From a virus, in IMG/VR virus record IMGVR_UViG_3300025120_000051, positions 1-60,330 of that record: a DNA stretch of 60,330 nt. One strand, 5' to 3'. The notes beneath the pieces were generated by a model. It saw nothing but the letters and a program-made list of their open reading frames with translations. It was not told where the DNA came from and ran no database searches. Position 1 is the stretch's first letter, and each line of letters opens with the position of its first letter. The translations under genes and the position numbers were made by a program. Of this stretch, positions 1-60,330 are shown one piece after another.

Positions 1-1624
1 TAAAAGATATTCTTATTGTTGACGTACTTGCAGCTCCAGCAAAAGTTTTTCTTTCAATAAGACCTATAACTGTTTCTTTAGTTGATGAGTCAAACATTTC
101 TACTAAAACATCTTCAGTACCTAAATCGTGTACTATAGCAGCTTTTTTACCTGATACAAAACTAGAGTTAGATACGTCTATTGTTGAGTGTACTGATCTA
201 GCAGCTAACGTGTCAGGAGTTAATACCTTAGAAGCTTCAACACCAGCTATTGCTTCGGCAGCATTTGCTAGTTTAGTAATACCAAAAGTACTAGCATCAG
301 CTGTTGGCAGTGTTCTTGTAGCATGAGCTGTAATAACACCATCAGTCATTGTTAATGTGTCAATAACATCTACACCTGAAGTATCAATATCAGTGTCAGT
401 ACCTATTTGCGTATTATATGTACCAGAAGCTTGTTTACCATTTATTTGCGTTTGGATATCTGATGTTACACCATCTAAATAGTCAAACTCAGTTGATGTC
501 ACTCCTGTAGCTCTTAAATCTTTAGCGTAGTTTAAATCGTTGTGATCACCAGTAAAACCATCTATTTTATTTATTTCAGCAGGAGTTGCTGATATTGTTC
601 CACCAGCAGCGTTCGCTAAAAGAGCAACGTGACCAGATAAATTTGGTAGTGTTATTGTTTTATCACTACCAGTTGCATCTGAAGCAGTAAGTTTTATTTC
701 ATGAGCATCATCTGTGGTACCTTCAAATTGTATTGTATTATTTTCTACAACTTGTACAGTTTCATTTTGTACTGTTTGCGTTCCAGAAACTATTAAGTTA
801 CCAGGAATCGTGAATGTATCAGAAGAATCACCAATTGTACCAGCACCACCAAAACTAGCGTTTAACGCTGTTTTAACGTTTGCAGTATCAGTTACATCCG
901 CATTGTCTTCAACAGACTCTACAGTTGTTTTATGTGCGTTTGTGAAGCTATTTGCTGTTTGAGAAGCTACTGAAAAATTTAACTTTCCAGCACCAACACC
1001 ACCGTCAGTGTAAGTTACACTAATACCACTTTCAGTACCACCAGTTACCATACCACCAACGATATCTTGAACCTCTTCGTTCGTTAGTTGATGTGTATCA
1101 GTCCAAGGTACGTTTATAACACCTTTACCATTACTATCAACTTGCAAGCCGTATGTTCTACCATTTACAGACGTAGGATCAGCGGCGGCATTTACTGCTT
1201 GTACTGTAGAGCTAAATAGCTTTATTGTACCAGCACCCGTAGCACTTGCTGCGCTTGGAGCAGAACCAGTAATAGTTATTTCAGCATCACTAGCTCGTGA
1301 CACTGTTACGGTTCCAGCACCTGAGAACTTTATGTCATCAGTAGTATTTGATCCAGTTGTTGGAGTACCTGTTAATCTTAATAGTATACCCGAAGAATCT
1401 ACTACAGATTGTGAGAATACCGTATTGTCATCACTAACATCGGTAGATAGCGTTTTAAACCCTGTGTTACCAGTCTCTGCGCTATAGTACTTTAATTTGT
1501 GATCACCGGAATCGTAGTAAAACGCACCGGCTGCAGCGGTAGGAGCAGTGCCCGTAACGTGCATTTTAACATTTTTTAATTCCTGTCCACTTAAGTCCAG
1601 GTCATGGAGAAATTTAATTGCCAT
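1..1624 (-). CDS. Tail fibre protein, N-terminal part (continues past window end)
   Basis: The leftward frame is open from ATG at 1624 to the window edge. The N-terminus begins MAIKFLHDLDL and is followed by low-complexity Thr/Ser/Ala/Gly/Asp-rich sequence, with phrases such as FYYDSGDHKLKYYSAET and TANSFTNAHKTTVE that are typical of phage tail fibres. The last codons (..STSTIRISF) join in frame to the partial frame at 60062-60330 if the map is circular, giving 630 residues and a C-terminal Cys-containing domain. It probably forms a trimeric fibre that contacts the host surface. It lies directly downstream of another fibre-associated gene. The function is inferred from composition and context. 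Confidence 0.82.
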   Translation of the reverse strand, partial: MAIKFLHDLDLSGQELKNVKMHVTGTAPTAAAGAFYYDSGDHKLKYYSAETGNTGFKTLSTDVSDDNTVFSQSVVDSSGILLRLTGTPTTGSNTTDDIKFSGAGTVTVSRASDAEITITGSAPSAASATGAGTIKLFSSTVQAVNAAADPTSVNGRTYGLQVDSNGKGVINVPWTDTHQLTNEEVQDIVGGMVTGGTESGISVTYTDGGVGAGKLNFSVASQTANSFTNAHKTTVESVEDNADVTDTANVKTALNASFGGAGTIGDSSDTFTIPGNLIVSGTQTVQNETVQVVENNTIQFEGTTDDAHEIKLTASDATGSDKTITLPNLSGHVALLANAAGGTISATPAEINKIDGFTGDHNDLNYAKDLRATGVTSTEFDYLDGVTSDIQTQINGKQASGTYNTQIGTDTDIDTSGVDVIDTLTMTDGVITAHATRTLPTADASTFGITKLANAAEAIAGVEASKVLTPDTLAARSVHSTIDVSNSSFVSGKKAAIVHDLGTEDVLVEMFDSSTKETVIGLIERKTFAGAASTSTIRISF

Positions 1625-1645
1625 TTTTGTTTGTTTGTTTAGTTG

Positions 1646-2374
1646 TTAGTTTGCGTATACTATACCAGAATTTAATGTGGAAAAGAATACTTTTGAGTTA
1701 TTTTTGTTTGTATGTGAGTAAGGTACGATTGCAACATCCCCAGTACTTATCTTTACAGCTATTGTTGGAAATTTACCTAAGTTATGAGGTATTGCTAATT
1801 CATATTGGTTATTTACAAAACTTAAATCACTTGTGGAAAAAGTTTGTTCATACTCTTTATCTTGAGCCCCTGAGTATAATGTTACGTTATAATACACTCC
1901 AGTTATAAAACCTAACCCAGAAGAATCGTTATTACTATTTAAGTGGTTAAGTGTTAAATTATAAAAATCAGTACTACCAACTTGGGATATTGCCGTAACT
2001 TTATATACAGCAAATATGTTTTGGTCTTGGATCTGACTTATTACTATTTCTTTTTCTAAAAACGTATTTAAAACAGTTAGAGTATTTTTCGTACCATTGT
2101 TAGGAAATGCACTAACTTGCAGCGAAACGTTTGATGTTGGAAAAGGTCCAGTAGGAGTATTATTGTTGTTGTCTTTTAAGTTACCTGCCTGTAAGCTTGT
2201 ATGGCTATATTTGTAAGGTATATTTGAGTGCACACCTAATACGTTGGTTTGAGATAAAAAAGCACCAATATTATCTAAAGAGTAGTTTCTTGTTCCACCA
2301 CTTGAATCAGTACCTATTAACTTATCACCTCTGTCAGGAGTAGCGTCTTGACTGTAGTTTTTTATTCTAGCCAT
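1646..2374 (-). CDS. Tail fibre-associated structural protein
   Basis: 242 residues. The N-terminus (MARIKNYSQD, then DKLIGTDSSGGTRNYSL) resembles that of the 1,020-residue fibre at 24365-27427 (MPRIHTITTD.. LLGTDGAVG). This points to a shared N-terminal module, probably the part that attaches to the tail or to a partner fibre. The rest is Asn/Ser/Thr-rich and beta-prone with no recognisable enzyme motif; the C-terminal third (LAIPHNLGKFPTIAVKIS) looks like a fibre tip or receptor-binding fold. The start codon overlaps the stop of the holin gene, so the two are translationally coupled. Confidence 0.65.
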   Translation of the reverse strand: MARIKNYSQDATPDRGDKLIGTDSSGGTRNYSLDNIGAFLSQTNVLGVHSNIPYKYSHTSLQAGNLKDNNNNTPTGPFPTSNVSLQVSAFPNNGTKNTLTVLNTFLEKEIVISQIQDQNIFAVYKVTAISQVGSTDFYNLTLNHLNSNNDSSGLGFITGVYYNVTLYSGAQDKEYEQTFSTSDLSFVNNQYELAIPHNLGKFPTIAVKISTGDVAIVPYSHTNKNNSKVFFSTLNSGIVYAN

Positions 2375-2829
2375 TATTTAGATATTTTTTTGAATTTTTC
2401 AGCTCCACGAGAACCAAAATAAGCTACGTACACTGTTACTAGTAATGTTTGTAATAAATCTACCCAACCTTCACTAACACCAAATTGCCAGTCGAAACTA
2501 TCCATAACTATTAATATAATCATAGATACTGTTAAGAATATTAAAGACATTGGGCGTGTATTTTTACTTAACCATGAATCGCTTTTCATGTCGCTGGCCC
2601 AGCGCTTACTTACTTCTTGCATCTCAATCATATCCTGTTCTAATAGTTTTAATGCTTTTTCTTTATCTTCTGGTGGTAACACTGTATCTGGCTCGTTTTG
2701 TATTAGGTTTTTAACCATACCTAAAACACCAGCGTCTGGTAGTATATCACCAGCAACGCCTATTATACTAGGGGCTACTTTAGATAAAAAAGCACCTACT
2801 TTAGTTTCAGAGAATTTTTTCTTTGCCAT
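2374..2829 (-). CDS. Holin (GTA 3TM holin-like)
   Basis: 151 residues. A soluble N-terminal half is followed by SKRWASDMKSDSWLSKNTRP and two strong membrane segments (about residues 94-112 and 122-140), ending in basic FGSRGAEKFKK. The pattern ..RW..D...D..L....RP.. then LLVTVYVAYFGSRG matches the three-TM holin family first described for gene transfer agents. It would make inner-membrane holes that let the M15 endolysin (27452-27910) reach peptidoglycan. It is embedded in the late leftward unit, and its start shares bases with the stop of the 40-residue gene upstream. Confidence 0.7.
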   Translation of the reverse strand: MAKKKFSETKVGAFLSKVAPSIIGVAGDILPDAGVLGMVKNLIQNEPDTVLPPEDKEKALKLLEQDMIEMQEVSKRWASDMKSDSWLSKNTRPMSLIFLTVSMIILIVMDSFDWQFGVSEGWVDLLQTLLVTVYVAYFGSRGAEKFKKISK

Positions 2830-2951
2830 TACTTTTTGGGTTTAGTGTGTGTGTAACCTTTTTTCTTTAACTCTAAATGTTTCTTATAAGTAGCCGCTTT
2901 AACTCCTTTAGAACCTTTATACATCATGTGTACTTTGAATTTTTTTGCCAT
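2829..2951 (-). CDS. Small Lys-rich protein, 40 residues
   Basis: A leftward frame reads MAKKFKVHMMYKGSKGVKAA.. and ends in KPKK. Its stop shares bases with the next ATG (TAATG), and its own start shares bases with the stop of the winged-helix gene upstream. The tight coupling on both sides supports a real gene. It belongs to the type of tiny basic proteins seen again at 28459-28809. A nucleic-acid or virion role is possible; no specific function is recognised. Confidence 0.6.
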   Translation of the reverse strand: MAKKFKVHMMYKGSKGVKAATYKKHLELKKKGYTHTKPKK

Positions 2952-3391
2952 TATCTTTCACTGTCTTTTATCATATCATCTATAGCTTTATTATAAACTT
3001 TATCTGTGTATGATTTATTATTAAAAAACTTGCTTCTTTCTGAAGTAGGTAGATCTTCTTGAGCAAGCATTATTCTATATATTCTACTTATTAACTGACT
3101 ACATTTAAACGATGTTTTAAACACGTTGTACTTTATCGTAGTTCTATTACGATGCATGAAGGTTTCAATCCAACCTTCTCGCTTTAATCTCTCCCATCTG
3201 TTTTTATCCCAAGAATATGTATATACCCCATTTATAAAATCATTACGTGTGAATCTACCTTTGCAATCAAGGTATATTAACAACTCAAGATCTGCGTCTT
3301 TTAAATTATAAGTTTTACAGGCCCATTTTCTAATAAGCCTGTAATACTTTAATAAATTTAATTCCCTAACGTCTGAAGCATCTAGTCTCAT
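2951..3391 (-). CDS. Winged-helix-like protein
   Basis: 146 residues. The central part (DLELLIYLDCKGRFTRNDF then NRWERLKREGWIETFMHRNR) has the helix-helix-wing pattern of MarR/PadR-like DNA-binding domains, followed by a basic wing with Arg/Lys and Thr. It sits right after groES in the late unit and overlaps it by 4 bases (ATGA). It may regulate late transcription or be a virion DNA-binding protein. The family assignment rests on pattern only. Confidence 0.5.
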   Translation of the reverse strand: MRLDASDVRELNLLKYYRLIRKWACKTYNLKDADLELLIYLDCKGRFTRNDFINGVYTYSWDKNRWERLKREGWIETFMHRNRTTIKYNVFKTSFKCSQLISRIYRIMLAQEDLPTSERSKFFNNKSYTDKVYNKAIDDMIKDSER

Positions 3392-3645
3392 TCAACTATA
3401 ACTACATCACCATTTTTAATTACATAAAAAACTTTATCGTCAAACTCTATAGAATGACCAGCATGCTTATCATACCAAACAATATCTTCTTTGTTTATAC
3501 CTACAACTTGCTCGCCAATACTTATAACCTTACCTTTTAAGTACCTAATGTCAGTATTCTGCAACTCTGTCATTACAAACCCTGATTTAGATTTAGGTTT
3601 TTCTTTTATTTTATCTACAACTATATAATAATTAACTGCTTGCAT
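3388..3645 (-). CDS. groES: GroES-like co-chaperonin
   Basis: 85 residues, close to the usual 95 of GroES. Visible GroES features are the first strand (YYIVVDKIKEKPKSKSG), a short mobile-loop position, then GKVISIGEQVVGINKEDIVWYDKHAG, corresponding to the GroES G.V..VG......GD.V.Y.KYAG core, and the terminal strand FYVIKNGDVVIV. The ATG lies inside the end of groEL (14-base overlap), so the pair is co-translated. It would cap the phage GroEL ring or compete for the host one. The order groEL then groES is the reverse of most bacterial operons. I infer that it is functional; the mobile loop is short. Confidence 0.72.
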   Translation of the reverse strand: MQAVNYYIVVDKIKEKPKSKSGFVMTELQNTDIRYLKGKVISIGEQVVGINKEDIVWYDKHAGHSIEFDDKVFYVIKNGDVVIVE

Positions 3646-5197
3646 TGTTCACTCTTCTATTACTTATTATACAATCTGCAGACACTATAGTCTTTACTAC
3701 ACTCACTGCATGTTTGAGCGCCGTTTTTGTAACCAAAACCGGATCTATTATACCATTTTTAATCATATTTACTTCTTCACCAGTTATAACATCTATACCA
3801 TAACCATCTTTTGAAGGTATATGAGGTGTTATGCCAGCATTATCAAGTATTGTTCTAAACGGTGATATAATAGCTTTACTTAATATCAACTCTCCATCAC
3901 TACCTTCAACTATTGTTGTTGCAGCATTTAGCAGAGCAATCCCACCACCAGGTACGATACCTTCTTGCAAAGCTGCTTTAGTAGCGTATATAGCGTCTTC
4001 TACTCTATCTTTTTTTTCTTTTAACTCAACTTGTGAGTTTGCACCTACTCTAACAATACCTACATTACCTGATAATATAGCTAAACGTTCTTGTAGTTTC
4101 TTTTTCATGAAAGGATCTTTTTGTTTTTCTATAGTTTTTTTAACTATATTTATTCTATCCTTAAATTGTGCTTCTGACTTGTCTACTGTTAGTATTGTGT
4201 TTTTGTTATCTGTAACACACTTAACTGCTTCACCTAAGAAGCTAGTGTCAACAAGATCAAAATCATCACCTAAACTTTCATTTATCAACTTAGCACCTGT
4301 AACAACAGCTAAGTCCTCCATTGTATCTTCTTTTGTTGGTCCAAAACCTGGAGAATCTATTATGTTTAGCTTTATGTTACCTTTTACTTTATTAGCTAAC
4401 AAGGCTGATTTAGGTACTTCTTCGACCTCACCTACTATAAGTAGTGATCTTTTCTTTTTAATAACATGTTCTAGTATAGGTTGTATACTTCTTATGCTTT
4501 GTATTGGCGTCACAGCTAATAGTACATAAGGATTATCTAATTCAGCAACCTCTCTACCTTTGTCAGTTATTAAGTAATTCGATGTTAGTGGACATTTTAA
4601 TTGTACTCCATCTACTACATCAGCATAAGTTTTATCTGTTTGTGACTCTTCTAACAGTACTACACTGTCTTTACCCACTCTATTATATGCTTCAGATATA
4701 ATTTTACCTAAAACCTTATCGTTATTACAACTAATCGTGCTAACGTGTTCTAGCATTTTACCAGATACATCTATCTTTATTTGGTCTAAATAATCATTAA
4801 CTTTACTTAAACCAGCATCAATACCTGCTTTTATATCTCTTATGTTATCTTTACCTTGATATTTTTCAATTTCACTTAACAGCGAGTAAGCAAGGACGGT
4901 TGCCGTAGTGGTACCGTCTCCTGCTTCTTTCACTGTGTTTCTAGCAGCTTCTTTGATAAGTGTCGCGCCTATATTCTCAACCGGATCATATAAGACTACA
5001 GATTCTGCAACTGTAACTCCGTCTTTTGTAATTACCGGTTTTCCGAGGGCATCCTCGTATATTACGCACTTACCAGAAGCGCCAAGGGTAGATTGAACTG
5101 CGTTTGCTAGCTGCTCAACTCCCAACATTATTTTACTCTTAGCATTACTGCCGAAAGTCAAATCTTTTACAATTTCACTTGGTTGATTGTATTCCAT
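3632..5197 (-). CDS. groEL: Phage chaperonin GroEL
   Basis: 521 residues, slightly shorter than the cellular ~545. The ATP-binding signature GDGTTTAT is at residues 93-100. Around it are KPVITKDGVTVA and NIGATLIKEAA, as in GroEL. The late equatorial motif VEDAIYATKA keeps the Asp equivalent to catalytic D398, and VPGGGIALL follows. The usual LGPKG near the N-terminus is LGASG here. The C-terminus ends ..NNASS without a GGM tail. It should form a ring chaperonin that folds phage or host proteins, presumably capsid or tail proteins, given its place in the late unit. Divergence from cellular GroEL argues for a long phage lineage rather than recent capture. Confidence 0.95.
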   Translation of the reverse strand: MEYNQPSEIVKDLTFGSNAKSKIMLGVEQLANAVQSTLGASGKCVIYEDALGKPVITKDGVTVAESVVLYDPVENIGATLIKEAARNTVKEAGDGTTTATVLAYSLLSEIEKYQGKDNIRDIKAGIDAGLSKVNDYLDQIKIDVSGKMLEHVSTISCNNDKVLGKIISEAYNRVGKDSVVLLEESQTDKTYADVVDGVQLKCPLTSNYLITDKGREVAELDNPYVLLAVTPIQSIRSIQPILEHVIKKKRSLLIVGEVEEVPKSALLANKVKGNIKLNIIDSPGFGPTKEDTMEDLAVVTGAKLINESLGDDFDLVDTSFLGEAVKCVTDNKNTILTVDKSEAQFKDRINIVKKTIEKQKDPFMKKKLQERLAILSGNVGIVRVGANSQVELKEKKDRVEDAIYATKAALQEGIVPGGGIALLNAATTIVEGSDGELILSKAIISPFRTILDNAGITPHIPSKDGYGIDVITGEEVNMIKNGIIDPVLVTKTALKHAVSVVKTIVSADCIISNRRVNNASS

Positions 5198-5227
5198 TAT
5201 ATTAAATTAAATTAGATTAGATTGATC

Positions 5228-5548
5228 TTACTCGAATGTTTTAACCACCATAGGTCCTTTTAAAAACTCTACTTTCTTAGCATAGTGATCGATGCTTCCA
5301 TCAATTGCAGCTTCTGCTCCGTCCATAGTTTCTCTTCTTGTGACATCAAGCCATTTTTCACAGCATGTGTCTTTTTCTGGTTCACACTGACAATCTATGT
5401 CTTTGTATTCCGTCTGATAGAAACCATTAGGTAGTTGTACAATCCTCCAGTTTTTCTTTTCTGCAAGGTGTTTCCAAAGTTTTATTTGGTCTTCGGTTAC
5501 TTGTGGTTGACTACTCCACGTGTTAGTCTTGTAATAAAAATACGTCAT
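5228..5548 (-). CDS. Hypothetical protein with Cys cluster
   Basis: 106 residues beginning MTYFYYKTNTWSS. The middle contains DIDCQCEPEKDTCCEKW, four cysteines in about 12 residues that could bind a metal or form disulfides, and the rest is acidic and hydrophilic. It lies between the first late gene and groEL with about 30-base gaps. I do not recognise the family. Confidence 0.7.
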   Translation of the reverse strand: MTYFYYKTNTWSSQPQVTEDQIKLWKHLAEKKNWRIVQLPNGFYQTEYKDIDCQCEPEKDTCCEKWLDVTRRETMDGAEAAIDGSIDHYAKKVEFLKGPMVVKTFE

Positions 5549-5580
5549 TATTTAAGGTATTTAGTTTATCAGAGGTATGG

Positions 5581-5814
5581 TTATTCTTTCTTCGTACCGT
5601 GTCCTCTGTTTCCACGGTTCGCTTTTATACTTGTAAATCTCTTGGTTTTGTGATCGTAATCCTTGCCTTTTATGTTTTTACCAGCCTTAATAGCAGCACG
5701 TCTTTTACGTTGGTTTTCAGCTCTCATTGCTTTACGACGAGGACTGTTGGCTACTTTAAGATCTCTTTTCTTTTTAGCTGCTCGAGCCTTAAGACTTAGT
5801 TTTTGTTTAGGCAT
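5581..5814 (-). CDS. Small highly basic protein
   Basis: 77 residues, about 40% Lys+Arg (MPKQKLSLKARAAKKKRDLK.. then RRKAMRAENQRKRRAA), probably one long helix followed by a Gly/Lys tail ending GHGTKKE. It is the first gene of the leftward late unit. It is likely to bind nucleic acid or to be packaged in the virion. Similar small basic proteins occur in other marine phages; no biochemical function is known to me. Confidence 0.7.
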   Translation of the reverse strand: MPKQKLSLKARAAKKKRDLKVANSPRRKAMRAENQRKRRAAIKAGKNIKGKDYDHKTKRFTSIKANRGNRGHGTKKE

Positions 5815-6116
5815 AATATTTTTCTATATCTATATAATTACATAGTAAAGCGAAGATTTAATAAAAGTATGACACAAGCCTGTTACTAAGATATACTTAA
5901 AGGCTATTGTCACAAAAAAATACGTTAGAAATGTTGAGGTTAAGGGTAGCGCCTACTCTTCACCGTAATTACTTCGTAATAAAAACGCAATATGTAAACG
6001 CCACGGGCCCCTTTTTTATGTGAAACACTGTAGAATTTTCACCTTTTACTTTATATTAATATTTATATATATATAATAGTACTATATAAATACGACTATA
6101 TGTGGATAATAATAAT
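5815..6116. promoter_or_regulatory. Divergent intergenic control region
   Basis: About 300 bases without a gene between the leftward late unit and the rightward early unit. It holds a GC-rich patch (CGCCACGGGCCCC then T6) near 5999-6017, a small inverted repeat ATTAC-TTC-GTAAT near 5970, and a very AT-rich stretch (6045-6090) just before the first conserved element. Promoters for both directions must lie here or close by, because both units start here. I could not place a convincing Bacteroidota -7/-33 box, so the assignment rests on gene orientation. Confidence 0.6.
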
Positions 6117-6119
6117 ATG
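6088..6119 (+). promoter_or_regulatory. Conserved early element, copy 1
   Basis: AAATACGA, 8-base spacer (ctatatgt), then GGATAATAATAATATG. The ATG of a 38-residue frame starts 13 bases after the GG. First of seven copies with an identical 8-base spacer; see findings. Confidence 0.7.
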
Positions 6120-6233
6120 AGAATAAATACTAATAATAATATAGAAGTTGTGAGAGTGTGCGCTGTACTACTAATACAATTCCAAATGTTAAACAAAGTA
6201 TATACTTTTATACAATTCATTTACGAAGCATAA
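6117..6233 (+). CDS. Small ORF, 38 residues
   Basis: Frame MRINTNNNIEVVRVCAVLLI.. ending FIYEA. It starts at the ATG of element copy 1, exactly as the larger genes at 7587 and 9579 start after theirs, and its stop lies within element copy 2. The position supports translation; the composition is mildly hydrophobic. No family is recognised. Confidence 0.4.
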   Translation: MRINTNNNIEVVRVCAVLLIQFQMLNKVYTFIQFIYEA

Positions 6234-6248
6234 TGGATAATAATAATG
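6220..6248 (+). promoter_or_regulatory. Conserved early element, copy 2
   Basis: TTTACGA, 8-base spacer (agcataat), GGATAATAATAATG. The left box is one base weaker than in the other copies. It precedes the 75-residue gene at 6275. Confidence 0.6.
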
Positions 6249-6274
6249 TAACAAATAATAAATAAATAATAACT

Positions 6275-6502
6275 ATGTCAAATTTAATTTCAAAGAGATT
6301 CGTAATAAGAAAATCTCTAATCGGTAAAAACCAAAACATCACTGTTAACTTCAAAAATGGTAAAACAGTAACTTACAATCACGATAAAGTGTATGAAGTA
6401 ATGAAGTCAAAACTAGAAACTATGAATTGTTTCGTTAAGTACAAATCTTACACTTCTTCAACTTCAATTCCAGTAATTGCAAGAGAATTAGTAAGTGCGT
6501 AA
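6275..6502 (+). CDS. Hypothetical protein, 75 residues
   Basis: Begins MSNLISKRFVIRKSLIGKNQ. It is a Lys-rich, beta-prone small protein (NITVNFKNGKTVTYNHDKV) with no recognised domain. The leader AAATAAATAATAACT before ATG is typical of Bacteroidota starts. It is the first sizeable early gene and so may act on host functions, but this is inference from position only. Confidence 0.65.
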   Translation: MSNLISKRFVIRKSLIGKNQNITVNFKNGKTVTYNHDKVYEVMKSKLETMNCFVKYKSYTSSTSIPVIARELVSA

Positions 6503-6612
6503 GTACTACACAAAGTCGAGTTAGTTCCACTTGTTCCCTCGTATAATCAAATATGAATAAGTAAAAATGGTGACTCACCGAACCAGAATAGTACGCAAAC
6601 TGGTGAGATCAA

Positions 6613-6653
6613 TGTAGTAATGGTTTATGTGAGTTCGATTCTCACACTACAAC
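6613..6653 (+). ncRNA. tRNA-like T-arm module A
   Basis: GTGAG-TTCGATT-CTCAC forms a perfect 5-bp stem with a canonical tRNA T-loop (6629-6645). It is flanked by TGTAGT (6613-6618) and ACTACA (6646-6651), which pair as a 6-bp acceptor-like stem, with only 10 bases between the left strand and the T-stem. No D-arm or valid anticodon arm could be fitted. The upstream 6503-6612 is noncoding and holds GGTG-ACT-CACC and ACCAG..CTGGT pairings. Related modules lie at 10082 and 10266. Confidence 0.35.
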
Positions 6654-6654
6654 T

Positions 6655-6744
6655 ATGAATTTTATAATAATAATAGCAACAATGATAGTACTACAATTAG
6701 TACACTTGTTCACAGGAATTAAGTCAAGCGACTTTACAAACTAA
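6655..6744 (+). CDS. Small membrane peptide, 29 residues
   Basis: MNFIIIIATMIVLQLVHLF followed by TGIKSSDFTN. It is one hydrophobic segment with a short polar tail, so if made it would sit in the inner membrane. It starts 2 bases after T-arm module A and is followed at 10 bases by a lipoprotein gene. Too short to assign. Confidence 0.35.
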   Translation: MNFIIIIATMIVLQLVHLFTGIKSSDFTN

Positions 6745-6753
6745 AATAATGAT

Positions 6754-6909
6754 ATGAAGAAAACGATAGAAGAAAAAATAGTAAAAGGTTTAGTAGTGTA
6801 TACTTTGTTAATAATAGCAATATTTACACTCTCATCATGCGGTAGTACTCAATATGGAATCTGCCCAGCGTACAGTAATCACAATACAAATACGACAGTA
6901 AACGGATAA
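6754..6909 (+). CDS. Small predicted lipoprotein, 51 residues
   Basis: A Lys-rich start (MKKTIEEKIVKGL), a hydrophobic stretch VVYTLLIIAIFTL and the lipobox LSSC-G at residues 26-30 make a type II signal peptide; the mature part (GSTQYGICPAYSNHN..) would be about 23 residues with one more Cys. It would be lipidated at the cell envelope. The C-terminus (..NTNTTVNG) and stop are encoded by conserved element copy 3. A role in blocking superinfection is possible but unproven. Confidence 0.5.
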   Translation: MKKTIEEKIVKGLVVYTLLIIAIFTLSSCGSTQYGICPAYSNHNTNTTVNG

Positions 6910-6919
6910 TAATAATATA
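6888..6919 (+). promoter_or_regulatory. Conserved early element, copy 3
   Basis: AAATACGA, 8-base spacer (cagtaaac), GGATAATAATAATATAA. The next ATG (6931) is 27 bases after the GG, with an AAATAAATAAATATG leader. It overlaps the 3' end of the lipoprotein frame. Confidence 0.7.
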
Positions 6920-6930
6920 AATAAATAAAT

Positions 6931-6996
6931 ATGTACGAAGCGATAGAACACTGGAAAGAATATATAAAAGAAAAACAATTAAATAATAATAAATGA
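6931..6996 (+). CDS. Tiny ORF, 21 residues
   Basis: MYEAIEHWKEYIKEKQ then LNNNK, a short amphipathic helix. It lies directly after element copy 3 and overlaps the next ATG by 4 bases (ATGA). Position supports translation, but the length makes it uncertain. Confidence 0.3.
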   Translation: MYEAIEHWKEYIKEKQLNNNK

Positions 6997-7127
6997 AAAG
7001 AAAATTTCAACACTTAGCAGTCAACACAATACTAATTGGATTAACAGCGATATTCGCTTTCGGTTTTGTAAACATACTATATCACTTAGTATTTAATAAT
7101 CCTGTAATAACTTACGGCGGATGGTAG
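6993..7127 (+). CDS. Small membrane protein, 44 residues
   Basis: MKRKFQHLAVNTILIGLTAI then FAFGFVNILYHLVFNN. It has a basic N-terminus and one long hydrophobic segment, so it is a single-pass inner-membrane peptide. It is coupled by an ATGA overlap upstream and a 7-base overlap downstream. No family is recognised. Confidence 0.45.
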   Translation: MKRKFQHLAVNTILIGLTAIFAFGFVNILYHLVFNNPVITYGGW

Positions 7128-7234
7128 AATTACTAGACAAAATAGCACAAGAAGAATATGGCGAGTTTGGTTTCACTACGTGTACTGACGAGCAACAACT
7201 AGAAATAATAACTAATAATTTAATAAATAAGTAA
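7121..7234 (+). CDS. Small acidic protein, 37 residues
   Basis: MVELLDKIAQEEYGEFGFTT then CTDEQQLEIITNNLINK. It is helical and acidic. It starts inside the preceding gene's last codons and is followed one base later by the next ATG. Typical of compact early phage gene blocks; function unknown. Confidence 0.45.
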   Translation: MVELLDKIAQEEYGEFGFTTCTDEQQLEIITNNLINK

Positions 7235-7235
7235 T

Positions 7236-7370
7236 ATGCAGTATATTTTAACATGCAATAACGGAAAGAAAATAGATATGTCACACTACATACTATTACA
7301 AATGGAAAAGAAAATAACTAGACAAGATGTTCTTGACAGAATAGAGTTCTATAAAAGTACAAACAAATGA
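7236..7370 (+). CDS. Small hypothetical protein, 44 residues
   Basis: Begins MQYILTCNNGKKIDMSHYIL and ends FYKSTNK. It is hydrophilic and probably helical in its second half (LLQMEKKITRQDVLDRIEFY). It overlaps the next ATG by 4 bases (ATGA). Function unknown. Confidence 0.5.
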   Translation: MQYILTCNNGKKIDMSHYILLQMEKKITRQDVLDRIEFYKSTNK

Positions 7371-7579
7371 GATATAGTAAATCAAATATGAGTTGGGAAC
7401 AAGCATTTAAAGAATGTGCTGACTCAATCAACAAACACGCTTACGAAATGAAAGTAACTAATGAGTTATTTCCAAGAGAAGACGGTACACTATGGGTAAA
7501 CTGGATAGGTTTATCTCAACAAAATAGAGACAAAGTGTATAAACAATGTTACGATACAAATACGAATAAAGCAGGATAA
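7367..7579 (+). CDS. Hypothetical protein, 70 residues
   Basis: Begins MRYSKSNMSWEQAFKECADS. The C-terminus ..DTNTNKAG is encoded by conserved element copy 4, so the last codons and stop are fixed by the element. No domain is recognised; the central LWVNWIGLS.. is mildly hydrophobic. Confidence 0.6.
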   Translation: MRYSKSNMSWEQAFKECADSINKHAYEMKVTNELFPREDGTLWVNWIGLSQQNRDKVYKQCYDTNTNKAG

Positions 7580-7589
7580 TAATAATATG
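7558..7589 (+). promoter_or_regulatory. Conserved early element, copy 4
   Basis: AAATACGA, 8-base spacer (ataaagca), GGATAATAATAATATG. The ATG of the next gene (7587) is the last triplet of the element. Confidence 0.7.
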
Positions 7590-7769
7590 AATAAATTAAA
7601 ACTAACAAACTACAGCATCGCAGGTATACCTCAAACAGCTATACTATCTATTAAAGATGAAATAATTACACTAAATTTAACTACAAACAGTAGCTACTGG
7701 GACAAAGAAATAAAGCAATACAGGTCACTATCTACTTTTTACACAATAAATAATAGAATATATGCATAA
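7587..7769 (+). CDS. Hypothetical protein, 60 residues
   Basis: Begins MNKLKLTNYSIAGIPQTAIL and is beta-prone with alternating polar and hydrophobic residues. It starts 13 bases after the GG of element copy 4 and overlaps the next gene by 8 bases. Function unknown. Confidence 0.55.
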   Translation: MNKLKLTNYSIAGIPQTAILSIKDEIITLNLTTNSSYWDKEIKQYRSLSTFYTINNRIYA

Positions 7770-8013
7770 AAAACAAAAATACTTTCACGAATTATCTTTA
7801 TACGAGATGTTTAAGCAACATGATCACACTTATCAATACGCTGATGATCACTCTTACTGGAAACGAGGTACAGAGCAGAAAAGAATAATCAATGAAAAAA
7901 TAGAACAATCAGGTGGTTGGAATAAAGAAATGGTAGCAGAGTGGAACAAATTCTGTCCAAAACCAATGCAAATGTCAGAAGAATGGCTAGAAAACTACTT
8001 ATTAAAACAATAA
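7762..8013 (+). CDS. Hypothetical His/Trp-rich protein
   Basis: 83 residues beginning MHKKQKYFHELSLYEMFKQH, with the His/Tyr-rich stretch DHTYQYADDHSYWKRG and a C-terminal helix EEWLENYLLKQ. It overlaps the previous gene by 8 bases. No conserved enzyme motif is evident; the clustered His/Asp could bind metal. Confidence 0.6.
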   Translation: MHKKQKYFHELSLYEMFKQHDHTYQYADDHSYWKRGTEQKRIINEKIEQSGGWNKEMVAEWNKFCPKPMQMSEEWLENYLLKQ

Positions 8014-8017
8014 ACAA

Positions 8018-8575
8018 ATGAGAACAATATATAAAGGCGATGCTCGCTATGAAAAAATCAAAGAGCAAATGGATCTACTAAGTATTACTGATGTAACTAC
8101 TGAAAGACAAGTGCTAAATGGTACGATAGTTTGGCGATTACCATACAAATCAAGAGGTAATTATGTAGAATATGGTGCTTTCGCAAGTGGATATGTAAGA
8201 AATCAAGGTAATCAGTGTCACTCTAATTGGCAAATCAACAAAAGATATGTTGGTGAACCTGAATATTATCCTGACTATGTATGGTGTGATAAAACAAATC
8301 AAAGTGTAAAAACAGGTAAGTTTAACAGGTTTTACAGTAAGAAATGTGTTACAATACCCATAGAAATTGACAGATTAGAGTATTTGATGAAGTATATTGT
8401 TAAAAATGAGTTTATCAAGCGTGCTAAAATGTTAGAAACAGATTTTGTACCAAAGTGGAAATATGATGACTTAAAAAACTCAGCAAAAGCTCTGGAGCAC
8501 GTTACTAACGCATACCATAGACCACCAAGTGAAGTAAAAGTGATAATAAATGGACATAGATATAACGTAATATGA
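8018..8575 (+). CDS. Hypothetical protein, 185 residues
   Basis: Begins MRTIYKGDARYEKIKEQMDL. The middle is aromatic and Asn-rich (GNYVEYGAFASGYVRNQGNQ) and the C-terminal part is helical. It is the largest of the small early genes and overlaps the next by 4 bases. No family is recognised; it could be a host-takeover protein given its position. Confidence 0.65.
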   Translation: MRTIYKGDARYEKIKEQMDLLSITDVTTERQVLNGTIVWRLPYKSRGNYVEYGAFASGYVRNQGNQCHSNWQINKRYVGEPEYYPDYVWCDKTNQSVKTGKFNRFYSKKCVTIPIEIDRLEYLMKYIVKNEFIKRAKMLETDFVPKWKYDDLKNSAKALEHVTNAYHRPPSEVKVIINGHRYNVI

Positions 8576-8682
8576 GTCCGTGGGAAATAGTAAAACAAGT
8601 AGCGGGTCACATTTATACTGATGAACAGATAGATGAGATGACTTTGGCAGAATGTGAAGAGATATTAACAGCAGAGTATTAA
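8572..8682 (+). CDS. Small hypothetical protein, 36 residues
   Basis: MSPWEIVKQVAGHIYTDEQI then DEMTLAECEEILTAEY, a two-helix acidic peptide. It starts with ATGA coupling to the gene upstream. Its last 7 codons (from base 8662) lie in the 79-bp duplicated unit. Confidence 0.45.
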   Translation: MSPWEIVKQVAGHIYTDEQIDEMTLAECEEILTAEY

Positions 8683-8819
8683 TAAAAATTAAAAAAAGTA
8701 ATTAACAAATGAAATTCAACATACAAGATAGAATAGTGCTATATTAACAGCAGAGTATTAATAAAAATTAAAAAAAGTAATTAACAAATGAAATTCAACA
8801 TACAAGATAGAATAGTGCT
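8662..8819 (+). repeat. 79-bp perfect tandem duplication
   Basis: 8662-8740 is repeated exactly at 8741-8819. The unit holds the end of one gene, the intergenic leader and the first 32 bases of the next gene, so a truncated second start (8709) precedes the complete one (8788). The unit length is not a multiple of three. Confidence 0.95.
8709..8747 (+). pseudogene. Truncated duplicate of the 8788 gene start
   Basis: The first duplicate unit encodes MKFNIQDRIVL, then runs into the second unit and stops after 12 residues. It is a remnant created by the 79-bp duplication; the intact gene follows at 8788. Confidence 0.8.
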
Positions 8820-9000
8820 AGACGAAATGGTAGACACTTTCAAAACACAGATGATCAAGCATCATCACGAATCAGAGTTAGATGGTAAAAGACCAATAAT
8901 AACTAAAGAGTATTGGCTTCAAATGATAGACGAAGTACAGATTAAAATCGACAACTTCACGACAGTTAAAGCATTAAAACAAAGTAATAAATATAGATAA
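8788..9000 (+). CDS. Hypothetical protein, 70 residues
   Basis: Begins MKFNIQDRIVLDEMVDTFKT. It is predominantly helical with a His-rich turn (IKHHHESELDG). It starts in the second copy of the 79-bp duplication. Function unknown. Confidence 0.6.
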   Translation: MKFNIQDRIVLDEMVDTFKTQMIKHHHESELDGKRPIITKEYWLQMIDEVQIKIDNFTTVKALKQSNKYR

Positions 9001-9001
9001 T

Positions 9002-9190
9002 ATGAGTAAAGGTTTTTACATAGTAGAACTTAGAGAATATACAGAGTCAGGCAACTACATAGAGTTTGACGCAGAATTTGAAACTAAAGAAGAGGCAATA
9101 AAGTATGCAAAAGAGAATAAAAACGATCTTTTTGATATACTAGAGTATAAAAACGGTAGAACACACACTCCTAAAAGCATAAGCATATGA
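9002..9190 (+). CDS. Small DUF-like beta/alpha protein, 62 residues
   Basis: MSKGFYIVELREYTESGNYI, then EFDAEFETKEEAIKYAKENK. The strand-then-helix pattern with EF.TKEEAI.YA is common in small phage proteins with a ferredoxin-like half-fold. It overlaps the next gene by 4 bases. No function is recognised. Confidence 0.6.
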   Translation: MSKGFYIVELREYTESGNYIEFDAEFETKEEAIKYAKENKNDLFDILEYKNGRTHTPKSISI

Positions 9191-9540
9191 GCACAGAAGA
9201 ATTAAAAAAAATATACTTAGAACATTATGGTTCTACGTTAGATACAATAGATTACAAAGGTGGATATGATTTTGTAATGAATCAAGAATATACAGCAGAT
9301 GGTCACGATGTGTTTTTATGCAGCGATGGTATATCTCCGGTGAGTATAAGTGAAGACGTATATTATTACGCTCATGATTTAACAGATATACTTAAAAATG
9401 CTATACACAACGGTCAAAAAATATACTGTGGTGAGGAGATATATGACGAGTGCTACATTAAAGACGAATGGAAAGAATGGTGTCTTGAAGATAATTTAGT
9501 TGATTATAATGATAATGACGAGTTAGTTAAGTGTGAATAA
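9187..9540 (+). CDS. Hypothetical acidic protein, 117 residues
   Basis: Begins MSTEELKKIYLEHYGSTLDT and is rich in Asp/Glu/Tyr (..VYYYAHDLTDIL.. then DECYIKDEWKEWCLEDN). It is strongly acidic, so a DNA-mimic role is conceivable but not supported by any motif. ATGA coupling upstream; element copy 5 follows 10 bases after the stop. Confidence 0.6.
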   Translation: MSTEELKKIYLEHYGSTLDTIDYKGGYDFVMNQEYTADGHDVFLCSDGISPVSISEDVYYYAHDLTDILKNAIHNGQKIYCGEEIYDECYIKDEWKEWCLEDNLVDYNDNDELVKCE

Positions 9541-9549
9541 ATACAATTC

Positions 9550-9581
9550 AAATACGATAACAGTCGGATAATAATAATATG
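9550..9581 (+). promoter_or_regulatory. Conserved early element, copy 5
   Basis: AAATACGA, 8-base spacer (taacagtc), GGATAATAATAATATG. The ATG at 9579 is the start of the zinc-finger gene. Unlike copies 3, 4, 6 and 7 it lies wholly outside the upstream frame, so its conservation is not due to coding. Confidence 0.75.
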
Positions 9582-9791
9582 ACAAAATGTAAATGTAATA
9601 ATATAATACCTCCGCAGCGGATAGCACTCGGTTATAAAGTTTGTGTTAACTGTAGCAGTACGGAAGCATATGGCTGTGTTAATATAACATACCATAAAAC
9701 GGGCAATACAATTCAGATATTACCAAAAGCCCAAGCTGCCAGAATACGTAAGCTATCCGCTCGTAGAGGTTATGGCACATGCCTAAGATAA
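9579..9791 (+). CDS. Zinc-ribbon-like small protein
   Basis: 70 residues. MTKCKCNN places C-x-C near the start and KVCVNCSSTEAYGC a C-x2-C plus another Cys about 18 residues later, a plausible zinc-binding knuckle. The C-terminus is basic (AARIRKLSARRGYGTCLR), which suits nucleic-acid binding. It begins at element copy 5. Possibly a regulator; the family is not recognised. Confidence 0.6.
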   Translation: MTKCKCNNIIPPQRIALGYKVCVNCSSTEAYGCVNITYHKTGNTIQILPKAQAARIRKLSARRGYGTCLR

Positions 9792-9804
9792 TAAGTAAAT
9801 AAAT

Positions 9805-10017
9805 ATGAGTGATTCAATAAAAGCATGGCACGAAATGCAAGAAGAAAATAAAGTATCTATATCCGTAGATAAAGATTTAATACTAGTAAATAAACTACTA
9901 GCGTTGAGTAACGAGCAAAAGCTATTAGATATAGATCAAGCTTTAAAAGAATATGAAGGTAATGTTGTAGATAAATGGCAACTTATCAACAGAATAGAGA
10001 AAATAATGTCGCGTTGA
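9805..10017 (+). CDS. Hypothetical helical protein, 70 residues
   Basis: Begins MSDSIKAWHEMQEENKVSIS and is helical in its second half (LSNEQKLLDIDQALKEYEGN). It is the last gene before a ~390-base region with RNA-like structures. Function unknown. Confidence 0.6.
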   Translation: MSDSIKAWHEMQEENKVSISVDKDLILVNKLLALSNEQKLLDIDQALKEYEGNVVDKWQLINRIEKIMSR

Positions 10018-10029
10018 GGCGTGACAAAC

Positions 10030-10078
10030 TCCTTCACGGGAATACACGGTTGCGCTCGTGCTGAAAACAAGTGAAGGA
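10030..10078 (+). ncRNA. Extended hairpin
   Basis: TCCTTCAC (10030-10037) pairs perfectly with GTGAAGGA (10071-10078); within it CACG pairs with CGTG. No U-run follows, so it is not a terminator. It lies 4 bases before T-arm module B and may be part of the same RNA. Confidence 0.4.
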
Positions 10079-10081
10079 TTA

Positions 10082-10167
10082 GGGAGTGATAAGGTAAGTA
10101 AAGCGAATAAATAACAGGTTACCGAGTCCAAATGCTTTAAACGGCGGTTCGATTCCGCCCACTTCCA
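10082..10167 (+). ncRNA. tRNA-like T-arm module B
   Basis: GGCGG-TTCGATT-CCGCC (10143-10159) is a perfect T-arm. GGGAGTG (10082-10088) can pair with CACTTCC (10160-10166) as a 7-bp acceptor stem with one G-U. The 86-base span would suit a class II tRNA, but no anticodon arm with U33 fits; GGTAA..TTACC forms the only D-arm-like stem. A degenerate or interrupted tRNA is possible. Confidence 0.35.
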
Positions 10168-10173
10168 CAATAA

Positions 10174-10272
10174 ATGAATCCGAAGAGGTCAGTGTGCTTG
10201 ACACTGAACAAAACAAGCGAACACATGTCAGGCGAGTACTTCACAGAAAAACTAACGATGACTAATAACTAG
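10174..10272 (+). CDS. Possible small ORF, 32 residues
   Basis: MNPKRSVCLTLNKTSEHMSG then EYFTEKLTMTNN, preceded by an AATAA leader. It overlaps a hairpin and the left acceptor strand of module C, so either the frame or the RNA reading may be accidental. Confidence 0.25.
   Translation: MNPKRSVCLTLNKTSEHMSGEYFTEKLTMTNN
10189..10207 (+). repeat. Inverted repeat, 7-bp stem
   Basis: TCAGTGT-GCTTG-ACACTGA is a perfect hairpin with a 5-base loop. No U-run follows. It is inside the possible 32-residue frame; its role is unknown. Confidence 0.4.
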
Positions 10273-10384
10273 GTATGGTTAAGCGATTACCGGAGCGTAA
10301 GCTCGATCGTGGTGCGCAGAGCGTAAGCTCGATCGTGGTGCGCAGACTACCGACGGGTATGAGGTTCGATTCCTCACTAGTTAC
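10266..10384 (+). ncRNA. tRNA-like T-arm module C
   Basis: TGAGG-TTCGATT-CCTCA is a perfect T-arm, and TAACTAG (10266-10272) pairs perfectly with CTAGTTA (10377-10383). Between them are GGTA..TACC with GGTTA in the loop (D-arm-like), GAGC-GTAA-GCTC (GNRA tetraloop) and GGTG-CGCAGAC-TACC. The length is 119, or 93 without the 26-bp duplication. The GNRA hairpin and the lack of U33 are odd for a tRNA. Confidence 0.35.
10295..10346 (+). repeat. 26-bp perfect tandem duplication
   Basis: 10295-10320 is repeated exactly at 10321-10346, inside T-arm module C. It contains the GNRA hairpin and half of the next stem. See findings for a possible assembly origin. Confidence 0.95.
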
Positions 10385-10404
10385 TAACTTTAAATTAAAT
10401 AAAT

Positions 10405-10587
10405 ATGATTAGTAAAAACGAGTTTCAAGCGTACGTAAACGTACAAGAGTCAGGTGTAACAAACATGTTCGATGTAAGGACAGTATCTTCTCTATCTGGT
10501 TTGTCAAAAGCAAAAATAATGGATATAATGAAAAATTATAGCCAGTATCTAGGTACGTACATTTTAAATACGAATGAAGTAGGATAA
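10405..10587 (+). CDS. Hypothetical protein, 60 residues
   Basis: Begins MISKNEFQAYVNVQESGVTN. The second half (TVSSLSGLSKAKIMDIMKNY) has a helix-turn-helix-like rhythm and may bind DNA. The C-terminus NTNEVG is encoded by conserved element copy 6. ARAA-type leader AAATAAATATG. Confidence 0.55.
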   Translation: MISKNEFQAYVNVQESGVTNMFDVRTVSSLSGLSKAKIMDIMKNYSQYLGTYILNTNEVG

Positions 10588-10597
10588 TAATATAAAC
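10566..10597 (+). promoter_or_regulatory. Conserved early element, copy 6
   Basis: AAATACGA, 8-base spacer (atgaagta), GGATAATAATATAAAC. The next ATG (10609) is 27 bases after the GG, as for copy 3. Confidence 0.7.
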
Positions 10598-10608
10598 AAA
10601 TAAATAAT

Positions 10609-10842
10609 ATGTCAAAATTAAAAACCGTCTACGACAATCTATTGCCCGACGTTAAATCAAGCTTGCAGGCTAGTGCTAGAAAGTACAACTCTGCTAAAAG
10701 ACTTAAGTATACTCTTATGTCTAAAATGATGTGGTCAGAGTTGACAATCGATGAGATGAGAGACGTTGTAACTTACGGTAACTTAAACAGTTGGGAATTA
10801 GACTGTTACAGCTTTATGTATGGTGAAAAAATCGTGAAATAA
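10609..10842 (+). CDS. Hypothetical protein, 77 residues
   Basis: Begins MSKLKTVYDNLLPDVKSSLQ. It is all-helical and basic (ASARKYNSAKRLKYTLMSKM), then Trp/Asp-rich. It shares one base with the next start (TAATG). Function unknown. Confidence 0.6.
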   Translation: MSKLKTVYDNLLPDVKSSLQASARKYNSAKRLKYTLMSKMMWSELTIDEMRDVVTYGNLNSWELDCYSFMYGEKIVK

Positions 10843-11099
10843 TGAAAGCTACAAAACTACCCAAGTGGTTTAAAGGTTCTAAATATGAATCTGGAGACAC
10901 AGTAACAAATCCGTTTAGCGGAGAAAAATATGATTTAACAGGCGAAGAATTAAGTATGTACGATTTTATAATTGGTTGTCAATTAGTAATGGAAAAATTA
11001 CCAAGATCAATATCAGCAACCCACGTTAATGACTTTCAAAAAGGTCTTGACTGGTTCAGAAAAAATAACGCCAAAGCATATATGGTCTTACTAGACTAA
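10842..11099 (+). CDS. Hypothetical protein, 85 residues
   Basis: Begins MKATKLPKWFKGSKYESGDT. The phrase VTNPFSGEKYDLTGEELSMYD resembles a small phage family of unknown function seen in other marine phages. It is coupled to the upstream gene by TAATG and followed at 15 bases by a tRNA. Confidence 0.65.
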   Translation: MKATKLPKWFKGSKYESGDTVTNPFSGEKYDLTGEELSMYDFIIGCQLVMEKLPRSISATHVNDFQKGLDWFRKNNAKAYMVLLD

Positions 11100-11114
11100 T
11101 TATGCTATACATTT

Positions 11115-11186
11115 TGCGCGGTAGAGCAGCGGTAGCTCGTTGGGTTCATATCCCAAAGGTCGGAGGTTCGAACCCTCCCTGCGCAC
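11115..11186 (+). tRNA. tRNA-Met (CAT), initiator-like
   Basis: A full cloverleaf can be drawn: acceptor TGCGCGG/CTGCGCA (7 pairs, one G-U), linker TA, D-arm GAGC-AGCGGTA-GCTC, anticodon arm TTGGG-TTCATAT-CCCAA with anticodon CAT, variable AGGTC, T-arm GGAGG-TTCGAAC-CCTCC, discriminator C. No CCA is encoded. The A11-U24 pair in the D-stem and three G-C pairs (GGG/CCC) closing the anticodon loop are hallmarks of bacterial initiator tRNA. The U1-A72 pair is possible, whereas cellular initiators have a mismatch there. Confidence 0.93.
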
Positions 11187-11200
11187 CTAAAATAATAAAT

Positions 11201-11545
11201 ATGAAGAACACAGATTTTGATATCTTAGCAAGCAAGTTAGCCGACTTAGCTAAAGATACTATGAAGAAAAAAGGCCCAGAATACACTAATGAGCACACGG
11301 ATGTGCTAAACAACTTTAAAGCTACGGGTAAAAGACTAAACATCTCACCCATCAAAGTGTGGAGTATATTCATGGACAAACAAATACAAAGTATAATGGC
11401 GCATGTCAATAATCCTAATCTTGATAAAGCTGAAAGTATAGACTCTAGATTTGCAGATGTAATCAATTACTGTTATCTAGGTAATGCTTTGTTTAACGAA
11501 AGAGATTCAGGAGCAATTAAAGAAGTATTCAACGATGTCAACTAG
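11201..11545 (+). CDS. Nucleotide-metabolism-like phage protein (DUF1599/Nmad1-like)
   Basis: 114 residues from MKNTDFDILASKLADLAKDT. An earlier in-frame ATG would read through the tRNA and is rejected. The pattern KGPEYTNEHTDVLNNFK.., SPIKVWSIFMDKQIQSIMAH and SRFADVINYCYLGNAL matches the helical family in which ..K..DY....D.l.NF.. and ..R..D.inY..l.. are conserved. This family often neighbours nucleotide-modification or pyrophosphohydrolase genes. The exact activity is not established. Confidence 0.55.
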   Translation: MKNTDFDILASKLADLAKDTMKKKGPEYTNEHTDVLNNFKATGKRLNISPIKVWSIFMDKQIQSIMAHVNNPNLDKAESIDSRFADVINYCYLGNALFNERDSGAIKEVFNDVN

Positions 11546-11891
11546 AGCTCAGGTTAGATTCGCGACACGCGAAGAAGGCGTTTCTTTTAATGAACACCCA
11601 GATAAAATACACGCACAATTCTACGTGCACCATGATGGTTATCCTGAAGGATTAGGCCTGCAAATAGCTTGTTCAATATCAAAAGATTCACCTGTTACAA
11701 GTTTCTATGGTGAAATAGAACACGTACAGGATATGCACGGTGATTTAGATTATATATACTATATATGGTCTAACTATGACAAAGAAACTTGGATAAGTAT
11801 ATTTGAAACTTACGAAAATAAGTGTATATTTGTAGGTAAACCAGATAGGTTAATAGCAAAATACAAACTAAATACGAACGAAGCTGGATAA
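11535..11891 (+). CDS. Conserved phage protein, 118 residues
   Basis: Starts at ATG 11535 (MSTRAQVRFATREEGVSFNE), overlapping the upstream gene by 11 bases; the longer frame from 11484 would overlap it much more. MSTRA..RF followed by HHDGYPEGLG is a widespread phage family of unknown function. The C-terminus (KLNTNEAG) is encoded by conserved element copy 7. Confidence 0.75.
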   Translation: MSTRAQVRFATREEGVSFNEHPDKIHAQFYVHHDGYPEGLGLQIACSISKDSPVTSFYGEIEHVQDMHGDLDYIYYIWSNYDKETWISIFETYENKCIFVGKPDRLIAKYKLNTNEAG

Positions 11892-11901
11892 TATACATAT
11901 G
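11870..11901 (+). promoter_or_regulatory. Conserved early element, copy 7
   Basis: AAATACGA, 8-base spacer (acgaagct), GGATAATATACATATG. The ATG of the next gene (11899) again begins 13 bases after the GG although the AT run has drifted. Confidence 0.7.
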
Positions 11902-12186
11902 ACAGACGACGAATTAATCAAGCTAGCTGATCTTATTGCAGACAGACTAATAGCTCATAGAAATGACAAAGATGTTGCTTGGCATGACAAAAGCCCTGTA
12001 ACTATCGAAGATCTCCTCGAAGATACGCCTTTAAGTTTCAAAGAAACTCCAGAAGAGCATGTCATCGGTGAGATTGCTCGTCTTACTACGCTGCTATTCA
12101 TGTATCAAGAACAAGAAGAATACAGAAAAATGCAGATAATACAAAATAAAATTAACAGATTACAAAACAAACTAGATAAATTATGA
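11899..12186 (+). CDS. Hypothetical coiled-coil protein, 95 residues
   Basis: Begins MTDDELIKLADLIADRLIAH. The acidic middle (DLLEDTPLSFKETPEEH) is followed by a long helix with a coiled-coil heptad pattern (EQEEYRKMQIIQNKINRLQN). It overlaps the ligase gene by 4 bases and is the last gene of the small-gene block. Function unknown. Confidence 0.65.
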   Translation: MTDDELIKLADLIADRLIAHRNDKDVAWHDKSPVTIEDLLEDTPLSFKETPEEHVIGEIARLTTLLFMYQEQEEYRKMQIIQNKINRLQNKLDKL

Positions 12187-13028
12187 TAAAACCAATGCTC
12201 GCATACAAAGTAGATAAAAAACCTATCGACTGGTCCGAGAAAGTATATATGCAACCTAAGCTTGACGGCGTACGTTGTGTTATAAAGCTCGGCGACAACA
12301 ATGAAGTACAAGCTTTTTCACGTACAGGTAAACCGTGGCTTAACATAGCTCACATTACTAATTCGTTACACTATTTCTTTACACAGCATCCCGACATTAT
12401 ACTTGACGGTGAGCTGTATAATCATGATCTAAGAGACAATTTTAACAAGATCATATCATTAGTCAGAAAAACTAAACCAACGCCATCTGACAGAGATGAG
12501 GCATCTAAATTAGTACAATTTCATTGTTACGATTACATTGAAACTATACTAAACGAAAACTATAGCTACAGAATGAATCAGCTTGCTACAAGCGATATGT
12601 ATTCTTACTGTGTTAAACACGTATACACTACAGTTGTAACACAAGATCAAGCCAATATACAACATCAAGCTAACTTAGACGAAGGCTACGAAGGTTCTAT
12701 ATTACGTCTTGACAAACCTTACGAGTGCAAACGTTCTTACAACTTACAAAAGTTCAAAGACTTTCACGACACAGAAGCTACTATCATAGGTTATGTAGAT
12801 GGTAAAGGTAAAAGGTTAGGTACCCTTGGCAAGTTCATTATGCAAGACGACGATGGTGTAGAGTTCGGTTGTCCACCGGGTAAAGGCTACAACTATAAAG
12901 CTCTTACTAACATACTCAATAATATACACGATTATATTGGCAAGCGAGCAACCTTTACCTACTTCGAACGTACACCTGCCGGTAGTTACAGACACCCAAT
13001 GTTTAAAACTATTCGTAACTATGAGTAA
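12183..13028 (+). CDS. lig: ATP-dependent DNA ligase
   Basis: 281 residues, the short catalytic-core type found in many phages (T7 ligase is longer, at 359). The adenylation motif PKLDGVR has the nucleophile Lys at residue 26, followed by motif III-like LDGELYNHD, motif IV EGSILR and motif V LQKFKDF. After it comes an OB-fold domain (TIIGYVDGKGKRLGTLGKFI). It seals nicks during replication and recombination. It begins the DNA-metabolism part of the rightward unit and overlaps the upstream gene by 4 bases. Confidence 0.93.
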   Translation: MIKPMLAYKVDKKPIDWSEKVYMQPKLDGVRCVIKLGDNNEVQAFSRTGKPWLNIAHITNSLHYFFTQHPDIILDGELYNHDLRDNFNKIISLVRKTKPTPSDRDEASKLVQFHCYDYIETILNENYSYRMNQLATSDMYSYCVKHVYTTVVTQDQANIQHQANLDEGYEGSILRLDKPYECKRSYNLQKFKDFHDTEATIIGYVDGKGKRLGTLGKFIMQDDDGVEFGCPPGKGYNYKALTNILNNIHDYIGKRATFTYFERTPAGSYRHPMFKTIRNYE

Positions 13029-13131
13029 GTTAGTTTGGCAATTATATAACGACAATATGATCAGCATGGAAGTTGCCAACATGCTACTTGATAAACATTA
13101 CAATAGAATATACCATGATAAAAAACATTAA
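13021..13131 (+). CDS. Small hypothetical protein, 36 residues
   Basis: MSKLVWQLYNDNMISMEVAN then MLLDKHYNRIYHDKKH. I chose ATG 13021, which overlaps the ligase stop by 8 bases; the longer frame from 12937 would overlap ligase by 92. It is helical. Function unknown. Confidence 0.45.
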   Translation: MSKLVWQLYNDNMISMEVANMLLDKHYNRIYHDKKH

Positions 13132-13291
13132 ACACTACGTAAGAAAAAGAAGACACGTACATTATATGACTCAAATAGTTTGCGAGTTACACAATGAAAT
13201 ATTTAACGATGCTCTTAATGAAGTTATTAACAAAAATAAGGCTTTATTAATTAAGAAATATAACAGAAGACTAAAACTAATACTTTATTAA
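13115..13291 (+). CDS. Small basic protein, 58 residues
   Basis: Starts MIKNIKHYVRKRRHVHYMTQ at ATG 13115; the upstream in-frame ATG lies deep in the preceding gene. It is strongly basic at both ends (..KKYNRRLKLILY), probably helical, and may bind nucleic acid. It shares one base with the next start. Confidence 0.5.
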   Translation: MIKNIKHYVRKRRHVHYMTQIVCELHNEIFNDALNEVINKNKALLIKKYNRRLKLILY

Positions 13292-13791
13292 TGAATATAT
13301 TTTACTTACACAAAGATCCTTATAAAGCTGCAGAGTTACAATACAATAAGCATGTGGTAAAAATGATACTTGAGTCAGCTCAAATGTTATGTACAGCTCA
13401 CCATCATTATGCTGAGAGGCATGAGATCAACGCGGACTACATACCATACAAAAAGGCTCATTATAATCACCCATCAACTATATGGTGTAGGCAAAATAAA
13501 AACCATTACAGATGGCTATACAATCATATGATAGCTTTAGGTCAAGAGTATACTGCTAGATATGGTAAAGAGCATTTAAGTATTACTAAATGTAAAGCTA
13601 AACTTAGTTTATACCCACATAATATACCTGAAGGTAAGTTTGAACAACCTCCACAGTGTATGCCTGATGAGTATAAGCATAAAAGTGCTATACACGCATA
13701 CTGGAACTATTATATAGGTGATAAATCAGCTATATGTAACACGAAGAAAGAGAAATTATACACTAAAATACCAAAGGCTATAGCCGTATAA
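13291..13791 (+). CDS. Pyrimidine-dimer glycosylase-like phage protein
   Basis: 166 residues. MNIFYLHKDPYKAAELQYNK, then HVVKMILESAQMLCTAHH, HYNHPSTIWCRQ and NHYRWLYNHMIALGQEYTAR form a pattern shared with a widespread phage family often labelled pyrimidine dimer DNA glycosylase. The conserved His, Arg and Trp residues are present. It may repair or process DNA; the enzyme activity of this family is not well proven, so the name is tentative. Confidence 0.6.
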   Translation: MNIFYLHKDPYKAAELQYNKHVVKMILESAQMLCTAHHHYAERHEINADYIPYKKAHYNHPSTIWCRQNKNHYRWLYNHMIALGQEYTARYGKEHLSITKCKAKLSLYPHNIPEGKFEQPPQCMPDEYKHKSAIHAYWNYYIGDKSAICNTKKEKLYTKIPKAIAV

Positions 13792-13793
13792 GT

Positions 13794-13892
13794 ATGAAAA
13801 ATAAAACTAGAAAAAGATTAAACAAAAATAATAAAATTATTTTCTTGACCCTAAAACCACAAAACGTGACAATAGGCATTAAGAATAAGTAA
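13794..13892 (+). CDS. Tiny basic ORF, 32 residues
   Basis: MKNKTRKRLNKNNKIIFLTL then KPQNVTIGIKNK. It lies in the gap between two larger genes and ends 11 bases before the next ATG. It could be a real micropeptide or chance; A-rich sequence gives Lys/Asn easily. Confidence 0.3.
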   Translation: MKNKTRKRLNKNNKIIFLTLKPQNVTIGIKNK

Positions 13893-13903
13893 GTAAGAGG
13901 CAA

Positions 13904-14512
13904 ATGTCACAAGATAGAAACATGAAATGGCTGAATGATAACCGCATCGTATATAGGAGAGATCCAATTACGGACAAGGCCACTGTATCTAATAACCAAT
14001 ATGACTTTTATCAAAACGGCACACATGAATGTTATCATTTATTTAACAGTAAAGCTAAAATAACTACATATAAATCATTAAAATGGCATTTTTTAGTATT
14101 ATATTACTTAAATAGTAATGACGATTTGCAAGATGTGTTTAAATTTATTGCGGATAAAGACAATGGCTTTGTAACTTTTTTTATGAAGCAAAACGTGTTG
14201 GAAAACATGATAAAAGACGTTATTAAGCAAGGTGGTGAACCTCCAGCAAACAAGCTACGTAAAGTAGTTTTTAAAATGCACAGTGGTCTAAGTATTAACG
14301 AGAAGCTTAGCATTGTGGGTAAACTAATAGGTAGAACATCTCAAGTTGATGACGAGGCAATATACCAATGTATGATTGACTTGCACGACATGGGAAAAAA
14401 GATAACAATAAGTAAGCTTGCAAATTTACTAAACTGTTCGTCAAGAACTATCCATCGCAACATGAATAAAATTTTAAAACAAGAAAAAAAACAATTAAAT
14501 GAAGAGTTATAA
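13904..14512 (+). CDS. Helix-turn-helix protein, possible regulator
   Basis: 202 residues. The N-terminal two thirds are unassigned. The C-terminus (ITISKLANLLNCSSRTIHRN) is a clear helix-turn-helix: helix, SS turn, recognition helix with R-T-I-H-R, then a basic tail. It ends within the start of the sigma-factor gene (14-base overlap), so the two are co-translated. It may control the switch between early and late transcription together with the sigma factor, or act in replication initiation. Confidence 0.65.
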   Translation: MSQDRNMKWLNDNRIVYRRDPITDKATVSNNQYDFYQNGTHECYHLFNSKAKITTYKSLKWHFLVLYYLNSNDDLQDVFKFIADKDNGFVTFFMKQNVLENMIKDVIKQGGEPPANKLRKVVFKMHSGLSINEKLSIVGKLIGRTSQVDDEAIYQCMIDLHDMGKKITISKLANLLNCSSRTIHRNMNKILKQEKKQLNEEL

Positions 14513-15269
14513 TATAAAAAACTATGTTATATATAAAACAGAGGTAGCAAAACTAATTCACGCATTGCCTAGTTATGGAACAGATTATCATAATTATTCA
14601 CGCGAGCAGTTAATTACTTTATTTTTACCTTTAGTAGAAAATATAGCTAGAAAATTTTCAACAAGTCAACAAGCTTCAGGCGTTATGACAATTATGGACC
14701 TAATACAATGTGGTAGCATAGGTATAACACAAGCTGTAGATAAAATAGACTGGGCAAGATTGTCTGTGTCAGAGGATAAAGAAAAAACAATGAAATCTTT
14801 TCTATCTAAACGAATAAGAGGTGCAATACGTAGAGCTGTAGATATTAATCGCGGTGACATGAGAATACCCGAACATAAGTTAAACGAAATTCGCAAAAAT
14901 TTTGGTAAAGATAAAAAAATGGTTGCAATGTTTTTTAATAGTATATTTTTAAGCATTGACGAGAAACCAAAAAATGGAAATGAAGACGATATGGTATACC
15001 AAATACCAGACAAGTCAGAGCCATACAACGTAGGTTTGTTAAACGCTTATTTAGACAGTTTGCTAAAAAAACACTTATCAGAAAAAGAGTATCAGGTTTT
15101 AGTTTTAAGCTATGGTTTAGATTGTGAAAAACAACCAGCTAACGAAATAGCAAAAAAACTAAACATAGAAGGCAGTAGTGCCTACGTGAGAGTTTCACAG
15201 CTTAAAAAACAAGCTGTAGAAAAACTAATTCAAAACGTAGACCACTCGCAAGTGCTTGATTATCTATAA
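14499..15269 (+). CDS. RNA polymerase sigma factor, sigma-70 family
   Basis: 256 residues. Region 2 is visible at about residues 40-112 (LFLPLVENIARKF, then MDLIQCGSIGITQAVDKIDW and FLSKRIRGAIRRAVD). Region 3 start is RGDMRIPEHKLNEI. Region 4 is near residues 190-245 (LSEKEYQVLVLSYGLD, then NEIAKKLNIEGSSAYVRVSQ). It should direct host core RNA polymerase to phage promoters, probably the leftward late unit. It is coupled to the HTH gene upstream, and no phage RNA polymerase is visible. The assignment is firm; target promoters are unknown. Confidence 0.9.
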   Translation: MKSYNIKNYVIYKTEVAKLIHALPSYGTDYHNYSREQLITLFLPLVENIARKFSTSQQASGVMTIMDLIQCGSIGITQAVDKIDWARLSVSEDKEKTMKSFLSKRIRGAIRRAVDINRGDMRIPEHKLNEIRKNFGKDKKMVAMFFNSIFLSIDEKPKNGNEDDMVYQIPDKSEPYNVGLLNAYLDSLLKKHLSEKEYQVLVLSYGLDCEKQPANEIAKKLNIEGSSAYVRVSQLKKQAVEKLIQNVDHSQVLDYL

Positions 15270-15289
15270 GTTAGACAAGCGTACTCATG

Positions 15290-15305
15290 TAAATAATATT
15301 ATTTA
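15290..15305. promoter_or_regulatory. 16-bp palindrome before the ERF gene
   Basis: TAAATAATATTATTTA is a perfect inverted repeat in the 72-base gap after the sigma-factor gene, followed by an AT-rich run and the ERF start. Its position suits an operator for a dimeric regulator, but AT-rich palindromes occur by chance. Confidence 0.3.
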
Positions 15306-15341
15306 TGTGTAATTATATATATAGACCAAATAATAAACCAG

Positions 15342-15893
15342 ATGAAAGAATTAAACCAAAAACTAGCTATAGTTCAAACTAAGCTAAAGGCAAAAAAGTC
15401 TTCTTACAATGCCTTCGGTAAGTACTACTTCCGTAAATCAGAAGACATACTTGAGGCTATAAAGCCCTTCCTAATCGAACACGGCGTAACAGTTACAATC
15501 AACGAAGAAATGATTTCAACTGACCCTGTTCCAACAATTCAAACAACAGCAACAATATCAGATGGCGAAAATGCTATACACGCGACCGCTCTAGTAGGTG
15601 TAGACCTTAATCAAAAAGGTATGCAAACCTCACAGCAGTTTGGTGCCGCGTCAACTTATGGTAAGAAATATGCGCTAGGTAATTTACTGCTGATTGATGA
15701 TACAGAAGATGCTGACTCAGGTAAAAAACCAACAGCAGCTGTAGACAAGATTAAGCAAGCTGCCAAACCTGCTATAACAAAAGAACAGCTAACTAAAGCT
15801 AAAGAATATATAAGTGCAGGAGGAAGTATTAATGCTATTGAATCTAAATATAAACTAACAAATGAACAAAAAGCAAATATTACAGAGGCTTAA
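15342..15893 (+). CDS. erf: ERF-family single-strand annealing protein
   Basis: 183 residues. FGKYYFRKSEDILEAIKPFL near the start and TSQQFGAASTYGKKYALGNL followed by IDDTEDAD are the signature of the ERF/Sak recombinase superfamily. The C-terminal ~50 residues form a separate helical tail. It anneals homologous single strands and works with the 5'-3' exonuclease encoded immediately downstream (32-base overlap). Together they form a phage recombination pair that could also circularise or concatenate the genome. Confidence 0.9.
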   Translation: MKELNQKLAIVQTKLKAKKSSYNAFGKYYFRKSEDILEAIKPFLIEHGVTVTINEEMISTDPVPTIQTTATISDGENAIHATALVGVDLNQKGMQTSQQFGAASTYGKKYALGNLLLIDDTEDADSGKKPTAAVDKIKQAAKPAITKEQLTKAKEYISAGGSINAIESKYKLTNEQKANITEA

Positions 15894-16593
15894 AATTGAC
15901 GAAGATTACTACGGTGATTTTGGTAATCAATACTTATCTAACTCACACGTTAGTAAGTTACTAAAAGATCCGCTAAATCTCTTCGCACCAAGTAAACCAT
16001 CACCAGCATTTTTAGTAGGTGGATATTTCCACACGTGCATACTAGAACCTGAAAAACTTGAAAAGTATAAGGTAGTAAAAGCAAGCACTAGAAATACTAA
16101 AGCATACAAAGATGTTGCAGGTGGAGAACTGTGTCTACTAGAACATGAGGTAGATCAAATAGAATTGATGAGAGAAAAAGTTATGAATAATGATATATGC
16201 AAAGACTTAATAACCGCAGGAGACGTAGAATACGAAGTGCCAATGATCGAAGAGATGTTTGGTAATATGTGGAAAGGCAAAGCTGACATTGTTAATCATG
16301 ATGAAAAACTAGTAATTGATTTAAAAACAACAGCAGACATTGATAAGTTTCAATGGTCAGCTAATAAATATAACTATGATTCACAAGCATACATATACAG
16401 TAAGTTGTTTGGATATGAGTTTTTATTTATAGTTATAGACAAGAACACGCACAAGATTGGTGTGTTTGATTGTTCACCAGATTTTTATAAACGAGGTGAA
16501 GATAAAGTTAGAAAAGCAAGTGAAGCTTATGACTTGTTTTACAAAACTAAGGACTTTGATCCTAAACAATATTTCATAAGCAAAACCCTATAA
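15862..16593 (+). CDS. RecE-like PD-(D/E)XK exonuclease (DUF3799-like)
   Basis: 243 residues. SNSHVSKLLKDP and FLVGGYFHTCILEPEK at the N-terminus, then the nuclease core: GKADIV (Asp), LVIDLKTTADID (D-x-K), and NYDSQAYIYSKLFG (the QxxxY motif). This is the RecE/lambda-exonuclease-like fold of the exonuclease VIII C-terminal domain. It resects DNA ends to give strands for the ERF protein, whose gene overlaps its start. Confidence 0.88.
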   Translation: MNKKQILQRLKIDEDYYGDFGNQYLSNSHVSKLLKDPLNLFAPSKPSPAFLVGGYFHTCILEPEKLEKYKVVKASTRNTKAYKDVAGGELCLLEHEVDQIELMREKVMNNDICKDLITAGDVEYEVPMIEEMFGNMWKGKADIVNHDEKLVIDLKTTADIDKFQWSANKYNYDSQAYIYSKLFGYEFLFIVIDKNTHKIGVFDCSPDFYKRGEDKVRKASEAYDLFYKTKDFDPKQYFISKTL

Positions 16594-16603
16594 AACCAAT
16601 ATA

Positions 16604-16774
16604 ATGGCAAGAGTAAGAAAACAAATCTGTTCAGTGACAGGTATTAAAACAAGCGCTGCAAACTTTTACACAAATCAAAATCACGTAAAAGCAGTTGATA
16701 ACATTAGAAGAACCACAGGTGCTACTAAAGATCAACTAACAAGAATGTTTAACCAAATTAATCAATACGCATAA
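16604..16774 (+). CDS. Small hypothetical protein, 56 residues
   Basis: Begins MARVRKQICSVTGIKTSAAN and continues FYTNQNHVKAVDNIRRTTGA. It is basic with one Cys and one base separates its stop from the next ATG. It lies between the recombination pair and the SSB-like gene, suggesting a DNA-metabolism accessory. Family not recognised. Confidence 0.6.
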   Translation: MARVRKQICSVTGIKTSAANFYTNQNHVKAVDNIRRTTGATKDQLTRMFNQINQYA

Positions 16775-16775
16775 T

Positions 16776-17087
16776 ATGGCAAGTATAATAAAAGCAAGTA
16801 TTAACTTAAATGTTATACCCAAAGATAAGATCTATGTGGGTAAAAAAGGTAAGTATCTACCTATTACTATAACATTAAACGATGAGCTAGATCAGTTCGG
16901 TAATCAAGGTCCTGTAGTGGTTGAACAAACCAAGGAAGAGAGAGATGCTAAAGCTGAAAAAGTTTACATGGGTAATGTAAAAGTGGTATGGACAAACGGT
17001 ACAAACGTTGAACCAGCTCCAAGAGATGGGGCTCAAGCTGCACCAGCTATGCAAGCGCAAGCTCCAGCAGATGATTTACCATTTTAA
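16776..17087 (+). CDS. SSB-like single-stranded DNA-binding protein
   Basis: 103 residues. A beta-rich N-terminal part (MASIIKASINLNVIPKDKIY, then GKYLPITITLNDELDQFGNQ and KVYMGNVKVVW) suits an OB-fold, followed by a Pro/Ala/Gln linker and the acidic tip ADDLPF. The C-terminal DD(I/L)PF tip is the partner-binding tail of bacterial and phage SSB proteins. It sits 10 bases before the primase-helicase gene. It would coat single strands and recruit replication proteins. Sequence of the fold is divergent, so the tail carries most of the weight. Confidence 0.75.
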   Translation: MASIIKASINLNVIPKDKIYVGKKGKYLPITITLNDELDQFGNQGPVVVEQTKEERDAKAEKVYMGNVKVVWTNGTNVEPAPRDGAQAAPAMQAQAPADDLPF

Positions 17088-17097
17088 ATAATAATAA

Positions 17098-18816
17098 ATG
17101 ACAGTAGAAACTAAAGAGATCAATGGATTTTTGATTGATGAATTCAATCAACATAAGCTTGAAGAGGGCAAGACACAGGGCATTTGTCCTAGTTGCTCTC
17201 ACGATAGAAAACCTAAGAATCAGAAGCTTAAATGTGCTTCGTATGATTGGGAACGTGGTCTCGGTACTTGTCATAATTGTAACACATCATTTCAACTACA
17301 TACTTACCAACGTAAGGGTGCTAGCGAAAAAGTTTATGTTCGACCCGAACAGGTAGAATACAAAGCTCCAGATAGCAAAGTAGTTGAATGGTTTAAAACA
17401 AGAGGTATATCTCAGGCAACCTTAACTAGCTGTAATGTTAGTGAAGGCCCTGAGTTCATGCCGCAGACAGGTAAGACCGAGAATACTATAAAGTTTAATT
17501 ACATGATGGGCGATCAGCTTATTAATGTAAAATACCGCGATGGTAGAAAAAACTTTAAATTATATAAGGGTGCTGAAAAAGTGTTCTACAATATAAACAG
17601 TATCGTCGGTTATGATACATGCGTTATAGTTGAAGGTGAGATGGATGTGTTAGCTTTACATGAAGCTGGTATTACAAATGCAATATCAGTTCCTAACGGT
17701 GCCACATTAAACTCTAACAACCTAGAATACTTAGATAATTGTATAGATTACTTAGATGATAAAACTAAAATTATTCTTGCAGTTGACGCTGATGAAGCAG
17801 GTAATGCTTTAAAGCAAGAGTTCATACGTAGGCTAGGTGCTGAAGTATGTTTTCTTGTAGAATTCAGTGACTGTAAAGATGCTAACGAGTATTTAACAAC
17901 CCATGGGCCTGAGGCTTTGCAAAGTGCTATACACGCATGCAAACCAGTGCCTCTCGAAGGTGTTAGTACTTTATACGATATAGAAGATGAACTTAAAGAT
18001 TTTGTTAAAAACGGTTTTAAACCAGGGTTTCAAGTTGGGCTTGAAAACTTCGATAAGATTTTTTCAACTTATACCGGACAGTTTATTACTGTTACTGGTA
18101 TACCTAGTAGCGGTAAGTCTGATTTTGTTGACCAGATGGTTGTAGGTTATAATCAAAACTATGCCTGGAAAACAGCTTTTGCGTCTCCAGAAAATCAACC
18201 TACTTATCTACACGCTCATAAATTAATGAGAAAGGTTTGGCAAGATATGCCTACCGCTAGCGATATAGGTACTGATTCCTGGAATCGCGTTGCTGACCAT
18301 GTTAATGATAACTTCTTTTTTATTGATATGGATAGATATACGCTAGACCACGTGCTGCAAAAAGGTGCTGAGCTTGTAAAACGCAAAGGTATTAAATGTT
18401 TAGTTATTGATCCTTTTAATAAGGTTAGAGATATAAACTGTAAGACTGAAGATGTTAATAGGTACACAATGGAGTACTTAACAAAAATAGAAACTTTTGC
18501 TAAAAAATATGATGTGTTAGTTTTTATAGTTGCACACCCTACTAAAATGTACAGAGACAAAGATGGTAAAATTGAAGAGCCAACAATGTACAGTATTAAA
18601 GGTGGTGGCGAATGGTACGATGCTAGTTATCACGGGATATTAGTTCACAGAGACTACGAAGCAAAAACAGTTAAAGCAAAAGTACTTAAGGTTAAGTTTC
18701 AAAACCTTGGTGAAAATCAAGCCGAGGCACATTTTAAATGGGAACCGAGATCCGGTTGCTTTATACCTAACGAACCTGTAATGAATAGCGACAATGCCAG
18801 TTTACCGTGGGAGTAA
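17098..18816 (+). CDS. Primase-helicase (T7 gp4-like)
   Basis: 572 residues, like T7 gp4 (566). Zinc-binding: C30-x2-C33 .. C58-x2-C61. TOPRIM primase: IVEGEMDVLALHE with Glu near residue 179, and AVDADEAG (Asp 230, Asp 232). RecA-like helicase: Walker A GIPSSGKS at 334-341, Walker B CLVIDPFN near 440, then VFIVAHPTKM with the sensor His and GGGEWYDASYH. It makes primers and unwinds the fork as a hexamer. No DNA polymerase gene is seen in the window, so it must work with the host enzyme or one I failed to recognise. Confidence 0.94.
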   Translation: MTVETKEINGFLIDEFNQHKLEEGKTQGICPSCSHDRKPKNQKLKCASYDWERGLGTCHNCNTSFQLHTYQRKGASEKVYVRPEQVEYKAPDSKVVEWFKTRGISQATLTSCNVSEGPEFMPQTGKTENTIKFNYMMGDQLINVKYRDGRKNFKLYKGAEKVFYNINSIVGYDTCVIVEGEMDVLALHEAGITNAISVPNGATLNSNNLEYLDNCIDYLDDKTKIILAVDADEAGNALKQEFIRRLGAEVCFLVEFSDCKDANEYLTTHGPEALQSAIHACKPVPLEGVSTLYDIEDELKDFVKNGFKPGFQVGLENFDKIFSTYTGQFITVTGIPSSGKSDFVDQMVVGYNQNYAWKTAFASPENQPTYLHAHKLMRKVWQDMPTASDIGTDSWNRVADHVNDNFFFIDMDRYTLDHVLQKGAELVKRKGIKCLVIDPFNKVRDINCKTEDVNRYTMEYLTKIETFAKKYDVLVFIVAHPTKMYRDKDGKIEEPTMYSIKGGGEWYDASYHGILVHRDYEAKTVKAKVLKVKFQNLGENQAEAHFKWEPRSGCFIPNEPVMNSDNASLPWE

Positions 18817-18832
18817 GAAGAAAGGTTCTGGA

Positions 18833-19057
18833 ATGGGATCACACATGCCAACTAAAGAAGAGACTGAAGCTATCAGGTGGTGTATTAACAATGGAATACA
18901 TATATCACCATGGGCTAGAGATCAATCAACTTGGTATGTAAGTATCATAATAAACAGAGGTAAAAACAATGTTAGCTCTGAGTTTTATGAACGAATAGAA
19001 ATATGGAAAAAAATACACGAATACTATAAATATTATTATGATAAACACAAGATTTAA
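18833..19057 (+). CDS. Hypothetical phage protein, 74 residues
   Basis: I start at ATG 18833 (MGSHMPTKEETEAIRWCINN), after the primase stop; ATG 18845 is also possible, and the longer frame from 18794 overlaps primase. The pattern SPWARDQSTWYVSIIINRGK followed by FYERIEIWKKIHEYYKYYYD is recognisable as a small conserved phage protein without a known role. It overlaps the TS-family gene by 20 bases. Confidence 0.65.
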   Translation: MGSHMPTKEETEAIRWCINNGIHISPWARDQSTWYVSIIINRGKNNVSSEFYERIEIWKKIHEYYKYYYDKHKI

Positions 19058-19682
19058 AAACGCTAACGAAGCATACGAGTTTCTGCTAGATCAAGCCATA
19101 CGACATGGCCAAGATTTTAATGGTACTAAAGCTTTGTTTAACTGTGGTTTTTATATAGATAATCCAAGAAATAAACTTATTACAAATGCTGAGCGCGACT
19201 GGAGTCCTAAATACGCGGCCGCAGAATGGGCTTGGTATTTATCTGGTGATCCTAGTATTAACAAGCTAGGAGATCTGTATGGTAAAATACCTCCAATATG
19301 GAGACGTATGGCTGACCCAAGTGGTAATGTAAATTCTAATTATGGTTATCAATGGAAACGTAACGATCAAATTGGTTATGTTGTTGATCTACTTAGAAAC
19401 AACAAAGACACTAGACAGGCTTGTATATCTATATACGATGGTAAAGAACACGATAAGTTTGCTACCGACACGCCATGTACTTATGCTGTTCAGTTTACAA
19501 TTATAGACAATAAGCTTTGTATGTCTGTCTATATGCGTTCTAATGACATCTGGTACGGTTTCTGTAATGATCAGTATCAATTTGCGTCTTTACAAGAGAT
19601 GATCGCAGACAAGCTGTCTATTGAAACCGGTTGGTACTACCACCACGCGCACAACATGCACTTATACAACGATAAACTATGA
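19038..19682 (+). CDS. Thymidylate synthase / dCMP hydroxymethylase family enzyme
   Basis: 214 residues, shorter than ThyA (264). The active-site Cys is in DTPCTYAVQF, followed by the strand LCMSVYMRSNDIWYGFCNDQ, equivalent to the ThyA YQRSaD..LG.pFN region, then YQFASLQEMIA. The C-terminal YYHHAHNMHLY corresponds to the H.Y segment. The usual RR..WNP before the Cys is TRQACISIYDGK here. It would methylate or hydroxymethylate a dNMP using folate. The Asn/Asp choice that separates the two activities is ambiguous (FCND), so the product could be dTMP or a modified base. Confidence 0.75.
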   Translation: MINTRFKNANEAYEFLLDQAIRHGQDFNGTKALFNCGFYIDNPRNKLITNAERDWSPKYAAAEWAWYLSGDPSINKLGDLYGKIPPIWRRMADPSGNVNSNYGYQWKRNDQIGYVVDLLRNNKDTRQACISIYDGKEHDKFATDTPCTYAVQFTIIDNKLCMSVYMRSNDIWYGFCNDQYQFASLQEMIADKLSIETGWYYHHAHNMHLYNDKL

Positions 19683-20521
19683 TGTACTATATATACCACA
19701 TACCAGGTAAAAAGATCGGTGTTACACGTGATCTTAGTAACCGGGTCACAAAACAACAAGGCTACGATCACCATGAGTATGAAGTTCTACTTTCTAGCGA
19801 TGATATAGATTATATATCAAACATGGAAATACAACTACAAAAAGCTCACGGCTACAAGGTAGATAGAAAATTATATAAAAATTTAAAACCAAAAACCAAT
19901 ATGAAAATAAATGTAACTGAACAAACCACTACATTTCCTTGCCCGCTTAACAAGCTCAAGGGAAGACTAATGGATAATATCGGTATGAGTTGGGACACCG
20001 AGCACGGAGAGCTAAACGTCACCAACAGATCCATAAAATGGATAATGTCTAATGTTAAAACGTCTATGTACAACGATGAGAGATGTTATGTATACAACAA
20101 GGCTTTTGCTAGATGGTATGATAATAACGATGCTTATACTGTAGATGAATTACATTCTAAAAATATACAAAAACAAGCTTACAAGGTTCAAAACCAACTA
20201 AATGACGTTAACGTTATGCTTGACGAAGGTACTCATTTTGATAAAATTAGAACCTGGGCTTTAACTAGAGGATTGTATCAACAAGGCGATCCAATGACAC
20301 AGTACGTCAAGCTACAAGAAGAATGTGGCGAGCTTGCTAAAGCTTTACTAAAGAAAGATGAGCCCGAAGTTATAGATGCTATTGGGGACATTATAGTTGT
20401 GCTAACAAACTTAGCTCATTTAAAAGGGTATAAGATTGAAGACTGTATTGAATCAGCGTATGATGTAATTAATAAACGAACTGGTAAAATGTTAAACGGA
20501 ACTTTTGTGAAAGATGAATAA
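19679..20521 (+). CDS. GIY-YIG-like / MazG fusion protein
   Basis: 280 residues with three parts. Residues 1-70 (MYYIYHIPGKKIGVTRDLSN.. then NMEIQLQKAHGYKVD) follow the GIY-YIG pattern Y-I-Y..KIG.T..L..R.....E, a nuclease fold. A middle part of about 120 residues is unassigned (ITAL: SIKWIMSNVKTSMYNDER). Residues ~190-280 (TQYVKLQEECGELAKALLKK then EVIDAIGDIIVVLTNLAHLK and NKRTGKMLNGTFVKD) are a MazG NTP pyrophosphohydrolase with EE..E and D..GD metal ligands. It might hydrolyse non-canonical dNTPs or ppGpp. ATGA overlap with the TS-family gene places it in nucleotide metabolism. Confidence 0.8.
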   Translation: MMYYIYHIPGKKIGVTRDLSNRVTKQQGYDHHEYEVLLSSDDIDYISNMEIQLQKAHGYKVDRKLYKNLKPKTNMKINVTEQTTTFPCPLNKLKGRLMDNIGMSWDTEHGELNVTNRSIKWIMSNVKTSMYNDERCYVYNKAFARWYDNNDAYTVDELHSKNIQKQAYKVQNQLNDVNVMLDEGTHFDKIRTWALTRGLYQQGDPMTQYVKLQEECGELAKALLKKDEPEVIDAIGDIIVVLTNLAHLKGYKIEDCIESAYDVINKRTGKMLNGTFVKDE

Positions 20522-20789
20522 AAGAACTATATTATTTAGAGACCCAGTAGTAGAACGTGTAGTAGATAAATTTGTCAGCAGGTCTGACGTGGGTTTTAAG
20601 AAGTACGGAAAAACTCTACACGATGAACGCACAACAGGTATTAAAGATCTTGCTAAGTATCTTAACGATGTACAAGAGGAGTTGATGGATGCAGTGCTAT
20701 ACATACAAGCTGCACGCGAAGAGATAAGAGATCTCACCGAAGAAGCTATAATTAAATCAATTGACATCCATGATGAAGAAGAAATTTAA
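20514..20789 (+). CDS. Small MazG-like helical protein
   Basis: 91 residues. SRSDVGFKKYGKTLHDERTT then LAKYLNDVQEELMDAVLYIQ show the all-alpha pattern R...G..KYG.tL..........ylnd..eElmDa..Y, shared with short phage MazG-like / pyrophosphohydrolase-like proteins. It overlaps the upstream MazG fusion by 8 bases and the next nuclease gene. It may form a mixed oligomer with the fusion or act on a nucleotide. Confidence 0.6.
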   Translation: MNKRTILFRDPVVERVVDKFVSRSDVGFKKYGKTLHDERTTGIKDLAKYLNDVQEELMDAVLYIQAAREEIRDLTEEAIIKSIDIHDEEEI

Positions 20790-21243
20790 AAGAAAAAAAG
20801 GTCCAGTGCAGTCAAAGAAGATATCATACGATGGTATCAACTTTGCCTCAGGGCTTGAAAGGTATATGTATATGGCATTACGCAAAGCTAAAATATCAGC
20901 TTTGTACGAAGGCCAAACCTTTGAGTTATCTCCACCTTTTGATTTTCAATTTGAATCGTTTGAACGATGTGGTAACGGTAAAGGAGAATACAAAAATAGA
21001 GGTAATAAGAAAATACTAAACATAAAGTACACACCAGATTTTGTTGGTAAAGGATTTATAATAGAAACTAAAGGTAGGGCTAACGAGTCTTTTCCACTAA
21101 GGTGGAAGTTGTTTAAAAGACTTATAACAGAAAACAGGCTAGGACCTTTAACTTTATACAAACCGCAAAACCACAAAGAGTGTGATGAAACAGTTAAATT
21201 AATAATTAAAAAACAAAATGAAAATGCAAGCATGGGAAATTAA
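20770..21243 (+). CDS. PD-(D/E)XK nuclease, DUF1064 / endonuclease I-like
   Basis: 157 residues from ATG 20770; a TTG at 20761 is upstream but an ATG exists. The N-terminus is very basic (MMKKKFKRKKGP). The core ASGLERYMYMALRKAKI (Glu), then NIKYTPDF and GFIIETKGRANESFPLR, gives the E..YTPDF..(E/D)xK arrangement of Holliday-junction or branched-DNA nucleases carried by many phages. It would resolve branched DNA before packaging. It overlaps its neighbours on both sides. Confidence 0.75.
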   Translation: MMKKKFKRKKGPVQSKKISYDGINFASGLERYMYMALRKAKISALYEGQTFELSPPFDFQFESFERCGNGKGEYKNRGNKKILNIKYTPDFVGKGFIIETKGRANESFPLRWKLFKRLITENRLGPLTLYKPQNHKECDETVKLIIKKQNENASMGN

Positions 21244-21373
21244 CCTAGGACTTATTCCTGGACTACTGTTCGGTTTTAGACAGTATGAAGATTATGAAAA
21301 TAACAAGATAGATTATGTTCTATACATAGGTTGTATAGACGTTTGTTTCACTGCTTATTACGGGGAAGAATAA
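21218..21373 (+). CDS. Hypothetical protein, 51 residues
   Basis: MKMQAWEINLGLIPGLLFGF then RQYEDYENNKIDYVLYIGCI. This resembles small phage proteins with a L.PG...GFR.Y pattern that accompany RNR genes. It is coupled to nrdB by TAATG and overlaps the nuclease gene. Function unknown. Confidence 0.6.
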   Translation: MKMQAWEINLGLIPGLLFGFRQYEDYENNKIDYVLYIGCIDVCFTAYYGEE

Positions 21374-22341
21374 TGGGGTTATTTGATGAAAGAATACCGT
21401 ATAAGCCTTTTGAGTACCCTGAATACTATACAGAAGGTTGGTTGAAACAAGCTCAGGCGTTTTGGTTGCACACCGAAATACCTATGTCAGGAGATGTTAA
21501 GGACTGGAATGAGTCTTTAACTATGAAAGAGAAAAACCTAGTGGGAAACATCCTACTAGGCTTTGCTCAGACAGAATGTGCCGTGTCTGATTACTGGACA
21601 CAGAAAGTTGTTGGATGGTTTCCTAAACACGAAATACAACAAATGGCTATGATGTTTGGTTCGCAAGAAACAATACACGCTGTAGCATATAGTTATTTAA
21701 ATGAAACTTTAAAATTAGAAGACTATGAAGCGTTTTTACACGAACCTGCGACAGCCGATCGTTTTGATAACTTGGTTGCTTATGATGGCAACGACACTGT
21801 GGGTATCGGAACCTCCCTTGCTATCTTCTCTGCTTTTGCAGAAGGTGTTAGCTTATACAGTGCCTTTGCTGTTCTTTATTCTTTTCAGCTACGTAATCTA
21901 CTTAAAGGCATCGGACAACAAATGAAATGGTCTGTGAGAGACGAGAGTCTACACAGTAGAATGGGTTGTCAATTGTTTAGACAGATGTGTGAAGAAGATA
22001 AAACATTGTTAGCAGCTTGTAGAGATGATATAGCTCAAGCAGCATCTACGATGGTTAGACTAGAAGAAAAGTATATTGACAAAATGTTTGAGATGGGAGA
22101 TATAGAAGGTATATCTGCTAACGATTTAAAACAGTTTATAAGAAAGAGAGCTAATGAAAAACTTATTGAGTTAGGTTACCTCGACCTTGGGTCATATTTC
22201 GACTACGACGAAGAAGCAGCAAGTAATCTTGATTGGTTCTACCATCTTACTGGAGGTCATACTCACACTGATTTTTTCGCTGTTAGGTCGACTGACTATA
22301 GTAAAGCTAATGAAGGTGAAGATTTTGAAGACGTATGGTAA
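21373..22341 (+). CDS. nrdB: Ribonucleotide reductase small subunit
   Basis: 322 residues from MGLFDERIPYKPF; an upstream in-frame ATG is rejected because it overlaps the 51-residue gene. Di-metal ligands are visible: QTECAVSDYW (Glu at the place of E. coli Asp84, 31 residues before the next ligand), SQETIHAVAY (Glu, His and the radical Tyr at His+4), AFAEGVSLY (Glu), and RDESLHSRMG (Glu, His). It generates the radical used by NrdA. The C-terminus ..GEDFEDVW is acidic with a terminal Trp, as expected for the NrdA-docking tail. Confidence 0.95.
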   Translation: MGLFDERIPYKPFEYPEYYTEGWLKQAQAFWLHTEIPMSGDVKDWNESLTMKEKNLVGNILLGFAQTECAVSDYWTQKVVGWFPKHEIQQMAMMFGSQETIHAVAYSYLNETLKLEDYEAFLHEPATADRFDNLVAYDGNDTVGIGTSLAIFSAFAEGVSLYSAFAVLYSFQLRNLLKGIGQQMKWSVRDESLHSRMGCQLFRQMCEEDKTLLAACRDDIAQAASTMVRLEEKYIDKMFEMGDIEGISANDLKQFIRKRANEKLIELGYLDLGSYFDYDEEAASNLDWFYHLTGGHTHTDFFAVRSTDYSKANEGEDFEDVW

Positions 22342-22589
22342 GTTATAGACTTAAAAAGTTTTTAGTCGAAAGACAACGGAGACTAAAGCCGAACGAGCGT
22401 ATGGCTACTAGAATAGGCTACATGGGTGCTGGCTTTTTAATAGCTGCTCAATGGACGCTAGAACCAGTGCTATACATACTCGGCTTTATCTGCGTTATGA
22501 TCCAAACAGGATCAAGAAAACAATGGAACTTAGTTGCCTTAAACTTAAACGGTTTAGTGGCTTGGATTAAACATTTAATAACATTATAA
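22335..22589 (+). CDS. Small membrane protein between nrdB and nrdA
   Basis: 84 residues. A basic N-terminus (MVSYRLKKFLVERQRRLKPN) is followed by two hydrophobic segments (YMGAGFLIAAQWTL, VLYILGFICVMI). It overlaps nrdB by 7 bases and ends 2 bases before nrdA. It may anchor something to the inner membrane; no family recognised. Confidence 0.65.
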   Translation: MVSYRLKKFLVERQRRLKPNERMATRIGYMGAGFLIAAQWTLEPVLYILGFICVMIQTGSRKQWNLVALNLNGLVAWIKHLITL

Positions 22590-22591
22590 AT

Positions 22592-24313
22592 ATGTGGAGT
22601 AACAGATGGAAAAAAGGAATAGACTACCCAGAGTGGGCTGAGTCTGATGTGTATAAAAAAACAATACAAGGTGGTTACTTATTATACGATGAAACACCTA
22701 AAGAAGCTTATCAACGCGTGGCTAAAACAGTTGCAAGACGATTAGATCGACCTGAGATGGCCGAAACATTTTTTGATTACATTTGGAAAGGCTGGTTATG
22801 TCTAGCTTCTCCTGTGTTATCTAATACTGGTACTGATAAAGGTTTACCGATAAGTTGCTTTGGTATCGATGTTGCAGATAGTATAATTGATATAGGCCAG
22901 AAAAACTTAGAAATGATGTTACTGGCTAAACACGGCGGTGGAGTTGGTATTGGTGTTAATCAGATAAGACCTGCTGGAGCTAAGATAACTGGTAATGGAA
23001 CTAGTGACGGTGTTGTGCCATTTTGTAAGATATATGACTCTACAATACTAGCAACAAACCAAGGGTCTGTAAGGCGAGGAGCTGCGTCAGTTAATATAAA
23101 TATTGAACACCCTGACTTTGAAGACTGGTTAGAAATTAGAGAACCTAAAGGAGATGTAAATAGACAATCACTAAACCTACATCAATGTGCTGTGGTTGGT
23201 GATAAGTTTATGAGAAAGCTTAGAGATGGTGATAAAGTTTCTAGACGTAAATGGGGTAAGTTATTACAAAAGCGTAAAGCTACAGGAGAACCTTATATAA
23301 TGTTTAAAGGTAACGTTAACAAGAATAACCCTTCTGCATACAAAGACAACGCTTTAAAGGTACATATGACAAACATATGTAGTGAGATAACTTTACACAC
23401 AGATGAGAACCACAGTTTTGTTTGCTGCTTATCTAGTTTGAACTTATCTAAATATCATGAATGGAAGAATAGTAACCTAATATACGACAGTATATGGTTC
23501 TTAGATGGAGTGTTAGAAGAGTTTATACAAAAAGCAAAGAACACTAGAGGATTTGAGAACGCTGTAAGATCTGCTGAAAAAGGTAGAGCTTTAGGTTTGG
23601 GTGTAGTCGGATGGCATACTTATTTACAACAGAAAGGTTTACCTTTCGAAGGATTATTAGCACAATATGAAACAAGAAGAATATTTTCACAAATCAAAAT
23701 TGAATCAGAAAGAGCTAGTATGGCTTTGGCTGAAGAATTTAATGAACCGCTTTGGTGCGTCGGCACAGGTTTTAGGAACACACATCTCAGAGCTATTGCT
23801 CCTACTGTTAGTAATAGTAAGTTATCTGGGAATATTAGTCCTGGAATTGAGCCTTGGGCTGCTAATGTATTTACAGACCAGTCTGCTAAAGGCACGTTCA
23901 TACGTAAGAACCCTACGTTGGAGAGCGTATTAATAGAAAACAATTTAAACAATAAAAAAATATGGGACCAAATCTTAAAGGACGGGGGCTCGGTGCAGGA
24001 CATCAAAGCATTAGAGAAAATTACATTGGGCGATCACGATATACCGCTCAAAGAAGTCTTCAGAACTTTCAAAGAAATAAACCAACTAGAACTAATTAAT
24101 CAAGCTGGTATACGACAACAGTATATAGACCAGAGTGTTAGTTTGAATCTAGCGTTTCCATCTGAAGCTGAACCTAAGTTTATAAACAAGGTTCATCTAG
24201 ATGCTTGGAAAAAAGGTATTAAGACTTTGTATTACATGAGGACCGAATCGGTCTTGAGAGGAGATATAGCAGCAAACGCAACCGATGAAAGTTGCGTAAG
24301 TTGCGATGGATAG
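22592..24313 (+). CDS. nrdA: Ribonucleotide reductase large subunit, class I
   Basis: 573 residues, much shorter than E. coli NrdA (761); the N-terminal ATP-cone is absent, so dATP inhibition is probably lost. Substrate-site features: SCFGIDV (first redox Cys), NICSEI (thiyl Cys with Glu), CCLSSLNL (second redox Cys), the radical-path Tyr pair in TLYYMRT, and the C-terminal CVSC that reloads the active site from thioredoxin or glutaredoxin. It reduces ribonucleotides to feed phage DNA synthesis. Last gene of the rightward unit. Confidence 0.95.
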   Translation: MWSNRWKKGIDYPEWAESDVYKKTIQGGYLLYDETPKEAYQRVAKTVARRLDRPEMAETFFDYIWKGWLCLASPVLSNTGTDKGLPISCFGIDVADSIIDIGQKNLEMMLLAKHGGGVGIGVNQIRPAGAKITGNGTSDGVVPFCKIYDSTILATNQGSVRRGAASVNINIEHPDFEDWLEIREPKGDVNRQSLNLHQCAVVGDKFMRKLRDGDKVSRRKWGKLLQKRKATGEPYIMFKGNVNKNNPSAYKDNALKVHMTNICSEITLHTDENHSFVCCLSSLNLSKYHEWKNSNLIYDSIWFLDGVLEEFIQKAKNTRGFENAVRSAEKGRALGLGVVGWHTYLQQKGLPFEGLLAQYETRRIFSQIKIESERASMALAEEFNEPLWCVGTGFRNTHLRAIAPTVSNSKLSGNISPGIEPWAANVFTDQSAKGTFIRKNPTLESVLIENNLNNKKIWDQILKDGGSVQDIKALEKITLGDHDIPLKEVFRTFKEINQLELINQAGIRQQYIDQSVSLNLAFPSEAEPKFINKVHLDAWKKGIKTLYYMRTESVLRGDIAANATDESCVSCDG

Positions 24314-24336
24314 TTTAGTTTGTTTGTTGAAGAAAG

Positions 24337-24366
24337 AGGGGATCGTGGTTGATCCCCTTTTTTTTT
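24337..24366 (+). terminator. Rho-independent terminator after nrdA
   Basis: AGGGGATC-GTGGTT-GATCCCCT is a perfect 8-bp stem followed by a run of T from 24358 to 24366. It closes the rightward unit. The leftward fibre gene ends at its edge (24365), so the units converge here; in the leftward sense the hairpin lacks a good U-run. Confidence 0.93.
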
Positions 24367-27300
24367 ATGTAGTTGTAAATGGATTAACTGGAGTTCCGTT
24401 AGTAATTATGGTACCAGAAATAAGCCACTTACCTGAGGTTATACATGTTAGTTTTATTCGAGTACCTACAACACCAGTTGTTGTTCCGTTGATACTAATA
24501 GCGCTATAGTTATCAGAATCTTGAGCGCTATAGCCTTTTAAGGTAGTTCCATCTAAAGCATTAACACTACCAACAAATTCCTGGCTTGAAGTACTGTGAC
24601 AAACAATCTTATGTACACCACCAGAAGGAAGTGTTCCTATAACAAATTCAATTTCAAAACCAACAGCTGCGCTTACAGCAATGTTTGGTAAAGTAGTGAC
24701 ACTTGGTGTTGCGCTGTTCATTCGATGAATACCACCTGATTGACTTAGCAAGACTTGTTGAGATGCACTAGATGTATAACTTAAATTTTTTCTAAGACCT
24801 ACAATATTAGCTTTTGTGGTGTTCGTATGACCTATATACGTGCTGTTATTTTCAACATAGTTGTCTACTATACCGTGGCCAATTACTATAGTACCTGATT
24901 TAACCGTGTTTATATTCGACTCAGATCCTATTACTATATTGTCATTACCAGTAGTAATGCTTTTAGCAGTATCAAATCCTATAAATACGTTTCCAGTACC
25001 AGTTGTTACACCACTACCACAACTAAACCCTATAGCTGTGTTTTGGTTTCCGTCAGTAGCAGCTGAATCATAATTAGCAGCGTACAAAGCGTCTTTACCA
25101 ATTGCAACGTTTTGATTATTTGTAGTTGCGGAAAACAAAGCTTGTTTACCTATAGCAACATTAAAACCACCTGTTGTTAAACCTCCAGCAGCATCATGCC
25201 CAACAGCAACATTACTATCACCTGTTGTTATAGCGTTCATAGCACCAACACCAATACCGGTGTTACCTAGTGCTTGGTCTAAAGTTCCTGTTGTGATGTG
25301 ACCTATTATTAATGAGTTTGTAAACTCACCACCTTCTTGAATAAACTGCGGCATATCTGCGGCCCAAACCAAAGCGTTTCCTGAAGCAGGAACCTTTAAC
25401 ACTTGACCTGATGTACCTATAGTACTTGGTAGTTGAAAGTATGTAGATCCACTTGTATCACCTATTTTTAAACTACTTTGTATATATGCATCTTTAAATG
25501 ATAAACTACCAGAACCTAAATCAACACCATTGTCATCATGAGGTAACCAAGCTGTAGTTGCGTTATTACCTATAACAACTGTATTTGCTCCTTTACCTTT
25601 AGCACCAAATCCTATTACTATTTCATTGTCTAACGTTCCAGAAGTACTAGTTCCAGCATTAGCGCCTAAAACAATACATCTACTGTTACTATTAGAATGT
25701 AACACTTCATCATGAAATACTCCACTTGAATCTAAACCAGCTTGAGTGGCACCAGCTTTCCAACCCACAAATGTGTTATAACTAGATTGGTTTCTTGTAC
25801 CAGCGTTAAAACCAATAGCAACTCTACCTTTTACACCACTACTAGCATGTCCCATTGTTAAAGCTTCAGTACCTATAGCAATATCCCCAGCGCCACCGTC
25901 ATTATGTGAATCACCCGCGCCAACTCCAATAGCTATAATATCGTTAGCAGTTGTCACAAACTTCCCAGCTTCCCTACCTATTAAAACATTTTGGGCTCCA
26001 CCTGTTATTGACTTTCCAGCATTATAACCCATAACGGTGTTATCATCACCTGTAGTAAGATCTTCTAATACAGATTTACCAATACCTATGTTTCTTTGAG
26101 CGGCGTCAAGAGTTCCTACGTGAGTACTGTGTCCTATTATTAAACTGTTAGTAAAGTCTGTTCCTCCATTTATAAACGGAATATTACCTAGATCATTAGC
26201 AAAAGCTACAACACCACTACCGTTTGTTTTTAACACCTGACCATTCGTACCATCTGTTATAGGTAAAGAATAAGCTCCATTAATATTTATAGTACCTGTT
26301 GTTTTTATACCTGACGCTGTTGTTTCTAATTTTTTACTATTATCATGGTAAAGCTCTACAGAACCATCAGTGTTTGCAACTATCATGTTTTCAGCATCAA
26401 TCAAAGGGTTTGAATGTGTTGCACCTGATCCTCTTTTACCAATAACAATTTTAGCGCCATCAGAGTGGAAATACATATCACCACCACCAGTTTCTGACAT
26501 AAAGAAATTACCAGCGTCGCTGTTCCATAAACTTGTCTGCATTGCACCTGTAATACCAAAAGTTGCTTTAGAGTCTGGTGGAAATCTAGTTTCAACAGAA
26601 GCAGCTTGACCGCTGTTACTATTGTAAACAGCTGCCGCGCCATCTAAATAAAAGTATTCAGTATGACCACCATTACCATCATCACCCATGAAATACATTT
26701 TACCATCTGATACAGAAGCTCTTAGAAACATTTGACCTCCATTACTATCAATGTAGTTTGCTGTACCATTATGGTATATTTGAAGATCATCTGAATTACC
26801 AAACGTAGCCATAGTATTGTCAGTGAGGTTTAATTTACCATTAGCAGCTGGATTAAAACTAAGTAGTTTACCAGAAGTGTTTGTATATATTTTAAAATTC
26901 TCACCATCACCATCAACTCCAAAAGATTGTTCACCTCTATTTGTCATGTTACCAGTTATAATTCCACCTGTTAAAGGTAGATAACCAGCCGTAGCATGAT
27001 TACCCCAGCTATACGCTGTGTTCCAGTTACTATCGTTGTAACCACTAGCGCCTAATGTTCCACTTGCTATTATGTTTCCATTTGGTAGTTCTAAGTTACC
27101 ACCTAAACTAACAAGTCCAGTACCTGTATATATAGGTAAATTACTATTTGAAAGTTTGATTTGGTTGTTACTGCTTATACCTATTAAACTAGCGGCTGTT
27201 CCATTTGCCATCTTTGACATTAGGAATTCATTGTTATCTAACGTAAGACTACCACCAGATATAATTGTATCTCCTGTAAATGTAACGTTACTTGTTATGT

Positions 27301-27427
27301 AGTTTTTAAATACTCCGAAACTAAAGTTTTTGGTTGCTTTATTAGCACCAACCGCTCCATCAGTTCCTAGTAGCATATCATTATCTGAAAGTACTGTATC
27401 TGTTGTTATTGTATGTATTCTAGGCAT
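24365..27427 (-). CDS. Large tail fibre with YadA-like hexad repeats
   Basis: 1,020 residues. The N-terminus MPRIHTITTDTVLSDNDMLL matches the shared fibre-anchor module of the 1646-2374 gene. From about residue 430 onward there are many copies of N.AIG..A (NVAIGKDALYA, NVFIGFDTAKS, NIVIGSES), the left-handed beta-roll repeat of trimeric adhesins. A ~250-residue section is repeated (see findings). The C-terminus lacks an obvious chaperone domain. It probably forms a trimeric receptor-binding fibre. It is the last gene of the leftward unit. Confidence 0.85.
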   Translation of the reverse strand: MPRIHTITTDTVLSDNDMLLGTDGAVGANKATKNFSFGVFKNYITSNVTFTGDTIISGGSLTLDNNEFLMSKMANGTAASLIGISSNNQIKLSNSNLPIYTGTGLVSLGGNLELPNGNIIASGTLGASGYNDSNWNTAYSWGNHATAGYLPLTGGIITGNMTNRGEQSFGVDGDGENFKIYTNTSGKLLSFNPAANGKLNLTDNTMATFGNSDDLQIYHNGTANYIDSNGGQMFLRASVSDGKMYFMGDDGNGGHTEYFYLDGAAAVYNSNSGQAASVETRFPPDSKATFGITGAMQTSLWNSDAGNFFMSETGGGDMYFHSDGAKIVIGKRGSGATHSNPLIDAENMIVANTDGSVELYHDNSKKLETTASGIKTTGTININGAYSLPITDGTNGQVLKTNGSGVVAFANDLGNIPFINGGTDFTNSLIIGHSTHVGTLDAAQRNIGIGKSVLEDLTTGDDNTVMGYNAGKSITGGAQNVLIGREAGKFVTTANDIIAIGVGAGDSHNDGGAGDIAIGTEALTMGHASSGVKGRVAIGFNAGTRNQSSYNTFVGWKAGATQAGLDSSGVFHDEVLHSNSNSRCIVLGANAGTSTSGTLDNEIVIGFGAKGKGANTVVIGNNATTAWLPHDDNGVDLGSGSLSFKDAYIQSSLKIGDTSGSTYFQLPSTIGTSGQVLKVPASGNALVWAADMPQFIQEGGEFTNSLIIGHITTGTLDQALGNTGIGVGAMNAITTGDSNVAVGHDAAGGLTTGGFNVAIGKQALFSATTNNQNVAIGKDALYAANYDSAATDGNQNTAIGFSCGSGVTTGTGNVFIGFDTAKSITTGNDNIVIGSESNINTVKSGTIVIGHGIVDNYVENNSTYIGHTNTTKANIVGLRKNLSYTSSASQQVLLSQSGGIHRMNSATPSVTTLPNIAVSAAVGFEIEFVIGTLPSGGVHKIVCHSTSSQEFVGSVNALDGTTLKGYSAQDSDNYSAISINGTTTGVVGTRIKLTCITSGKWLISGTIITNGTPVNPFTTT

Positions 27428-27451
27428 GTTTGTTGTTTTATATTATACAGG

Positions 27452-27910
27452 TTATATAACCATGTATTTAGTTTTATTGTTTTTATCTTTGTATGCTTTT
27501 AAGCATCGATTTCTATTAACCTCTGCGCTAACATAGCTAACGTGGATCCAATCTGGGTTTGCAATTGTTCCAAATTCCCATATCATTTGATCAAAGTTTA
27601 AATTGTTTTTGATATATTCATACATATCAGCGTTGCTCATATAAGAATATTTATCATCAATATCCATAGCTTGACCGTTGCAGTGCTGAGATTTTGAGCT
27701 ACCACCAATAGCTTTATTAAGTTCAGGTCCACGATAAAAAGAATTTATCTTTATAGGACCGTTTACGTGAGCTCTAAGAGGTTCGAATACTTTTTCGCAT
27801 AGTAACTCCATGTTTTTAATATGGTCTTCTGTAGGTGTGTTATTTAAACCAAGACGTTTCGCTGTTATGCTATACACGCCTTCCTTCATACTTACATTTT
27901 TACTTAACAT
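27452..27910 (-). CDS. Endolysin, peptidase M15 family
   Basis: 152 residues from ATG 27910 (MLSKNVSMKEGVYS); a longer frame from 27952 overlaps the upstream gene more. The zinc-peptidase motifs are INSFYRGPELN, SKSQHCNGQAMDID (SxHxxGxAxD) and DWIHVSYV (the last His ligand). This is the VanY / L-Ala-D-Glu peptidase fold used by many phage lysins. With no signal peptide it needs the holin (2374-2829) to reach the wall. Confidence 0.92.
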   Translation of the reverse strand: MLSKNVSMKEGVYSITAKRLGLNNTPTEDHIKNMELLCEKVFEPLRAHVNGPIKINSFYRGPELNKAIGGSSKSQHCNGQAMDIDDKYSYMSNADMYEYIKNNLNFDQMIWEFGTIANPDWIHVSYVSAEVNRNRCLKAYKDKNNKTKYMVI

Positions 27911-28127
27911 CTTTCTTTTTTCTGCCTTTTCTAGCTTTACCTTTAATAGCATCGCCTATGTCTCCAGCTTGGTTACCAACTTCTTTTACGGCCTCAGCAA
28001 CATCATTAATCTCAGCTTTAACAGCTTTAACTCTTTTTCTAGCTTCTTTAACAGTTGCAACTACTTTTTCATCTATAGTTGTTTTACTAAATACCCAGTC
28101 CCAAAATACTCTAATTACTTTTTTCAT
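27900..28127 (-). CDS. Amphipathic helical protein, 75 residues
   Basis: MKKVIRVFWDWVFSKTTIDE, then a long Lys/Glu/Ala/Val helix with heptad spacing and a Lys/Arg tail ending KKKDVK. The aromatic N-terminal segment could insert in a membrane. It overlaps the endolysin start by 11 bases, so a lysis-accessory role is possible. Confidence 0.6.
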   Translation of the reverse strand: MKKVIRVFWDWVFSKTTIDEKVVATVKEARKRVKAVKAEINDVAEAVKEVGNQAGDIGDAIKGKARKGRKKKDVK

Positions 28128-28139
28128 TTTATTTAATTT

Positions 28140-28196
28140 TTAGCAGTTACCACAATAGCCACCACAAATAGGGCAAGCTTCCATTTTGTTTTTCAT
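28140..28196 (-). CDS. Cys-rich micropeptide, 18 residues
   Basis: MKNKMEACPICGGYCGNC. Four Cys arranged C-x2-C-x3-C-x2-C would fit a minimal zinc knuckle. It occupies an otherwise unexplained gap in a row of coupled tiny genes. Very short, so tentative. Confidence 0.35.
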   Translation of the reverse strand: MKNKMEACPICGGYCGNC

Positions 28197-28210
28197 TTTA
28201 TTTTTATTAA

Positions 28211-28459
28211 TTAACATTTCCATCTTCTTCTAGCAGCTTTACCTCTTTCACCTGTCCAACCTTTTGATCTTGCACAAAATGATTTTCTACGTTTAGCAGC
28301 TTTACTTCCAGCTTTAACTTTTCCAGTTACAGCTGTTTTTAACTTACTACCAGGGTTTTTCTTTCTATAAGCTTTAACGCCTTTAGCTGTCATACCGGCA
28401 CCTTCTTTAGTAGACCTAAAGTTACGTCCTTTACCTTTTGTAGTTTTTCTAATAGCCAT
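28211..28459 (-). CDS. Small basic virion-type protein (DUF6321-like)
   Basis: 82 residues. GAGMTAKGVKAYRKKNPGSK then KTAVTGKVKAGSKAAKRRKS and FCARSKGWTGERGKAARRRW form a pattern I recognise from many marine phages, in which a Lys/Arg-rich domain with FCARS is conserved. It probably binds DNA inside the virion; the DUF number is from memory. It shares its first base with the upstream stop (TAATG). Confidence 0.7.
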   Translation of the reverse strand: MAIRKTTKGKGRNFRSTKEGAGMTAKGVKAYRKKNPGSKLKTAVTGKVKAGSKAAKRRKSFCARSKGWTGERGKAARRRWKC

Positions 28460-28527
28460 TACTTTTTCTTTTTTAAGCCTTTGCTTTTAACTTTTACTTT
28501 TTTACCTTTTTTACATTTGTAAGCCAT
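28459..28527 (-). CDS. Tiny Lys-rich ORF, 22 residues
   Basis: MAYKCKKGKKVKVKSKGLKK ending KK, about half Lys. TAATG coupling to the next gene supports translation. Function unknown; part of the tiny basic gene row. Confidence 0.45.
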   Translation of the reverse strand: MAYKCKKGKKVKVKSKGLKKKK

Positions 28528-28531
28528 GATA

Positions 28532-28705
28532 TTATTTTTTTAGTTTAAATGTTTTGTTGTATGGTACTAAGTTATTAAGCGACTGTCTTCTACCATCACA
28601 TCCACAAGGTATGTTTAAACCGCTAGACACCTTGTCTACGACAGTTTTGATACCTGTCGCTTTAGTGAACTTATGAATACTATCTCCTAAACCTTTAGAT
28701 TTCAT
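28532..28705 (-). CDS. Small hypothetical protein, 57 residues
   Basis: I start at ATG 28705 (MKSKGLGDSIHKFTKATGIK), which shares bases with the upstream stop, rather than at 28729 within that gene. IPCGCDGRRQSLNNLVPYNK follows; the CGCDGR..LN..VPY phrase recurs in other marine phage proteins. Function unknown. Confidence 0.6.
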   Translation of the reverse strand: MKSKGLGDSIHKFTKATGIKTVVDKVSSGLNIPCGCDGRRQSLNNLVPYNKTFKLKK

Positions 28706-28809
28706 TACTTTTTCTTTTTTGGAACACAATTAGGTACTTTTCTACCACCTTTTTTCTTTGTGCCAACCATCATATATCCTTTCCAGCAAGGACTTTTCTT
28801 TTTTGCCAT
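28705..28809 (-). CDS. Small basic protein with CWKGY motif, 34 residues
   Basis: MAKKKSPCWKGYMMVGTKKK then GGRKVPNCVPKKKK. CWKGY..VG.K.K.GR.VPNCVP is a frequent micro-protein in marine phages, likely a zinc- or nucleic-acid-binding knuckle. TAATG coupling to the next gene. Confidence 0.65.
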   Translation of the reverse strand: MAKKKSPCWKGYMMVGTKKKGGRKVPNCVPKKKK

Positions 28810-28827
28810 GTTTATATTTTTTTAGTT

Positions 28828-29232
28828 TTAAAACGATGCTTCTTTTCTAACTTCTTCTATTGATTTTTTTATTTCTTGTAAGTCAGTTGGCAACAACAAG
28901 TCTAAACCAGCTTTGAATACTCTTTCTTTTGATCCTTCTTTGAATATTATAATAGTAGGTGCCATACGTACTCTGTACCTTTTCTTAGCTTCTGGTGCAT
29001 CGGCTATGTTTACCCTATAGTAAGGTACATCTAACTTAGCCCACTCAGCAAAGCAATTTTCTTTATTAAACTCTGCCCAAAACTCTACCACAACAATGTC
29101 TTTTTCTTCAAAACCGTCACCGTTGATAGCTTTGTTAAAGTTAGCATCATTAACCCAGTATTTTTCAGGCACATCTGACTGTGCGTAAATGTTTAAACTT
29201 AATAATATTAAAATAAATTTAATTAATTTCAT
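28828..29232 (-). CDS. Exported thioredoxin-like protein
   Basis: 134 residues. The signal peptide MKLIKFILILLSLNIYAQ ends in a Bacteroidota-type cleavage site. The thioredoxin fold follows: DIVVVEFWAEF, the active-site loop NKENC, PYYRVNIADAPEAKKRYRV, the cis-Pro in MAPTIIIF, and the last helix. The usual CxxC is reduced to one Cys (the first is Asn), so classical disulfide exchange is unlikely. It would act in the periplasm, perhaps as a binding or chaperone-like protein for the adjacent outer-membrane protein. Between the spanin-like and basic genes. Confidence 0.75.
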   Translation of the reverse strand: MKLIKFILILLSLNIYAQSDVPEKYWVNDANFNKAINGDGFEEKDIVVVEFWAEFNKENCFAEWAKLDVPYYRVNIADAPEAKKRYRVRMAPTIIIFKEGSKERVFKAGLDLLLPTDLQEIKKSIEEVRKEASF

Positions 29233-29234
29233 GG

Positions 29235-29519
29235 TTATCTGTTTTTTTGCATTTCATATAATCTTTCATCTAGCTTTTCTAGCTTGTCTAGAATCATATC
29301 AACATCTTCTTGCGTATCCATTATTGTTTGTCTTATCAATTCGTCCTTTAAATCGTACTCAACTCTTTCTATTGGTGGGTGAGGAAGCTCCATAGCGCGA
29401 GCTATATCTGCCTGCATAACGAAATACATACTTGATAATGATATGGTAAAACCAACCACCATACCTATAGTTTTTAAATCTAGAGTTACCTTTGTTTTCT
29501 CTCCTATTTCGTTTGCCAT
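29235..29519 (-). CDS. Spanin-like membrane/coiled-coil protein
   Basis: 94 residues. A short cytoplasmic N-terminus, one TM segment (IGMVVGFTISLSSMYFVM), then a charged helical part with heptads (DTQEDVDMILDKLEKLDERL). This topology fits an inner-membrane spanin (Rz-like) or another lysis accessory. It lies with the other envelope-directed genes. Tentative because many short phage proteins look like this. Confidence 0.5.
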   Translation of the reverse strand: MANEIGEKTKVTLDLKTIGMVVGFTISLSSMYFVMQADIARAMELPHPPIERVEYDLKDELIRQTIMDTQEDVDMILDKLEKLDERLYEMQKNR

Positions 29520-29523
29520 TTTT

Positions 29524-30741
29524 TTATTTTAAAGTGTAGTTTAATCCTATTGATGTATTGAATAATTCGCTATCCCACATTTTAGCATATTCACCTTCGA
29601 TAAATATACCTAAGTTTTTATTTATTTTCCAACCAAGATTTATTCCAGCATTGTAATCTTCCCACTGTTGTAATTCTGAGTCCTGTACTAAACCTCCTTT
29701 ACCCCAATTGTTTCTATTAAGGTAACTAACGGCTTCGTCTCCTTTTATATATTTGTGATAAGGTAGTATATAATTTGCGTATGCATGAAGCCAGAAACTA
29801 TTTTTGTAGTGGTAAAAATCAACTCCGACAATAGGTGCAATTTCACCAAAAGCATCTAACAAGTCCCATTGCTCTCCGTTGTATCTATTCATTAGATCTG
29901 TAAACACAGTTTCTCTAAACTCTAAATCACTATCAGCTACTCTGTTTCCTTCTTCATCAATCCAATACCAATCACTAGTTTCATTACCAGCTTCATCTGT
30001 AGATGTGTAGTATATATCATCATAACCATATTCAAAACCTAGCGTATACCACGGGTTGACTGGGTATTCATATTCATTACCTTGTGAATCAGTGTATACT
30101 TCTGTTTCGTTTAACCATATTTCTACTGGATTATAACCGTAAGCTCTATCGTGTGTACGGTATATTGCACCTGCAGATATACTAAACTTTTCACCAAGAG
30201 GTAATCTAGCTCTTACTTCTGCTGATTGATATTTTAGGTTTATCTTAGAAACCTCTCTTGATTCTGCTTTTACAATGTGATATTTACCTGTATGCTTTAA
30301 AAAGAATCTATGATTTTCAAACATCTCGCCTCTCCATCTTTCTTTTTCTACATGAAATTGATATTCTAAACCTTTAAAAGCAGATGTAGGTGCGGAAAAA
30401 GCTAATTGATTTTCTGTACCGTCGTAAAAGTTTTTAGGTTTTCTTTCATAGCTAAATCTAGCTAGTTTTCTTATACCAAAACCTAACCTATAATCAAAAG
30501 GATAGTCAGGAGTATCATCTACCACAACCGGTATATCATATAGTCCATCACCCTCGCCAGTTCTTACAAAAAATACGTTCTCATTTGCTTCTATAGAATT
30601 AGAAACATCAGCAGCTCCGTATATAGTACCGTACTTTATAAAGTCTTGGTATAAAGATTTAAATAAGTTTTTCTTTTCTTCAATTTGTGCAGAAGAAGTT
30701 AGGGTTGATAGTAAGAGTACTATAAATAGCAATTGTCTCAT
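29524..30741 (-). CDS. Phage-encoded outer-membrane beta-barrel protein
   Basis: 405 residues. The signal peptide MRQLLFIVLLLSTLTSSAQ is typical of Bacteroidota. The mature part is rich in aromatic, alternating strands (LGFGIRKLARFSYERK, INLKYQSAEVRARLPLG, FSISAGAIYR) separated by acidic loops, and the C-terminal strand is FNTSIGLNYTLK, resembling the beta-signal of outer-membrane barrels. It would insert in the host outer membrane, or be carried on the virion. Blocking of adsorption by other phages is a reasonable hypothesis. It lies between internal virion proteins and lysis-type genes. Confidence 0.75.
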   Translation of the reverse strand: MRQLLFIVLLLSTLTSSAQIEEKKNLFKSLYQDFIKYGTIYGAADVSNSIEANENVFFVRTGEGDGLYDIPVVVDDTPDYPFDYRLGFGIRKLARFSYERKPKNFYDGTENQLAFSAPTSAFKGLEYQFHVEKERWRGEMFENHRFFLKHTGKYHIVKAESREVSKINLKYQSAEVRARLPLGEKFSISAGAIYRTHDRAYGYNPVEIWLNETEVYTDSQGNEYEYPVNPWYTLGFEYGYDDIYYTSTDEAGNETSDWYWIDEEGNRVADSDLEFRETVFTDLMNRYNGEQWDLLDAFGEIAPIVGVDFYHYKNSFWLHAYANYILPYHKYIKGDEAVSYLNRNNWGKGGLVQDSELQQWEDYNAGINLGWKINKNLGIFIEGEYAKMWDSELFNTSIGLNYTLK

Positions 30742-30783
30742 TGTTCGCTTGTTTTAATTATTATTACTTGTTTTAAATCTATT

Positions 30784-33690
30784 TTAATTTTTTTTACGCC
30801 TAACATTAACTCTTCGTCTACTTTTTGTTCTAGAGTTCGATTTAACCCTGCGTACTTCTTCTGGGCGCATAGAATCATATAGCTTTTCAAGTTGTTCATC
30901 TGAAAGACCTAGCTCCCATTCACTCCAACCTGACAACAAAGCTGCTTTAGCCCACATTTCGTTATCTTCGTCCATAGCATCTTGAACATTTTTCATCTTC
31001 TTAAGTATTCTATCCACTGGTAGATTAGCTGTAGCTGACAACACTTGAGCTCCAGCCATGTAAGCTGGATTGTCTAAACCAAATCCACCTTCTTTCATTT
31101 CATCTAAATCGTAATCTAAAGATCTAAACGCGGATCTTACTTTAGTAACTTTAGATGATATAGGTGGCGCAAAGTCTAACGTTTCCCAAGCGGCATTTTC
31201 GTACTTTGGATTACCTTTAGAATGTTCTTGTGATAACTTAAATAAAACGTTTTTAACTGTAGACACCGCAGCACCGCCAATTCCAAGCCCCCTTAATTGA
31301 GAATCAAGCATACCGTTTATCATATTTGATGATTTATCAATAATCTGTTGTTGATCATCAGGGTCTTCGTCAAACCCAATAGCAAACATTGCTTGTTGTA
31401 AAGTGTTAAATATAAGGTTTTGCACAAAGCCATAGTATATTATTTTAGATAAATTACTTTTTGCATCTCCTCTCCCGTTAGCTAAATCTTGTATTGCTCT
31501 TTTTTGTAATCTAGTATACTGCATTGGTGTGTTAGCAAAAGCTAAAACAACTCTACCTAAACCAGAGGCTTGTTGCGCTGATATTCTATCAGGTCTACTA
31601 GACTGTTGAGACTCTTCGGTTATTTCTCTAAAATCTCTAAAAGCTTTTTCTTTAGCTTTAACCTCTGACAAACCTTCTTTTAAGTAGCTATTTATTCTGT
31701 TTCTATAAAAAGAAGCACCACCACTAGATATTGCAAAACTATCAGCGCCTCTTGTCATTACAAAACCTTTGTTAAGTAAATAAGATATAGCTCCTTTAAC
31801 ACCACCTCTACTAGACATGTCTGCTATTTCTGATTCGTTAATATTTATCTTTAAACCATCACGCCTTTGCACTAAGTAATCTGAATTAAACAACTCTTTG
31901 AAATCTTTCCAATATTGTTTTTGATTACCAAAAGCTTTAGCTGCTGCTAAAGGGTTGTTATCTTTGAAGTTTACGTAGTTTATAGCTGATATAGTTTGTA
32001 GTACGGCTGATCTAGAGTTTAAGAACATAATAGCACCAACAGAGTTGTTTGTCCAGTCTAACACTTCGTTTTCTAGTCTTTGGAATACTCCACCTAGCTT
32101 TTTTCTGTTAGAACCACTTTCCATTCTTTGTAGTATATTTTCTAAGGCTTTTCTAGCATTACCACCATATGCTGCTTCATACTTATTTAGGTTTGCTTCA
32201 GAAAAAATTTCATTTTTATTTTCAATCCACTGTTGAAGATGTTTTTTTCTTTTAGTTGTATTAATACCTTCTATCATATCAGTAGTAATAGTTCCGGCTA
32301 ACCAACCAACTCCAGGTTTAGTGTAAGCATCTCCTTTGTGAATAAGCATTAATCTATCAGCAAAGTCTTTTAAATCTTTGTTTGATTTAACAAATCCATC
32401 TATTTGTTTTAAATCTCTTTTAGATATACCAGGTATTTCCATTTTTTGCTTATTCCAAATATAAACTCTTAAAGCTTGTTCTTTTGTATAACCAGCAGCT
32501 GCACCTTCTTTTAACTTATCTCTCAAGCCTTTTGGTACAGATTTGATTTCTTTTTTTAAAGCATGAAAATCTTTCATTAACTGATGCCTTTCTTTAGTTA
32601 TTGCATTTTCACCTCTAGCGTATGGATCTAGTAAGTTTGTTTTGTACCATGCCATTTGAGCATCTCCGGTTTTACCCTTACCTAAAGTAGGGTAAATTAA
32701 GCCCACAAAGTCTTCAGCAGTTGGTGGGATCCAAAATTTAAACTTACCCTTAGTAGCGCCTGCTACCTCACCTTTTGCTTTGCTATACACTTTCTCAGCT
32801 CCAATACCAGTTTTGTTTTCTAAAACATTATTAAACTCTTTACCAAGATCTCTACTCATTAAAGCTTGTTGAACTTCAGATTTAACATCTAGGTTTTGTA
32901 AAATATCTTTAACAGCTTTAACATTTTTAATTGCATCATCAGCAAAGTAAAAATCATTATAACCCTCTATATATTTATCTTTAACCCAATCAGCCTTCGC
33001 TTTTGCTGCTCCGTTCTCAAGTCCAGTTATATTTTCTATAGGAATTTCTAATCCAACACCTTTTAAAAATTTGTTAATAGCTATAGCGGATGCTTGAGGT
33101 CTAGCTGTTAATACAAATATATTCTTATTCCCAAACTTACCTTCTCTTTTGACAGCTAAATCAAACAAAGGCCCTTTCTTACCATCAATAACCTTGTTAA
33201 ATTCTGAAAAATCATACTTAGCACCTTGCTTTGTTAGCTTAGCATCTTGTTTAGCAAACTCTGTTGCGTTTATTTTAAACTTATTACCATTAGGCATGGT
33301 AACAATTATTTGACTATTAGTTCTAGCTAAAGTGTCATCAAAATCAAAAATACTTATACCTCTTTTTTCTTTTTTTCTGTTTCTACCTTCTTGCAGTATC
33401 TTATCAAGCCTGTTTGCATCTACTATTTTTTCTAAGTTTTTAGCCTGTTGCTTGTATTCAGAAGACATTATCTCTTGATATAACGTCTTTTTAAATTTAC
33501 TACTAACACTATATATGTTTTTAGCTAGCTCTAGGTTTTGCCCAAATCTAAATATATCAGCATTACTAGTTCTAGCGTCTATTGTTTCTCCTTTTGAGTT
33601 TTTGATAAAGTCTATCATATTAAATTCAGCTAATCTTCCATAAACACCTCTGTATTTACTCAAGCTTTTACCACCTTCAACACCCCACAT
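30784..33690 (-). CDS. Internal virion polyvalent protein, C-terminal part with HAD domain
   Basis: 968 residues as read, but this is the C-terminal third of one ~2,910-codon gene interrupted by the 115-bp duplication at 33598-33827; its first 31 residues repeat those before the break. A HAD phosphatase-like domain is near residues 110-270: IFDFDDTLA (Asp 116, Asp 118), FVLTARPQ and FYFADDAIKNV. Further on are long helical regions, membrane-prone stretches (KIIYYGFVQNLIFNTLQQAM) and a very basic C-terminus. Probably ejected into the host with the DNA. Confidence 0.85.
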   Translation of the reverse strand: MWGVEGGKSLSKYRGVYGRLAEFNMIDFIKNSKGETIDARTSNADIFRFGQNLELAKNIYSVSSKFKKTLYQEIMSSEYKQQAKNLEKIVDANRLDKILQEGRNRKKEKRGISIFDFDDTLARTNSQIIVTMPNGNKFKINATEFAKQDAKLTKQGAKYDFSEFNKVIDGKKGPLFDLAVKREGKFGNKNIFVLTARPQASAIAINKFLKGVGLEIPIENITGLENGAAKAKADWVKDKYIEGYNDFYFADDAIKNVKAVKDILQNLDVKSEVQQALMSRDLGKEFNNVLENKTGIGAEKVYSKAKGEVAGATKGKFKFWIPPTAEDFVGLIYPTLGKGKTGDAQMAWYKTNLLDPYARGENAITKERHQLMKDFHALKKEIKSVPKGLRDKLKEGAAAGYTKEQALRVYIWNKQKMEIPGISKRDLKQIDGFVKSNKDLKDFADRLMLIHKGDAYTKPGVGWLAGTITTDMIEGINTTKRKKHLQQWIENKNEIFSEANLNKYEAAYGGNARKALENILQRMESGSNRKKLGGVFQRLENEVLDWTNNSVGAIMFLNSRSAVLQTISAINYVNFKDNNPLAAAKAFGNQKQYWKDFKELFNSDYLVQRRDGLKININESEIADMSSRGGVKGAISYLLNKGFVMTRGADSFAISSGGASFYRNRINSYLKEGLSEVKAKEKAFRDFREITEESQQSSRPDRISAQQASGLGRVVLAFANTPMQYTRLQKRAIQDLANGRGDAKSNLSKIIYYGFVQNLIFNTLQQAMFAIGFDEDPDDQQQIIDKSSNMINGMLDSQLRGLGIGGAAVSTVKNVLFKLSQEHSKGNPKYENAAWETLDFAPPISSKVTKVRSAFRSLDYDLDEMKEGGFGLDNPAYMAGAQVLSATANLPVDRILKKMKNVQDAMDEDNEMWAKAALLSGWSEWELGLSDEQLEKLYDSMRPEEVRRVKSNSRTKSRRRVNVRRKKN

Positions 33691-33827
33691 GTTTTCAGCA
33701 ATTAATAATGCAGTTTTTGATAAAGTCTATCATATTGAACTCAGCTAATCTTCCATAAACACCTCTGTATTTACTTAAGCTTTTACCACCTTCAACACCC
33801 CACATATTTTCAGCAATTAATAATGCT
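33598..33827. repeat. 115-bp near-perfect tandem duplication
   Basis: 33598-33712 and 33713-33827 are the same 115 bases with four internal differences, all synonymous in the coding frame (E, F, L, N codons). Because 115 is not a multiple of three, it shifts the frame and splits the polyvalent gene. See findings. Confidence 0.97.
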
Positions 33828-36800
33828 GACTCTAAACTTTGCTCACTACTTGATTTTAAGTGCTCGTACTTAGAGTATTTTTTAAATACATGTGTTTCAG
33901 CTTCATTTTTAAAGTTTTTACTTTTAAACTTTGTGAAACCACCAATAGCGTTATTATAGCCACCAGCTTTTACAAGCTGTTTAACTTCTTTTTTAATATT
34001 AGGGTTATTAAAATAACCTTGTTTTGGAATCCAAAAATAACTTCCTGGAGATAAGTTTCTTTCACCTTTGGTTCCTTGTTGTGAGTTTTCTTTCTTTAAC
34101 TTAAATACATGGCCTAATCTATTATCTTTAATTTTTTGCGTTGAACCACTATGAACCCAATGCTCTAACGTCCTGTTAAACGCATCGTAAAAAACATCTA
34201 ATTGCTTTGCACCTGGGTTTTCTTTGTAATATTCAGCAAGTTGTTCTCTACCTTTTTTACCACCTACTGCAGCTGCTTTTTTCCAAGCAGTAAAGTTGCT
34301 AGCGTTGTAAGCTCCTTTTATTGACTTCCAGTCTATCGACTCTACTAGTTCAATAATTTCTTTTGGTAAAGGGTTTTCACCTTTAACAGATGTAGAAGGT
34401 TTTGTTAAAGCTTCTTTGAGTGAGTTTATTTCTTTAGTTAAAGAAGCAGCATTACCTTTGCCTAAAGTTTTGTTGTGTAAACCAACAAGATCCATCATTA
34501 ACGCCATATTACCGTCAATTTTATTCTGTGTAATAGCTGGCCATAAATCAAATATAGTTTTAGAATTTTTAATATAATTTCTTCTTAAACCTTCACTTTC
34601 TTTAGATTGAAATTCTTTAGGACCCATGTTAGCGTACTCATGGTTAGTCATAACATCTGAAAATTCAGAACCTTTAACGCCAGAAACAAACCTAGTTTGA
34701 GCATCAGCTCCAGCTAAAGCTTTATTAGCTATAGATAAGTCTAATAAATCTTTAATTCTATCATATGCTTGTTCGCCATATTTTGCAATAAAAGCTTTTG
34801 GGTTTCTCTCATGTAATCCCATCGCTGCTAATTGTTCAGCTTTCTGTATTTTATTAGTACCGAAAGCTTTGCCAAGATCATTAGAATTTAGTAATTCAGA
34901 CTTACCACCAGCAATTTGGTTGTACAAAGCATCTCTAGCTGATTGATCTCTTAATTCAGGGTTAACAGTTTCGTTACCTGGTTTTTCTAAATAATTTCTA
35001 ACAACTTGATTTGTTATAGCTCTACCTGTTTCAGATATTAAAGCATCTATAGCTCTTATCTGTTTACTTTGAGCTTTTATTTTAGTTTGTTTAAAATCAA
35101 CCTTACCTTCTGGTGTTAAAAATATTCCTAGCTTTTCTAAAAACTGTGTTTTATTTAAGTTTTTTATTTTATTTTGAACTGGTAACCCTGCGGTTTTACC
35201 TGTCTTACTTGACGATGCTTCTGCTGCTACACCTTTTCTACTAGCCGCATTATAAAGCAAACCGTTTAATAACGAAGGTTCTATCATTGTAGATAAACCC
35301 TCTATTTTAGATTTACCTGTTTTTAACATAGCGCCGTGAGGCAATAAGTCATACAATGTTTTCCAGTTTTCAGCTATGTATTCTGATTTTTGTTTTGAGT
35401 TTTTACTAGACTCTCCTTTAACTACATCAGTTCTACCTCCAAACATCTCCATTGTTATATCTGGCTTTAAATCTAATAAGTCTCTATAGTTATATTTTTC
35501 TATGTTTTCAATATCAATCTTACTTTCTATAGATTCAACGTGCTTATCTGTTAGTTTTAAACTTTCTTTTAAGTTTATTAAGCCAGCCTCAGCTTGTCTT
35601 GGCCCAACACTTCCACCAGATGAAACACCACCTTCAAGTTGTAAGAAACTACCATCCGCGTCTATGCTAACAGTTTGTATTTCTCTTCCTTGAGTAAACC
35701 TATCATATATAGCTCCAGATCTTCCACCTCCAAAACCACCACCACCATAAAGACCTTGGATTAAGTATGATCCAAATTCACCTTTGTCAGGAGTGTATGT
35801 TTTAGATAGCTTAACAACTTCTAATAATGTTTCTTGTTTAAAATCAGATCTTTCACCTCCTTTAAATGGATCAAACTTGTTGTTTACAAAGCTTTCTACA
35901 AGTAACATGTTATTAGCTATAAGTCTTCCTTCTAAAGCTAAAGAACCACGGTTGTCTAGATTTTTCTCTTTCTCAAGCTTTCTAGCATCAAATAACTTAT
36001 CAGAAAGATCTTTATTTTTTTGTATTGTTAATTCGTTTTTAACATCTCTAGAATTCAAAGCTTCTCTTTGTGAGTTTTGTTGAATATCTAGTTTTAATAA
36101 ATCAACTTCATTTAATTTATATCTACCATCTTCAACTTTAAGATCTGATAGCGGATTATCTTTAACAAACCTAGTTAGTTTGTTTGAATACCCAACATCT
36201 AAACGTATATCTCTAGTTAATCTCGCTACATACCCTATAAAATCTTCTGCTGTTTTAATTTTCGGTTGGTAACCAGGTATCATTTCTTCAAAGAAACTAG
36301 TGAAATTAGCTTTAACCTCTTTTACAGCACTAGTAGCATATAGTTCGTAATACAAGCTTGGGTTTGAAAAAGCCTCTAACATGTAAGCTAGATATTCTTC
36401 GTTTTTAATTTCACGACCTCTACCACTTTCTAGCAAATCTATTATTTTCTTTAAAGACTCTGGAGCTTTATCATAATCTTTAGTTAATGACTTACCTATT
36501 TGTTTATCATACTTATGAAACACTTCTGCCATGTTTTTCTTAAACTGTAGTGTCATACCTGGGTTTGCTGATTCTATAGCTCGAAAAGCAGCGTGACCAA
36601 TCATCTCGTGTATTTCTTTACCTTTATAACCCTCTTTGTTGTATACTTCTTTATTAAATATTATAAGGTCTTTACCTCCTTTTCCTCCACCTTGTAGAAA
36701 CTGAGCTGGGCTCATGTTTTTACCACCGTGAAAGTTTTTATTTTTACCATCTACAAATCTAACATCATACCCTTTGTACAAAAACTCACCTTTTTCGTTT

Positions 36801-39631
36801 CTACCAACAGCTTCTTGTATTATTTTTTGAAAAGGCTCTGTGTATCTTTTTTTAAAGTTAGATTCAAACTCAGGGTTTTTAGTATCTAATTCATTAGCCA
36901 TTTCCTCTAGTATAACCATTTGAGCAAATGTGTCTTTAGTTTCTTGATAACCATCATATTTAGATTTCTCCTCTTTAGATAGTTCTTCGTATTTTCTGCC
37001 GTTTAAGATTTTATCTTGAGCTTCTTGAAGTTCTAAAGACGCTCTTTGTTTAGCACCAGTTGTCATTAAATCTACACCTAAACCTACTTTACCGTTAGGC
37101 TTAATTCTAAATGCTTTAACATTGTGAGCTCCAACTAAACCGAAAACAAGAGAATTAGTAACAAGTCGTTGTGTTACATCTGACATATCACCATACATGT
37201 CGTTAAACTCTGCTTTAAAATCCTTAACATCCATAAAATCTTCGTAAGCTAACTCAGTGATGCTAGCTAACTCCATAGAAGCAGCACCAATTGGGCCTGC
37301 TTTAACAACTTTGTTGTGTAGGTTGTTTAACCATTTAAACCTTCCAGTAATGTTAAAATACGGTTGAGCTAAAACACCACCTGTGTAAAAAGCAGCACCT
37401 GATGTAGGTTTAAAACCAACACTTTGCATTTTAATTTCTTCCACAGCTACCATACCTAGATGACCTAACATTTTTTTAACTCTACTACCTGATCTTATCA
37501 TTCTACCTAAAGCAGCTGGAATACCAGTTCCTTTTGTTATAGCACCAATAACAGCTAGCTCGGTAAGCATTGGCGCGAAATGACCAACACCTTCTGAAAC
37601 GTTTTCAGACATACTTCTTGCTAGTTGATCTTTTTGGTCATCAGTAAATTGTAATGATTTTACCTCGCCTTTTTCTATTTTATCTTTATTCTGTATATTG
37701 TAATCTGATTGAAACTCTTGAATTTCATCTAATAAAAACCTATTAGTGTTTGTTTTACCAGTTATTTTAGCTAAATTTTCATCAGCTTCTATTTCAGTAT
37801 TACCAAAAAAATGAGTTCCAAAAGCTTTAACTCCAGTATTAAACATACTACCAAAAAAACCTGATTTTTCAAGCTTAGATGGATCTATGTCTAATTCGTG
37901 AAGTTTAAACATTGCTCTTCTAGCTCCTAGATTATCATCTAAAGCAGCGTCGTGAGTTTCTATCCAATCTTTATCTTCTTTACTTAAAGCACCACTAGCT
38001 CTGTTAAGTACTCCAAACCCATCAGCATCTCTACTAGATAATCCATTTTTATGCATTGTTGCATAATCACCTTCCCAAACGTAAGTAAAATCTACTGTGT
38101 CATTCTTTAAATTCTCTTTGAATGAAACGTCTACGCCAGGTAAATTTGAAAGTTTCGACGAAGGGTATGATGTAGTAATATTAATCTTTATATTTTTATC
38201 TTTTGCCTCTTGCTGTAAGTTAAAATACCTTTTGAATAAACCATCATAATGAATATCCATAGCTTCACGATCGCTAAGCATTGCATTACCAGCCTTGTTC
38301 TTTACAAGCGCGATGTTGTTTTCTTGAGAATTTTTAGTTAACTTTGCAGATGCAGCTATTCTGTCAGCAGACGCTTGGGTGTAACCTTGTTTAACATAAT
38401 AATTACTACCAAGCTCTTCATCGTCAAGCGCTATGCCTTTTATAACGTTTTCTGATGCTTTTATTATTTTCTCCTCTACTTTTATTTGCTCTTTTAAAAC
38501 TTCAACGTCTGCACCTCCAGCGTCTAATCTTGCTTCTAAATCTTTTATTTTATCGTAAGATTTTCTAAGTATTTTTACATTTAAATGTTTTATCTGAGCA
38601 TTTTTATTACCCTCACCTTCTACAACGTTACCTTGGTCATCTCTTTTTATACCTAGCTCTTTATCTATAAAGTTTTTATAATAAGGAGTTTCAAATACTT
38701 TTTTGTCTTTTTGATCAACTTGAGCCTTAACAAAGTTCCAGTATTCTTCTTTTTCTTTAGCTTCAACAAGTGTTGTTTGAAACATTCCTTTAGAAGCTAC
38801 ACTACCGTTTATAAATTTAACAAACTGATCTTTAGTAAGTTTAGTTCCGGTTTTTTCCTTAATTTGCTCATAAAGAGTGTCATTGATTTTTTCTCTATTA
38901 TCACCCATCATTACATCAAGCTTATTAGTATCGTAACTATGAGCTTCACCTATACCGTATTTTGCAGGGTTGTCGTATATTTCTCTTAAGTTGTTTTTGG
39001 TAACGTCTGCCAATTTGTTAACCTCTTCTGCAGTTAATGGAGTTTTTATATTGTTGTTTGTGTAATTAGAAGTAGGAATACCCATACTGCTAGCGCCGTA
39101 CGATGTTCTTGGTTTTGGTGTTGATTTATCTTGAGTTGTTACAGTTGGGTAATCTTGAGGTAATAAGCCTGTTTTTTTAAATGCTTGCTTTTCACCCTCG
39201 GTTGAAGTATTATTTTCTTCTATAAACTTAATAAAACTATCGTATTGAGAATCTTGTTGATCCCTTTCATTTCCGTAATTCCAAAATGATTTTAAAGTAA
39301 ATGTTTCAGACTTTTTGTTAGGACCAGTTACACTTATTCTGTCAAGACCAGGTGTAGACTCCTCAAACTTATAAGGTAAGTCTTTGTATTTCTCCTTTAA
39401 CTTCTCAACAACCTTTCCCTCAGCATCACCACCATCTCTATCTCCAATATCAAAATCATCCATTGATATATGGTTATACGGTGATGGTGCTTCTGTGTTG
39501 TCACTTTCTGTTTTTTCAACAAAGTCAGTTACACCAAAAGCTTCTTTAAACTCTTCTATGCTCATACTTAAGTTAGCAGCTTCTCGTTGAAGGTAACTTA
39601 AATCAACTTGTCGTCCGTTTATTTCAAACAT
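33695..39631 (-). CDS. Giant polyvalent internal virion protein, N-terminal part
   Basis: 1,978 residues as read; the last five (CIINC) come from the frameshift at the 115-bp duplication, and the natural protein likely continues into the 968-residue frame. A metalloprotease-like motif HEMIGH starts at residue 1008 (LLHEAxxH type of phage polyvalent proteins). Coiled-coil and helical segments dominate the N-terminus, and membrane-prone parts lie near residues 680-830. No DxDxD RNA polymerase signature was found in the central part. By position (after tail genes, with two other ejection proteins) it is a virion protein injected at infection. Its exact enzymatic content is uncertain. Confidence 0.85.
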   Translation of the reverse strand: MFEINGRQVDLSYLQREAANLSMSIEEFKEAFGVTDFVEKTESDNTEAPSPYNHISMDDFDIGDRDGGDAEGKVVEKLKEKYKDLPYKFEESTPGLDRISVTGPNKKSETFTLKSFWNYGNERDQQDSQYDSFIKFIEENNTSTEGEKQAFKKTGLLPQDYPTVTTQDKSTPKPRTSYGASSMGIPTSNYTNNNIKTPLTAEEVNKLADVTKNNLREIYDNPAKYGIGEAHSYDTNKLDVMMGDNREKINDTLYEQIKEKTGTKLTKDQFVKFINGSVASKGMFQTTLVEAKEKEEYWNFVKAQVDQKDKKVFETPYYKNFIDKELGIKRDDQGNVVEGEGNKNAQIKHLNVKILRKSYDKIKDLEARLDAGGADVEVLKEQIKVEEKIIKASENVIKGIALDDEELGSNYYVKQGYTQASADRIAASAKLTKNSQENNIALVKNKAGNAMLSDREAMDIHYDGLFKRYFNLQQEAKDKNIKINITTSYPSSKLSNLPGVDVSFKENLKNDTVDFTYVWEGDYATMHKNGLSSRDADGFGVLNRASGALSKEDKDWIETHDAALDDNLGARRAMFKLHELDIDPSKLEKSGFFGSMFNTGVKAFGTHFFGNTEIEADENLAKITGKTNTNRFLLDEIQEFQSDYNIQNKDKIEKGEVKSLQFTDDQKDQLARSMSENVSEGVGHFAPMLTELAVIGAITKGTGIPAALGRMIRSGSRVKKMLGHLGMVAVEEIKMQSVGFKPTSGAAFYTGGVLAQPYFNITGRFKWLNNLHNKVVKAGPIGAASMELASITELAYEDFMDVKDFKAEFNDMYGDMSDVTQRLVTNSLVFGLVGAHNVKAFRIKPNGKVGLGVDLMTTGAKQRASLELQEAQDKILNGRKYEELSKEEKSKYDGYQETKDTFAQMVILEEMANELDTKNPEFESNFKKRYTEPFQKIIQEAVGRNEKGEFLYKGYDVRFVDGKNKNFHGGKNMSPAQFLQGGGKGGKDLIIFNKEVYNKEGYKGKEIHEMIGHAAFRAIESANPGMTLQFKKNMAEVFHKYDKQIGKSLTKDYDKAPESLKKIIDLLESGRGREIKNEEYLAYMLEAFSNPSLYYELYATSAVKEVKANFTSFFEEMIPGYQPKIKTAEDFIGYVARLTRDIRLDVGYSNKLTRFVKDNPLSDLKVEDGRYKLNEVDLLKLDIQQNSQREALNSRDVKNELTIQKNKDLSDKLFDARKLEKEKNLDNRGSLALEGRLIANNMLLVESFVNNKFDPFKGGERSDFKQETLLEVVKLSKTYTPDKGEFGSYLIQGLYGGGGFGGGRSGAIYDRFTQGREIQTVSIDADGSFLQLEGGVSSGGSVGPRQAEAGLINLKESLKLTDKHVESIESKIDIENIEKYNYRDLLDLKPDITMEMFGGRTDVVKGESSKNSKQKSEYIAENWKTLYDLLPHGAMLKTGKSKIEGLSTMIEPSLLNGLLYNAASRKGVAAEASSSKTGKTAGLPVQNKIKNLNKTQFLEKLGIFLTPEGKVDFKQTKIKAQSKQIRAIDALISETGRAITNQVVRNYLEKPGNETVNPELRDQSARDALYNQIAGGKSELLNSNDLGKAFGTNKIQKAEQLAAMGLHERNPKAFIAKYGEQAYDRIKDLLDLSIANKALAGADAQTRFVSGVKGSEFSDVMTNHEYANMGPKEFQSKESEGLRRNYIKNSKTIFDLWPAITQNKIDGNMALMMDLVGLHNKTLGKGNAASLTKEINSLKEALTKPSTSVKGENPLPKEIIELVESIDWKSIKGAYNASNFTAWKKAAAVGGKKGREQLAEYYKENPGAKQLDVFYDAFNRTLEHWVHSGSTQKIKDNRLGHVFKLKKENSQQGTKGERNLSPGSYFWIPKQGYFNNPNIKKEVKQLVKAGGYNNAIGGFTKFKSKNFKNEAETHVFKKYSKYEHLKSSSEQSLESALLIAENMWGVEGGKSLSKYRGVYGRLAEFNMIDFIKNCIINC

Positions 39632-39638
39632 ATTTTAT

Positions 39639-41516
39639 TTATTTATTTTCTTCCATGTAAGCTTTTAACATCGCTGTAAAATCAGCTTCAGTTTGGTTAA
39701 ACTTAGCATCTGTTGTATTTGTTAAAGCTTGATATAAAGCTCTTCTACCATTCTCCGTGCTAATAGGGAAAGCCTCGCTTTCTAAACCATCTTCACCTTT
39801 TTTAGTGTAAAACGTTATTATAGTTCCACCTTTTGCATCTTGTGTAATTTCAGGCGGGTTATCATTATCTATTACTTTACCACGTAACTCATAACCACCT
39901 CTACTAACTAAGCTAGAAAACTCATCTCTTTTGCTTTCATCTTTTACTTGAGAACCAAGACTGTTACTGTATATTTCTTTCCATTTTTCAAAAACTTTTT
40001 TAGAGTCTTTCATATAATTACCGTCGTAATTACCCCAATCAAGTCCAATTTCATTACCATCTACGTCGTACTTTGTGTTTTCAACAGCCCAATTTACAAT
40101 GTGTTTTAACTTCTTATCATTTAAATTACCATTGTATGCTTCTTTTAGCTGGTCAAACTCTTCTTTTTCAACAGATCCTTTTTTAGCTAACTTACTAGGT
40201 ATTAAAGACGAGTCTATAGATCTTCCATCTAACAAGTCTTGATTTAATGTTCTAACCAAAGGAAGTTTTTCCATTTCGTAACTACTCATTTGCATGATTT
40301 CATCAAATACTTTTGTATTACCTGTGAAAGATTTATTGTTGTTGTTGTTATTATTATTGTTGTTGTTAATTGTTTCAGGTTTTTTCTGAGATTTTGGTGG
40401 GAAACCAGCGTACTCTCTTAGTTTACCCTCAAGATATTGATTAACAATTTCCTCATGTAATAAACTTTGCTCTTTCCCATCTTTATCAGTGTAGGTTAAA
40501 ACACCAGTAGGATCATAAGGCGCTCTTCTAGCACCTTTAAACATTTGAGTGTTTGCTAAAATATTACTCCATATATACTCTTTATCTTCTTTTTTGTAAC
40601 TACTAGAAATTGTGTTTTTTAATCTATTTTCCATTGCAAGATCTTCTTCACCATCCGCTAGCGTTTCATTAACTATTTTACTTTGAGTTTCTTTAAAGTT
40701 TTTAGCGGCTAATTCACCGTCTTTTTTAAATCTACTTTCGTAAGAATTAACACCTTCAACATTACTACCCCACATGTCTTTTGCAACATCCAGTTCTAGT
40801 TTTGTTATTTCTTGTTCATTACCATCTTCGTCTGTGTATTTTATAACTGATCTAGATGACCCTTTATCAAACTCATACTTGTAAACCGCATCACCAGATA
40901 TTAAATGTTTCATAAAGTTTTGTGCATTTTGGTGTTTACCCCAGTTACCCCAATCTATTGTACTTTCGTCTGAACCAACCCAACCTTTACCAATGTGCTC
41001 TTTTATAACACTGTTAAAATCTGCTATTTTACTAGCCCTATCGTTTGCTAGTATTTTATCATCTTTTTTTAAGTTTTTATACTCTATTGTTTTATTTTTT
41101 CCTTTTTTTCTAGCATACCTTTTATCTTCACTATTTTCATTAACAACGTTTGCTATTATTTCATCAAGCTGTTGTTTTGTGTTAGTTGTAGCGGTAGACT
41201 CTATTTTACCAATAACTAAATCTGTTTCAGCAGCAGACTTACCGTCTCCACCTCTACCTCCAGGAGTTAGTAAAGGGTTTGCGTTTTTAGGATTATTTGG
41301 GTCGTTTTCAAAAGCCTTTAAAGCCGCTCCAGCATCTTTAGCGCCTTGTAATATACTTTCTTGAATTTTATCATTCATCTCAGCGTAGTCTCCTTCTTGC
41401 GCTATATCTCCACGAAAGTAAGCTCCAGTGCCTTTATTTATACCTGGTGCTTTTATGTTTGGGTTCCAAGCTTCTAAGCCTGGGCCTCTACCTGATCCTG
41501 TTGTTTTTGTTGCCAT
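39639..41516 (-). CDS. Putative internal virion protein
   Basis: 625 residues, hydrophilic and charged, Lys/Asp/Asn/Glu-rich, with Gly-rich N-terminus (MATKTTGSGRGPGLEAWNPN) and no TM segment. It contains a run of 11 Asn near residue 390 (40335-40367). It lies between the 228-residue ejection protein and the giant polyvalent gene, in the place of T7-type internal core proteins. No catalytic motif recognised. Confidence 0.65.
   Translation of the reverse strand: MATKTTGSGRGPGLEAWNPNIKAPGINKGTGAYFRGDIAQEGDYAEMNDKIQESILQGAKDAGAALKAFENDPNNPKNANPLLTPGGRGGDGKSAAETDLVIGKIESTATTNTKQQLDEIIANVVNENSEDKRYARKKGKNKTIEYKNLKKDDKILANDRASKIADFNSVIKEHIGKGWVGSDESTIDWGNWGKHQNAQNFMKHLISGDAVYKYEFDKGSSRSVIKYTDEDGNEQEITKLELDVAKDMWGSNVEGVNSYESRFKKDGELAAKNFKETQSKIVNETLADGEEDLAMENRLKNTISSSYKKEDKEYIWSNILANTQMFKGARRAPYDPTGVLTYTDKDGKEQSLLHEEIVNQYLEGKLREYAGFPPKSQKKPETINNNNNNNNNNNKSFTGNTKVFDEIMQMSSYEMEKLPLVRTLNQDLLDGRSIDSSLIPSKLAKKGSVEKEEFDQLKEAYNGNLNDKKLKHIVNWAVENTKYDVDGNEIGLDWGNYDGNYMKDSKKVFEKWKEIYSNSLGSQVKDESKRDEFSSLVSRGGYELRGKVIDNDNPPEITQDAKGGTIITFYTKKGEDGLESEAFPISTENGRRALYQALTNTTDAKFNQTEADFTAMLKAYMEENK
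40335..40367 (-). repeat. Poly-Asn codon run (11 codons)
   Basis: Eleven consecutive AAT/AAC codons in the 625-residue protein. The mix of both codons shows it is not a pure slippage tract. It likely forms a flexible linker between domains. Confidence 0.9.
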
Positions 41517-41534
41517 ATTACTTTTTATATTTTA

Positions 41535-42221
41535 TTATGAACCAGCTTGACCAGCCATATATAGGTTTGCACCCGCGCTAACAGCGTTTGGTATTGCTTG
41601 ACCTAGTATTTGGTTTGATTGCATTTGTAAGTTGTTAGCTTGTGTTTGGTATTGAGTTTGCATACCAGCTGTTCTATCTAACTGAGCCATATCTCTGTTT
41701 TCTTGAGTCTCAAACATGTATTGGCTTCCTTGTGCTCTCATAGCTTGCATTCTTCTTGATTCATTAATTCTCATTGCTTGTGCACCTTGCTCGCCTTGAG
41801 CTCTATACATAGCATTTTGTGCTTCTTGTTGGTTCAAGGTAGCTGAGATACCTCTTTTACTTCGTAATGCAGCATTAGCTAAAGCAGTTGCTCCTCCAGC
41901 TCCAGCACCAGTTTGTCTCAATGTATCTAAAGAGTTAGCTAAAGCTATATCAGCTTCTTCAGCTTGAAACTCAGCTGACTCTGTTGCTACTTGTAAGTTA
42001 GCCATAGGATTTGATATCATATCAGACAAGTTACTCATACCGCTAAAAGGATCTATTATTTCTTGTCTATTGTTTTCTAAGATATCTAGTTTTCCTTGCG
42101 TATCCTTAGCTGCTTTTAAATTTCTTTTACTAGCTTTATTAGCTGAGTGAGCCGATATACCTGAGCCTATCAATGATAATCCGCCTCCAATTATTAAAGC
42201 TGTACTTAATGCCATTGCCAT
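41535..42221 (-). CDS. Internal virion / ejection protein (T7 gp14-like position)
   Basis: 228 residues. A hydrophobic glycine-rich N-terminus (MAMALSTALIIGGGLSLIGS) is followed by long Ala/Gln/Met-rich helices (ATALANAALRSKRGISATLN, ..QNAMYRAQGEQGAQAMR). This composition is typical of short-tailed phage ejection proteins that line a channel across the envelope. It lies first of the internal-protein group. Confidence 0.7.
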   Translation of the reverse strand: MAMALSTALIIGGGLSLIGSGISAHSANKASKRNLKAAKDTQGKLDILENNRQEIIDPFSGMSNLSDMISNPMANLQVATESAEFQAEEADIALANSLDTLRQTGAGAGGATALANAALRSKRGISATLNQQEAQNAMYRAQGEQGAQAMRINESRRMQAMRAQGSQYMFETQENRDMAQLDRTAGMQTQYQTQANNLQMQSNQILGQAIPNAVSAGANLYMAGQAGS

Positions 42222-42227
42222 AATTAC

Positions 42228-42731
42228 TTATTTATTGTTAATATATTCTTCATATTCTTCATATGTTATACAACATACGTCTTCTTCTATTTCACGTATG
42301 TCTTTTTTATTTTCTGTGTTTGGAAAAACATTATACCAAATAGTTGTTTCATGCGCGTAAACAACTCTTTTGTCTCCTGGTGTAGAAACTATATGACAAG
42401 GAGCATAAAAATCCTTAACACCTTGCTCATTAGCTATTGTCACATGACCATTTAATAAAAATATCATGTGTTTGTGTTTGTATATAGCTCCTATAGATAA
42501 AGTGCCTTTAAACAAAAATATTTGCCTAATATATACATTGTCCATAAAAAAATTCCTAATAGGAGTTATTTTACTTTCTGTTGAAACTATCGGTTTATCT
42601 TTAGTACCAGCTTCAACATAATTACTATCCTTAGACACATCCATCATTGTCTGTTGTAGTTTGTTAACCGTATCTCGAAAGTTAACAGAAAGCTCGTTCA
42701 TAACAAACGGCCTTATTTTTTTTTCAATCAT
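42228..42731 (-). CDS. Cupin-like virion-module protein
   Basis: 167 residues. GAIYKHKHMIFLLNGHVTIA, then GVKDFYAPCHIVSTPGDKRV and YAHETTIWYNVFP, form the double-stranded beta-helix pattern of cupins (H-x-H, then G..P..H). It may bind a metal or sugar. It sits between the tail-tube and ejection genes, suggesting it is a structural or assembly protein, though an enzyme is not excluded. Confidence 0.6.
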   Translation of the reverse strand: MIEKKIRPFVMNELSVNFRDTVNKLQQTMMDVSKDSNYVEAGTKDKPIVSTESKITPIRNFFMDNVYIRQIFLFKGTLSIGAIYKHKHMIFLLNGHVTIANEQGVKDFYAPCHIVSTPGDKRVVYAHETTIWYNVFPNTENKKDIREIEEDVCCITYEEYEEYINNK

Positions 42732-42737
42732 ATTTAA

Positions 42738-44069
42738 TTAAACTATTACTTCACTACCAACAGAAAATAGTTCTGCTTTAGTAGCTGATACACCTTCATT
42801 TGGATGCCAGTATTGCATTTTAACGTTAGCAAAATAACCCTTAACACCAGTTGTGTTAAAATTAGAGTTATCTTGAAAAAAGTCTCTAGCTTTATTTCTT
42901 AATTCACTAAAATAAAAACCTTCTTTTTGAACAAAACCTATAGTCTCTAAACCAACTAGTGTACCTTCTTCAGGAACAACATAGCAAGTATTTATATCGT
43001 TATAAGCATTGTAACCACTTATAGTGTTACCACCAGTTTCAAAAACTTGCATATTCCAACCTGTTGTTCCTTCGTAACCAATAGTTAAAAAAGTTTTAAC
43101 AATTTCAGGTTTATCATTAAAAACAAACTCTACAAAGCTAGAATAATTAGTGGCGCTTCCTACAAAATTACCTCTTGGCACGCTTTCACTGTGCTGTAAA
43201 TACAAGTTGTTACCTTGGAAAGTGTAAAATTCATTATTTAAACTAATACCACCTCTCACTTTGTAAGTATAAAATGATGTCCAGCCTTTTGACCTTTCAT
43301 CGTAGCATAGCGTTGCGTAATCTTTCACGTCTACGTTGTTTACATTTATACCGTTTTCGATAGGATAATTTACAGGATCTTTAGTTTCTAAAGTTAAACA
43401 ATACTTACCCTTTTGCTCGTCATAAGCTCCATATATAGTATCACACACTTTCAACGCATCTTTAAACCAGTCTTTCATACCAGCATCCGAAATTGGAGTT
43501 ATGCCATCTTTTGATAACCTTAAAATTGCTCCTCTTCTTTTATCAGCAAAATATTTTCTATTTCCATAAGAAGTGAAGCTTTCAGGGTGTGTGCTAATAC
43601 CAAAATTACCAGCATAAGGTGTGATCTGACCTATAACTATTTTAGCAGAAGCAGTTAGAGGTTGTCCTTCAGCTGTAAATATCGCGTCTTTATCAATAAG
43701 GGCTCTATTAACTTTGTTTTCTTGAAATATAATTAAATTAGTGTCTTCAGCGTGAAGTTTTTGTATACTCCCTTGAGCTATGTCAACAGCTCTTGTTATA
43801 TCTTCTCCACTTGGGAATTGATTTGATTCGTTAACATTTGTTCTTGAATTAAATATTCCAGAATAAGTCATTGCATTTTTTCTAACCTTTTGAGCATACT
43901 CTTGATCGGTTATATGTGCTTTAACACCATAATCCATCACTTTACCATTAAATTCACCTTCTATTCTAGCCTCCTCTATGTGGTACTTGCCTGGTGCCTC
44001 GTTTGAAGCAGTTCTTCCACCGGCTAATACTATTGAGTTAAAGTAAGATATTTCTAATATTGCTCCCAT
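42738..44069 (-). CDS. Tail tube / nozzle protein, second component
   Basis: 443 residues. SDAGMKDWFKDALKVCDTIY then GAYDEQKGKYCLTLET and CYDERSKGWTSFYTYKV form the repeated motif of short-tail nozzle proteins: a beta-propeller-like blade followed by a YDE..KGW.SF strand. In related phages this gene follows a larger tail protein, as here. It builds the nozzle through which DNA leaves. Confidence 0.7.
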   Translation of the reverse strand: MGAILEISYFNSIVLAGGRTASNEAPGKYHIEEARIEGEFNGKVMDYGVKAHITDQEYAQKVRKNAMTYSGIFNSRTNVNESNQFPSGEDITRAVDIAQGSIQKLHAEDTNLIIFQENKVNRALIDKDAIFTAEGQPLTASAKIVIGQITPYAGNFGISTHPESFTSYGNRKYFADKRRGAILRLSKDGITPISDAGMKDWFKDALKVCDTIYGAYDEQKGKYCLTLETKDPVNYPIENGINVNNVDVKDYATLCYDERSKGWTSFYTYKVRGGISLNNEFYTFQGNNLYLQHSESVPRGNFVGSATNYSSFVEFVFNDKPEIVKTFLTIGYEGTTGWNMQVFETGGNTISGYNAYNDINTCYVVPEEGTLVGLETIGFVQKEGFYFSELRNKARDFFQDNSNFNTTGVKGYFANVKMQYWHPNEGVSATKAELFSVGSEVIV

Positions 44070-44083
44070 TCGTTATTTATTAA

Positions 44084-47000
44084 TTATATGAAACATTGTC
44101 CGTTTACTGTCGTGATTATTCCACTTGAGTTTATAGTGTAAGCTATGTGAGTCGATCCGTTGTAAACAACTATAAAACCTGCTCCCAATGTTGTTGTCAA
44201 CGTAGAGTTTGTATATATTTTGTTATTCACAAACAAATTAGTAGACGTTGGCATTCCATTAAGACCTGCAGTATGCTTGATAGCATAATACGTGGTTGCT
44301 GCAGCTCCACCAACTGCTGCGGTACACACTGAATTTTGTCCAGAACTTGTGGCTACCCACCACGCACTTATATCTTGAACAGCTAAAGGAGTTATATATA
44401 TGGGCTGACCAACACCTGAGCTACTAGACAAATTACCATTATCTACAACACTCCAACCTAAACCTACACTTTGGCTATATATACCATCGCTGTGTGCGCC
44501 AAATATTGAATCAAAGTTAAAACTTGAGCTAGTACCTAGTTTCCAGTTTCCATCAGTAGGCGCGCTATTTATAGTAAAAGAACTAGCATCTACACCTTCT
44601 AAGCTTGCTGTCATTCCAAATCCATTATTGTTGAAGTCTGAAGCCCCGTTAACAGCTGTTAGGTCAGCAAATTTTGGAGTACTAGCAAGCGTGTTGCTAG
44701 GCATTATTAAACCACCCGGGTTTGCAGCTGTTGGAGCTACATTCGTTATAGTCACCGTTAAAGGGTTTGGTGTTGTCCCTGTTACAGCGTTACTTTGCAC
44801 AGCTCTAATAACCAAGTTGTATATATCATTAGAGTTGTTGTTGTAAAACGCGAACAAACTATTTGATTTTAACATCCAATTTCTTTGAATATAAGTTGGT
44901 ACATTTGTTGTTTGATCAGCTGCTGAAAAAGCTTGTATTCTATTAGTACCACCAGTGTCAGTAATGTTAACAACAACAACAGATTTAATAAATGCATTAT
45001 TATTAACACTCGCGGAATGTCCTTGGTAAAACACCACTCTGTACCACCCATTACCATTAAAGTTAGTTGGAAAATCGATTCCTCCAACCTGCCCTGTTGT
45101 TAGTGCGGTTATATATTGCGGTGCTAATCTAAATTTAAACATTCCAGAAGCTCCGTCAAGTAAAGATTGTTGATTTGCTATAGAAGCTGATGATTTAACC
45201 GTAGATATTCTAACATAAGATTTGTCATCTTCAAAAGCAATACTAAATTTATTTAAATCACTACCATCATTAGCGCTATTAGAAACACCTAATATTGAAA
45301 AGCTGGTTATAGTTGGTGAGCTACCGTCATTATATGGTGTAGCTGTTAGCTCGCCTATTTGAGCACCACTTCTTGCTTTTTCTAAAAGTGGAGCATTTAA
45401 TGATGCTACAAAACCACTAGCGCTAAAAGTAGGTGTTATTTGTATGTTTGTTGGGCCATTTGAAGCGTAATCACAATGTTCGTTTAAATCTCTAACCAGT
45501 CCACAGCTAGATGTTTCAAAATAAATATCAAGCTTTGACTCAAAAGGTTTTGTTTCAAAAACAGTTAAACCTTTATCTTTGCTTTTAGGGTAACCAAATG
45601 GCATATCTGAATTTAAATTGTTTGTAGTCCTTATAACATCAGTTCCATTCGCATCAAACTCTCCTAGAACATTTACTGGTTCATTATAAAGGTTTGGTAT
45701 TTCAGCTACTTGAGGATTTTTATTGTGATCCGCTAAAAAGCTATAAACTCTTAGTCTGTCAGGAAAAAGAGATGGAGTAATATTACCACTACTATCAACC
45801 TGTTTAGCGTTTGACAAACTAGATAAACCTTGATCCGTAGCGGAACCTATACTAAGAACCGAAATGTAAGGCTGGTTAATATTATCGTTTATTATTGAAT
45901 CATAGTGATTGCTTGCGTTTGATGTGGTTATTTGTACAACTTTAGGGTATAGTTTTTCTTCTGATGAAGAAACACCATCCCTGTTTTCGTCGCTTGTATT
46001 TAATGATCTAGGTACTTTGTTAATGTTATCGTTTGTTAAAGAGAAAAAACTTCTACTATCAGGACCAGTACTCCATTCACCTTGTATACTCTGTTGCTTA
46101 TAACCAGAAAAGCTTGTTACTTCTGAATTATCAACCGTCCAATTGTTCATAGGGTGAGAAGTGTAGATGTTGTAATAGTCTTGCTCAGACTGCTTAACTA
46201 CTAGTCTCCAAGAGTACCACCCGTTTGGGTTTGTAAGCGAATGTGTTTTATTAGATTCAACTATTCTAGAATCTTTAAACTCTACAGATAACGCTTGACC
46301 ATAAGCAGCATGTTGCGTGCTCCAGCTATATGCGCTACTAAATTTAGCACTTAAATCTTGACCAAGAGCATCAACAGTGTGTGTATCTGATAAATTAGCT
46401 ATTTTATAAGTAGATGGTATAACCGGTGAAGTTCTACCGTATTTATCAACAAGAACCATTCCAACTTTATAAGTTCTTCTTTGTTTTAAATTATGATACT
46501 TGTACTGTTCTCTATTGTGAAAATAGTGACCTATATCATTAGCATCGTAACCTACTTCATTTTCTCCTTTTGGTCCACTAGTAACTATAAATTTAATACC
46601 TTTTTTATTATCTTCATCATTAGGTAAATCATAACCTAAAGTTATATTACCATAAACTAATCTATTTCCAACAACCTCTTGAGCTTTTGCCCTAACAGGA
46701 ACGTTATCACCTACTCTTATCAATTGTCTTTCTGGAAGAACCTTAAAAGCTTCTTTGGCTAAGTAAGTATACTCAACAGTTTGCCTGTAATAATGCCCGC
46801 TAGATTTAGGTTTAACCTTGTATCTACCAAAGGTTAAATCTGTTATATTCACCATGTCAATAATGTCAACTATTTGAATAGACAAAGTTCCAGCTTCTCT
46901 TAATAATATTTCAATATTTTTTATTTTTAACTCATTAATGTAAGAGTTTGCGCTTACGTTACCTGGTGACGTCTCGTGTTCTGTGGGAATACCACCGGTA

Positions 47001-47944
47001 ATAATAGTTGGAATTGGTATACGCATTACGACTTTGTCATAAGCGTTTTTCATTATAGGAACTTTGTTGTGCTGGTAAATGTATTGAGCGCTAGTACTAA
47101 CGATTGGTTCTGGCGCATCAGATTTACCTATTGAGCCAAATTCAATTAAACTACTATTAAGAGGTTTAAATACATGCTGAGTAAAGGGTGATATAATAGA
47201 ATAAGTATCATCGTCGTATTTATATCTATATGCAAATCTAATAAACTTCTCTTGCATATACTCAGATTTAGTGTGTTGAGTATTGTTACTAGGATCTGTT
47301 GTAACTAAAGTGTACGTGTCTCCTAAGTTTGCATTAGACGATGCTTCATTAGACTTATGTAAAAATGGAGGTAAAAAAGGAGCAACCTTAGCCACTGATA
47401 TTTTTTCTTCACAATTATAATACGATGGATCTGTTTTAGCTCTCTCAATGTCTAAGTATCTGGGCTGATTGTAGTTGTCAGTCCAGTATAAAGAGTTTCC
47501 TAAAACGTTTACACCTGTTATATGGTGTGTTGTAGATAAGTTTAGAAAAACACCTGAAGCTAAATAGTGTGTTTGCCCGTTAGACTCTCTCATCACTATT
47601 CTACAATTTTCATCACTACTGGTATTAGCTCTATCCATAGAATTAATATTCGCGTTGGCGTTATTAGAGCTAAAGTTAGTTATAAACCAAAAAATTCTCT
47701 GAGCATCAACATCAGAATACGAGCCAATACAAACGCCATTATCCAAAACACCTGAGCCTAAATCTAAAGTTGCAGAGTTCACAAGCTCGTGACCTCTAAC
47801 ATTTTCAATAGCTCCAACATCAGAATCTTCACTGTTTGTTATAAGTACGTTCTGCGCTTTTCTATATTCTCCTTTAGGTACAAGTCTTTCATCAAGGTCT
47901 AAATTCATCTTACCCTTGATAAACATGTTTTTTAGTTGAGCCAT
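44084..47944 (-). CDS. Large tail tube / nozzle protein
   Basis: 1,286 residues. The N-terminus (MAQLKNMFIKGKMNLDLDER then LVPKGEYRKAQNVLITNSED) is characteristic of crAss-like and marine podovirus tail proteins of the T7 gp12 type: KG.M..DLDERLVP.GEYR.A.N. The C-terminal ~85 residues form a small Cys-ended domain (..CTAAVGGAAATTYY.., ..GQCFI) related to the end of the fibre across the window edge. Beta-rich throughout. It continues the portal-connector-tail order. Confidence 0.8.
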   Translation of the reverse strand: MAQLKNMFIKGKMNLDLDERLVPKGEYRKAQNVLITNSEDSDVGAIENVRGHELVNSATLDLGSGVLDNGVCIGSYSDVDAQRIFWFITNFSSNNANANINSMDRANTSSDENCRIVMRESNGQTHYLASGVFLNLSTTHHITGVNVLGNSLYWTDNYNQPRYLDIERAKTDPSYYNCEEKISVAKVAPFLPPFLHKSNEASSNANLGDTYTLVTTDPSNNTQHTKSEYMQEKFIRFAYRYKYDDDTYSIISPFTQHVFKPLNSSLIEFGSIGKSDAPEPIVSTSAQYIYQHNKVPIMKNAYDKVVMRIPIPTIITGGIPTEHETSPGNVSANSYINELKIKNIEILLREAGTLSIQIVDIIDMVNITDLTFGRYKVKPKSSGHYYRQTVEYTYLAKEAFKVLPERQLIRVGDNVPVRAKAQEVVGNRLVYGNITLGYDLPNDEDNKKGIKFIVTSGPKGENEVGYDANDIGHYFHNREQYKYHNLKQRRTYKVGMVLVDKYGRTSPVIPSTYKIANLSDTHTVDALGQDLSAKFSSAYSWSTQHAAYGQALSVEFKDSRIVESNKTHSLTNPNGWYSWRLVVKQSEQDYYNIYTSHPMNNWTVDNSEVTSFSGYKQQSIQGEWSTGPDSRSFFSLTNDNINKVPRSLNTSDENRDGVSSSEEKLYPKVVQITTSNASNHYDSIINDNINQPYISVLSIGSATDQGLSSLSNAKQVDSSGNITPSLFPDRLRVYSFLADHNKNPQVAEIPNLYNEPVNVLGEFDANGTDVIRTTNNLNSDMPFGYPKSKDKGLTVFETKPFESKLDIYFETSSCGLVRDLNEHCDYASNGPTNIQITPTFSASGFVASLNAPLLEKARSGAQIGELTATPYNDGSSPTITSFSILGVSNSANDGSDLNKFSIAFEDDKSYVRISTVKSSASIANQQSLLDGASGMFKFRLAPQYITALTTGQVGGIDFPTNFNGNGWYRVVFYQGHSASVNNNAFIKSVVVVNITDTGGTNRIQAFSAADQTTNVPTYIQRNWMLKSNSLFAFYNNNSNDIYNLVIRAVQSNAVTGTTPNPLTVTITNVAPTAANPGGLIMPSNTLASTPKFADLTAVNGASDFNNNGFGMTASLEGVDASSFTINSAPTDGNWKLGTSSSFNFDSIFGAHSDGIYSQSVGLGWSVVDNGNLSSSSGVGQPIYITPLAVQDISAWWVATSSGQNSVCTAAVGGAAATTYYAIKHTAGLNGMPTSTNLFVNNKIYTNSTLTTTLGAGFIVVYNGSTHIAYTINSSGIITTVNGQCFI

Positions 47945-47948
47945 TTAA

Positions 47949-49127
47949 TTAGTGTTTTAGATGTTTGGACTTTCCTCTCATAACTTGAGTAAGTTCTCCT
48001 ATTTTTAAATTAGATAATCTAATTTTAGCATTGCGTATCGCTGCTCTTCTTGATTTTCTATACCTGTTTATAACAAACTCAGGAACACCGAGTCTTGTGT
48101 TTAATAGGTTAAAAAGTATACTTTGATATACCGCATCTTCAGCAAACTTATGTATTTTCATTTCATTATCTGTACCTAAACCATCAGATACATACTTCAT
48201 GGTTATTATTTTGTCTTTTAAATTACTACTAAAAGATATTTGACCTCTAGCCTCATCTACAATAAACAAACCATTTTCCTGCATGTTTTCAGGTTCTCCA
48301 CCAAATCTTTGGCCTAAGTTACCTACTCTTTCTGTGTGGTATGTTGTATTTAAAAAATAATCATTATTTTCTAAACTTCCAGACAAATGTGTTGCATCAA
48401 AATTTTCAAACCTTTCACCAGTTATAGGTGTGCCAAGCATCAAGTTTCCTTCAACATCGTACAAGTAATCATAATCTGAATCTTGTAGTATTGCTTGACT
48501 AGGTCTTGATGTGTTTCTTCCTGGGTAAATTATATGTTCAATACCAGCGTTATCAACCCAAGAAACCCTAACATAATTAACATAATCTTGAGGCATTGGT
48601 ATACTTAAACTTGGTGGTATTTCAATTTCTTGTATTTTTTCTAATCTACTAATGTCATAGCTAAATTCTTGTATTGTTCTTTTTGCTTGAAACAAAACTT
48701 CAGATCTTTTAGCGGTATTAACTAGCTTTCCATCACCAACATAACCTATCATAAAGTTTCCTACTATGTTTTTTAAAGAAATATACCTATAGTCGCCTAA
48801 AGTTGAATCATTTAAAAGTAAGTCAATGACAGCACTAGCTGATATTTCACCGTTACTAGTTAAAGCGGTTGTGGAAAAGCCAGCTGTTAAGTGTGTGAAC
48901 ACTAATGTTGCAACACCATTAACAACAGTGTAAGTGTAGTTACTTGCTACTTGTGCTTCACCATTTATATTTATTGTGAAATCATTAGTAGAAGCTGGTG
49001 TGTAAGGAAAGCTGCTTGCTAACGTAAACGAAGATCTAGGTATACTATTACTTGTAGCACCATCAGATCCGTCCCATTGGTACTTACTTTTATAATAATT
49101 TAACGGTGTTGCTTTTATTATTCCCAT
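47949..49127 (-). CDS. Connector ring / tail tubular protein (T7 gp11-like position)
   Basis: 392 residues. An N-terminal beta domain is followed by RTIQEFSYDISRLEKIQEIE, PPSLSIPMPQDYVNYVRVSW and a C-terminal helical part (HKFAEDAVYQSILFNLLNTR then RKSRRAAIRNAKIRLSNLKI). Sequences of the type R..KIRLSN.K..E.TQ..RGKSK are familiar from crAss-like ring proteins. It should sit between portal and nozzle. Confidence 0.75.
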   Translation of the reverse strand: MGIIKATPLNYYKSKYQWDGSDGATSNSIPRSSFTLASSFPYTPASTNDFTININGEAQVASNYTYTVVNGVATLVFTHLTAGFSTTALTSNGEISASAVIDLLLNDSTLGDYRYISLKNIVGNFMIGYVGDGKLVNTAKRSEVLFQAKRTIQEFSYDISRLEKIQEIEIPPSLSIPMPQDYVNYVRVSWVDNAGIEHIIYPGRNTSRPSQAILQDSDYDYLYDVEGNLMLGTPITGERFENFDATHLSGSLENNDYFLNTTYHTERVGNLGQRFGGEPENMQENGLFIVDEARGQISFSSNLKDKIITMKYVSDGLGTDNEMKIHKFAEDAVYQSILFNLLNTRLGVPEFVINRYRKSRRAAIRNAKIRLSNLKIGELTQVMRGKSKHLKH

Positions 49128-49130
49128 TTT

Positions 49131-50156
49131 TTATTGTGCTTTTAGTTTTGATTGTGATTGCAAAGCTTGACTAGTTAAAGTAACCAAACCTTGATCTTTT
49201 ATTGTTACCCCTGCTAAGCCAAGTATTGACATTATAAGCACGTTTTCTTCTGAAGGATGTAGCTCAAAGTTTGTTGAACCCAAAGTAGTGGTGTTATATA
49301 AGTCTGCGTTTCTTACGGTTAAAACCATACTGCCAGATGCAGTGTTTGGAATAGCATTAGGTGCTATTATTATTTGTTCACCAACAACAAAGCCACTTCC
49401 AGGTGATGTTACTTCAATTGCAGATATAGTGTTATTGCTAACTGTTACTTTTATAATTGCTTTAGATCCAACACCACTAGATGTTACACCTGCCGTAATA
49501 TCAACTTGTAAAGTGTAGACTTGTGAAGTTGTTATATCAGTTCTGTTTGTAGAAACAATACCCATATCATGTATACCTTGTACTAATCCTGTATCTACAA
49601 ATATTCTTGAATCGTAAGTGTTTGTTCCATATGTTGGATTAACTGTATATCCAAATCTAGGTGCTGTTGGAATTTTAATATAATCGACAGTTAAAGTATC
49701 TGTTAGCGTAGGTTTTACAACTATTAAAGTCTTTCCATCATCAGTTTGAGATTTATAATACACAGGAAATTCTTTTGATGGTTCAGTTAGCGGAGAGGAT
49801 AAAATATATGCTAACTCGTTTTTGTCAATTTCTTCTAATGAAATTGTTTTGTCTAATAAGCTAATGTCTATTAGTTTATAAATATCTGTAGGTAAACCAT
49901 AGTTAATTATAGTTTTAGATTTAGAAAATGCTTCTATTTTTTCTTTTATTCTTTCTGGTAAATCAGCATAACCAGCATTTATTCTACCTAAAGCGTCCAT
50001 TGATAAAAACCTATTATACTCAGCAAAAGCTATTTCCAATAAGTTCATCTGAGCAATTTTAGCGTTTTTATTAAATTCGTCAGGTGTTAAATAACCTCTT
50101 TGCTCTTTGTTTAGTATTGATAAAACTGATTTATATACTGTGTTTACGTTTATCAT
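49131..50156 (-). CDS. Head-tail connector structural protein
   Basis: 341 residues. A helical N-terminus (MINVNTVYKSVLSILNKEQR then GYLTPDEFNKNAKIAQMNLL) precedes a beta domain (PVYYKSQTDDGKTLIVVKPT, LTVDYIKIPTAPRFG) with a Gly/Ser/Thr-rich insertion. This arrangement recurs in head-tail adaptor proteins next to the gp11-like gene in marine podoviruses. Exact ring position unknown. Confidence 0.65.
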   Translation of the reverse strand: MINVNTVYKSVLSILNKEQRGYLTPDEFNKNAKIAQMNLLEIAFAEYNRFLSMDALGRINAGYADLPERIKEKIEAFSKSKTIINYGLPTDIYKLIDISLLDKTISLEEIDKNELAYILSSPLTEPSKEFPVYYKSQTDDGKTLIVVKPTLTDTLTVDYIKIPTAPRFGYTVNPTYGTNTYDSRIFVDTGLVQGIHDMGIVSTNRTDITTSQVYTLQVDITAGVTSSGVGSKAIIKVTVSNNTISAIEVTSPGSGFVVGEQIIIAPNAIPNTASGSMVLTVRNADLYNTTTLGSTNFELHPSEENVLIMSILGLAGVTIKDQGLVTLTSQALQSQSKLKAQ

Positions 50157-50174
50157 AATTTTTTTTTATTATAA

Positions 50175-50201
50175 AGTGGTCACCCCATAGAGATGACCAC
50201 T
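50175..50201 (-). terminator. Intergenic hairpin, possible weak terminator
   Basis: AGTGGTCA and TGACCACT form a perfect 8-bp stem with an 11-base loop between two leftward structural genes. The sequence after it in the leftward sense is AT-rich but has no clean U-run, so it may attenuate or mark an RNA processing site. Confidence 0.5.
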
Positions 50202-50213
50202 CTACAAAATGAT

Positions 50214-50975
50214 TTATTTTAGTTTTTTCTCTATTGAGTTTAAGACTTTTAAACCTTCATCTGTTTTAAACCAAGCAGCTAAAGCAGTGTATGGATGTTC
50301 GTCAAAAGGAACTTCAAATAGTTTTCTTTTTTCTTTACCAGCCATAAACGTTCTATTGTCTTCTGACAGTATTAAAATACCGTTTTCAACAGCTTTTATA
50401 CCTAAGTTTCTTAAATGTACGTTTTCGTCTTTAGTTAACTCTAAGAATAAAACAGGGTTTTCCCTTGCAAATATCAAAGTGTCTCTTCTAAGCTCCTTAG
50501 ATTTCATCTTACTAACCTTAGAACCGATCTCTGCGCGCATAATTGCTTCCATATCATCTACTGACATTTCAGCTGCCGCGTTTAATGCATCTATTTCTAA
50601 CTCAAAAATATTTAAGTCAGCTTCAGCGTCTACTTCGTTATCTACTTCTCTAAAAGTTTTATTTATATCTGGGTGGTACATAGATAAAAATTTTTGTAAA
50701 GTTGTATCTTTTTTCTCAACAAACAAAAATCCATCTCTAAATATAATATGCCCAGGTCTTGTTTTACCTTTCCAGTCTTCGACAAAAGGAGTGTTTTGAT
50801 TAATAGCGTAAGCTATTTCTCTTTGATAACCTTTTTCTTCATCAAAATAGTAAAGGTTTTTTCTTTTCATTATTCTAACTACAGGTCTTGAATCACCTAT
50901 TAGCTCGTATAATCTATCTTTTATCTCCCACTTTGGAGAAACAGGCTTAGCAGCCTTTTCTTTTTTATTTTCCAT
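50214..50975 (-). CDS. Structural-module protein, 253 residues
   Basis: Begins MENKKEKAAKPVSPKWEIKD. An N-terminal part with RPVVRIMKRKNLYYFDEEKG.. resembles a small beta domain; the rest is helical and charged. It follows the capsid gene and is separated from it by a strong hairpin. Possibly a head-completion or assembly protein; not recognised. Confidence 0.65.
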   Translation of the reverse strand: MENKKEKAAKPVSPKWEIKDRLYELIGDSRPVVRIMKRKNLYYFDEEKGYQREIAYAINQNTPFVEDWKGKTRPGHIIFRDGFLFVEKKDTTLQKFLSMYHPDINKTFREVDNEVDAEADLNIFELEIDALNAAAEMSVDDMEAIMRAEIGSKVSKMKSKELRRDTLIFARENPVLFLELTKDENVHLRNLGIKAVENGILILSEDNRTFMAGKEKRKLFEVPFDEHPYTALAAWFKTDEGLKVLNSIEKKLK

Positions 50976-51011
50976 AATATAATATAATTAAATAGTTAAT
51001 AAGAGTAATAA

Positions 51012-51038
51012 TTACCCCCGTATAAAATACGAGGGTAA
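51012..51038 (-). terminator. Hairpin terminator after the capsid gene
   Basis: TTACCCCCGTAT-AAA-ATACGAGGGTAA is a 12-bp stem with one mismatch, 20 bases after the capsid stop. In the leftward sense it is followed by an AT-rich tail (TTATTACTCTTATT). It likely raises capsid mRNA relative to downstream genes by partial termination. Confidence 0.7.
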
Positions 51039-51057
51039 AAATTACAATAATAATTGA

Positions 51058-52509
51058 TTATCTGAATAACACGAAGTTGTTTGCTCCTTGAGTAACAATA
51101 CATCTTTCAGATAGATAGTGAACTTTCATAGCATCAAGATCAGATGTCGCAGCACCTACAGATCCAGTTGTCCATTTTTTAAGTTTTCTATCATCAGCTT
51201 GAGACGCTCTGTATCTTACGTGTAAGAAAGGACGTCTGATGTTTTTACCCATGTTTTCATCGTAAACAGTTGTAGTCCCAGCAGGTACCATAACTCCTTC
51301 GATTTTTCCAGCAGTAGCTCCATCATTCACTAAGAATCTAGTTGACTTGTTATTTAAGTATTTCCAGTCAGTTTTGTAGAAATCATAAGATGCTCTTCTA
51401 AAACCGTTGAAACCTAAATTAAGCGCCATATCCTCAGAGTTGTTAAACACACCGTAGTTAACACCACCAGCATAGTGTGAATTTACACCAGCTAATAAAT
51501 CATCTACAGCTAAAGCAGCTTCTCTGTTTAAGAACATCATGTTCTCAGAGATACCACCTTGCTTATCTAACTCTTGTAAAAGAATATCAAAATCTTCAAG
51601 ATCATCGTTAGCACCAGACCCAGAATAGTCAAACATACCAGCACTTGCAACAAGGCCTCTGTTTTCTAATGCAGCAAATAAACCTTCAGAACCAGTACCA
51701 GTGATACCAGCACCTACTACGTTTTCAGCTTCCATCATTGACATCTCTAAGTAATCATCAAATCTTTTTTCTGTATCACCTGAAGACTTTAGGTACCATA
51801 AGTAACCTGATTGTCCAGCTTCACCAGAAACTTCAACCCAACCAATCGCAGCCGCGTCAGATCCATTGATCATAAACTCGTCTTTGATTATCATTGGTTT
51901 GTTTTGAAAAGACTTGAATTCAGCTTCAACTCCACCACCAAGACCTAAAGTCCCTTTTTTGAAATCAGAACCGTATACAAAGAATCTAATAACTAAACCT
52001 GATGTACCAGACAATGAAGCGTGGTCAACGAAGTTATCATATCCGTAAGGCTTGATTGTACAAGTAGCTCCATCAGTTGCAGCTACTGTAACTTGTCCTT
52101 TAAGAACAACTACATTAGAAGACTGAGTAACTTGACATACAACCGTTTGTCCAACTCTTACAGACATTGCGATACTAGAACCAGCCTCGTTATCAATATC
52201 TTTAGGAGCTGTTACAGCACCTGTAGTTGGGTTAATTGTAGCTTTGTAAGCTAAGTGTAATCTACCTTGCTCAGACCAAATAACTTGATCAGAAGACATA
52301 GGCATTTCTGCACCGACCATTCCTAAAAATCCACTGATAGATCTGTCTCCATATCTTTCAATTTCTGATTCGTAAAGGTCTGGCAGGTATTGTTGAGCCC
52401 ATCCGCTATTACGGATGTCTAAGTAAGCACTTTCCAGTGTTACTTTGCTCTGAGCAGGAGTAACTAATCCGTTACCTAACGTGCTCGATGTAAAATTTAC
52501 ATTTGCCAT
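51058..52509 (-). CDS. Major capsid protein
   Basis: 483 residues. MANVNFTSSTLGNGLVTPAQ at the N-terminus, an E-loop-like region (SDQVIWSEQGRLHLAYKAT), a long middle with Gly/Ser/Ala-rich beta parts, LEDFDILLQELDKQGGISEN (spine-helix-like), and VHYLSERCIVTQGANNFVLF at the end. It follows scaffold and portal and is framed by its own hairpin, as expected of a highly expressed capsid gene. HK97-type fold is inferred from the phage group; the sequence itself does not prove it. Confidence 0.88.
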   Translation of the reverse strand: MANVNFTSSTLGNGLVTPAQSKVTLESAYLDIRNSGWAQQYLPDLYESEIERYGDRSISGFLGMVGAEMPMSSDQVIWSEQGRLHLAYKATINPTTGAVTAPKDIDNEAGSSIAMSVRVGQTVVCQVTQSSNVVVLKGQVTVAATDGATCTIKPYGYDNFVDHASLSGTSGLVIRFFVYGSDFKKGTLGLGGGVEAEFKSFQNKPMIIKDEFMINGSDAAAIGWVEVSGEAGQSGYLWYLKSSGDTEKRFDDYLEMSMMEAENVVGAGITGTGSEGLFAALENRGLVASAGMFDYSGSGANDDLEDFDILLQELDKQGGISENMMFLNREAALAVDDLLAGVNSHYAGGVNYGVFNNSEDMALNLGFNGFRRASYDFYKTDWKYLNNKSTRFLVNDGATAGKIEGVMVPAGTTTVYDENMGKNIRRPFLHVRYRASQADDRKLKKWTTGSVGAATSDLDAMKVHYLSERCIVTQGANNFVLFR

Positions 52510-52530
52510 TTTTAATTAATTTTAAGTTTG

Positions 52531-53694
52531 TTAATAATTTTTAAGTTTAAATTTAAGCTTAGAACTATCGTCACCGCTAATTGCTTTTACTTTTATACCA
52601 CCAAGGTCTACAGTACCATTATCTGTTTTTCTAGCATCCATGTTTATATTTTTGGCTTGACTAGTTAAATTTTTAATACCATCTGCTTTACCTTGCTCAT
52701 AAAAATGATTAGCAATAGCGTCTGCGTTCTTACCTGCAAACAAAGTTTTGTGGTAATCTTTAGCATTTTTTAATTGATAGTTATCATCTATATAAGGTTT
52801 TAACCATGAACTAAATTCACTCTGATCACTTCTAACTGCTTGCATGTCTTTAACATTGTAGCGATATTTCTTGTCTCCAACTTGAAAATCAAAACCTTTG
52901 AAATTTTCGTTAAATACTTTATCAGTTTCGTTGTTAAATACTGTTTTAGCTTGTTGCTGTAGTTCTTTTGCCTGTTCCTGCTCTTTATTATACCTGTCGA
53001 AAAAATCAATAGCTTTTTGTTGTTGTGGAGGTAACTTAGAACCTAACTTAAGCTCTTCGTAATATTTCCCCTTCAAACCTTCTAAATGCTGTTTTGCTTC
53101 AGCGACAGCTTCCTTGTAAGCAAGCTTTTTGCGTTTCACGTCTTTTTCACCATCTTCATCTTCATCATAAGAAAAAGAATCTTCTATTAAAAAATCTAAT
53201 TCTTCTTGATTTAAATGTGGTTTAGTTTTTTGATAGTACTCTTTTAATAAGGTACTATCTTCCAAACTAGAATAATCCGTATTGAGCTTGACGTAATCCT
53301 CAACCGTTCCACCAGTCTCATTCATAAACTCCACGAGTTTTTCAATATTTTCTGGTAGTTCCATTCCTGGAGTTTGTTCTTTTAATTCAGTTTCCTTGCT
53401 TACCTCTTCCTTTGCTTCTTTTGCAGGTTCAGGTTTTTCGTTTGTTACATCTTCAAGGATTACTTCTTCTTTTTCTTCTTTTTGCTTTTCTTCACTTTTT
53501 TCGTTGGAGCTGACTTCTTCCCGTATGCCATTTTCTTCGTTTTTAATGTTAGACAAATTTACTTTGTAATCACCATCTTCGTTTTTTGGTGTTTTAGGTT
53601 TTTCTTCTTTTTTAGGTTCCTCAACCTTCTCTACAGTTTGTTCAACTGTATCTTGTGTAGTTTCTTCAACTACGTTTTCATTTTTTTCTTCCAT
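52531..53694 (-). CDS. Scaffold protein
   Basis: 387 residues. The N-terminal ~110 residues are extremely Glu/Lys-rich and disordered (EEKNENVVEETTQDTVEQT.. , KEEKPKTPKNEDGDYK). The middle and C-terminus are helical (EQEQAKELQQQAKTVFNNET). High charge, helices and the position between portal and capsid genes fit a capsid-assembly scaffold. No protease domain is seen. Confidence 0.82.
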   Translation of the reverse strand: MEEKNENVVEETTQDTVEQTVEKVEEPKKEEKPKTPKNEDGDYKVNLSNIKNEENGIREEVSSNEKSEEKQKEEKEEVILEDVTNEKPEPAKEAKEEVSKETELKEQTPGMELPENIEKLVEFMNETGGTVEDYVKLNTDYSSLEDSTLLKEYYQKTKPHLNQEELDFLIEDSFSYDEDEDGEKDVKRKKLAYKEAVAEAKQHLEGLKGKYYEELKLGSKLPPQQQKAIDFFDRYNKEQEQAKELQQQAKTVFNNETDKVFNENFKGFDFQVGDKKYRYNVKDMQAVRSDQSEFSSWLKPYIDDNYQLKNAKDYHKTLFAGKNADAIANHFYEQGKADGIKNLTSQAKNINMDARKTDNGTVDLGGIKVKAISGDDSSKLKFKLKNY

Positions 53695-53720
53695 AATATA
53701 ATATAATTAAATAATTGTTG

Positions 53721-56132
53721 TTATCTAGGATCAAACTGTTCTAAACCAAAACCGTCTAGGTTATCAAAACCTTTAGATTCAAAATTCTTAGGACCAGTAT
53801 TTCCTTTTCTTTGTTCAATCAACTCGCTTTGTTGAGTTGCTTGCATTTTTGTTCTATCATCTTTACGATCTTCTTTTCCACTATCTTTATCTTTAATCAC
53901 CTGCAACTCTTGTTGTTTTAACTGCATGTTTAGATTAAATTCAAATTCCATCAACTCTTTTTTAATAGCTGCTTCTCTTTCCATTTTTGAAACATCAAAT
54001 TGGCTTTGAGCTTGTGCAACTTGTATTTTAGTTTGAGCAAGCGCCTGGTGCTTTTGCATGTCAGCAGCCGCGGCAGCCTCTGCTGATTTAGCATTAGACT
54101 GTGTTTGAGCCTCTATATTTTGAAGCTGTATAGATCTATCTTTTTCTTCTTTTTTACGTCTACGTATTTTTAAAAGCTGATTTGCTAGTTTTAAATTTTT
54201 AACTTCACGTATATCAATAGCGTCTTCTAAGTTTATTCTTTCTTTTTGAAGAGCCATTTGAATATTATTTTCTAATAAAGCTTTTTCTTCATCGTCAGGT
54301 TGTAACGTTAAGTGAATACCAAAATCGTGTAAGTGTAAATCACTAACTTCTGTTAAAGTAGCAACATTAAACTTACCTAGCGTGTTTAAAAATTGCTCCT
54401 TAGTATTAGAGTACTCTAAAACGTCTGATATTCTAAGAGAAATACATTCAGCTGTTTTAAGTGTTAAATATAAACCACCTTGTAGTATATGTCTTGTGGC
54501 TGTGTTTGAGTTAGCGGCAGCAAGTTTTTGAACACCAACTAGAGCGTTTTTATCAGGAAGAGCGCCATCTCTAGCTTCGTTTAAACCAGTCACATCACGA
54601 AGCATCTGCATGTAATAATTATAAGTTTGTATTAAACTAGCTATTTTTTGATTACCACCGCTAGATTTTAACTCTTGAATAGGTACTCTACCTTGATTAT
54701 AATCACCATCTTGAGTCATTGACCTTCCTATCACAGAACCAGTTTGAAAGTACATATTCAAAGCTTCTTGTGGATTATAATTTGTTCCATTGCCTAAATC
54801 TATTTCAGCTATTCCATCAGCATCCATGTATACACCATCTGGTACAACTCTTGATAAAACTTGTTGTAATTTTAAATGAGTTAACTGAATCATATCTGCA
54901 AAACTTGTCATTCTACCTACTAAAGACTCAGGTCTACCTTGATAAATTCTAGGAGCAACAATTTGGTACGACATGTGACACTTAGTGAGATCTGCTTTAG
55001 GTCTAGACATGTTTTCAGCTAGCTTCCAGTCTAGCATTTTTTCAAACCCAACTATTTTAGTTCCACAATATATAACTTCTATCGATCTAGCTAGTTTCTT
55101 AAACCTTGATCTATCATCTTTTGGAGGATTAAACGTATCGTCTTTTTGCAAGGCTTTGTCGTTACCACTAGCGCCTTGTTTAACTTTATAGACTTGATTT
55201 TTATAAGTCTTGTACTCAAAGTTTAATATATGAACAAAGTTATCGCCTGTTTTTTGCGCTTTGTAAAAATCACTTGAAGCATTATTATTTTCTATTTCAT
55301 TAATATCTTCGTCGGTTAAATCAGGAAATCTTTTCTTTAATTCAGATACAGACACTTTTTCAACCTCACCAACGTAGTATAAGTCGTCAAAATAAGGTGA
55401 ATCCGTGTAGGAGTGAACTATATCAACAGGGTCTACGTATTTAATATTAATACCATCAGATATATTAAAAAAGTTTTTAACACAACCAACACCTAGTACT
55501 GTTATATCATAATCAACTCTTTTCTTTAAAAGATCATAATCATTAATAGCAAAAACATTAGCTATAGCTTCTTCAGAAGCTATTTCAATACTCTGCTTAT
55601 AATCTAACTGCATGTGCAAAGAAAGCTCTTCATTTGTTTCAGGTAAAGCTCCTGATGGTATGTTTGATTTAAATAAAGAAACTTTGTTAGTAGCTTCAAC
55701 ATGGTTATAAAAATCTTTATTACCCATATCTTCAACGATATCCTCTATGTATCTAGTTCTTTCAGCGGCAGCTACAGAGTCTTGAGAGTAAGCCTTAAGC
55801 TCATATGTTCTGTCTTGTATACCATTCACAACAATATCTACAAATTTAGGTATAATAGGTACTGGCTTCCAGTCTAAATTAAGATAAGACAAATCACCGT
55901 TAATAGATAATTCATCTTTGTATTTTTGAACAGACTGTTCGCCTCTAGCGTATAATCTTAAATCGTTGTATCTTTTCTTAGAATGCAAATGTTTATTACC
56001 ACCTCCATCTTTTTGAAACCACTCATGCTCTATAGATCTTGCAACTTGCAAGCCATATTCTAAACCTTCCTTCTCAACGTCTGAGACAGAGTGACTAGGA
56101 AAGCTAGATTTTTTTTGTGTAGTTATTGCCAT
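53721..56132 (-). CDS. Portal protein
   Basis: 803 residues. The N-terminus (HLHSKKRYNDLRLYARGEQS) and NLDWKPVPIIPKFVDIVVNG are familiar from portals of large podoviruses. RLTSFADMIQLTHLKLQQVL-type helices, TGLNEARDG and a long C-terminal coiled coil rich in Gln/Ala/Lys (about residues 650-780) follow. It forms the 12-mer DNA entry ring and binds terminase. It starts one base from the terminase stop. Confidence 0.9.
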   Translation of the reverse strand: MAITTQKKSSFPSHSVSDVEKEGLEYGLQVARSIEHEWFQKDGGGNKHLHSKKRYNDLRLYARGEQSVQKYKDELSINGDLSYLNLDWKPVPIIPKFVDIVVNGIQDRTYELKAYSQDSVAAAERTRYIEDIVEDMGNKDFYNHVEATNKVSLFKSNIPSGALPETNEELSLHMQLDYKQSIEIASEEAIANVFAINDYDLLKKRVDYDITVLGVGCVKNFFNISDGINIKYVDPVDIVHSYTDSPYFDDLYYVGEVEKVSVSELKKRFPDLTDEDINEIENNNASSDFYKAQKTGDNFVHILNFEYKTYKNQVYKVKQGASGNDKALQKDDTFNPPKDDRSRFKKLARSIEVIYCGTKIVGFEKMLDWKLAENMSRPKADLTKCHMSYQIVAPRIYQGRPESLVGRMTSFADMIQLTHLKLQQVLSRVVPDGVYMDADGIAEIDLGNGTNYNPQEALNMYFQTGSVIGRSMTQDGDYNQGRVPIQELKSSGGNQKIASLIQTYNYYMQMLRDVTGLNEARDGALPDKNALVGVQKLAAANSNTATRHILQGGLYLTLKTAECISLRISDVLEYSNTKEQFLNTLGKFNVATLTEVSDLHLHDFGIHLTLQPDDEEKALLENNIQMALQKERINLEDAIDIREVKNLKLANQLLKIRRRKKEEKDRSIQLQNIEAQTQSNAKSAEAAAAADMQKHQALAQTKIQVAQAQSQFDVSKMEREAAIKKELMEFEFNLNMQLKQQELQVIKDKDSGKEDRKDDRTKMQATQQSELIEQRKGNTGPKNFESKGFDNLDGFGLEQFDPR

Positions 56133-58349
56133 TTATTTGTTTATTATTTTTGACGTTTCTCCTTTATTACTATACTTAGATAAACCAAAGGATATTTTTA
56201 TACTTTTTTTATCAGCAACAGGTTTATACAAGTTTCTATTACAAGCCATTATAGCAAGCCCAGAACTAATCGTTGCATCAAATTTTGTTCTATTATTTAT
56301 ATCAAAGCCAGACCAATCTGCTAGTGTTCTGTTAAAATACATGTCACCATAAGTGTTGTCTTCTTTTAAACCTACGTATTTTTGTATGTAAGTTTCTATA
56401 GCTGCGGCGTGTGCTTGCCTTATATCTTCACTAGAATTAGGTATTCCACCTATTTCCTTTTCAGCTGTTGATAATTTATTCCAAATTTTATCAGGTCTAT
56501 TCATACTAAAACCTCTGTAACCTCTTCTTTTAAAATAATATAGTAGTCTTGGTTTGTTGTTTTCACACAATAAAGGCATGCCATAAAAAACACAAGCCAT
56601 TAAAACATCTTCAAAAAACATTTCTGCCGTCTGTGGTCTAGCTACATATTCTAAGAAAAACTGGTTTGGTGGAACATTTTCCATACTAAACTTAGTTAAT
56701 CCATGTAAAGCTCCATTAGAACCCTTACCATCTACTGTTCCTGATATATCATAACTATCACATCCTAAAGCTCCAACATGCTCGTTTCCAGGATATTTTT
56801 TGCCATTGCGAGTGATTACGTTGTTTTGCATATTCCCATCTGGAATCCAGCTAACGTAAAACCTACCACTTGAATTAGGGTTAAAAACAACTCTAGTGTC
56901 TTTAATTCCATTAACCCACTGAAAACTACCCTGCGTAACTAAGTGTGACTTAGTAGTATCGTTTATATAATCTATTTGCTCGTATATTTTAACTAAATTA
57001 AATATACTATTTTTTGTCTCATCTCTAAAAGCATGATCTTCACTTCTAGGAAATTGTCTATAAAATTCATTTAAAGCGTCTTGATCGTTTTTTAAACCAT
57101 CAACTTCATTCTGCCAGTGATCTATTACACCTACATCTATTAACTCTCTGTCTGGTCCAAAGACATCATTGTTTGGATTATTAAATACTGGAAGTCCGTA
57201 CTCATCAATAAACCCTTCGTAGTTCCACTCCATTGGGACAAAAAGAGAATATAATCCAGACTTTGTTTGTCCATTTGCATTTCGTTTTGTAACATCTGAG
57301 CTATCATATAATTTCTTAAAATTATCTCCTCCTTTGTCTAAAGCATTTGATGTTGAACCCATCATACACTTACCTATAATCCTAGCACCTAGTCTAAGGG
57401 TGGTTTTCGTAACACGCCAGTTGTTGAGGATGTTGTTCGGGCGTTCCCATTTCCCACTCTCATCGTGGACGAGGAGTTTGAGTTTCTCCCCATCGTAGGA
57501 GTTATCACCGGTGTTCTTCCAATCGATCGTGGTGTCAAGACCCTGTAGGGCTTCGGGTTTGTCGGAACTGACAATACTCCGTCTTGTGAGCTTGGACGCG
57601 GGGACACGGAAGGCAAGCTCGGTCTTTGGACGGTCCATTCCGTCCTGGATAGGTTTGAAAAAGAATGGGTAATTAACGGATATCGGTACCACTTTATCTG
57701 TGAACATCTTTTTCGCATCGGGTCCAGACTTAGATAAAATACCATATCTGGAGTCGCTAGATATGGTTGCCAAGTTAACCACCTCTCCTGATGCCATAAA
57801 GGAAAAGCCTGATCGACGATTCTTAAGGTAGCACAGTCCGTACGATCGTACATCGGCCTTGCAAGCTTCCCAGAATATATAGAATAATCTATTTGCTTCC
57901 CGAAAGTCTGGTTTCCCGACGTCAATCTTAGACCACTGCAAGTACATATAGTGAGTGCCAGTAATATAAGTAGACTTACTTTTGTTAAAGTACCAAAAAC
58001 CTTCTTCTCTTTTTTTAAATTCATCTTCTATGTAGTCTATATATTTCTTTTTGAAGTTTTCAGGATAGCTTTTCCAGTCAAAAATAGTTTTAATTCTATC
58101 TAACTCTTTAGGGTATTCTGTTACTTCCCACTTATTTTCTTTAAACTTATGAACAAGTTTAGGTTGTTTTGGTAAAGCTATTTTAAGATTTTGAATATCG
58201 TATATCTCTCCAATTTCACCTGTTTTAGATATAACAACAACATCATGCTCTTTGTTATATCCATACTTCCATTTTTTAGACTTGTTAAGTCTTTTAATGG
58301 TGTTTATATTTATAGGTTCTACAACCTTATATAAGCTCTGCTCGTACAT
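56133..58349 (-). CDS. terL: Terminase large subunit
   Basis: 738 residues. An N-terminal ~120-residue extension is followed by the ATPase: a variant Walker A in CYLKNRRSGFSFMAS, then Walker B LLVHDESGKW. The nuclease half has GCDSYDISG (Asp), then RFYVSW, FFEDVLMACVFY and the late acidic residues near FDINNRTKFDATISS. It cuts and translocates DNA into the prohead. The ATPase-coding part (57400-57960) is markedly richer in G+C than the flanks, so a second, spurious 211-codon frame opens there. Start overlaps the stop of the putative small subunit. Confidence 0.9.
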   Translation of the reverse strand: MYEQSLYKVVEPININTIKRLNKSKKWKYGYNKEHDVVVISKTGEIGEIYDIQNLKIALPKQPKLVHKFKENKWEVTEYPKELDRIKTIFDWKSYPENFKKKYIDYIEDEFKKREEGFWYFNKSKSTYITGTHYMYLQWSKIDVGKPDFREANRLFYIFWEACKADVRSYGLCYLKNRRSGFSFMASGEVVNLATISSDSRYGILSKSGPDAKKMFTDKVVPISVNYPFFFKPIQDGMDRPKTELAFRVPASKLTRRSIVSSDKPEALQGLDTTIDWKNTGDNSYDGEKLKLLVHDESGKWERPNNILNNWRVTKTTLRLGARIIGKCMMGSTSNALDKGGDNFKKLYDSSDVTKRNANGQTKSGLYSLFVPMEWNYEGFIDEYGLPVFNNPNNDVFGPDRELIDVGVIDHWQNEVDGLKNDQDALNEFYRQFPRSEDHAFRDETKNSIFNLVKIYEQIDYINDTTKSHLVTQGSFQWVNGIKDTRVVFNPNSSGRFYVSWIPDGNMQNNVITRNGKKYPGNEHVGALGCDSYDISGTVDGKGSNGALHGLTKFSMENVPPNQFFLEYVARPQTAEMFFEDVLMACVFYGMPLLCENNKPRLLYYFKRRGYRGFSMNRPDKIWNKLSTAEKEIGGIPNSSEDIRQAHAAAIETYIQKYVGLKEDNTYGDMYFNRTLADWSGFDINNRTKFDATISSGLAIMACNRNLYKPVADKKSIKISFGLSKYSNKGETSKIINK
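57400..57960 (-). other. GC-rich patch inside terL
   Basis: 57421-57660 is about half G+C by hand count (roughly 127 of 240) and the patch as a whole is in the upper forties percent, whereas flanking terL sequence is near one third. The protein frame is intact across it. See findings. Confidence 0.8.
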
Positions 58350-58624
58350 TACTTAGATCTTTTCTCAGCAAAACCTGAAAAAGCTTTTTCTTCAACAACC
58401 TTACTAGTTGTACCATCTATCATGTCTTGCTCTTCCTGCAGCCTATTTAATATTTCAAAAGCATCAAATATAGCTAGCTTTTTAGTCGCAGCAGCATTCT
58501 TCAATCTATCTGCTGTTATATCATCACCTGAGTCAACTATCGCTTCTTTAGCTACCTTTATTAACTCTTCAACAGCTTTGTGCCCAGCTAGGATTATATT
58601 CTTTTTCGTTTCCTTTACGTTCAT
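58349..58624 (-). CDS. Putative small terminase subunit
   Basis: 91 residues: MNVKETKKNIILAGHKAVEE then LIKVAKEAIVDSGDDITADR and LKNAAATKKLAIFDAFEILN, an all-helical protein directly upstream of terL and overlapping it. In many podoviruses a short helical protein at this place is the DNA-recognition small subunit. No DNA-binding motif is obvious, so the name rests on context. Confidence 0.5.
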   Translation of the reverse strand: MNVKETKKNIILAGHKAVEELIKVAKEAIVDSGDDITADRLKNAAATKKLAIFDAFEILNRLQEEQDMIDGTTSKVVEEKAFSGFAEKRSK

Positions 58625-59159
58625 ATTTTATTTCTATTAAACTTGATTTAATTTTGTAAAGAAGCTCGCCATCAATAACAAACTCGTGCTCGATATTATT
58701 TCTAAAACCGACAAGTTCATTTTGTTTATAGCCAGCACTACAGTACTTAATAACGCCAACACACGCTTTTTCCGCAGCTATGCTATACACGTTATCACTT
58801 TGTATAGGTTTTATAAAAGAGTAACCATCAACAGCTTTCCATTTGTCAGTATTTTTATATAAAAATATACAATCTAAAGGACAATAAAATAAATCTTCTT
58901 GTATAAAAAACCTACTATTTTTTGCTTTTCCATTGTTATCATAAGAGCTTCTGAATATGTTATGATGTATAACAACTTCATCTCCTACTTTCATACTTGT
59001 GTTACAATGTCTAGGTAAAGCAACTATAATAGCTGTTCTATTTATACTTTTGTGATCTTCTATTCTAGTATTTATGATCAACTCTTCACTGCCTATTTTT
59101 TTAATATTACTATACCTGTTACCAACTGGTTTTATAATAAAATCAAATAACCCTTGCAT
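58569..59159 (-). CDS. GroES-like fold protein, tandem beta-barrel
   Basis: 196 residues. Two successive segments look like GroES barrels: INRTAIIVALPRH..TSMKVGDEVVIHHNIFR, and GVIKYCSAG..ELVGFRNNIEHEFVIDGELLYKIKSS, where VGDEVV and EF.IDGE.LY.IKSS correspond to the GD.V and late strands. It is a plausible chaperonin-cofactor-like or simply barrel-fold structural protein. It overlaps the small-terminase gene by 56 bases, which is unusually long here. Confidence 0.45.
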   Translation of the reverse strand: MQGLFDFIIKPVGNRYSNIKKIGSEELIINTRIEDHKSINRTAIIVALPRHCNTSMKVGDEVVIHHNIFRSSYDNNGKAKNSRFFIQEDLFYCPLDCIFLYKNTDKWKAVDGYSFIKPIQSDNVYSIAAEKACVGVIKYCSAGYKQNELVGFRNNIEHEFVIDGELLYKIKSSLIEIKYERKGNEKEYNPSWAQSC

Positions 59160-59380
59160 TAGTACTCTAAATTATACTCAATTGCAATAGCCATATTTTT
59201 ATTAAAGTCTTTCCAAGGTATAACATTATTACCTTTTTCAATAAATATGCTAAACTTTTTATCTTCCTCAACTATAGCAGTGATGCTATGACCTCCGTAG
59301 ACCTCTTGGCCCACGGAGTAATGCATAGCTTCATTTTTATAATCTTTACCTATACTAATCTTTCTTATCAGCTTCGACAT
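59159..59380 (-). CDS. Conserved phage protein, 73 residues
   Basis: I start at MSKLIRKISIGKDYKN (ATG 59380); a longer frame from 59413 overlaps the upstream gene more. KNEAMHYSVGQEVYGGHSIT then GNNVIPWKDFNKNMAIAIEY is a recognised small marine-phage family (K..AMHY.VGQ.VYG) without known function. Confidence 0.7.
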   Translation of the reverse strand: MSKLIRKISIGKDYKNEAMHYSVGQEVYGGHSITAIVEEDKKFSIFIEKGNNVIPWKDFNKNMAIAIEYNLEY

Positions 59381-59648
59381 CGTCTTCTTCAGGAATTTCA
59401 GTAATAGTACCATCTTGAATATTTATGCTAACCTTTCCGTATTCTTCTTGGAGTTGGTTTTGCATATCTACTAACTCTTTTTGAACTGCACCAAGTTGGT
59501 TAAGCATCTGGAATTTTTGATTTTCTAAGGTTCCAACTTGCAACCTAGCTCTATCAATTAACTGAAGCTTACCTTGTAAGGTTTCTAATTGTTCATCTGT
59601 GATTTTCTCAGCTTTTGGAGCTAAGTCTACTAATTTTTCTTTTGCCAT
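59355..59648 (-). CDS. Coiled-coil protein, 97 residues
   Basis: MAKEKLVDLAPKAEKITDEQ then a heptad-rich helix (LETLQGKLQLIDRARLQVGT, LNQLGAVQKELVDMQNQLQE) and an acidic tail ending EADKKD. Probably an elongated oligomer; a structural or chaperone role is possible. It overlaps the next gene by 26 bases. Confidence 0.65.
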   Translation of the reverse strand: MAKEKLVDLAPKAEKITDEQLETLQGKLQLIDRARLQVGTLENQKFQMLNQLGAVQKELVDMQNQLQEEYGKVSINIQDGTITEIPEEDDVEADKKD

Positions 59649-59676
59649 TTTTTTTATTTATTTAATTAAACTTAAT

Positions 59677-60006
59677 TTACGCCCAAGGTAATTCTTTAAC
59701 AACTTTAGCAGGTAGGGCTTGATCTGCTAATAGTTTGTTTACGACTGATTTATTAAAATCAACGTTTGTGCTATTTTTTATAAACACAACAACATCCGCT
59801 TCTGTTAAGTCAGCGTATGCTTTAAAGTTTTCCGCATCTGGATCACCTAATTCTATTTGAAAAGTATAATTTGCTGTTTTTTTATCGTCACCAGTTCCTT
59901 CACTAGCTTCGTATTTAAAAGTAACATTACAAACTACATCAGCTAAGTCATTATAGCTTTCGTAAGTTGTTACATTTAGTATTGTGTATGTATATGTTAT
60001 TGCCAT
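59677..60006 (-). CDS. Conserved virion-associated protein, 109 residues
   Basis: MAITYTYTILNVTTYESYND, then LADVVCNVTFKYEASEGTGD and ANYTFQIELGDPDAENFKAY. This beta domain with I.NV..Y..Y..L.DVV..V.FKYE is frequent in marine phages near structural genes. Function unknown. Confidence 0.7.
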   Translation of the reverse strand: MAITYTYTILNVTTYESYNDLADVVCNVTFKYEASEGTGDDKKTANYTFQIELGDPDAENFKAYADLTEADVVVFIKNSTNVDFNKSVVNKLLADQALPAKVVKELPWA

Positions 60007-60061
60007 GTTTATATTATTACGTTATTTTCTTGTTTTTTAACTACCTAATGTCAGTATATCA

Positions 60062-60330
60062 CTAAGTACACAGTGTTCTTGTTAAAACTGAACCACTACT
60101 AGTTGTTATATTATAATAAGAGTTAACAAATGGACCTACTTTATATTGACCATCTGCTACAGTATTTTCCCCGTCGCTGTCAGAGTAAGCTGTATCACCT
60201 ACTGCTATTAAAGCGCTAGAACCATCATGATAATTAGTATTAGGTAGATTTGTACCATATCCACAAGCTGCTTTACTTTGTGTTGGTGAAGCACCAAACG
60301 AGTATAAGCTAGCCGCGGCGGAAGCGTCGT
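60062..60330 (-). CDS. Tail fibre C-terminal part (continues from position 1)
   Basis: The leftward frame is open from the window edge to TAG at 60062-60064. It reads ..DASAAASLYSFGASPTQS.. and ends RTLCT*. It joins the frame at 1-1624 in phase, giving a 630-residue fibre. ACGYGTNLPNTNYHDGSSAL.. GDTAYSDSD.. GQYKVG.. SSGSVLTRTLC aligns with the C-terminal domain of the 1,286-residue tail protein (YYAIKH.. IYTNSTLTTTLGAGF.. SSGIITTVNGQC). Confidence 0.82.
   Translation of the reverse strand, partial: DASAAASLYSFGASPTQSKAACGYGTNLPNTNYHDGSSALIAVGDTAYSDSDGENTVADGQYKVGPFVNSYYNITTSSGSVLTRTLCT

Follow-up and report, generated by a model that had tools for sequence, protein, structure and literature searches.

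The window analysed here is the whole 60,330 nt stretch of viral DNA at positions 1 to 60,330 of IMG/VR record IMGVR_UViG_3300025120_000051. It carries seven copies of a short element, all on the + strand and within 6.0–11.9 kb, together with a gene for a sigma-70-family factor and, directly before it, a gene for an HTH protein (Table 1). The seventh copy stands at the head of a ligase-glycosylase-HTH-sigma gene run. The original prediction described seven copies with an invariant 8-base spacer. The exact pattern AAATACGA-N8-GGATAAT was found six times, at 6088, 6888, 7558, 9550, 10566 and 11870, and had a mean count of 0 in 100 dinucleotide-preserving shuffles (0/100 with any copy). Copy 2 proved to be degenerate (ATTTACGA at 6219), although it still scored 22.5 bits against a matrix derived from relatives. 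A gapped 5-mer scan, for which the motif was not chosen beforehand, ranked TACGA-N8-GGATA first on the + strand; the same kind of search found no comparable motif on the late strand of the window. The distances from GG to the next usable ATG were 13, 40, 28, 13, 13, 27 and 13 bases in copies 1 to 7, so that the earlier count of five copies at 13 and two at 27 has to be changed to four at 13 and single copies at 27, 28 and 40. An ATG at +11 in copy 2 was not counted as usable because TAA follows it directly.

Table 1. Element copies, predicted transcription start sites (+1) and proposed regulator genes in the window.
Feature	Position	Strand	Details
Copy 1	6080..6117	+	box 1 6080-6085, box 2 6089-6095, -10-like GATAAT 6105-6110; 24.7 bits
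Copy 1, predicted +1	A6117	+	A of ATG, 38-codon ORF
Copy 2, degenerate box 2 ATTTACGA	6211..6248	+	-10-like box 6236-6241; 22.5 bits
Copy 2, predicted +1	G6248	+	start-stop ATGTAA at 6246; ORF from 6275
Copy 3	6880..6917	+	-10-like box 6905-6910; predicted +1 A6917; next ATG 6932; 32.6 bits
Copy 4	7550..7587	+	-10-like box 7575-7580; predicted +1 A7587, A of ATG, ORF 7587-7769; 28.9 bits
Copy 5	9542..9579	+	-10-like box 9567-9572; predicted +1 A9579, A of ATG, ORF 9579-9791; 34.5 bits
Copy 6	10558..10595	+	-10-like box 10583-10588; predicted +1 A10595; ATG at 10609; 27.5 bits
Copy 7	11862..11899	+	-10-like box 11887-11892; predicted +1 A11899, A of ATG, ORF 11899-12186; 42.3 bits
HTH protein, 202 aa	13904..14512	+	directly before the sigma gene, overlapping its start; proposed co-factor linked to box 1
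Phage sigma-70-family factor, 256 aa	14499-15269	+	contains regions 2 and 4; proposed to read the -10 box

Relatives were gathered via their DNA ligase. Scanning the window and these relatives with a position matrix recovered all seven window copies at 22–42 bits each, while the rest of the window stayed below 10 bits and nothing in 10 Markov-shuffled windows reached 8 bits. The ligase-anchored relatives yielded 347 copies, of which 345 point the same way as the ligase and early genes; where the region was fully covered, genomes typically had 5–12 copies. Over more than 100 uncultured viral contigs (421 distinct copies), the full element reads TACAAA-N3-AATACGA-N9-GATAATA with fixed spacing, and the blocks ACAAA, AATACGA and GATAATA are nearly invariant. 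Matches in IMG/VR read TTACAAACTAAATACGA, 8 free bases and then (G)GATAATA. When the spacer was left free between 4 and 14 bases, 125 of 142 IMG/VR matches had 8 bases and each other length seen had 1–3, so the 8-base spacing was kept in related phages, and the loss that the original prediction had named as counting against it was not seen. The spacer itself showed no conservation in the relatives' copies, and no conserved TATA precedes GG. The first base of GG was G in 56%, C in 23% and A in 19% of the 421 copies and was typically constant within one genome; because it varies by genome, the signal is GATAATA, 9 bases after TACGA, and not GG. The core noticed at first was thus present, but its extent has to be redrawn around GATAATA, and the upstream TACAAA had been overlooked.

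At a threshold of at least 13 bits the element was not found in the named relatives MW202828, elemo, phi13:2, phi38:1 and Gundel_1. A single perfect copy also occurs in a second, unrelated lineage of tailed phages, where a DUF6378 gene flanks it on one side and thyA or a methyltransferase gene on the other; there the ATG overlaps the element, the predicted +1 is T, and an orthologous sigma was not found in the fragments searched. This copy may be borrowed sequence or serve a different use. Small contigs with one perfect copy (L033, L038 and others) were considered as tiny ssDNA phages and rejected, as their genes resemble pieces of a different tailed-phage lineage.

GATAAT resembles a -10 box. 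It is one substitution away from TATAAT, the sequence found at that place in two sister genomes. Seven nucleotides past the last T of GATAAT, at position 40, a purine was present in 99.5% of the 421 copies, and the purine share near this position was mostly about 60–70%. Among 371 copies with distinct downstream sequence, position 40 was A in 219, G in 150 and T in 2; in window copies 1 to 7 it was A, G, A, A, A, A and A. Position 39 was T in 70% and never G. The copies come from related genomes and share ancestry, so that these counts are not independent, and for this reason no probability is attached to the purine rule. The -10-like box and the near-absolute purine place the predicted +1 at position 40, which puts GATAAT at -12 to -7, AATACGA at -28 to -22 and TACAAA at -37 to -32 and moves the expected RNA 5' end from GG, where it had been anticipated, to 13 bases after it. 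In 94 copies the ATG begins precisely at position 40; an ATG 1–4, 6 or 8 nt past GATAAT hardly ever occurs. A second class of copies carries ATGTAA with its G at position 40. In the window, +1 should fall on the A of ATG in copies 1, 4, 5 and 7, whose mRNAs would be leaderless, and 14–27 nt upstream of the ORF in the other three.

These features were weighed against explanations that need no sigma factor. TACGA followed by GG recalls the T7 sequence TACGACTCACTATAGGG, the spacing is rigid, and the original prediction accordingly suggested a T7-type promoter at which a single-subunit phage RNA polymerase would start at GG. This is highly improbable. The absence of a visible single-subunit polymerase, noted at the outset, was borne out: PF00940 was matched neither in the window nor in 26 long relatives, whereas T7 as positive control gave 9.9e-110 in the same search. 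The first G is genome-specific, neither TATA nor the spacer is conserved, and the purine rule lies 13 bases downstream of GG. A crAss-like or N4-like virion polymerase was rejected since the long ORFs of the window contain no D-x-D-G-D motif and its largest ORFs gave no polymerase match in Pfam or PHROG.

Conservation of coding sequence deserves practically no credence. It would hold that upstream genes share a C-terminal peptide YKLNTNxxG*, and 99 of the 421 copies do overlap an upstream ORF in that frame, but copies occur in all three frames or outside ORFs, the deviation rate is about 4% both inside and outside ORFs, and third codon positions are hardly freer. An RNA-level signal, either for translation initiation or for processing by cleavage at GG, is very unlikely. 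Many copies do have a short constant ATG distance, and A-rich leaders would suit the Bacteroidetes, in which translation initiates without Shine-Dalgarno sequences (PMC6847099). However, over half of the 421 copies vary in their distance to ATG, GG is unconserved, the conserved blocks lie 22–36 nt upstream of position 40, and one box can be TATAAT; the purine 7 nt past the -10-like box fits a start site instead.

We further examined the sigma gene. Its product matched Sigma70_r4 (7e-6) and Sigma70_r2 (1e-4) in Pfam, and profile matches in PDB included FliA (8.6e-11) and also SigA. An ortholog was present in 26/26 long element-bearing relatives and in 0/5 relatives without the element. Further contigs picked by the motif alone had the ortholog in 25 of 28 cases; of the three exceptions, one was truncated ahead of the sigma gene, and the others were chance matches without box 1. 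In control contigs with the wrong spacer the ortholog was found in 0/12. Since sigma, HTH gene and element all occur in one virus clade, this co-occurrence may partly reflect shared ancestry. In our alignment to E. coli sigma-70, the -12-contacting positions Q437 and T440 are Gly and Arg in the phage sigma, which would suit a non-T base at -12. A test of whether the -13 base covaries with residues of sigma or of the HTH protein was confounded by clade structure and gave nothing decisive. Among 50,697 cultured-phage records only a distant partial match to sigma was found, and none fuller. The giant late protein (33695-39631) has, from about residue 1241, a stretch resembling sigma region 2; this stretch was considered as a virion-delivered sigma and dismissed because it is not conserved in relatives.

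The HTH protein has a C-terminal HTH with a weak Pfam match to HTH_11. Its predicted structure (pLDDT 88) had no match among solved structures at E<=0.001; one viral match to the protein was found. The gene was present in 35/36 element-bearing genomes, in 0/5 genomes without the element, in none of the 50,697 cultured-phage records, and, among 107 loci with a complete sigma gene, at 105. The two loci that lack it are the only two with box 1 TCGAA in place of TACAA. Using the altered box as bait, we obtained 20 contigs, with the HTH gene in 0/20 and sigma in 7, of which 5 were new; the 13 sigma-less contigs are possible fragments and thus uninformative on the absence of the HTH gene. In the sigma tree the altered-box genomes form a single clade inside the HTH-bearing group, consistent with one loss and one change, and this HTH-less clade alone has TTACAA changed to TTCGAA in box 1. 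Its copies follow the same purine rule at position 40. At the level of sequence, the coinciding loss and box change ties the HTH protein to box 1, with a single evolutionary event behind the coincidence. The tie does not say whether the HTH protein would bind box 1 or alter what sigma region 4 binds. Residues of the sigma recognition helix vary widely across HTH-bearing genomes while TTACAAA stays constant, a pattern more in favour of the HTH protein itself reading the box; the helix motif of the HTH protein, xRT(I/V)xR, is strongly conserved.

Reading by a host sigma factor alone (sigma-A, ECF or sigma-54) would dispense with any phage factor, and immediate-early genes do usually depend on promoters that the host can read; in its rigid layout the element also superficially resembles sigma-54 promoters. 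We consider this unlikely. Flavobacterial sigma-A promoters carry a -7 box, TAnnTTTG, between -12 and -5 (PMC9723704), but TAnnTTTG is not in the element and occurs at chance level around it. Genomes of hosts would be expected to carry such a regulon, whereas across 84,980 species of bacteria and archaea the exact pattern was matched 15 times and only 2 of these matches are the real element; both lie on contigs in Flavobacteriaceae MAGs, one with 4 copies in a row, and we read these contigs as phage. The presence of the element instead tracks the phage sigma. The element-bearing viruses are probably Flavobacteriaceae phages. The host-type -7 box is not enriched near the elements and so offers no account of how the first sigma is made. 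A host-type promoter just upstream of copy 7 (TTG-N19-TATATTTG at 11803) was set aside because it is irregular in relatives.

The element contains TACAA and TACGA as a tandem direct repeat, 11 bp apart, and occurs in multiple dispersed copies, which could also be expected of a site for a phage repressor, replication or packaging protein. The chance that the element is such a site and not a promoter is slim: one orientation upstream of genes, a -10-like box, a well-placed purine and co-occurrence with sigma would not be expected of it.

We conclude that the seven copies, which precede small phage genes, very probably are promoters recognized by the phage sigma together with a partner DNA-binding protein. 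Features of the phage-sigma promoter class were found here in the form of sigma regions 2 and 4, a -10-like box with its purine, and co-occurrence of element and sigma gene. Of the possibilities raised by the original prediction, the evidence therefore picks the phage-sigma promoter. For the specific reading in which host core RNA polymerase would use the phage sigma together with the HTH helper, we estimate a probability of roughly three in four. Sigma region 2 would read GATAATA as the -10 box, and sigma region 4, the HTH protein or both would recognize TACAAA and AATACGA at rigid spacing. RNA would begin at the purine 7 nt past GATAAT, giving a leaderless mRNA where this purine is the A of ATG and otherwise a short A-rich leader. 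As the last copy heads the gene run with HTH and sigma, the system should feed itself. "Early" was the wording of the original prediction; if the phage sigma is required, the genes may be middle genes.

A broader proposal is more tentative, and we hold it at somewhat below even odds: that the phage sigma replaces that of the host, that a dedicated HTH subunit sets -35-region specificity at box 1 (TTACAA), that loss of this subunit went with a rewrite to TTCGAA across the copies of a genome, and that +1 on AUG in many promoters makes leaderless mRNA a standard mode in these probable flavobacterial phages. In one flavobacterium, leaderless mRNAs make up 5.5% of mRNAs (PMC9723704); the model predicts that they are frequent in these phages. 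The element offers a ready list of predicted transcription start sites across these genomes and a candidate host-orthogonal sigma/promoter pair for a phylum with unusual standard promoters. The HTH loss with its coordinated box change is a natural experiment on how phages retune promoter recognition, and the recurrence of the element in more than 100 metagenomic viral contigs makes an unstudied phage gene-control system testable.

A description of this system was not found in the open-access literature searched, and comparison with known systems indicates partial likenesses. The resemblance to T7-type promoters in TACGA and GG is probably due to chance; a PF00940 polymerase, TATA before GG and a conserved GG are lacking. 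Flavobacterial sigma-A promoters belong to the same probable host group, but the element does not have their -7 box TAnnTTTG (PMC9723704). T4 middle promoters, which depend on sigma appropriation by MotA/AsiA (PMC2988021, PMC6755090), likewise combine a -10 box with a phage-specific upstream box and a phage DNA-binding co-factor. T4 uses host sigma-70 and AsiA, whereas a phage sigma would act here; the MotA box is centred at -30, 12+/-1 bp from the -10 box, and overlaps the -35 region (PMC2988021, PMC6755090), whereas box 2 ends 9 bp and box 1 19 bp before the -10 box, and the consensus differs. In searches not directed at AsiA, no AsiA-like gene was identified, and the fold of the HTH protein had no counterpart among solved structures. 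A close arrangement is that of phiEco32 and 7-11, with promoters for a phage-encoded sigma factor (PMC4331800): there too a phage sigma serves low-copy promoters specific to the phage, some of them preceding the sigma gene itself, a likeness at the level of organization. Unlike those phages, the viruses described here combine a tripartite element whose spacing is strict with a linked HTH gene and with leaderless starts predicted at many copies, and they belong to a different virus group and host phylum.

In a sub-class of the predicted promoter elements, a start-stop ATGTAA occupies a fixed place such that the predicted +1 falls on its G. This sub-class has one member in the window and comprises about 90 of the 421 copies in relatives, and in it ATGTAA is followed by a longer, A-rich leader. 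One near-perfect copy of the element (45 bits) was also observed in an unrelated lineage of tailed phages, at the viral loci L280 (8914), L288 (8270), L038 (3018) and others. This copy, whose predicted +1 is a T, overlaps both the stop codon that ends a DUF6378 gene and the start codon (ATG) of either thyA or a methyltransferase gene, and the thyA and methyltransferase versions begin to diverge directly after GGATAATA.

Positions of additional features in the window
Feature	Position	Strand	Size
ATGTAA of element sub-class	6246-6251
tRNA-3'-half-like stretch	~6620-6653	+
Tandem duplication	8662-8819		79 bp
tmRNA-like stretch	10082-10170	+	89 nt
Tandem duplication	10293-10344		26 bp
tRNA-3'-half-like stretch	~10349-10392	+
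Tandem duplication	33597-33826		115 bp
Giant late protein	33695-39631	-

The 115-bp duplication breaks a giant late ORF into two parts, of 1978 and 968 aa; all three tandem duplications could be either real or assembly artefacts. From about residue 1241, the giant late protein carries a sigma-region-2-like stretch (NMLLVESF...FDPFKG...YTPDKGEFGSYL), which showed no conservation among relatives. The same protein also contains a zincin-like motif, HEMIGH.

By eye, two stretches resembled a tRNA 3' half, with T-arm and acceptor, and neither ARAGORN nor Rfam made a call at them. The RNA-like stretch resembling tmRNA lacks the mRNA-like middle and matched both ends of the tmRNA family at 39.6 bits, which falls short of the gathering score (47). 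Its predicted fold has a T-arm and an acceptor-like stem (z -2.3).
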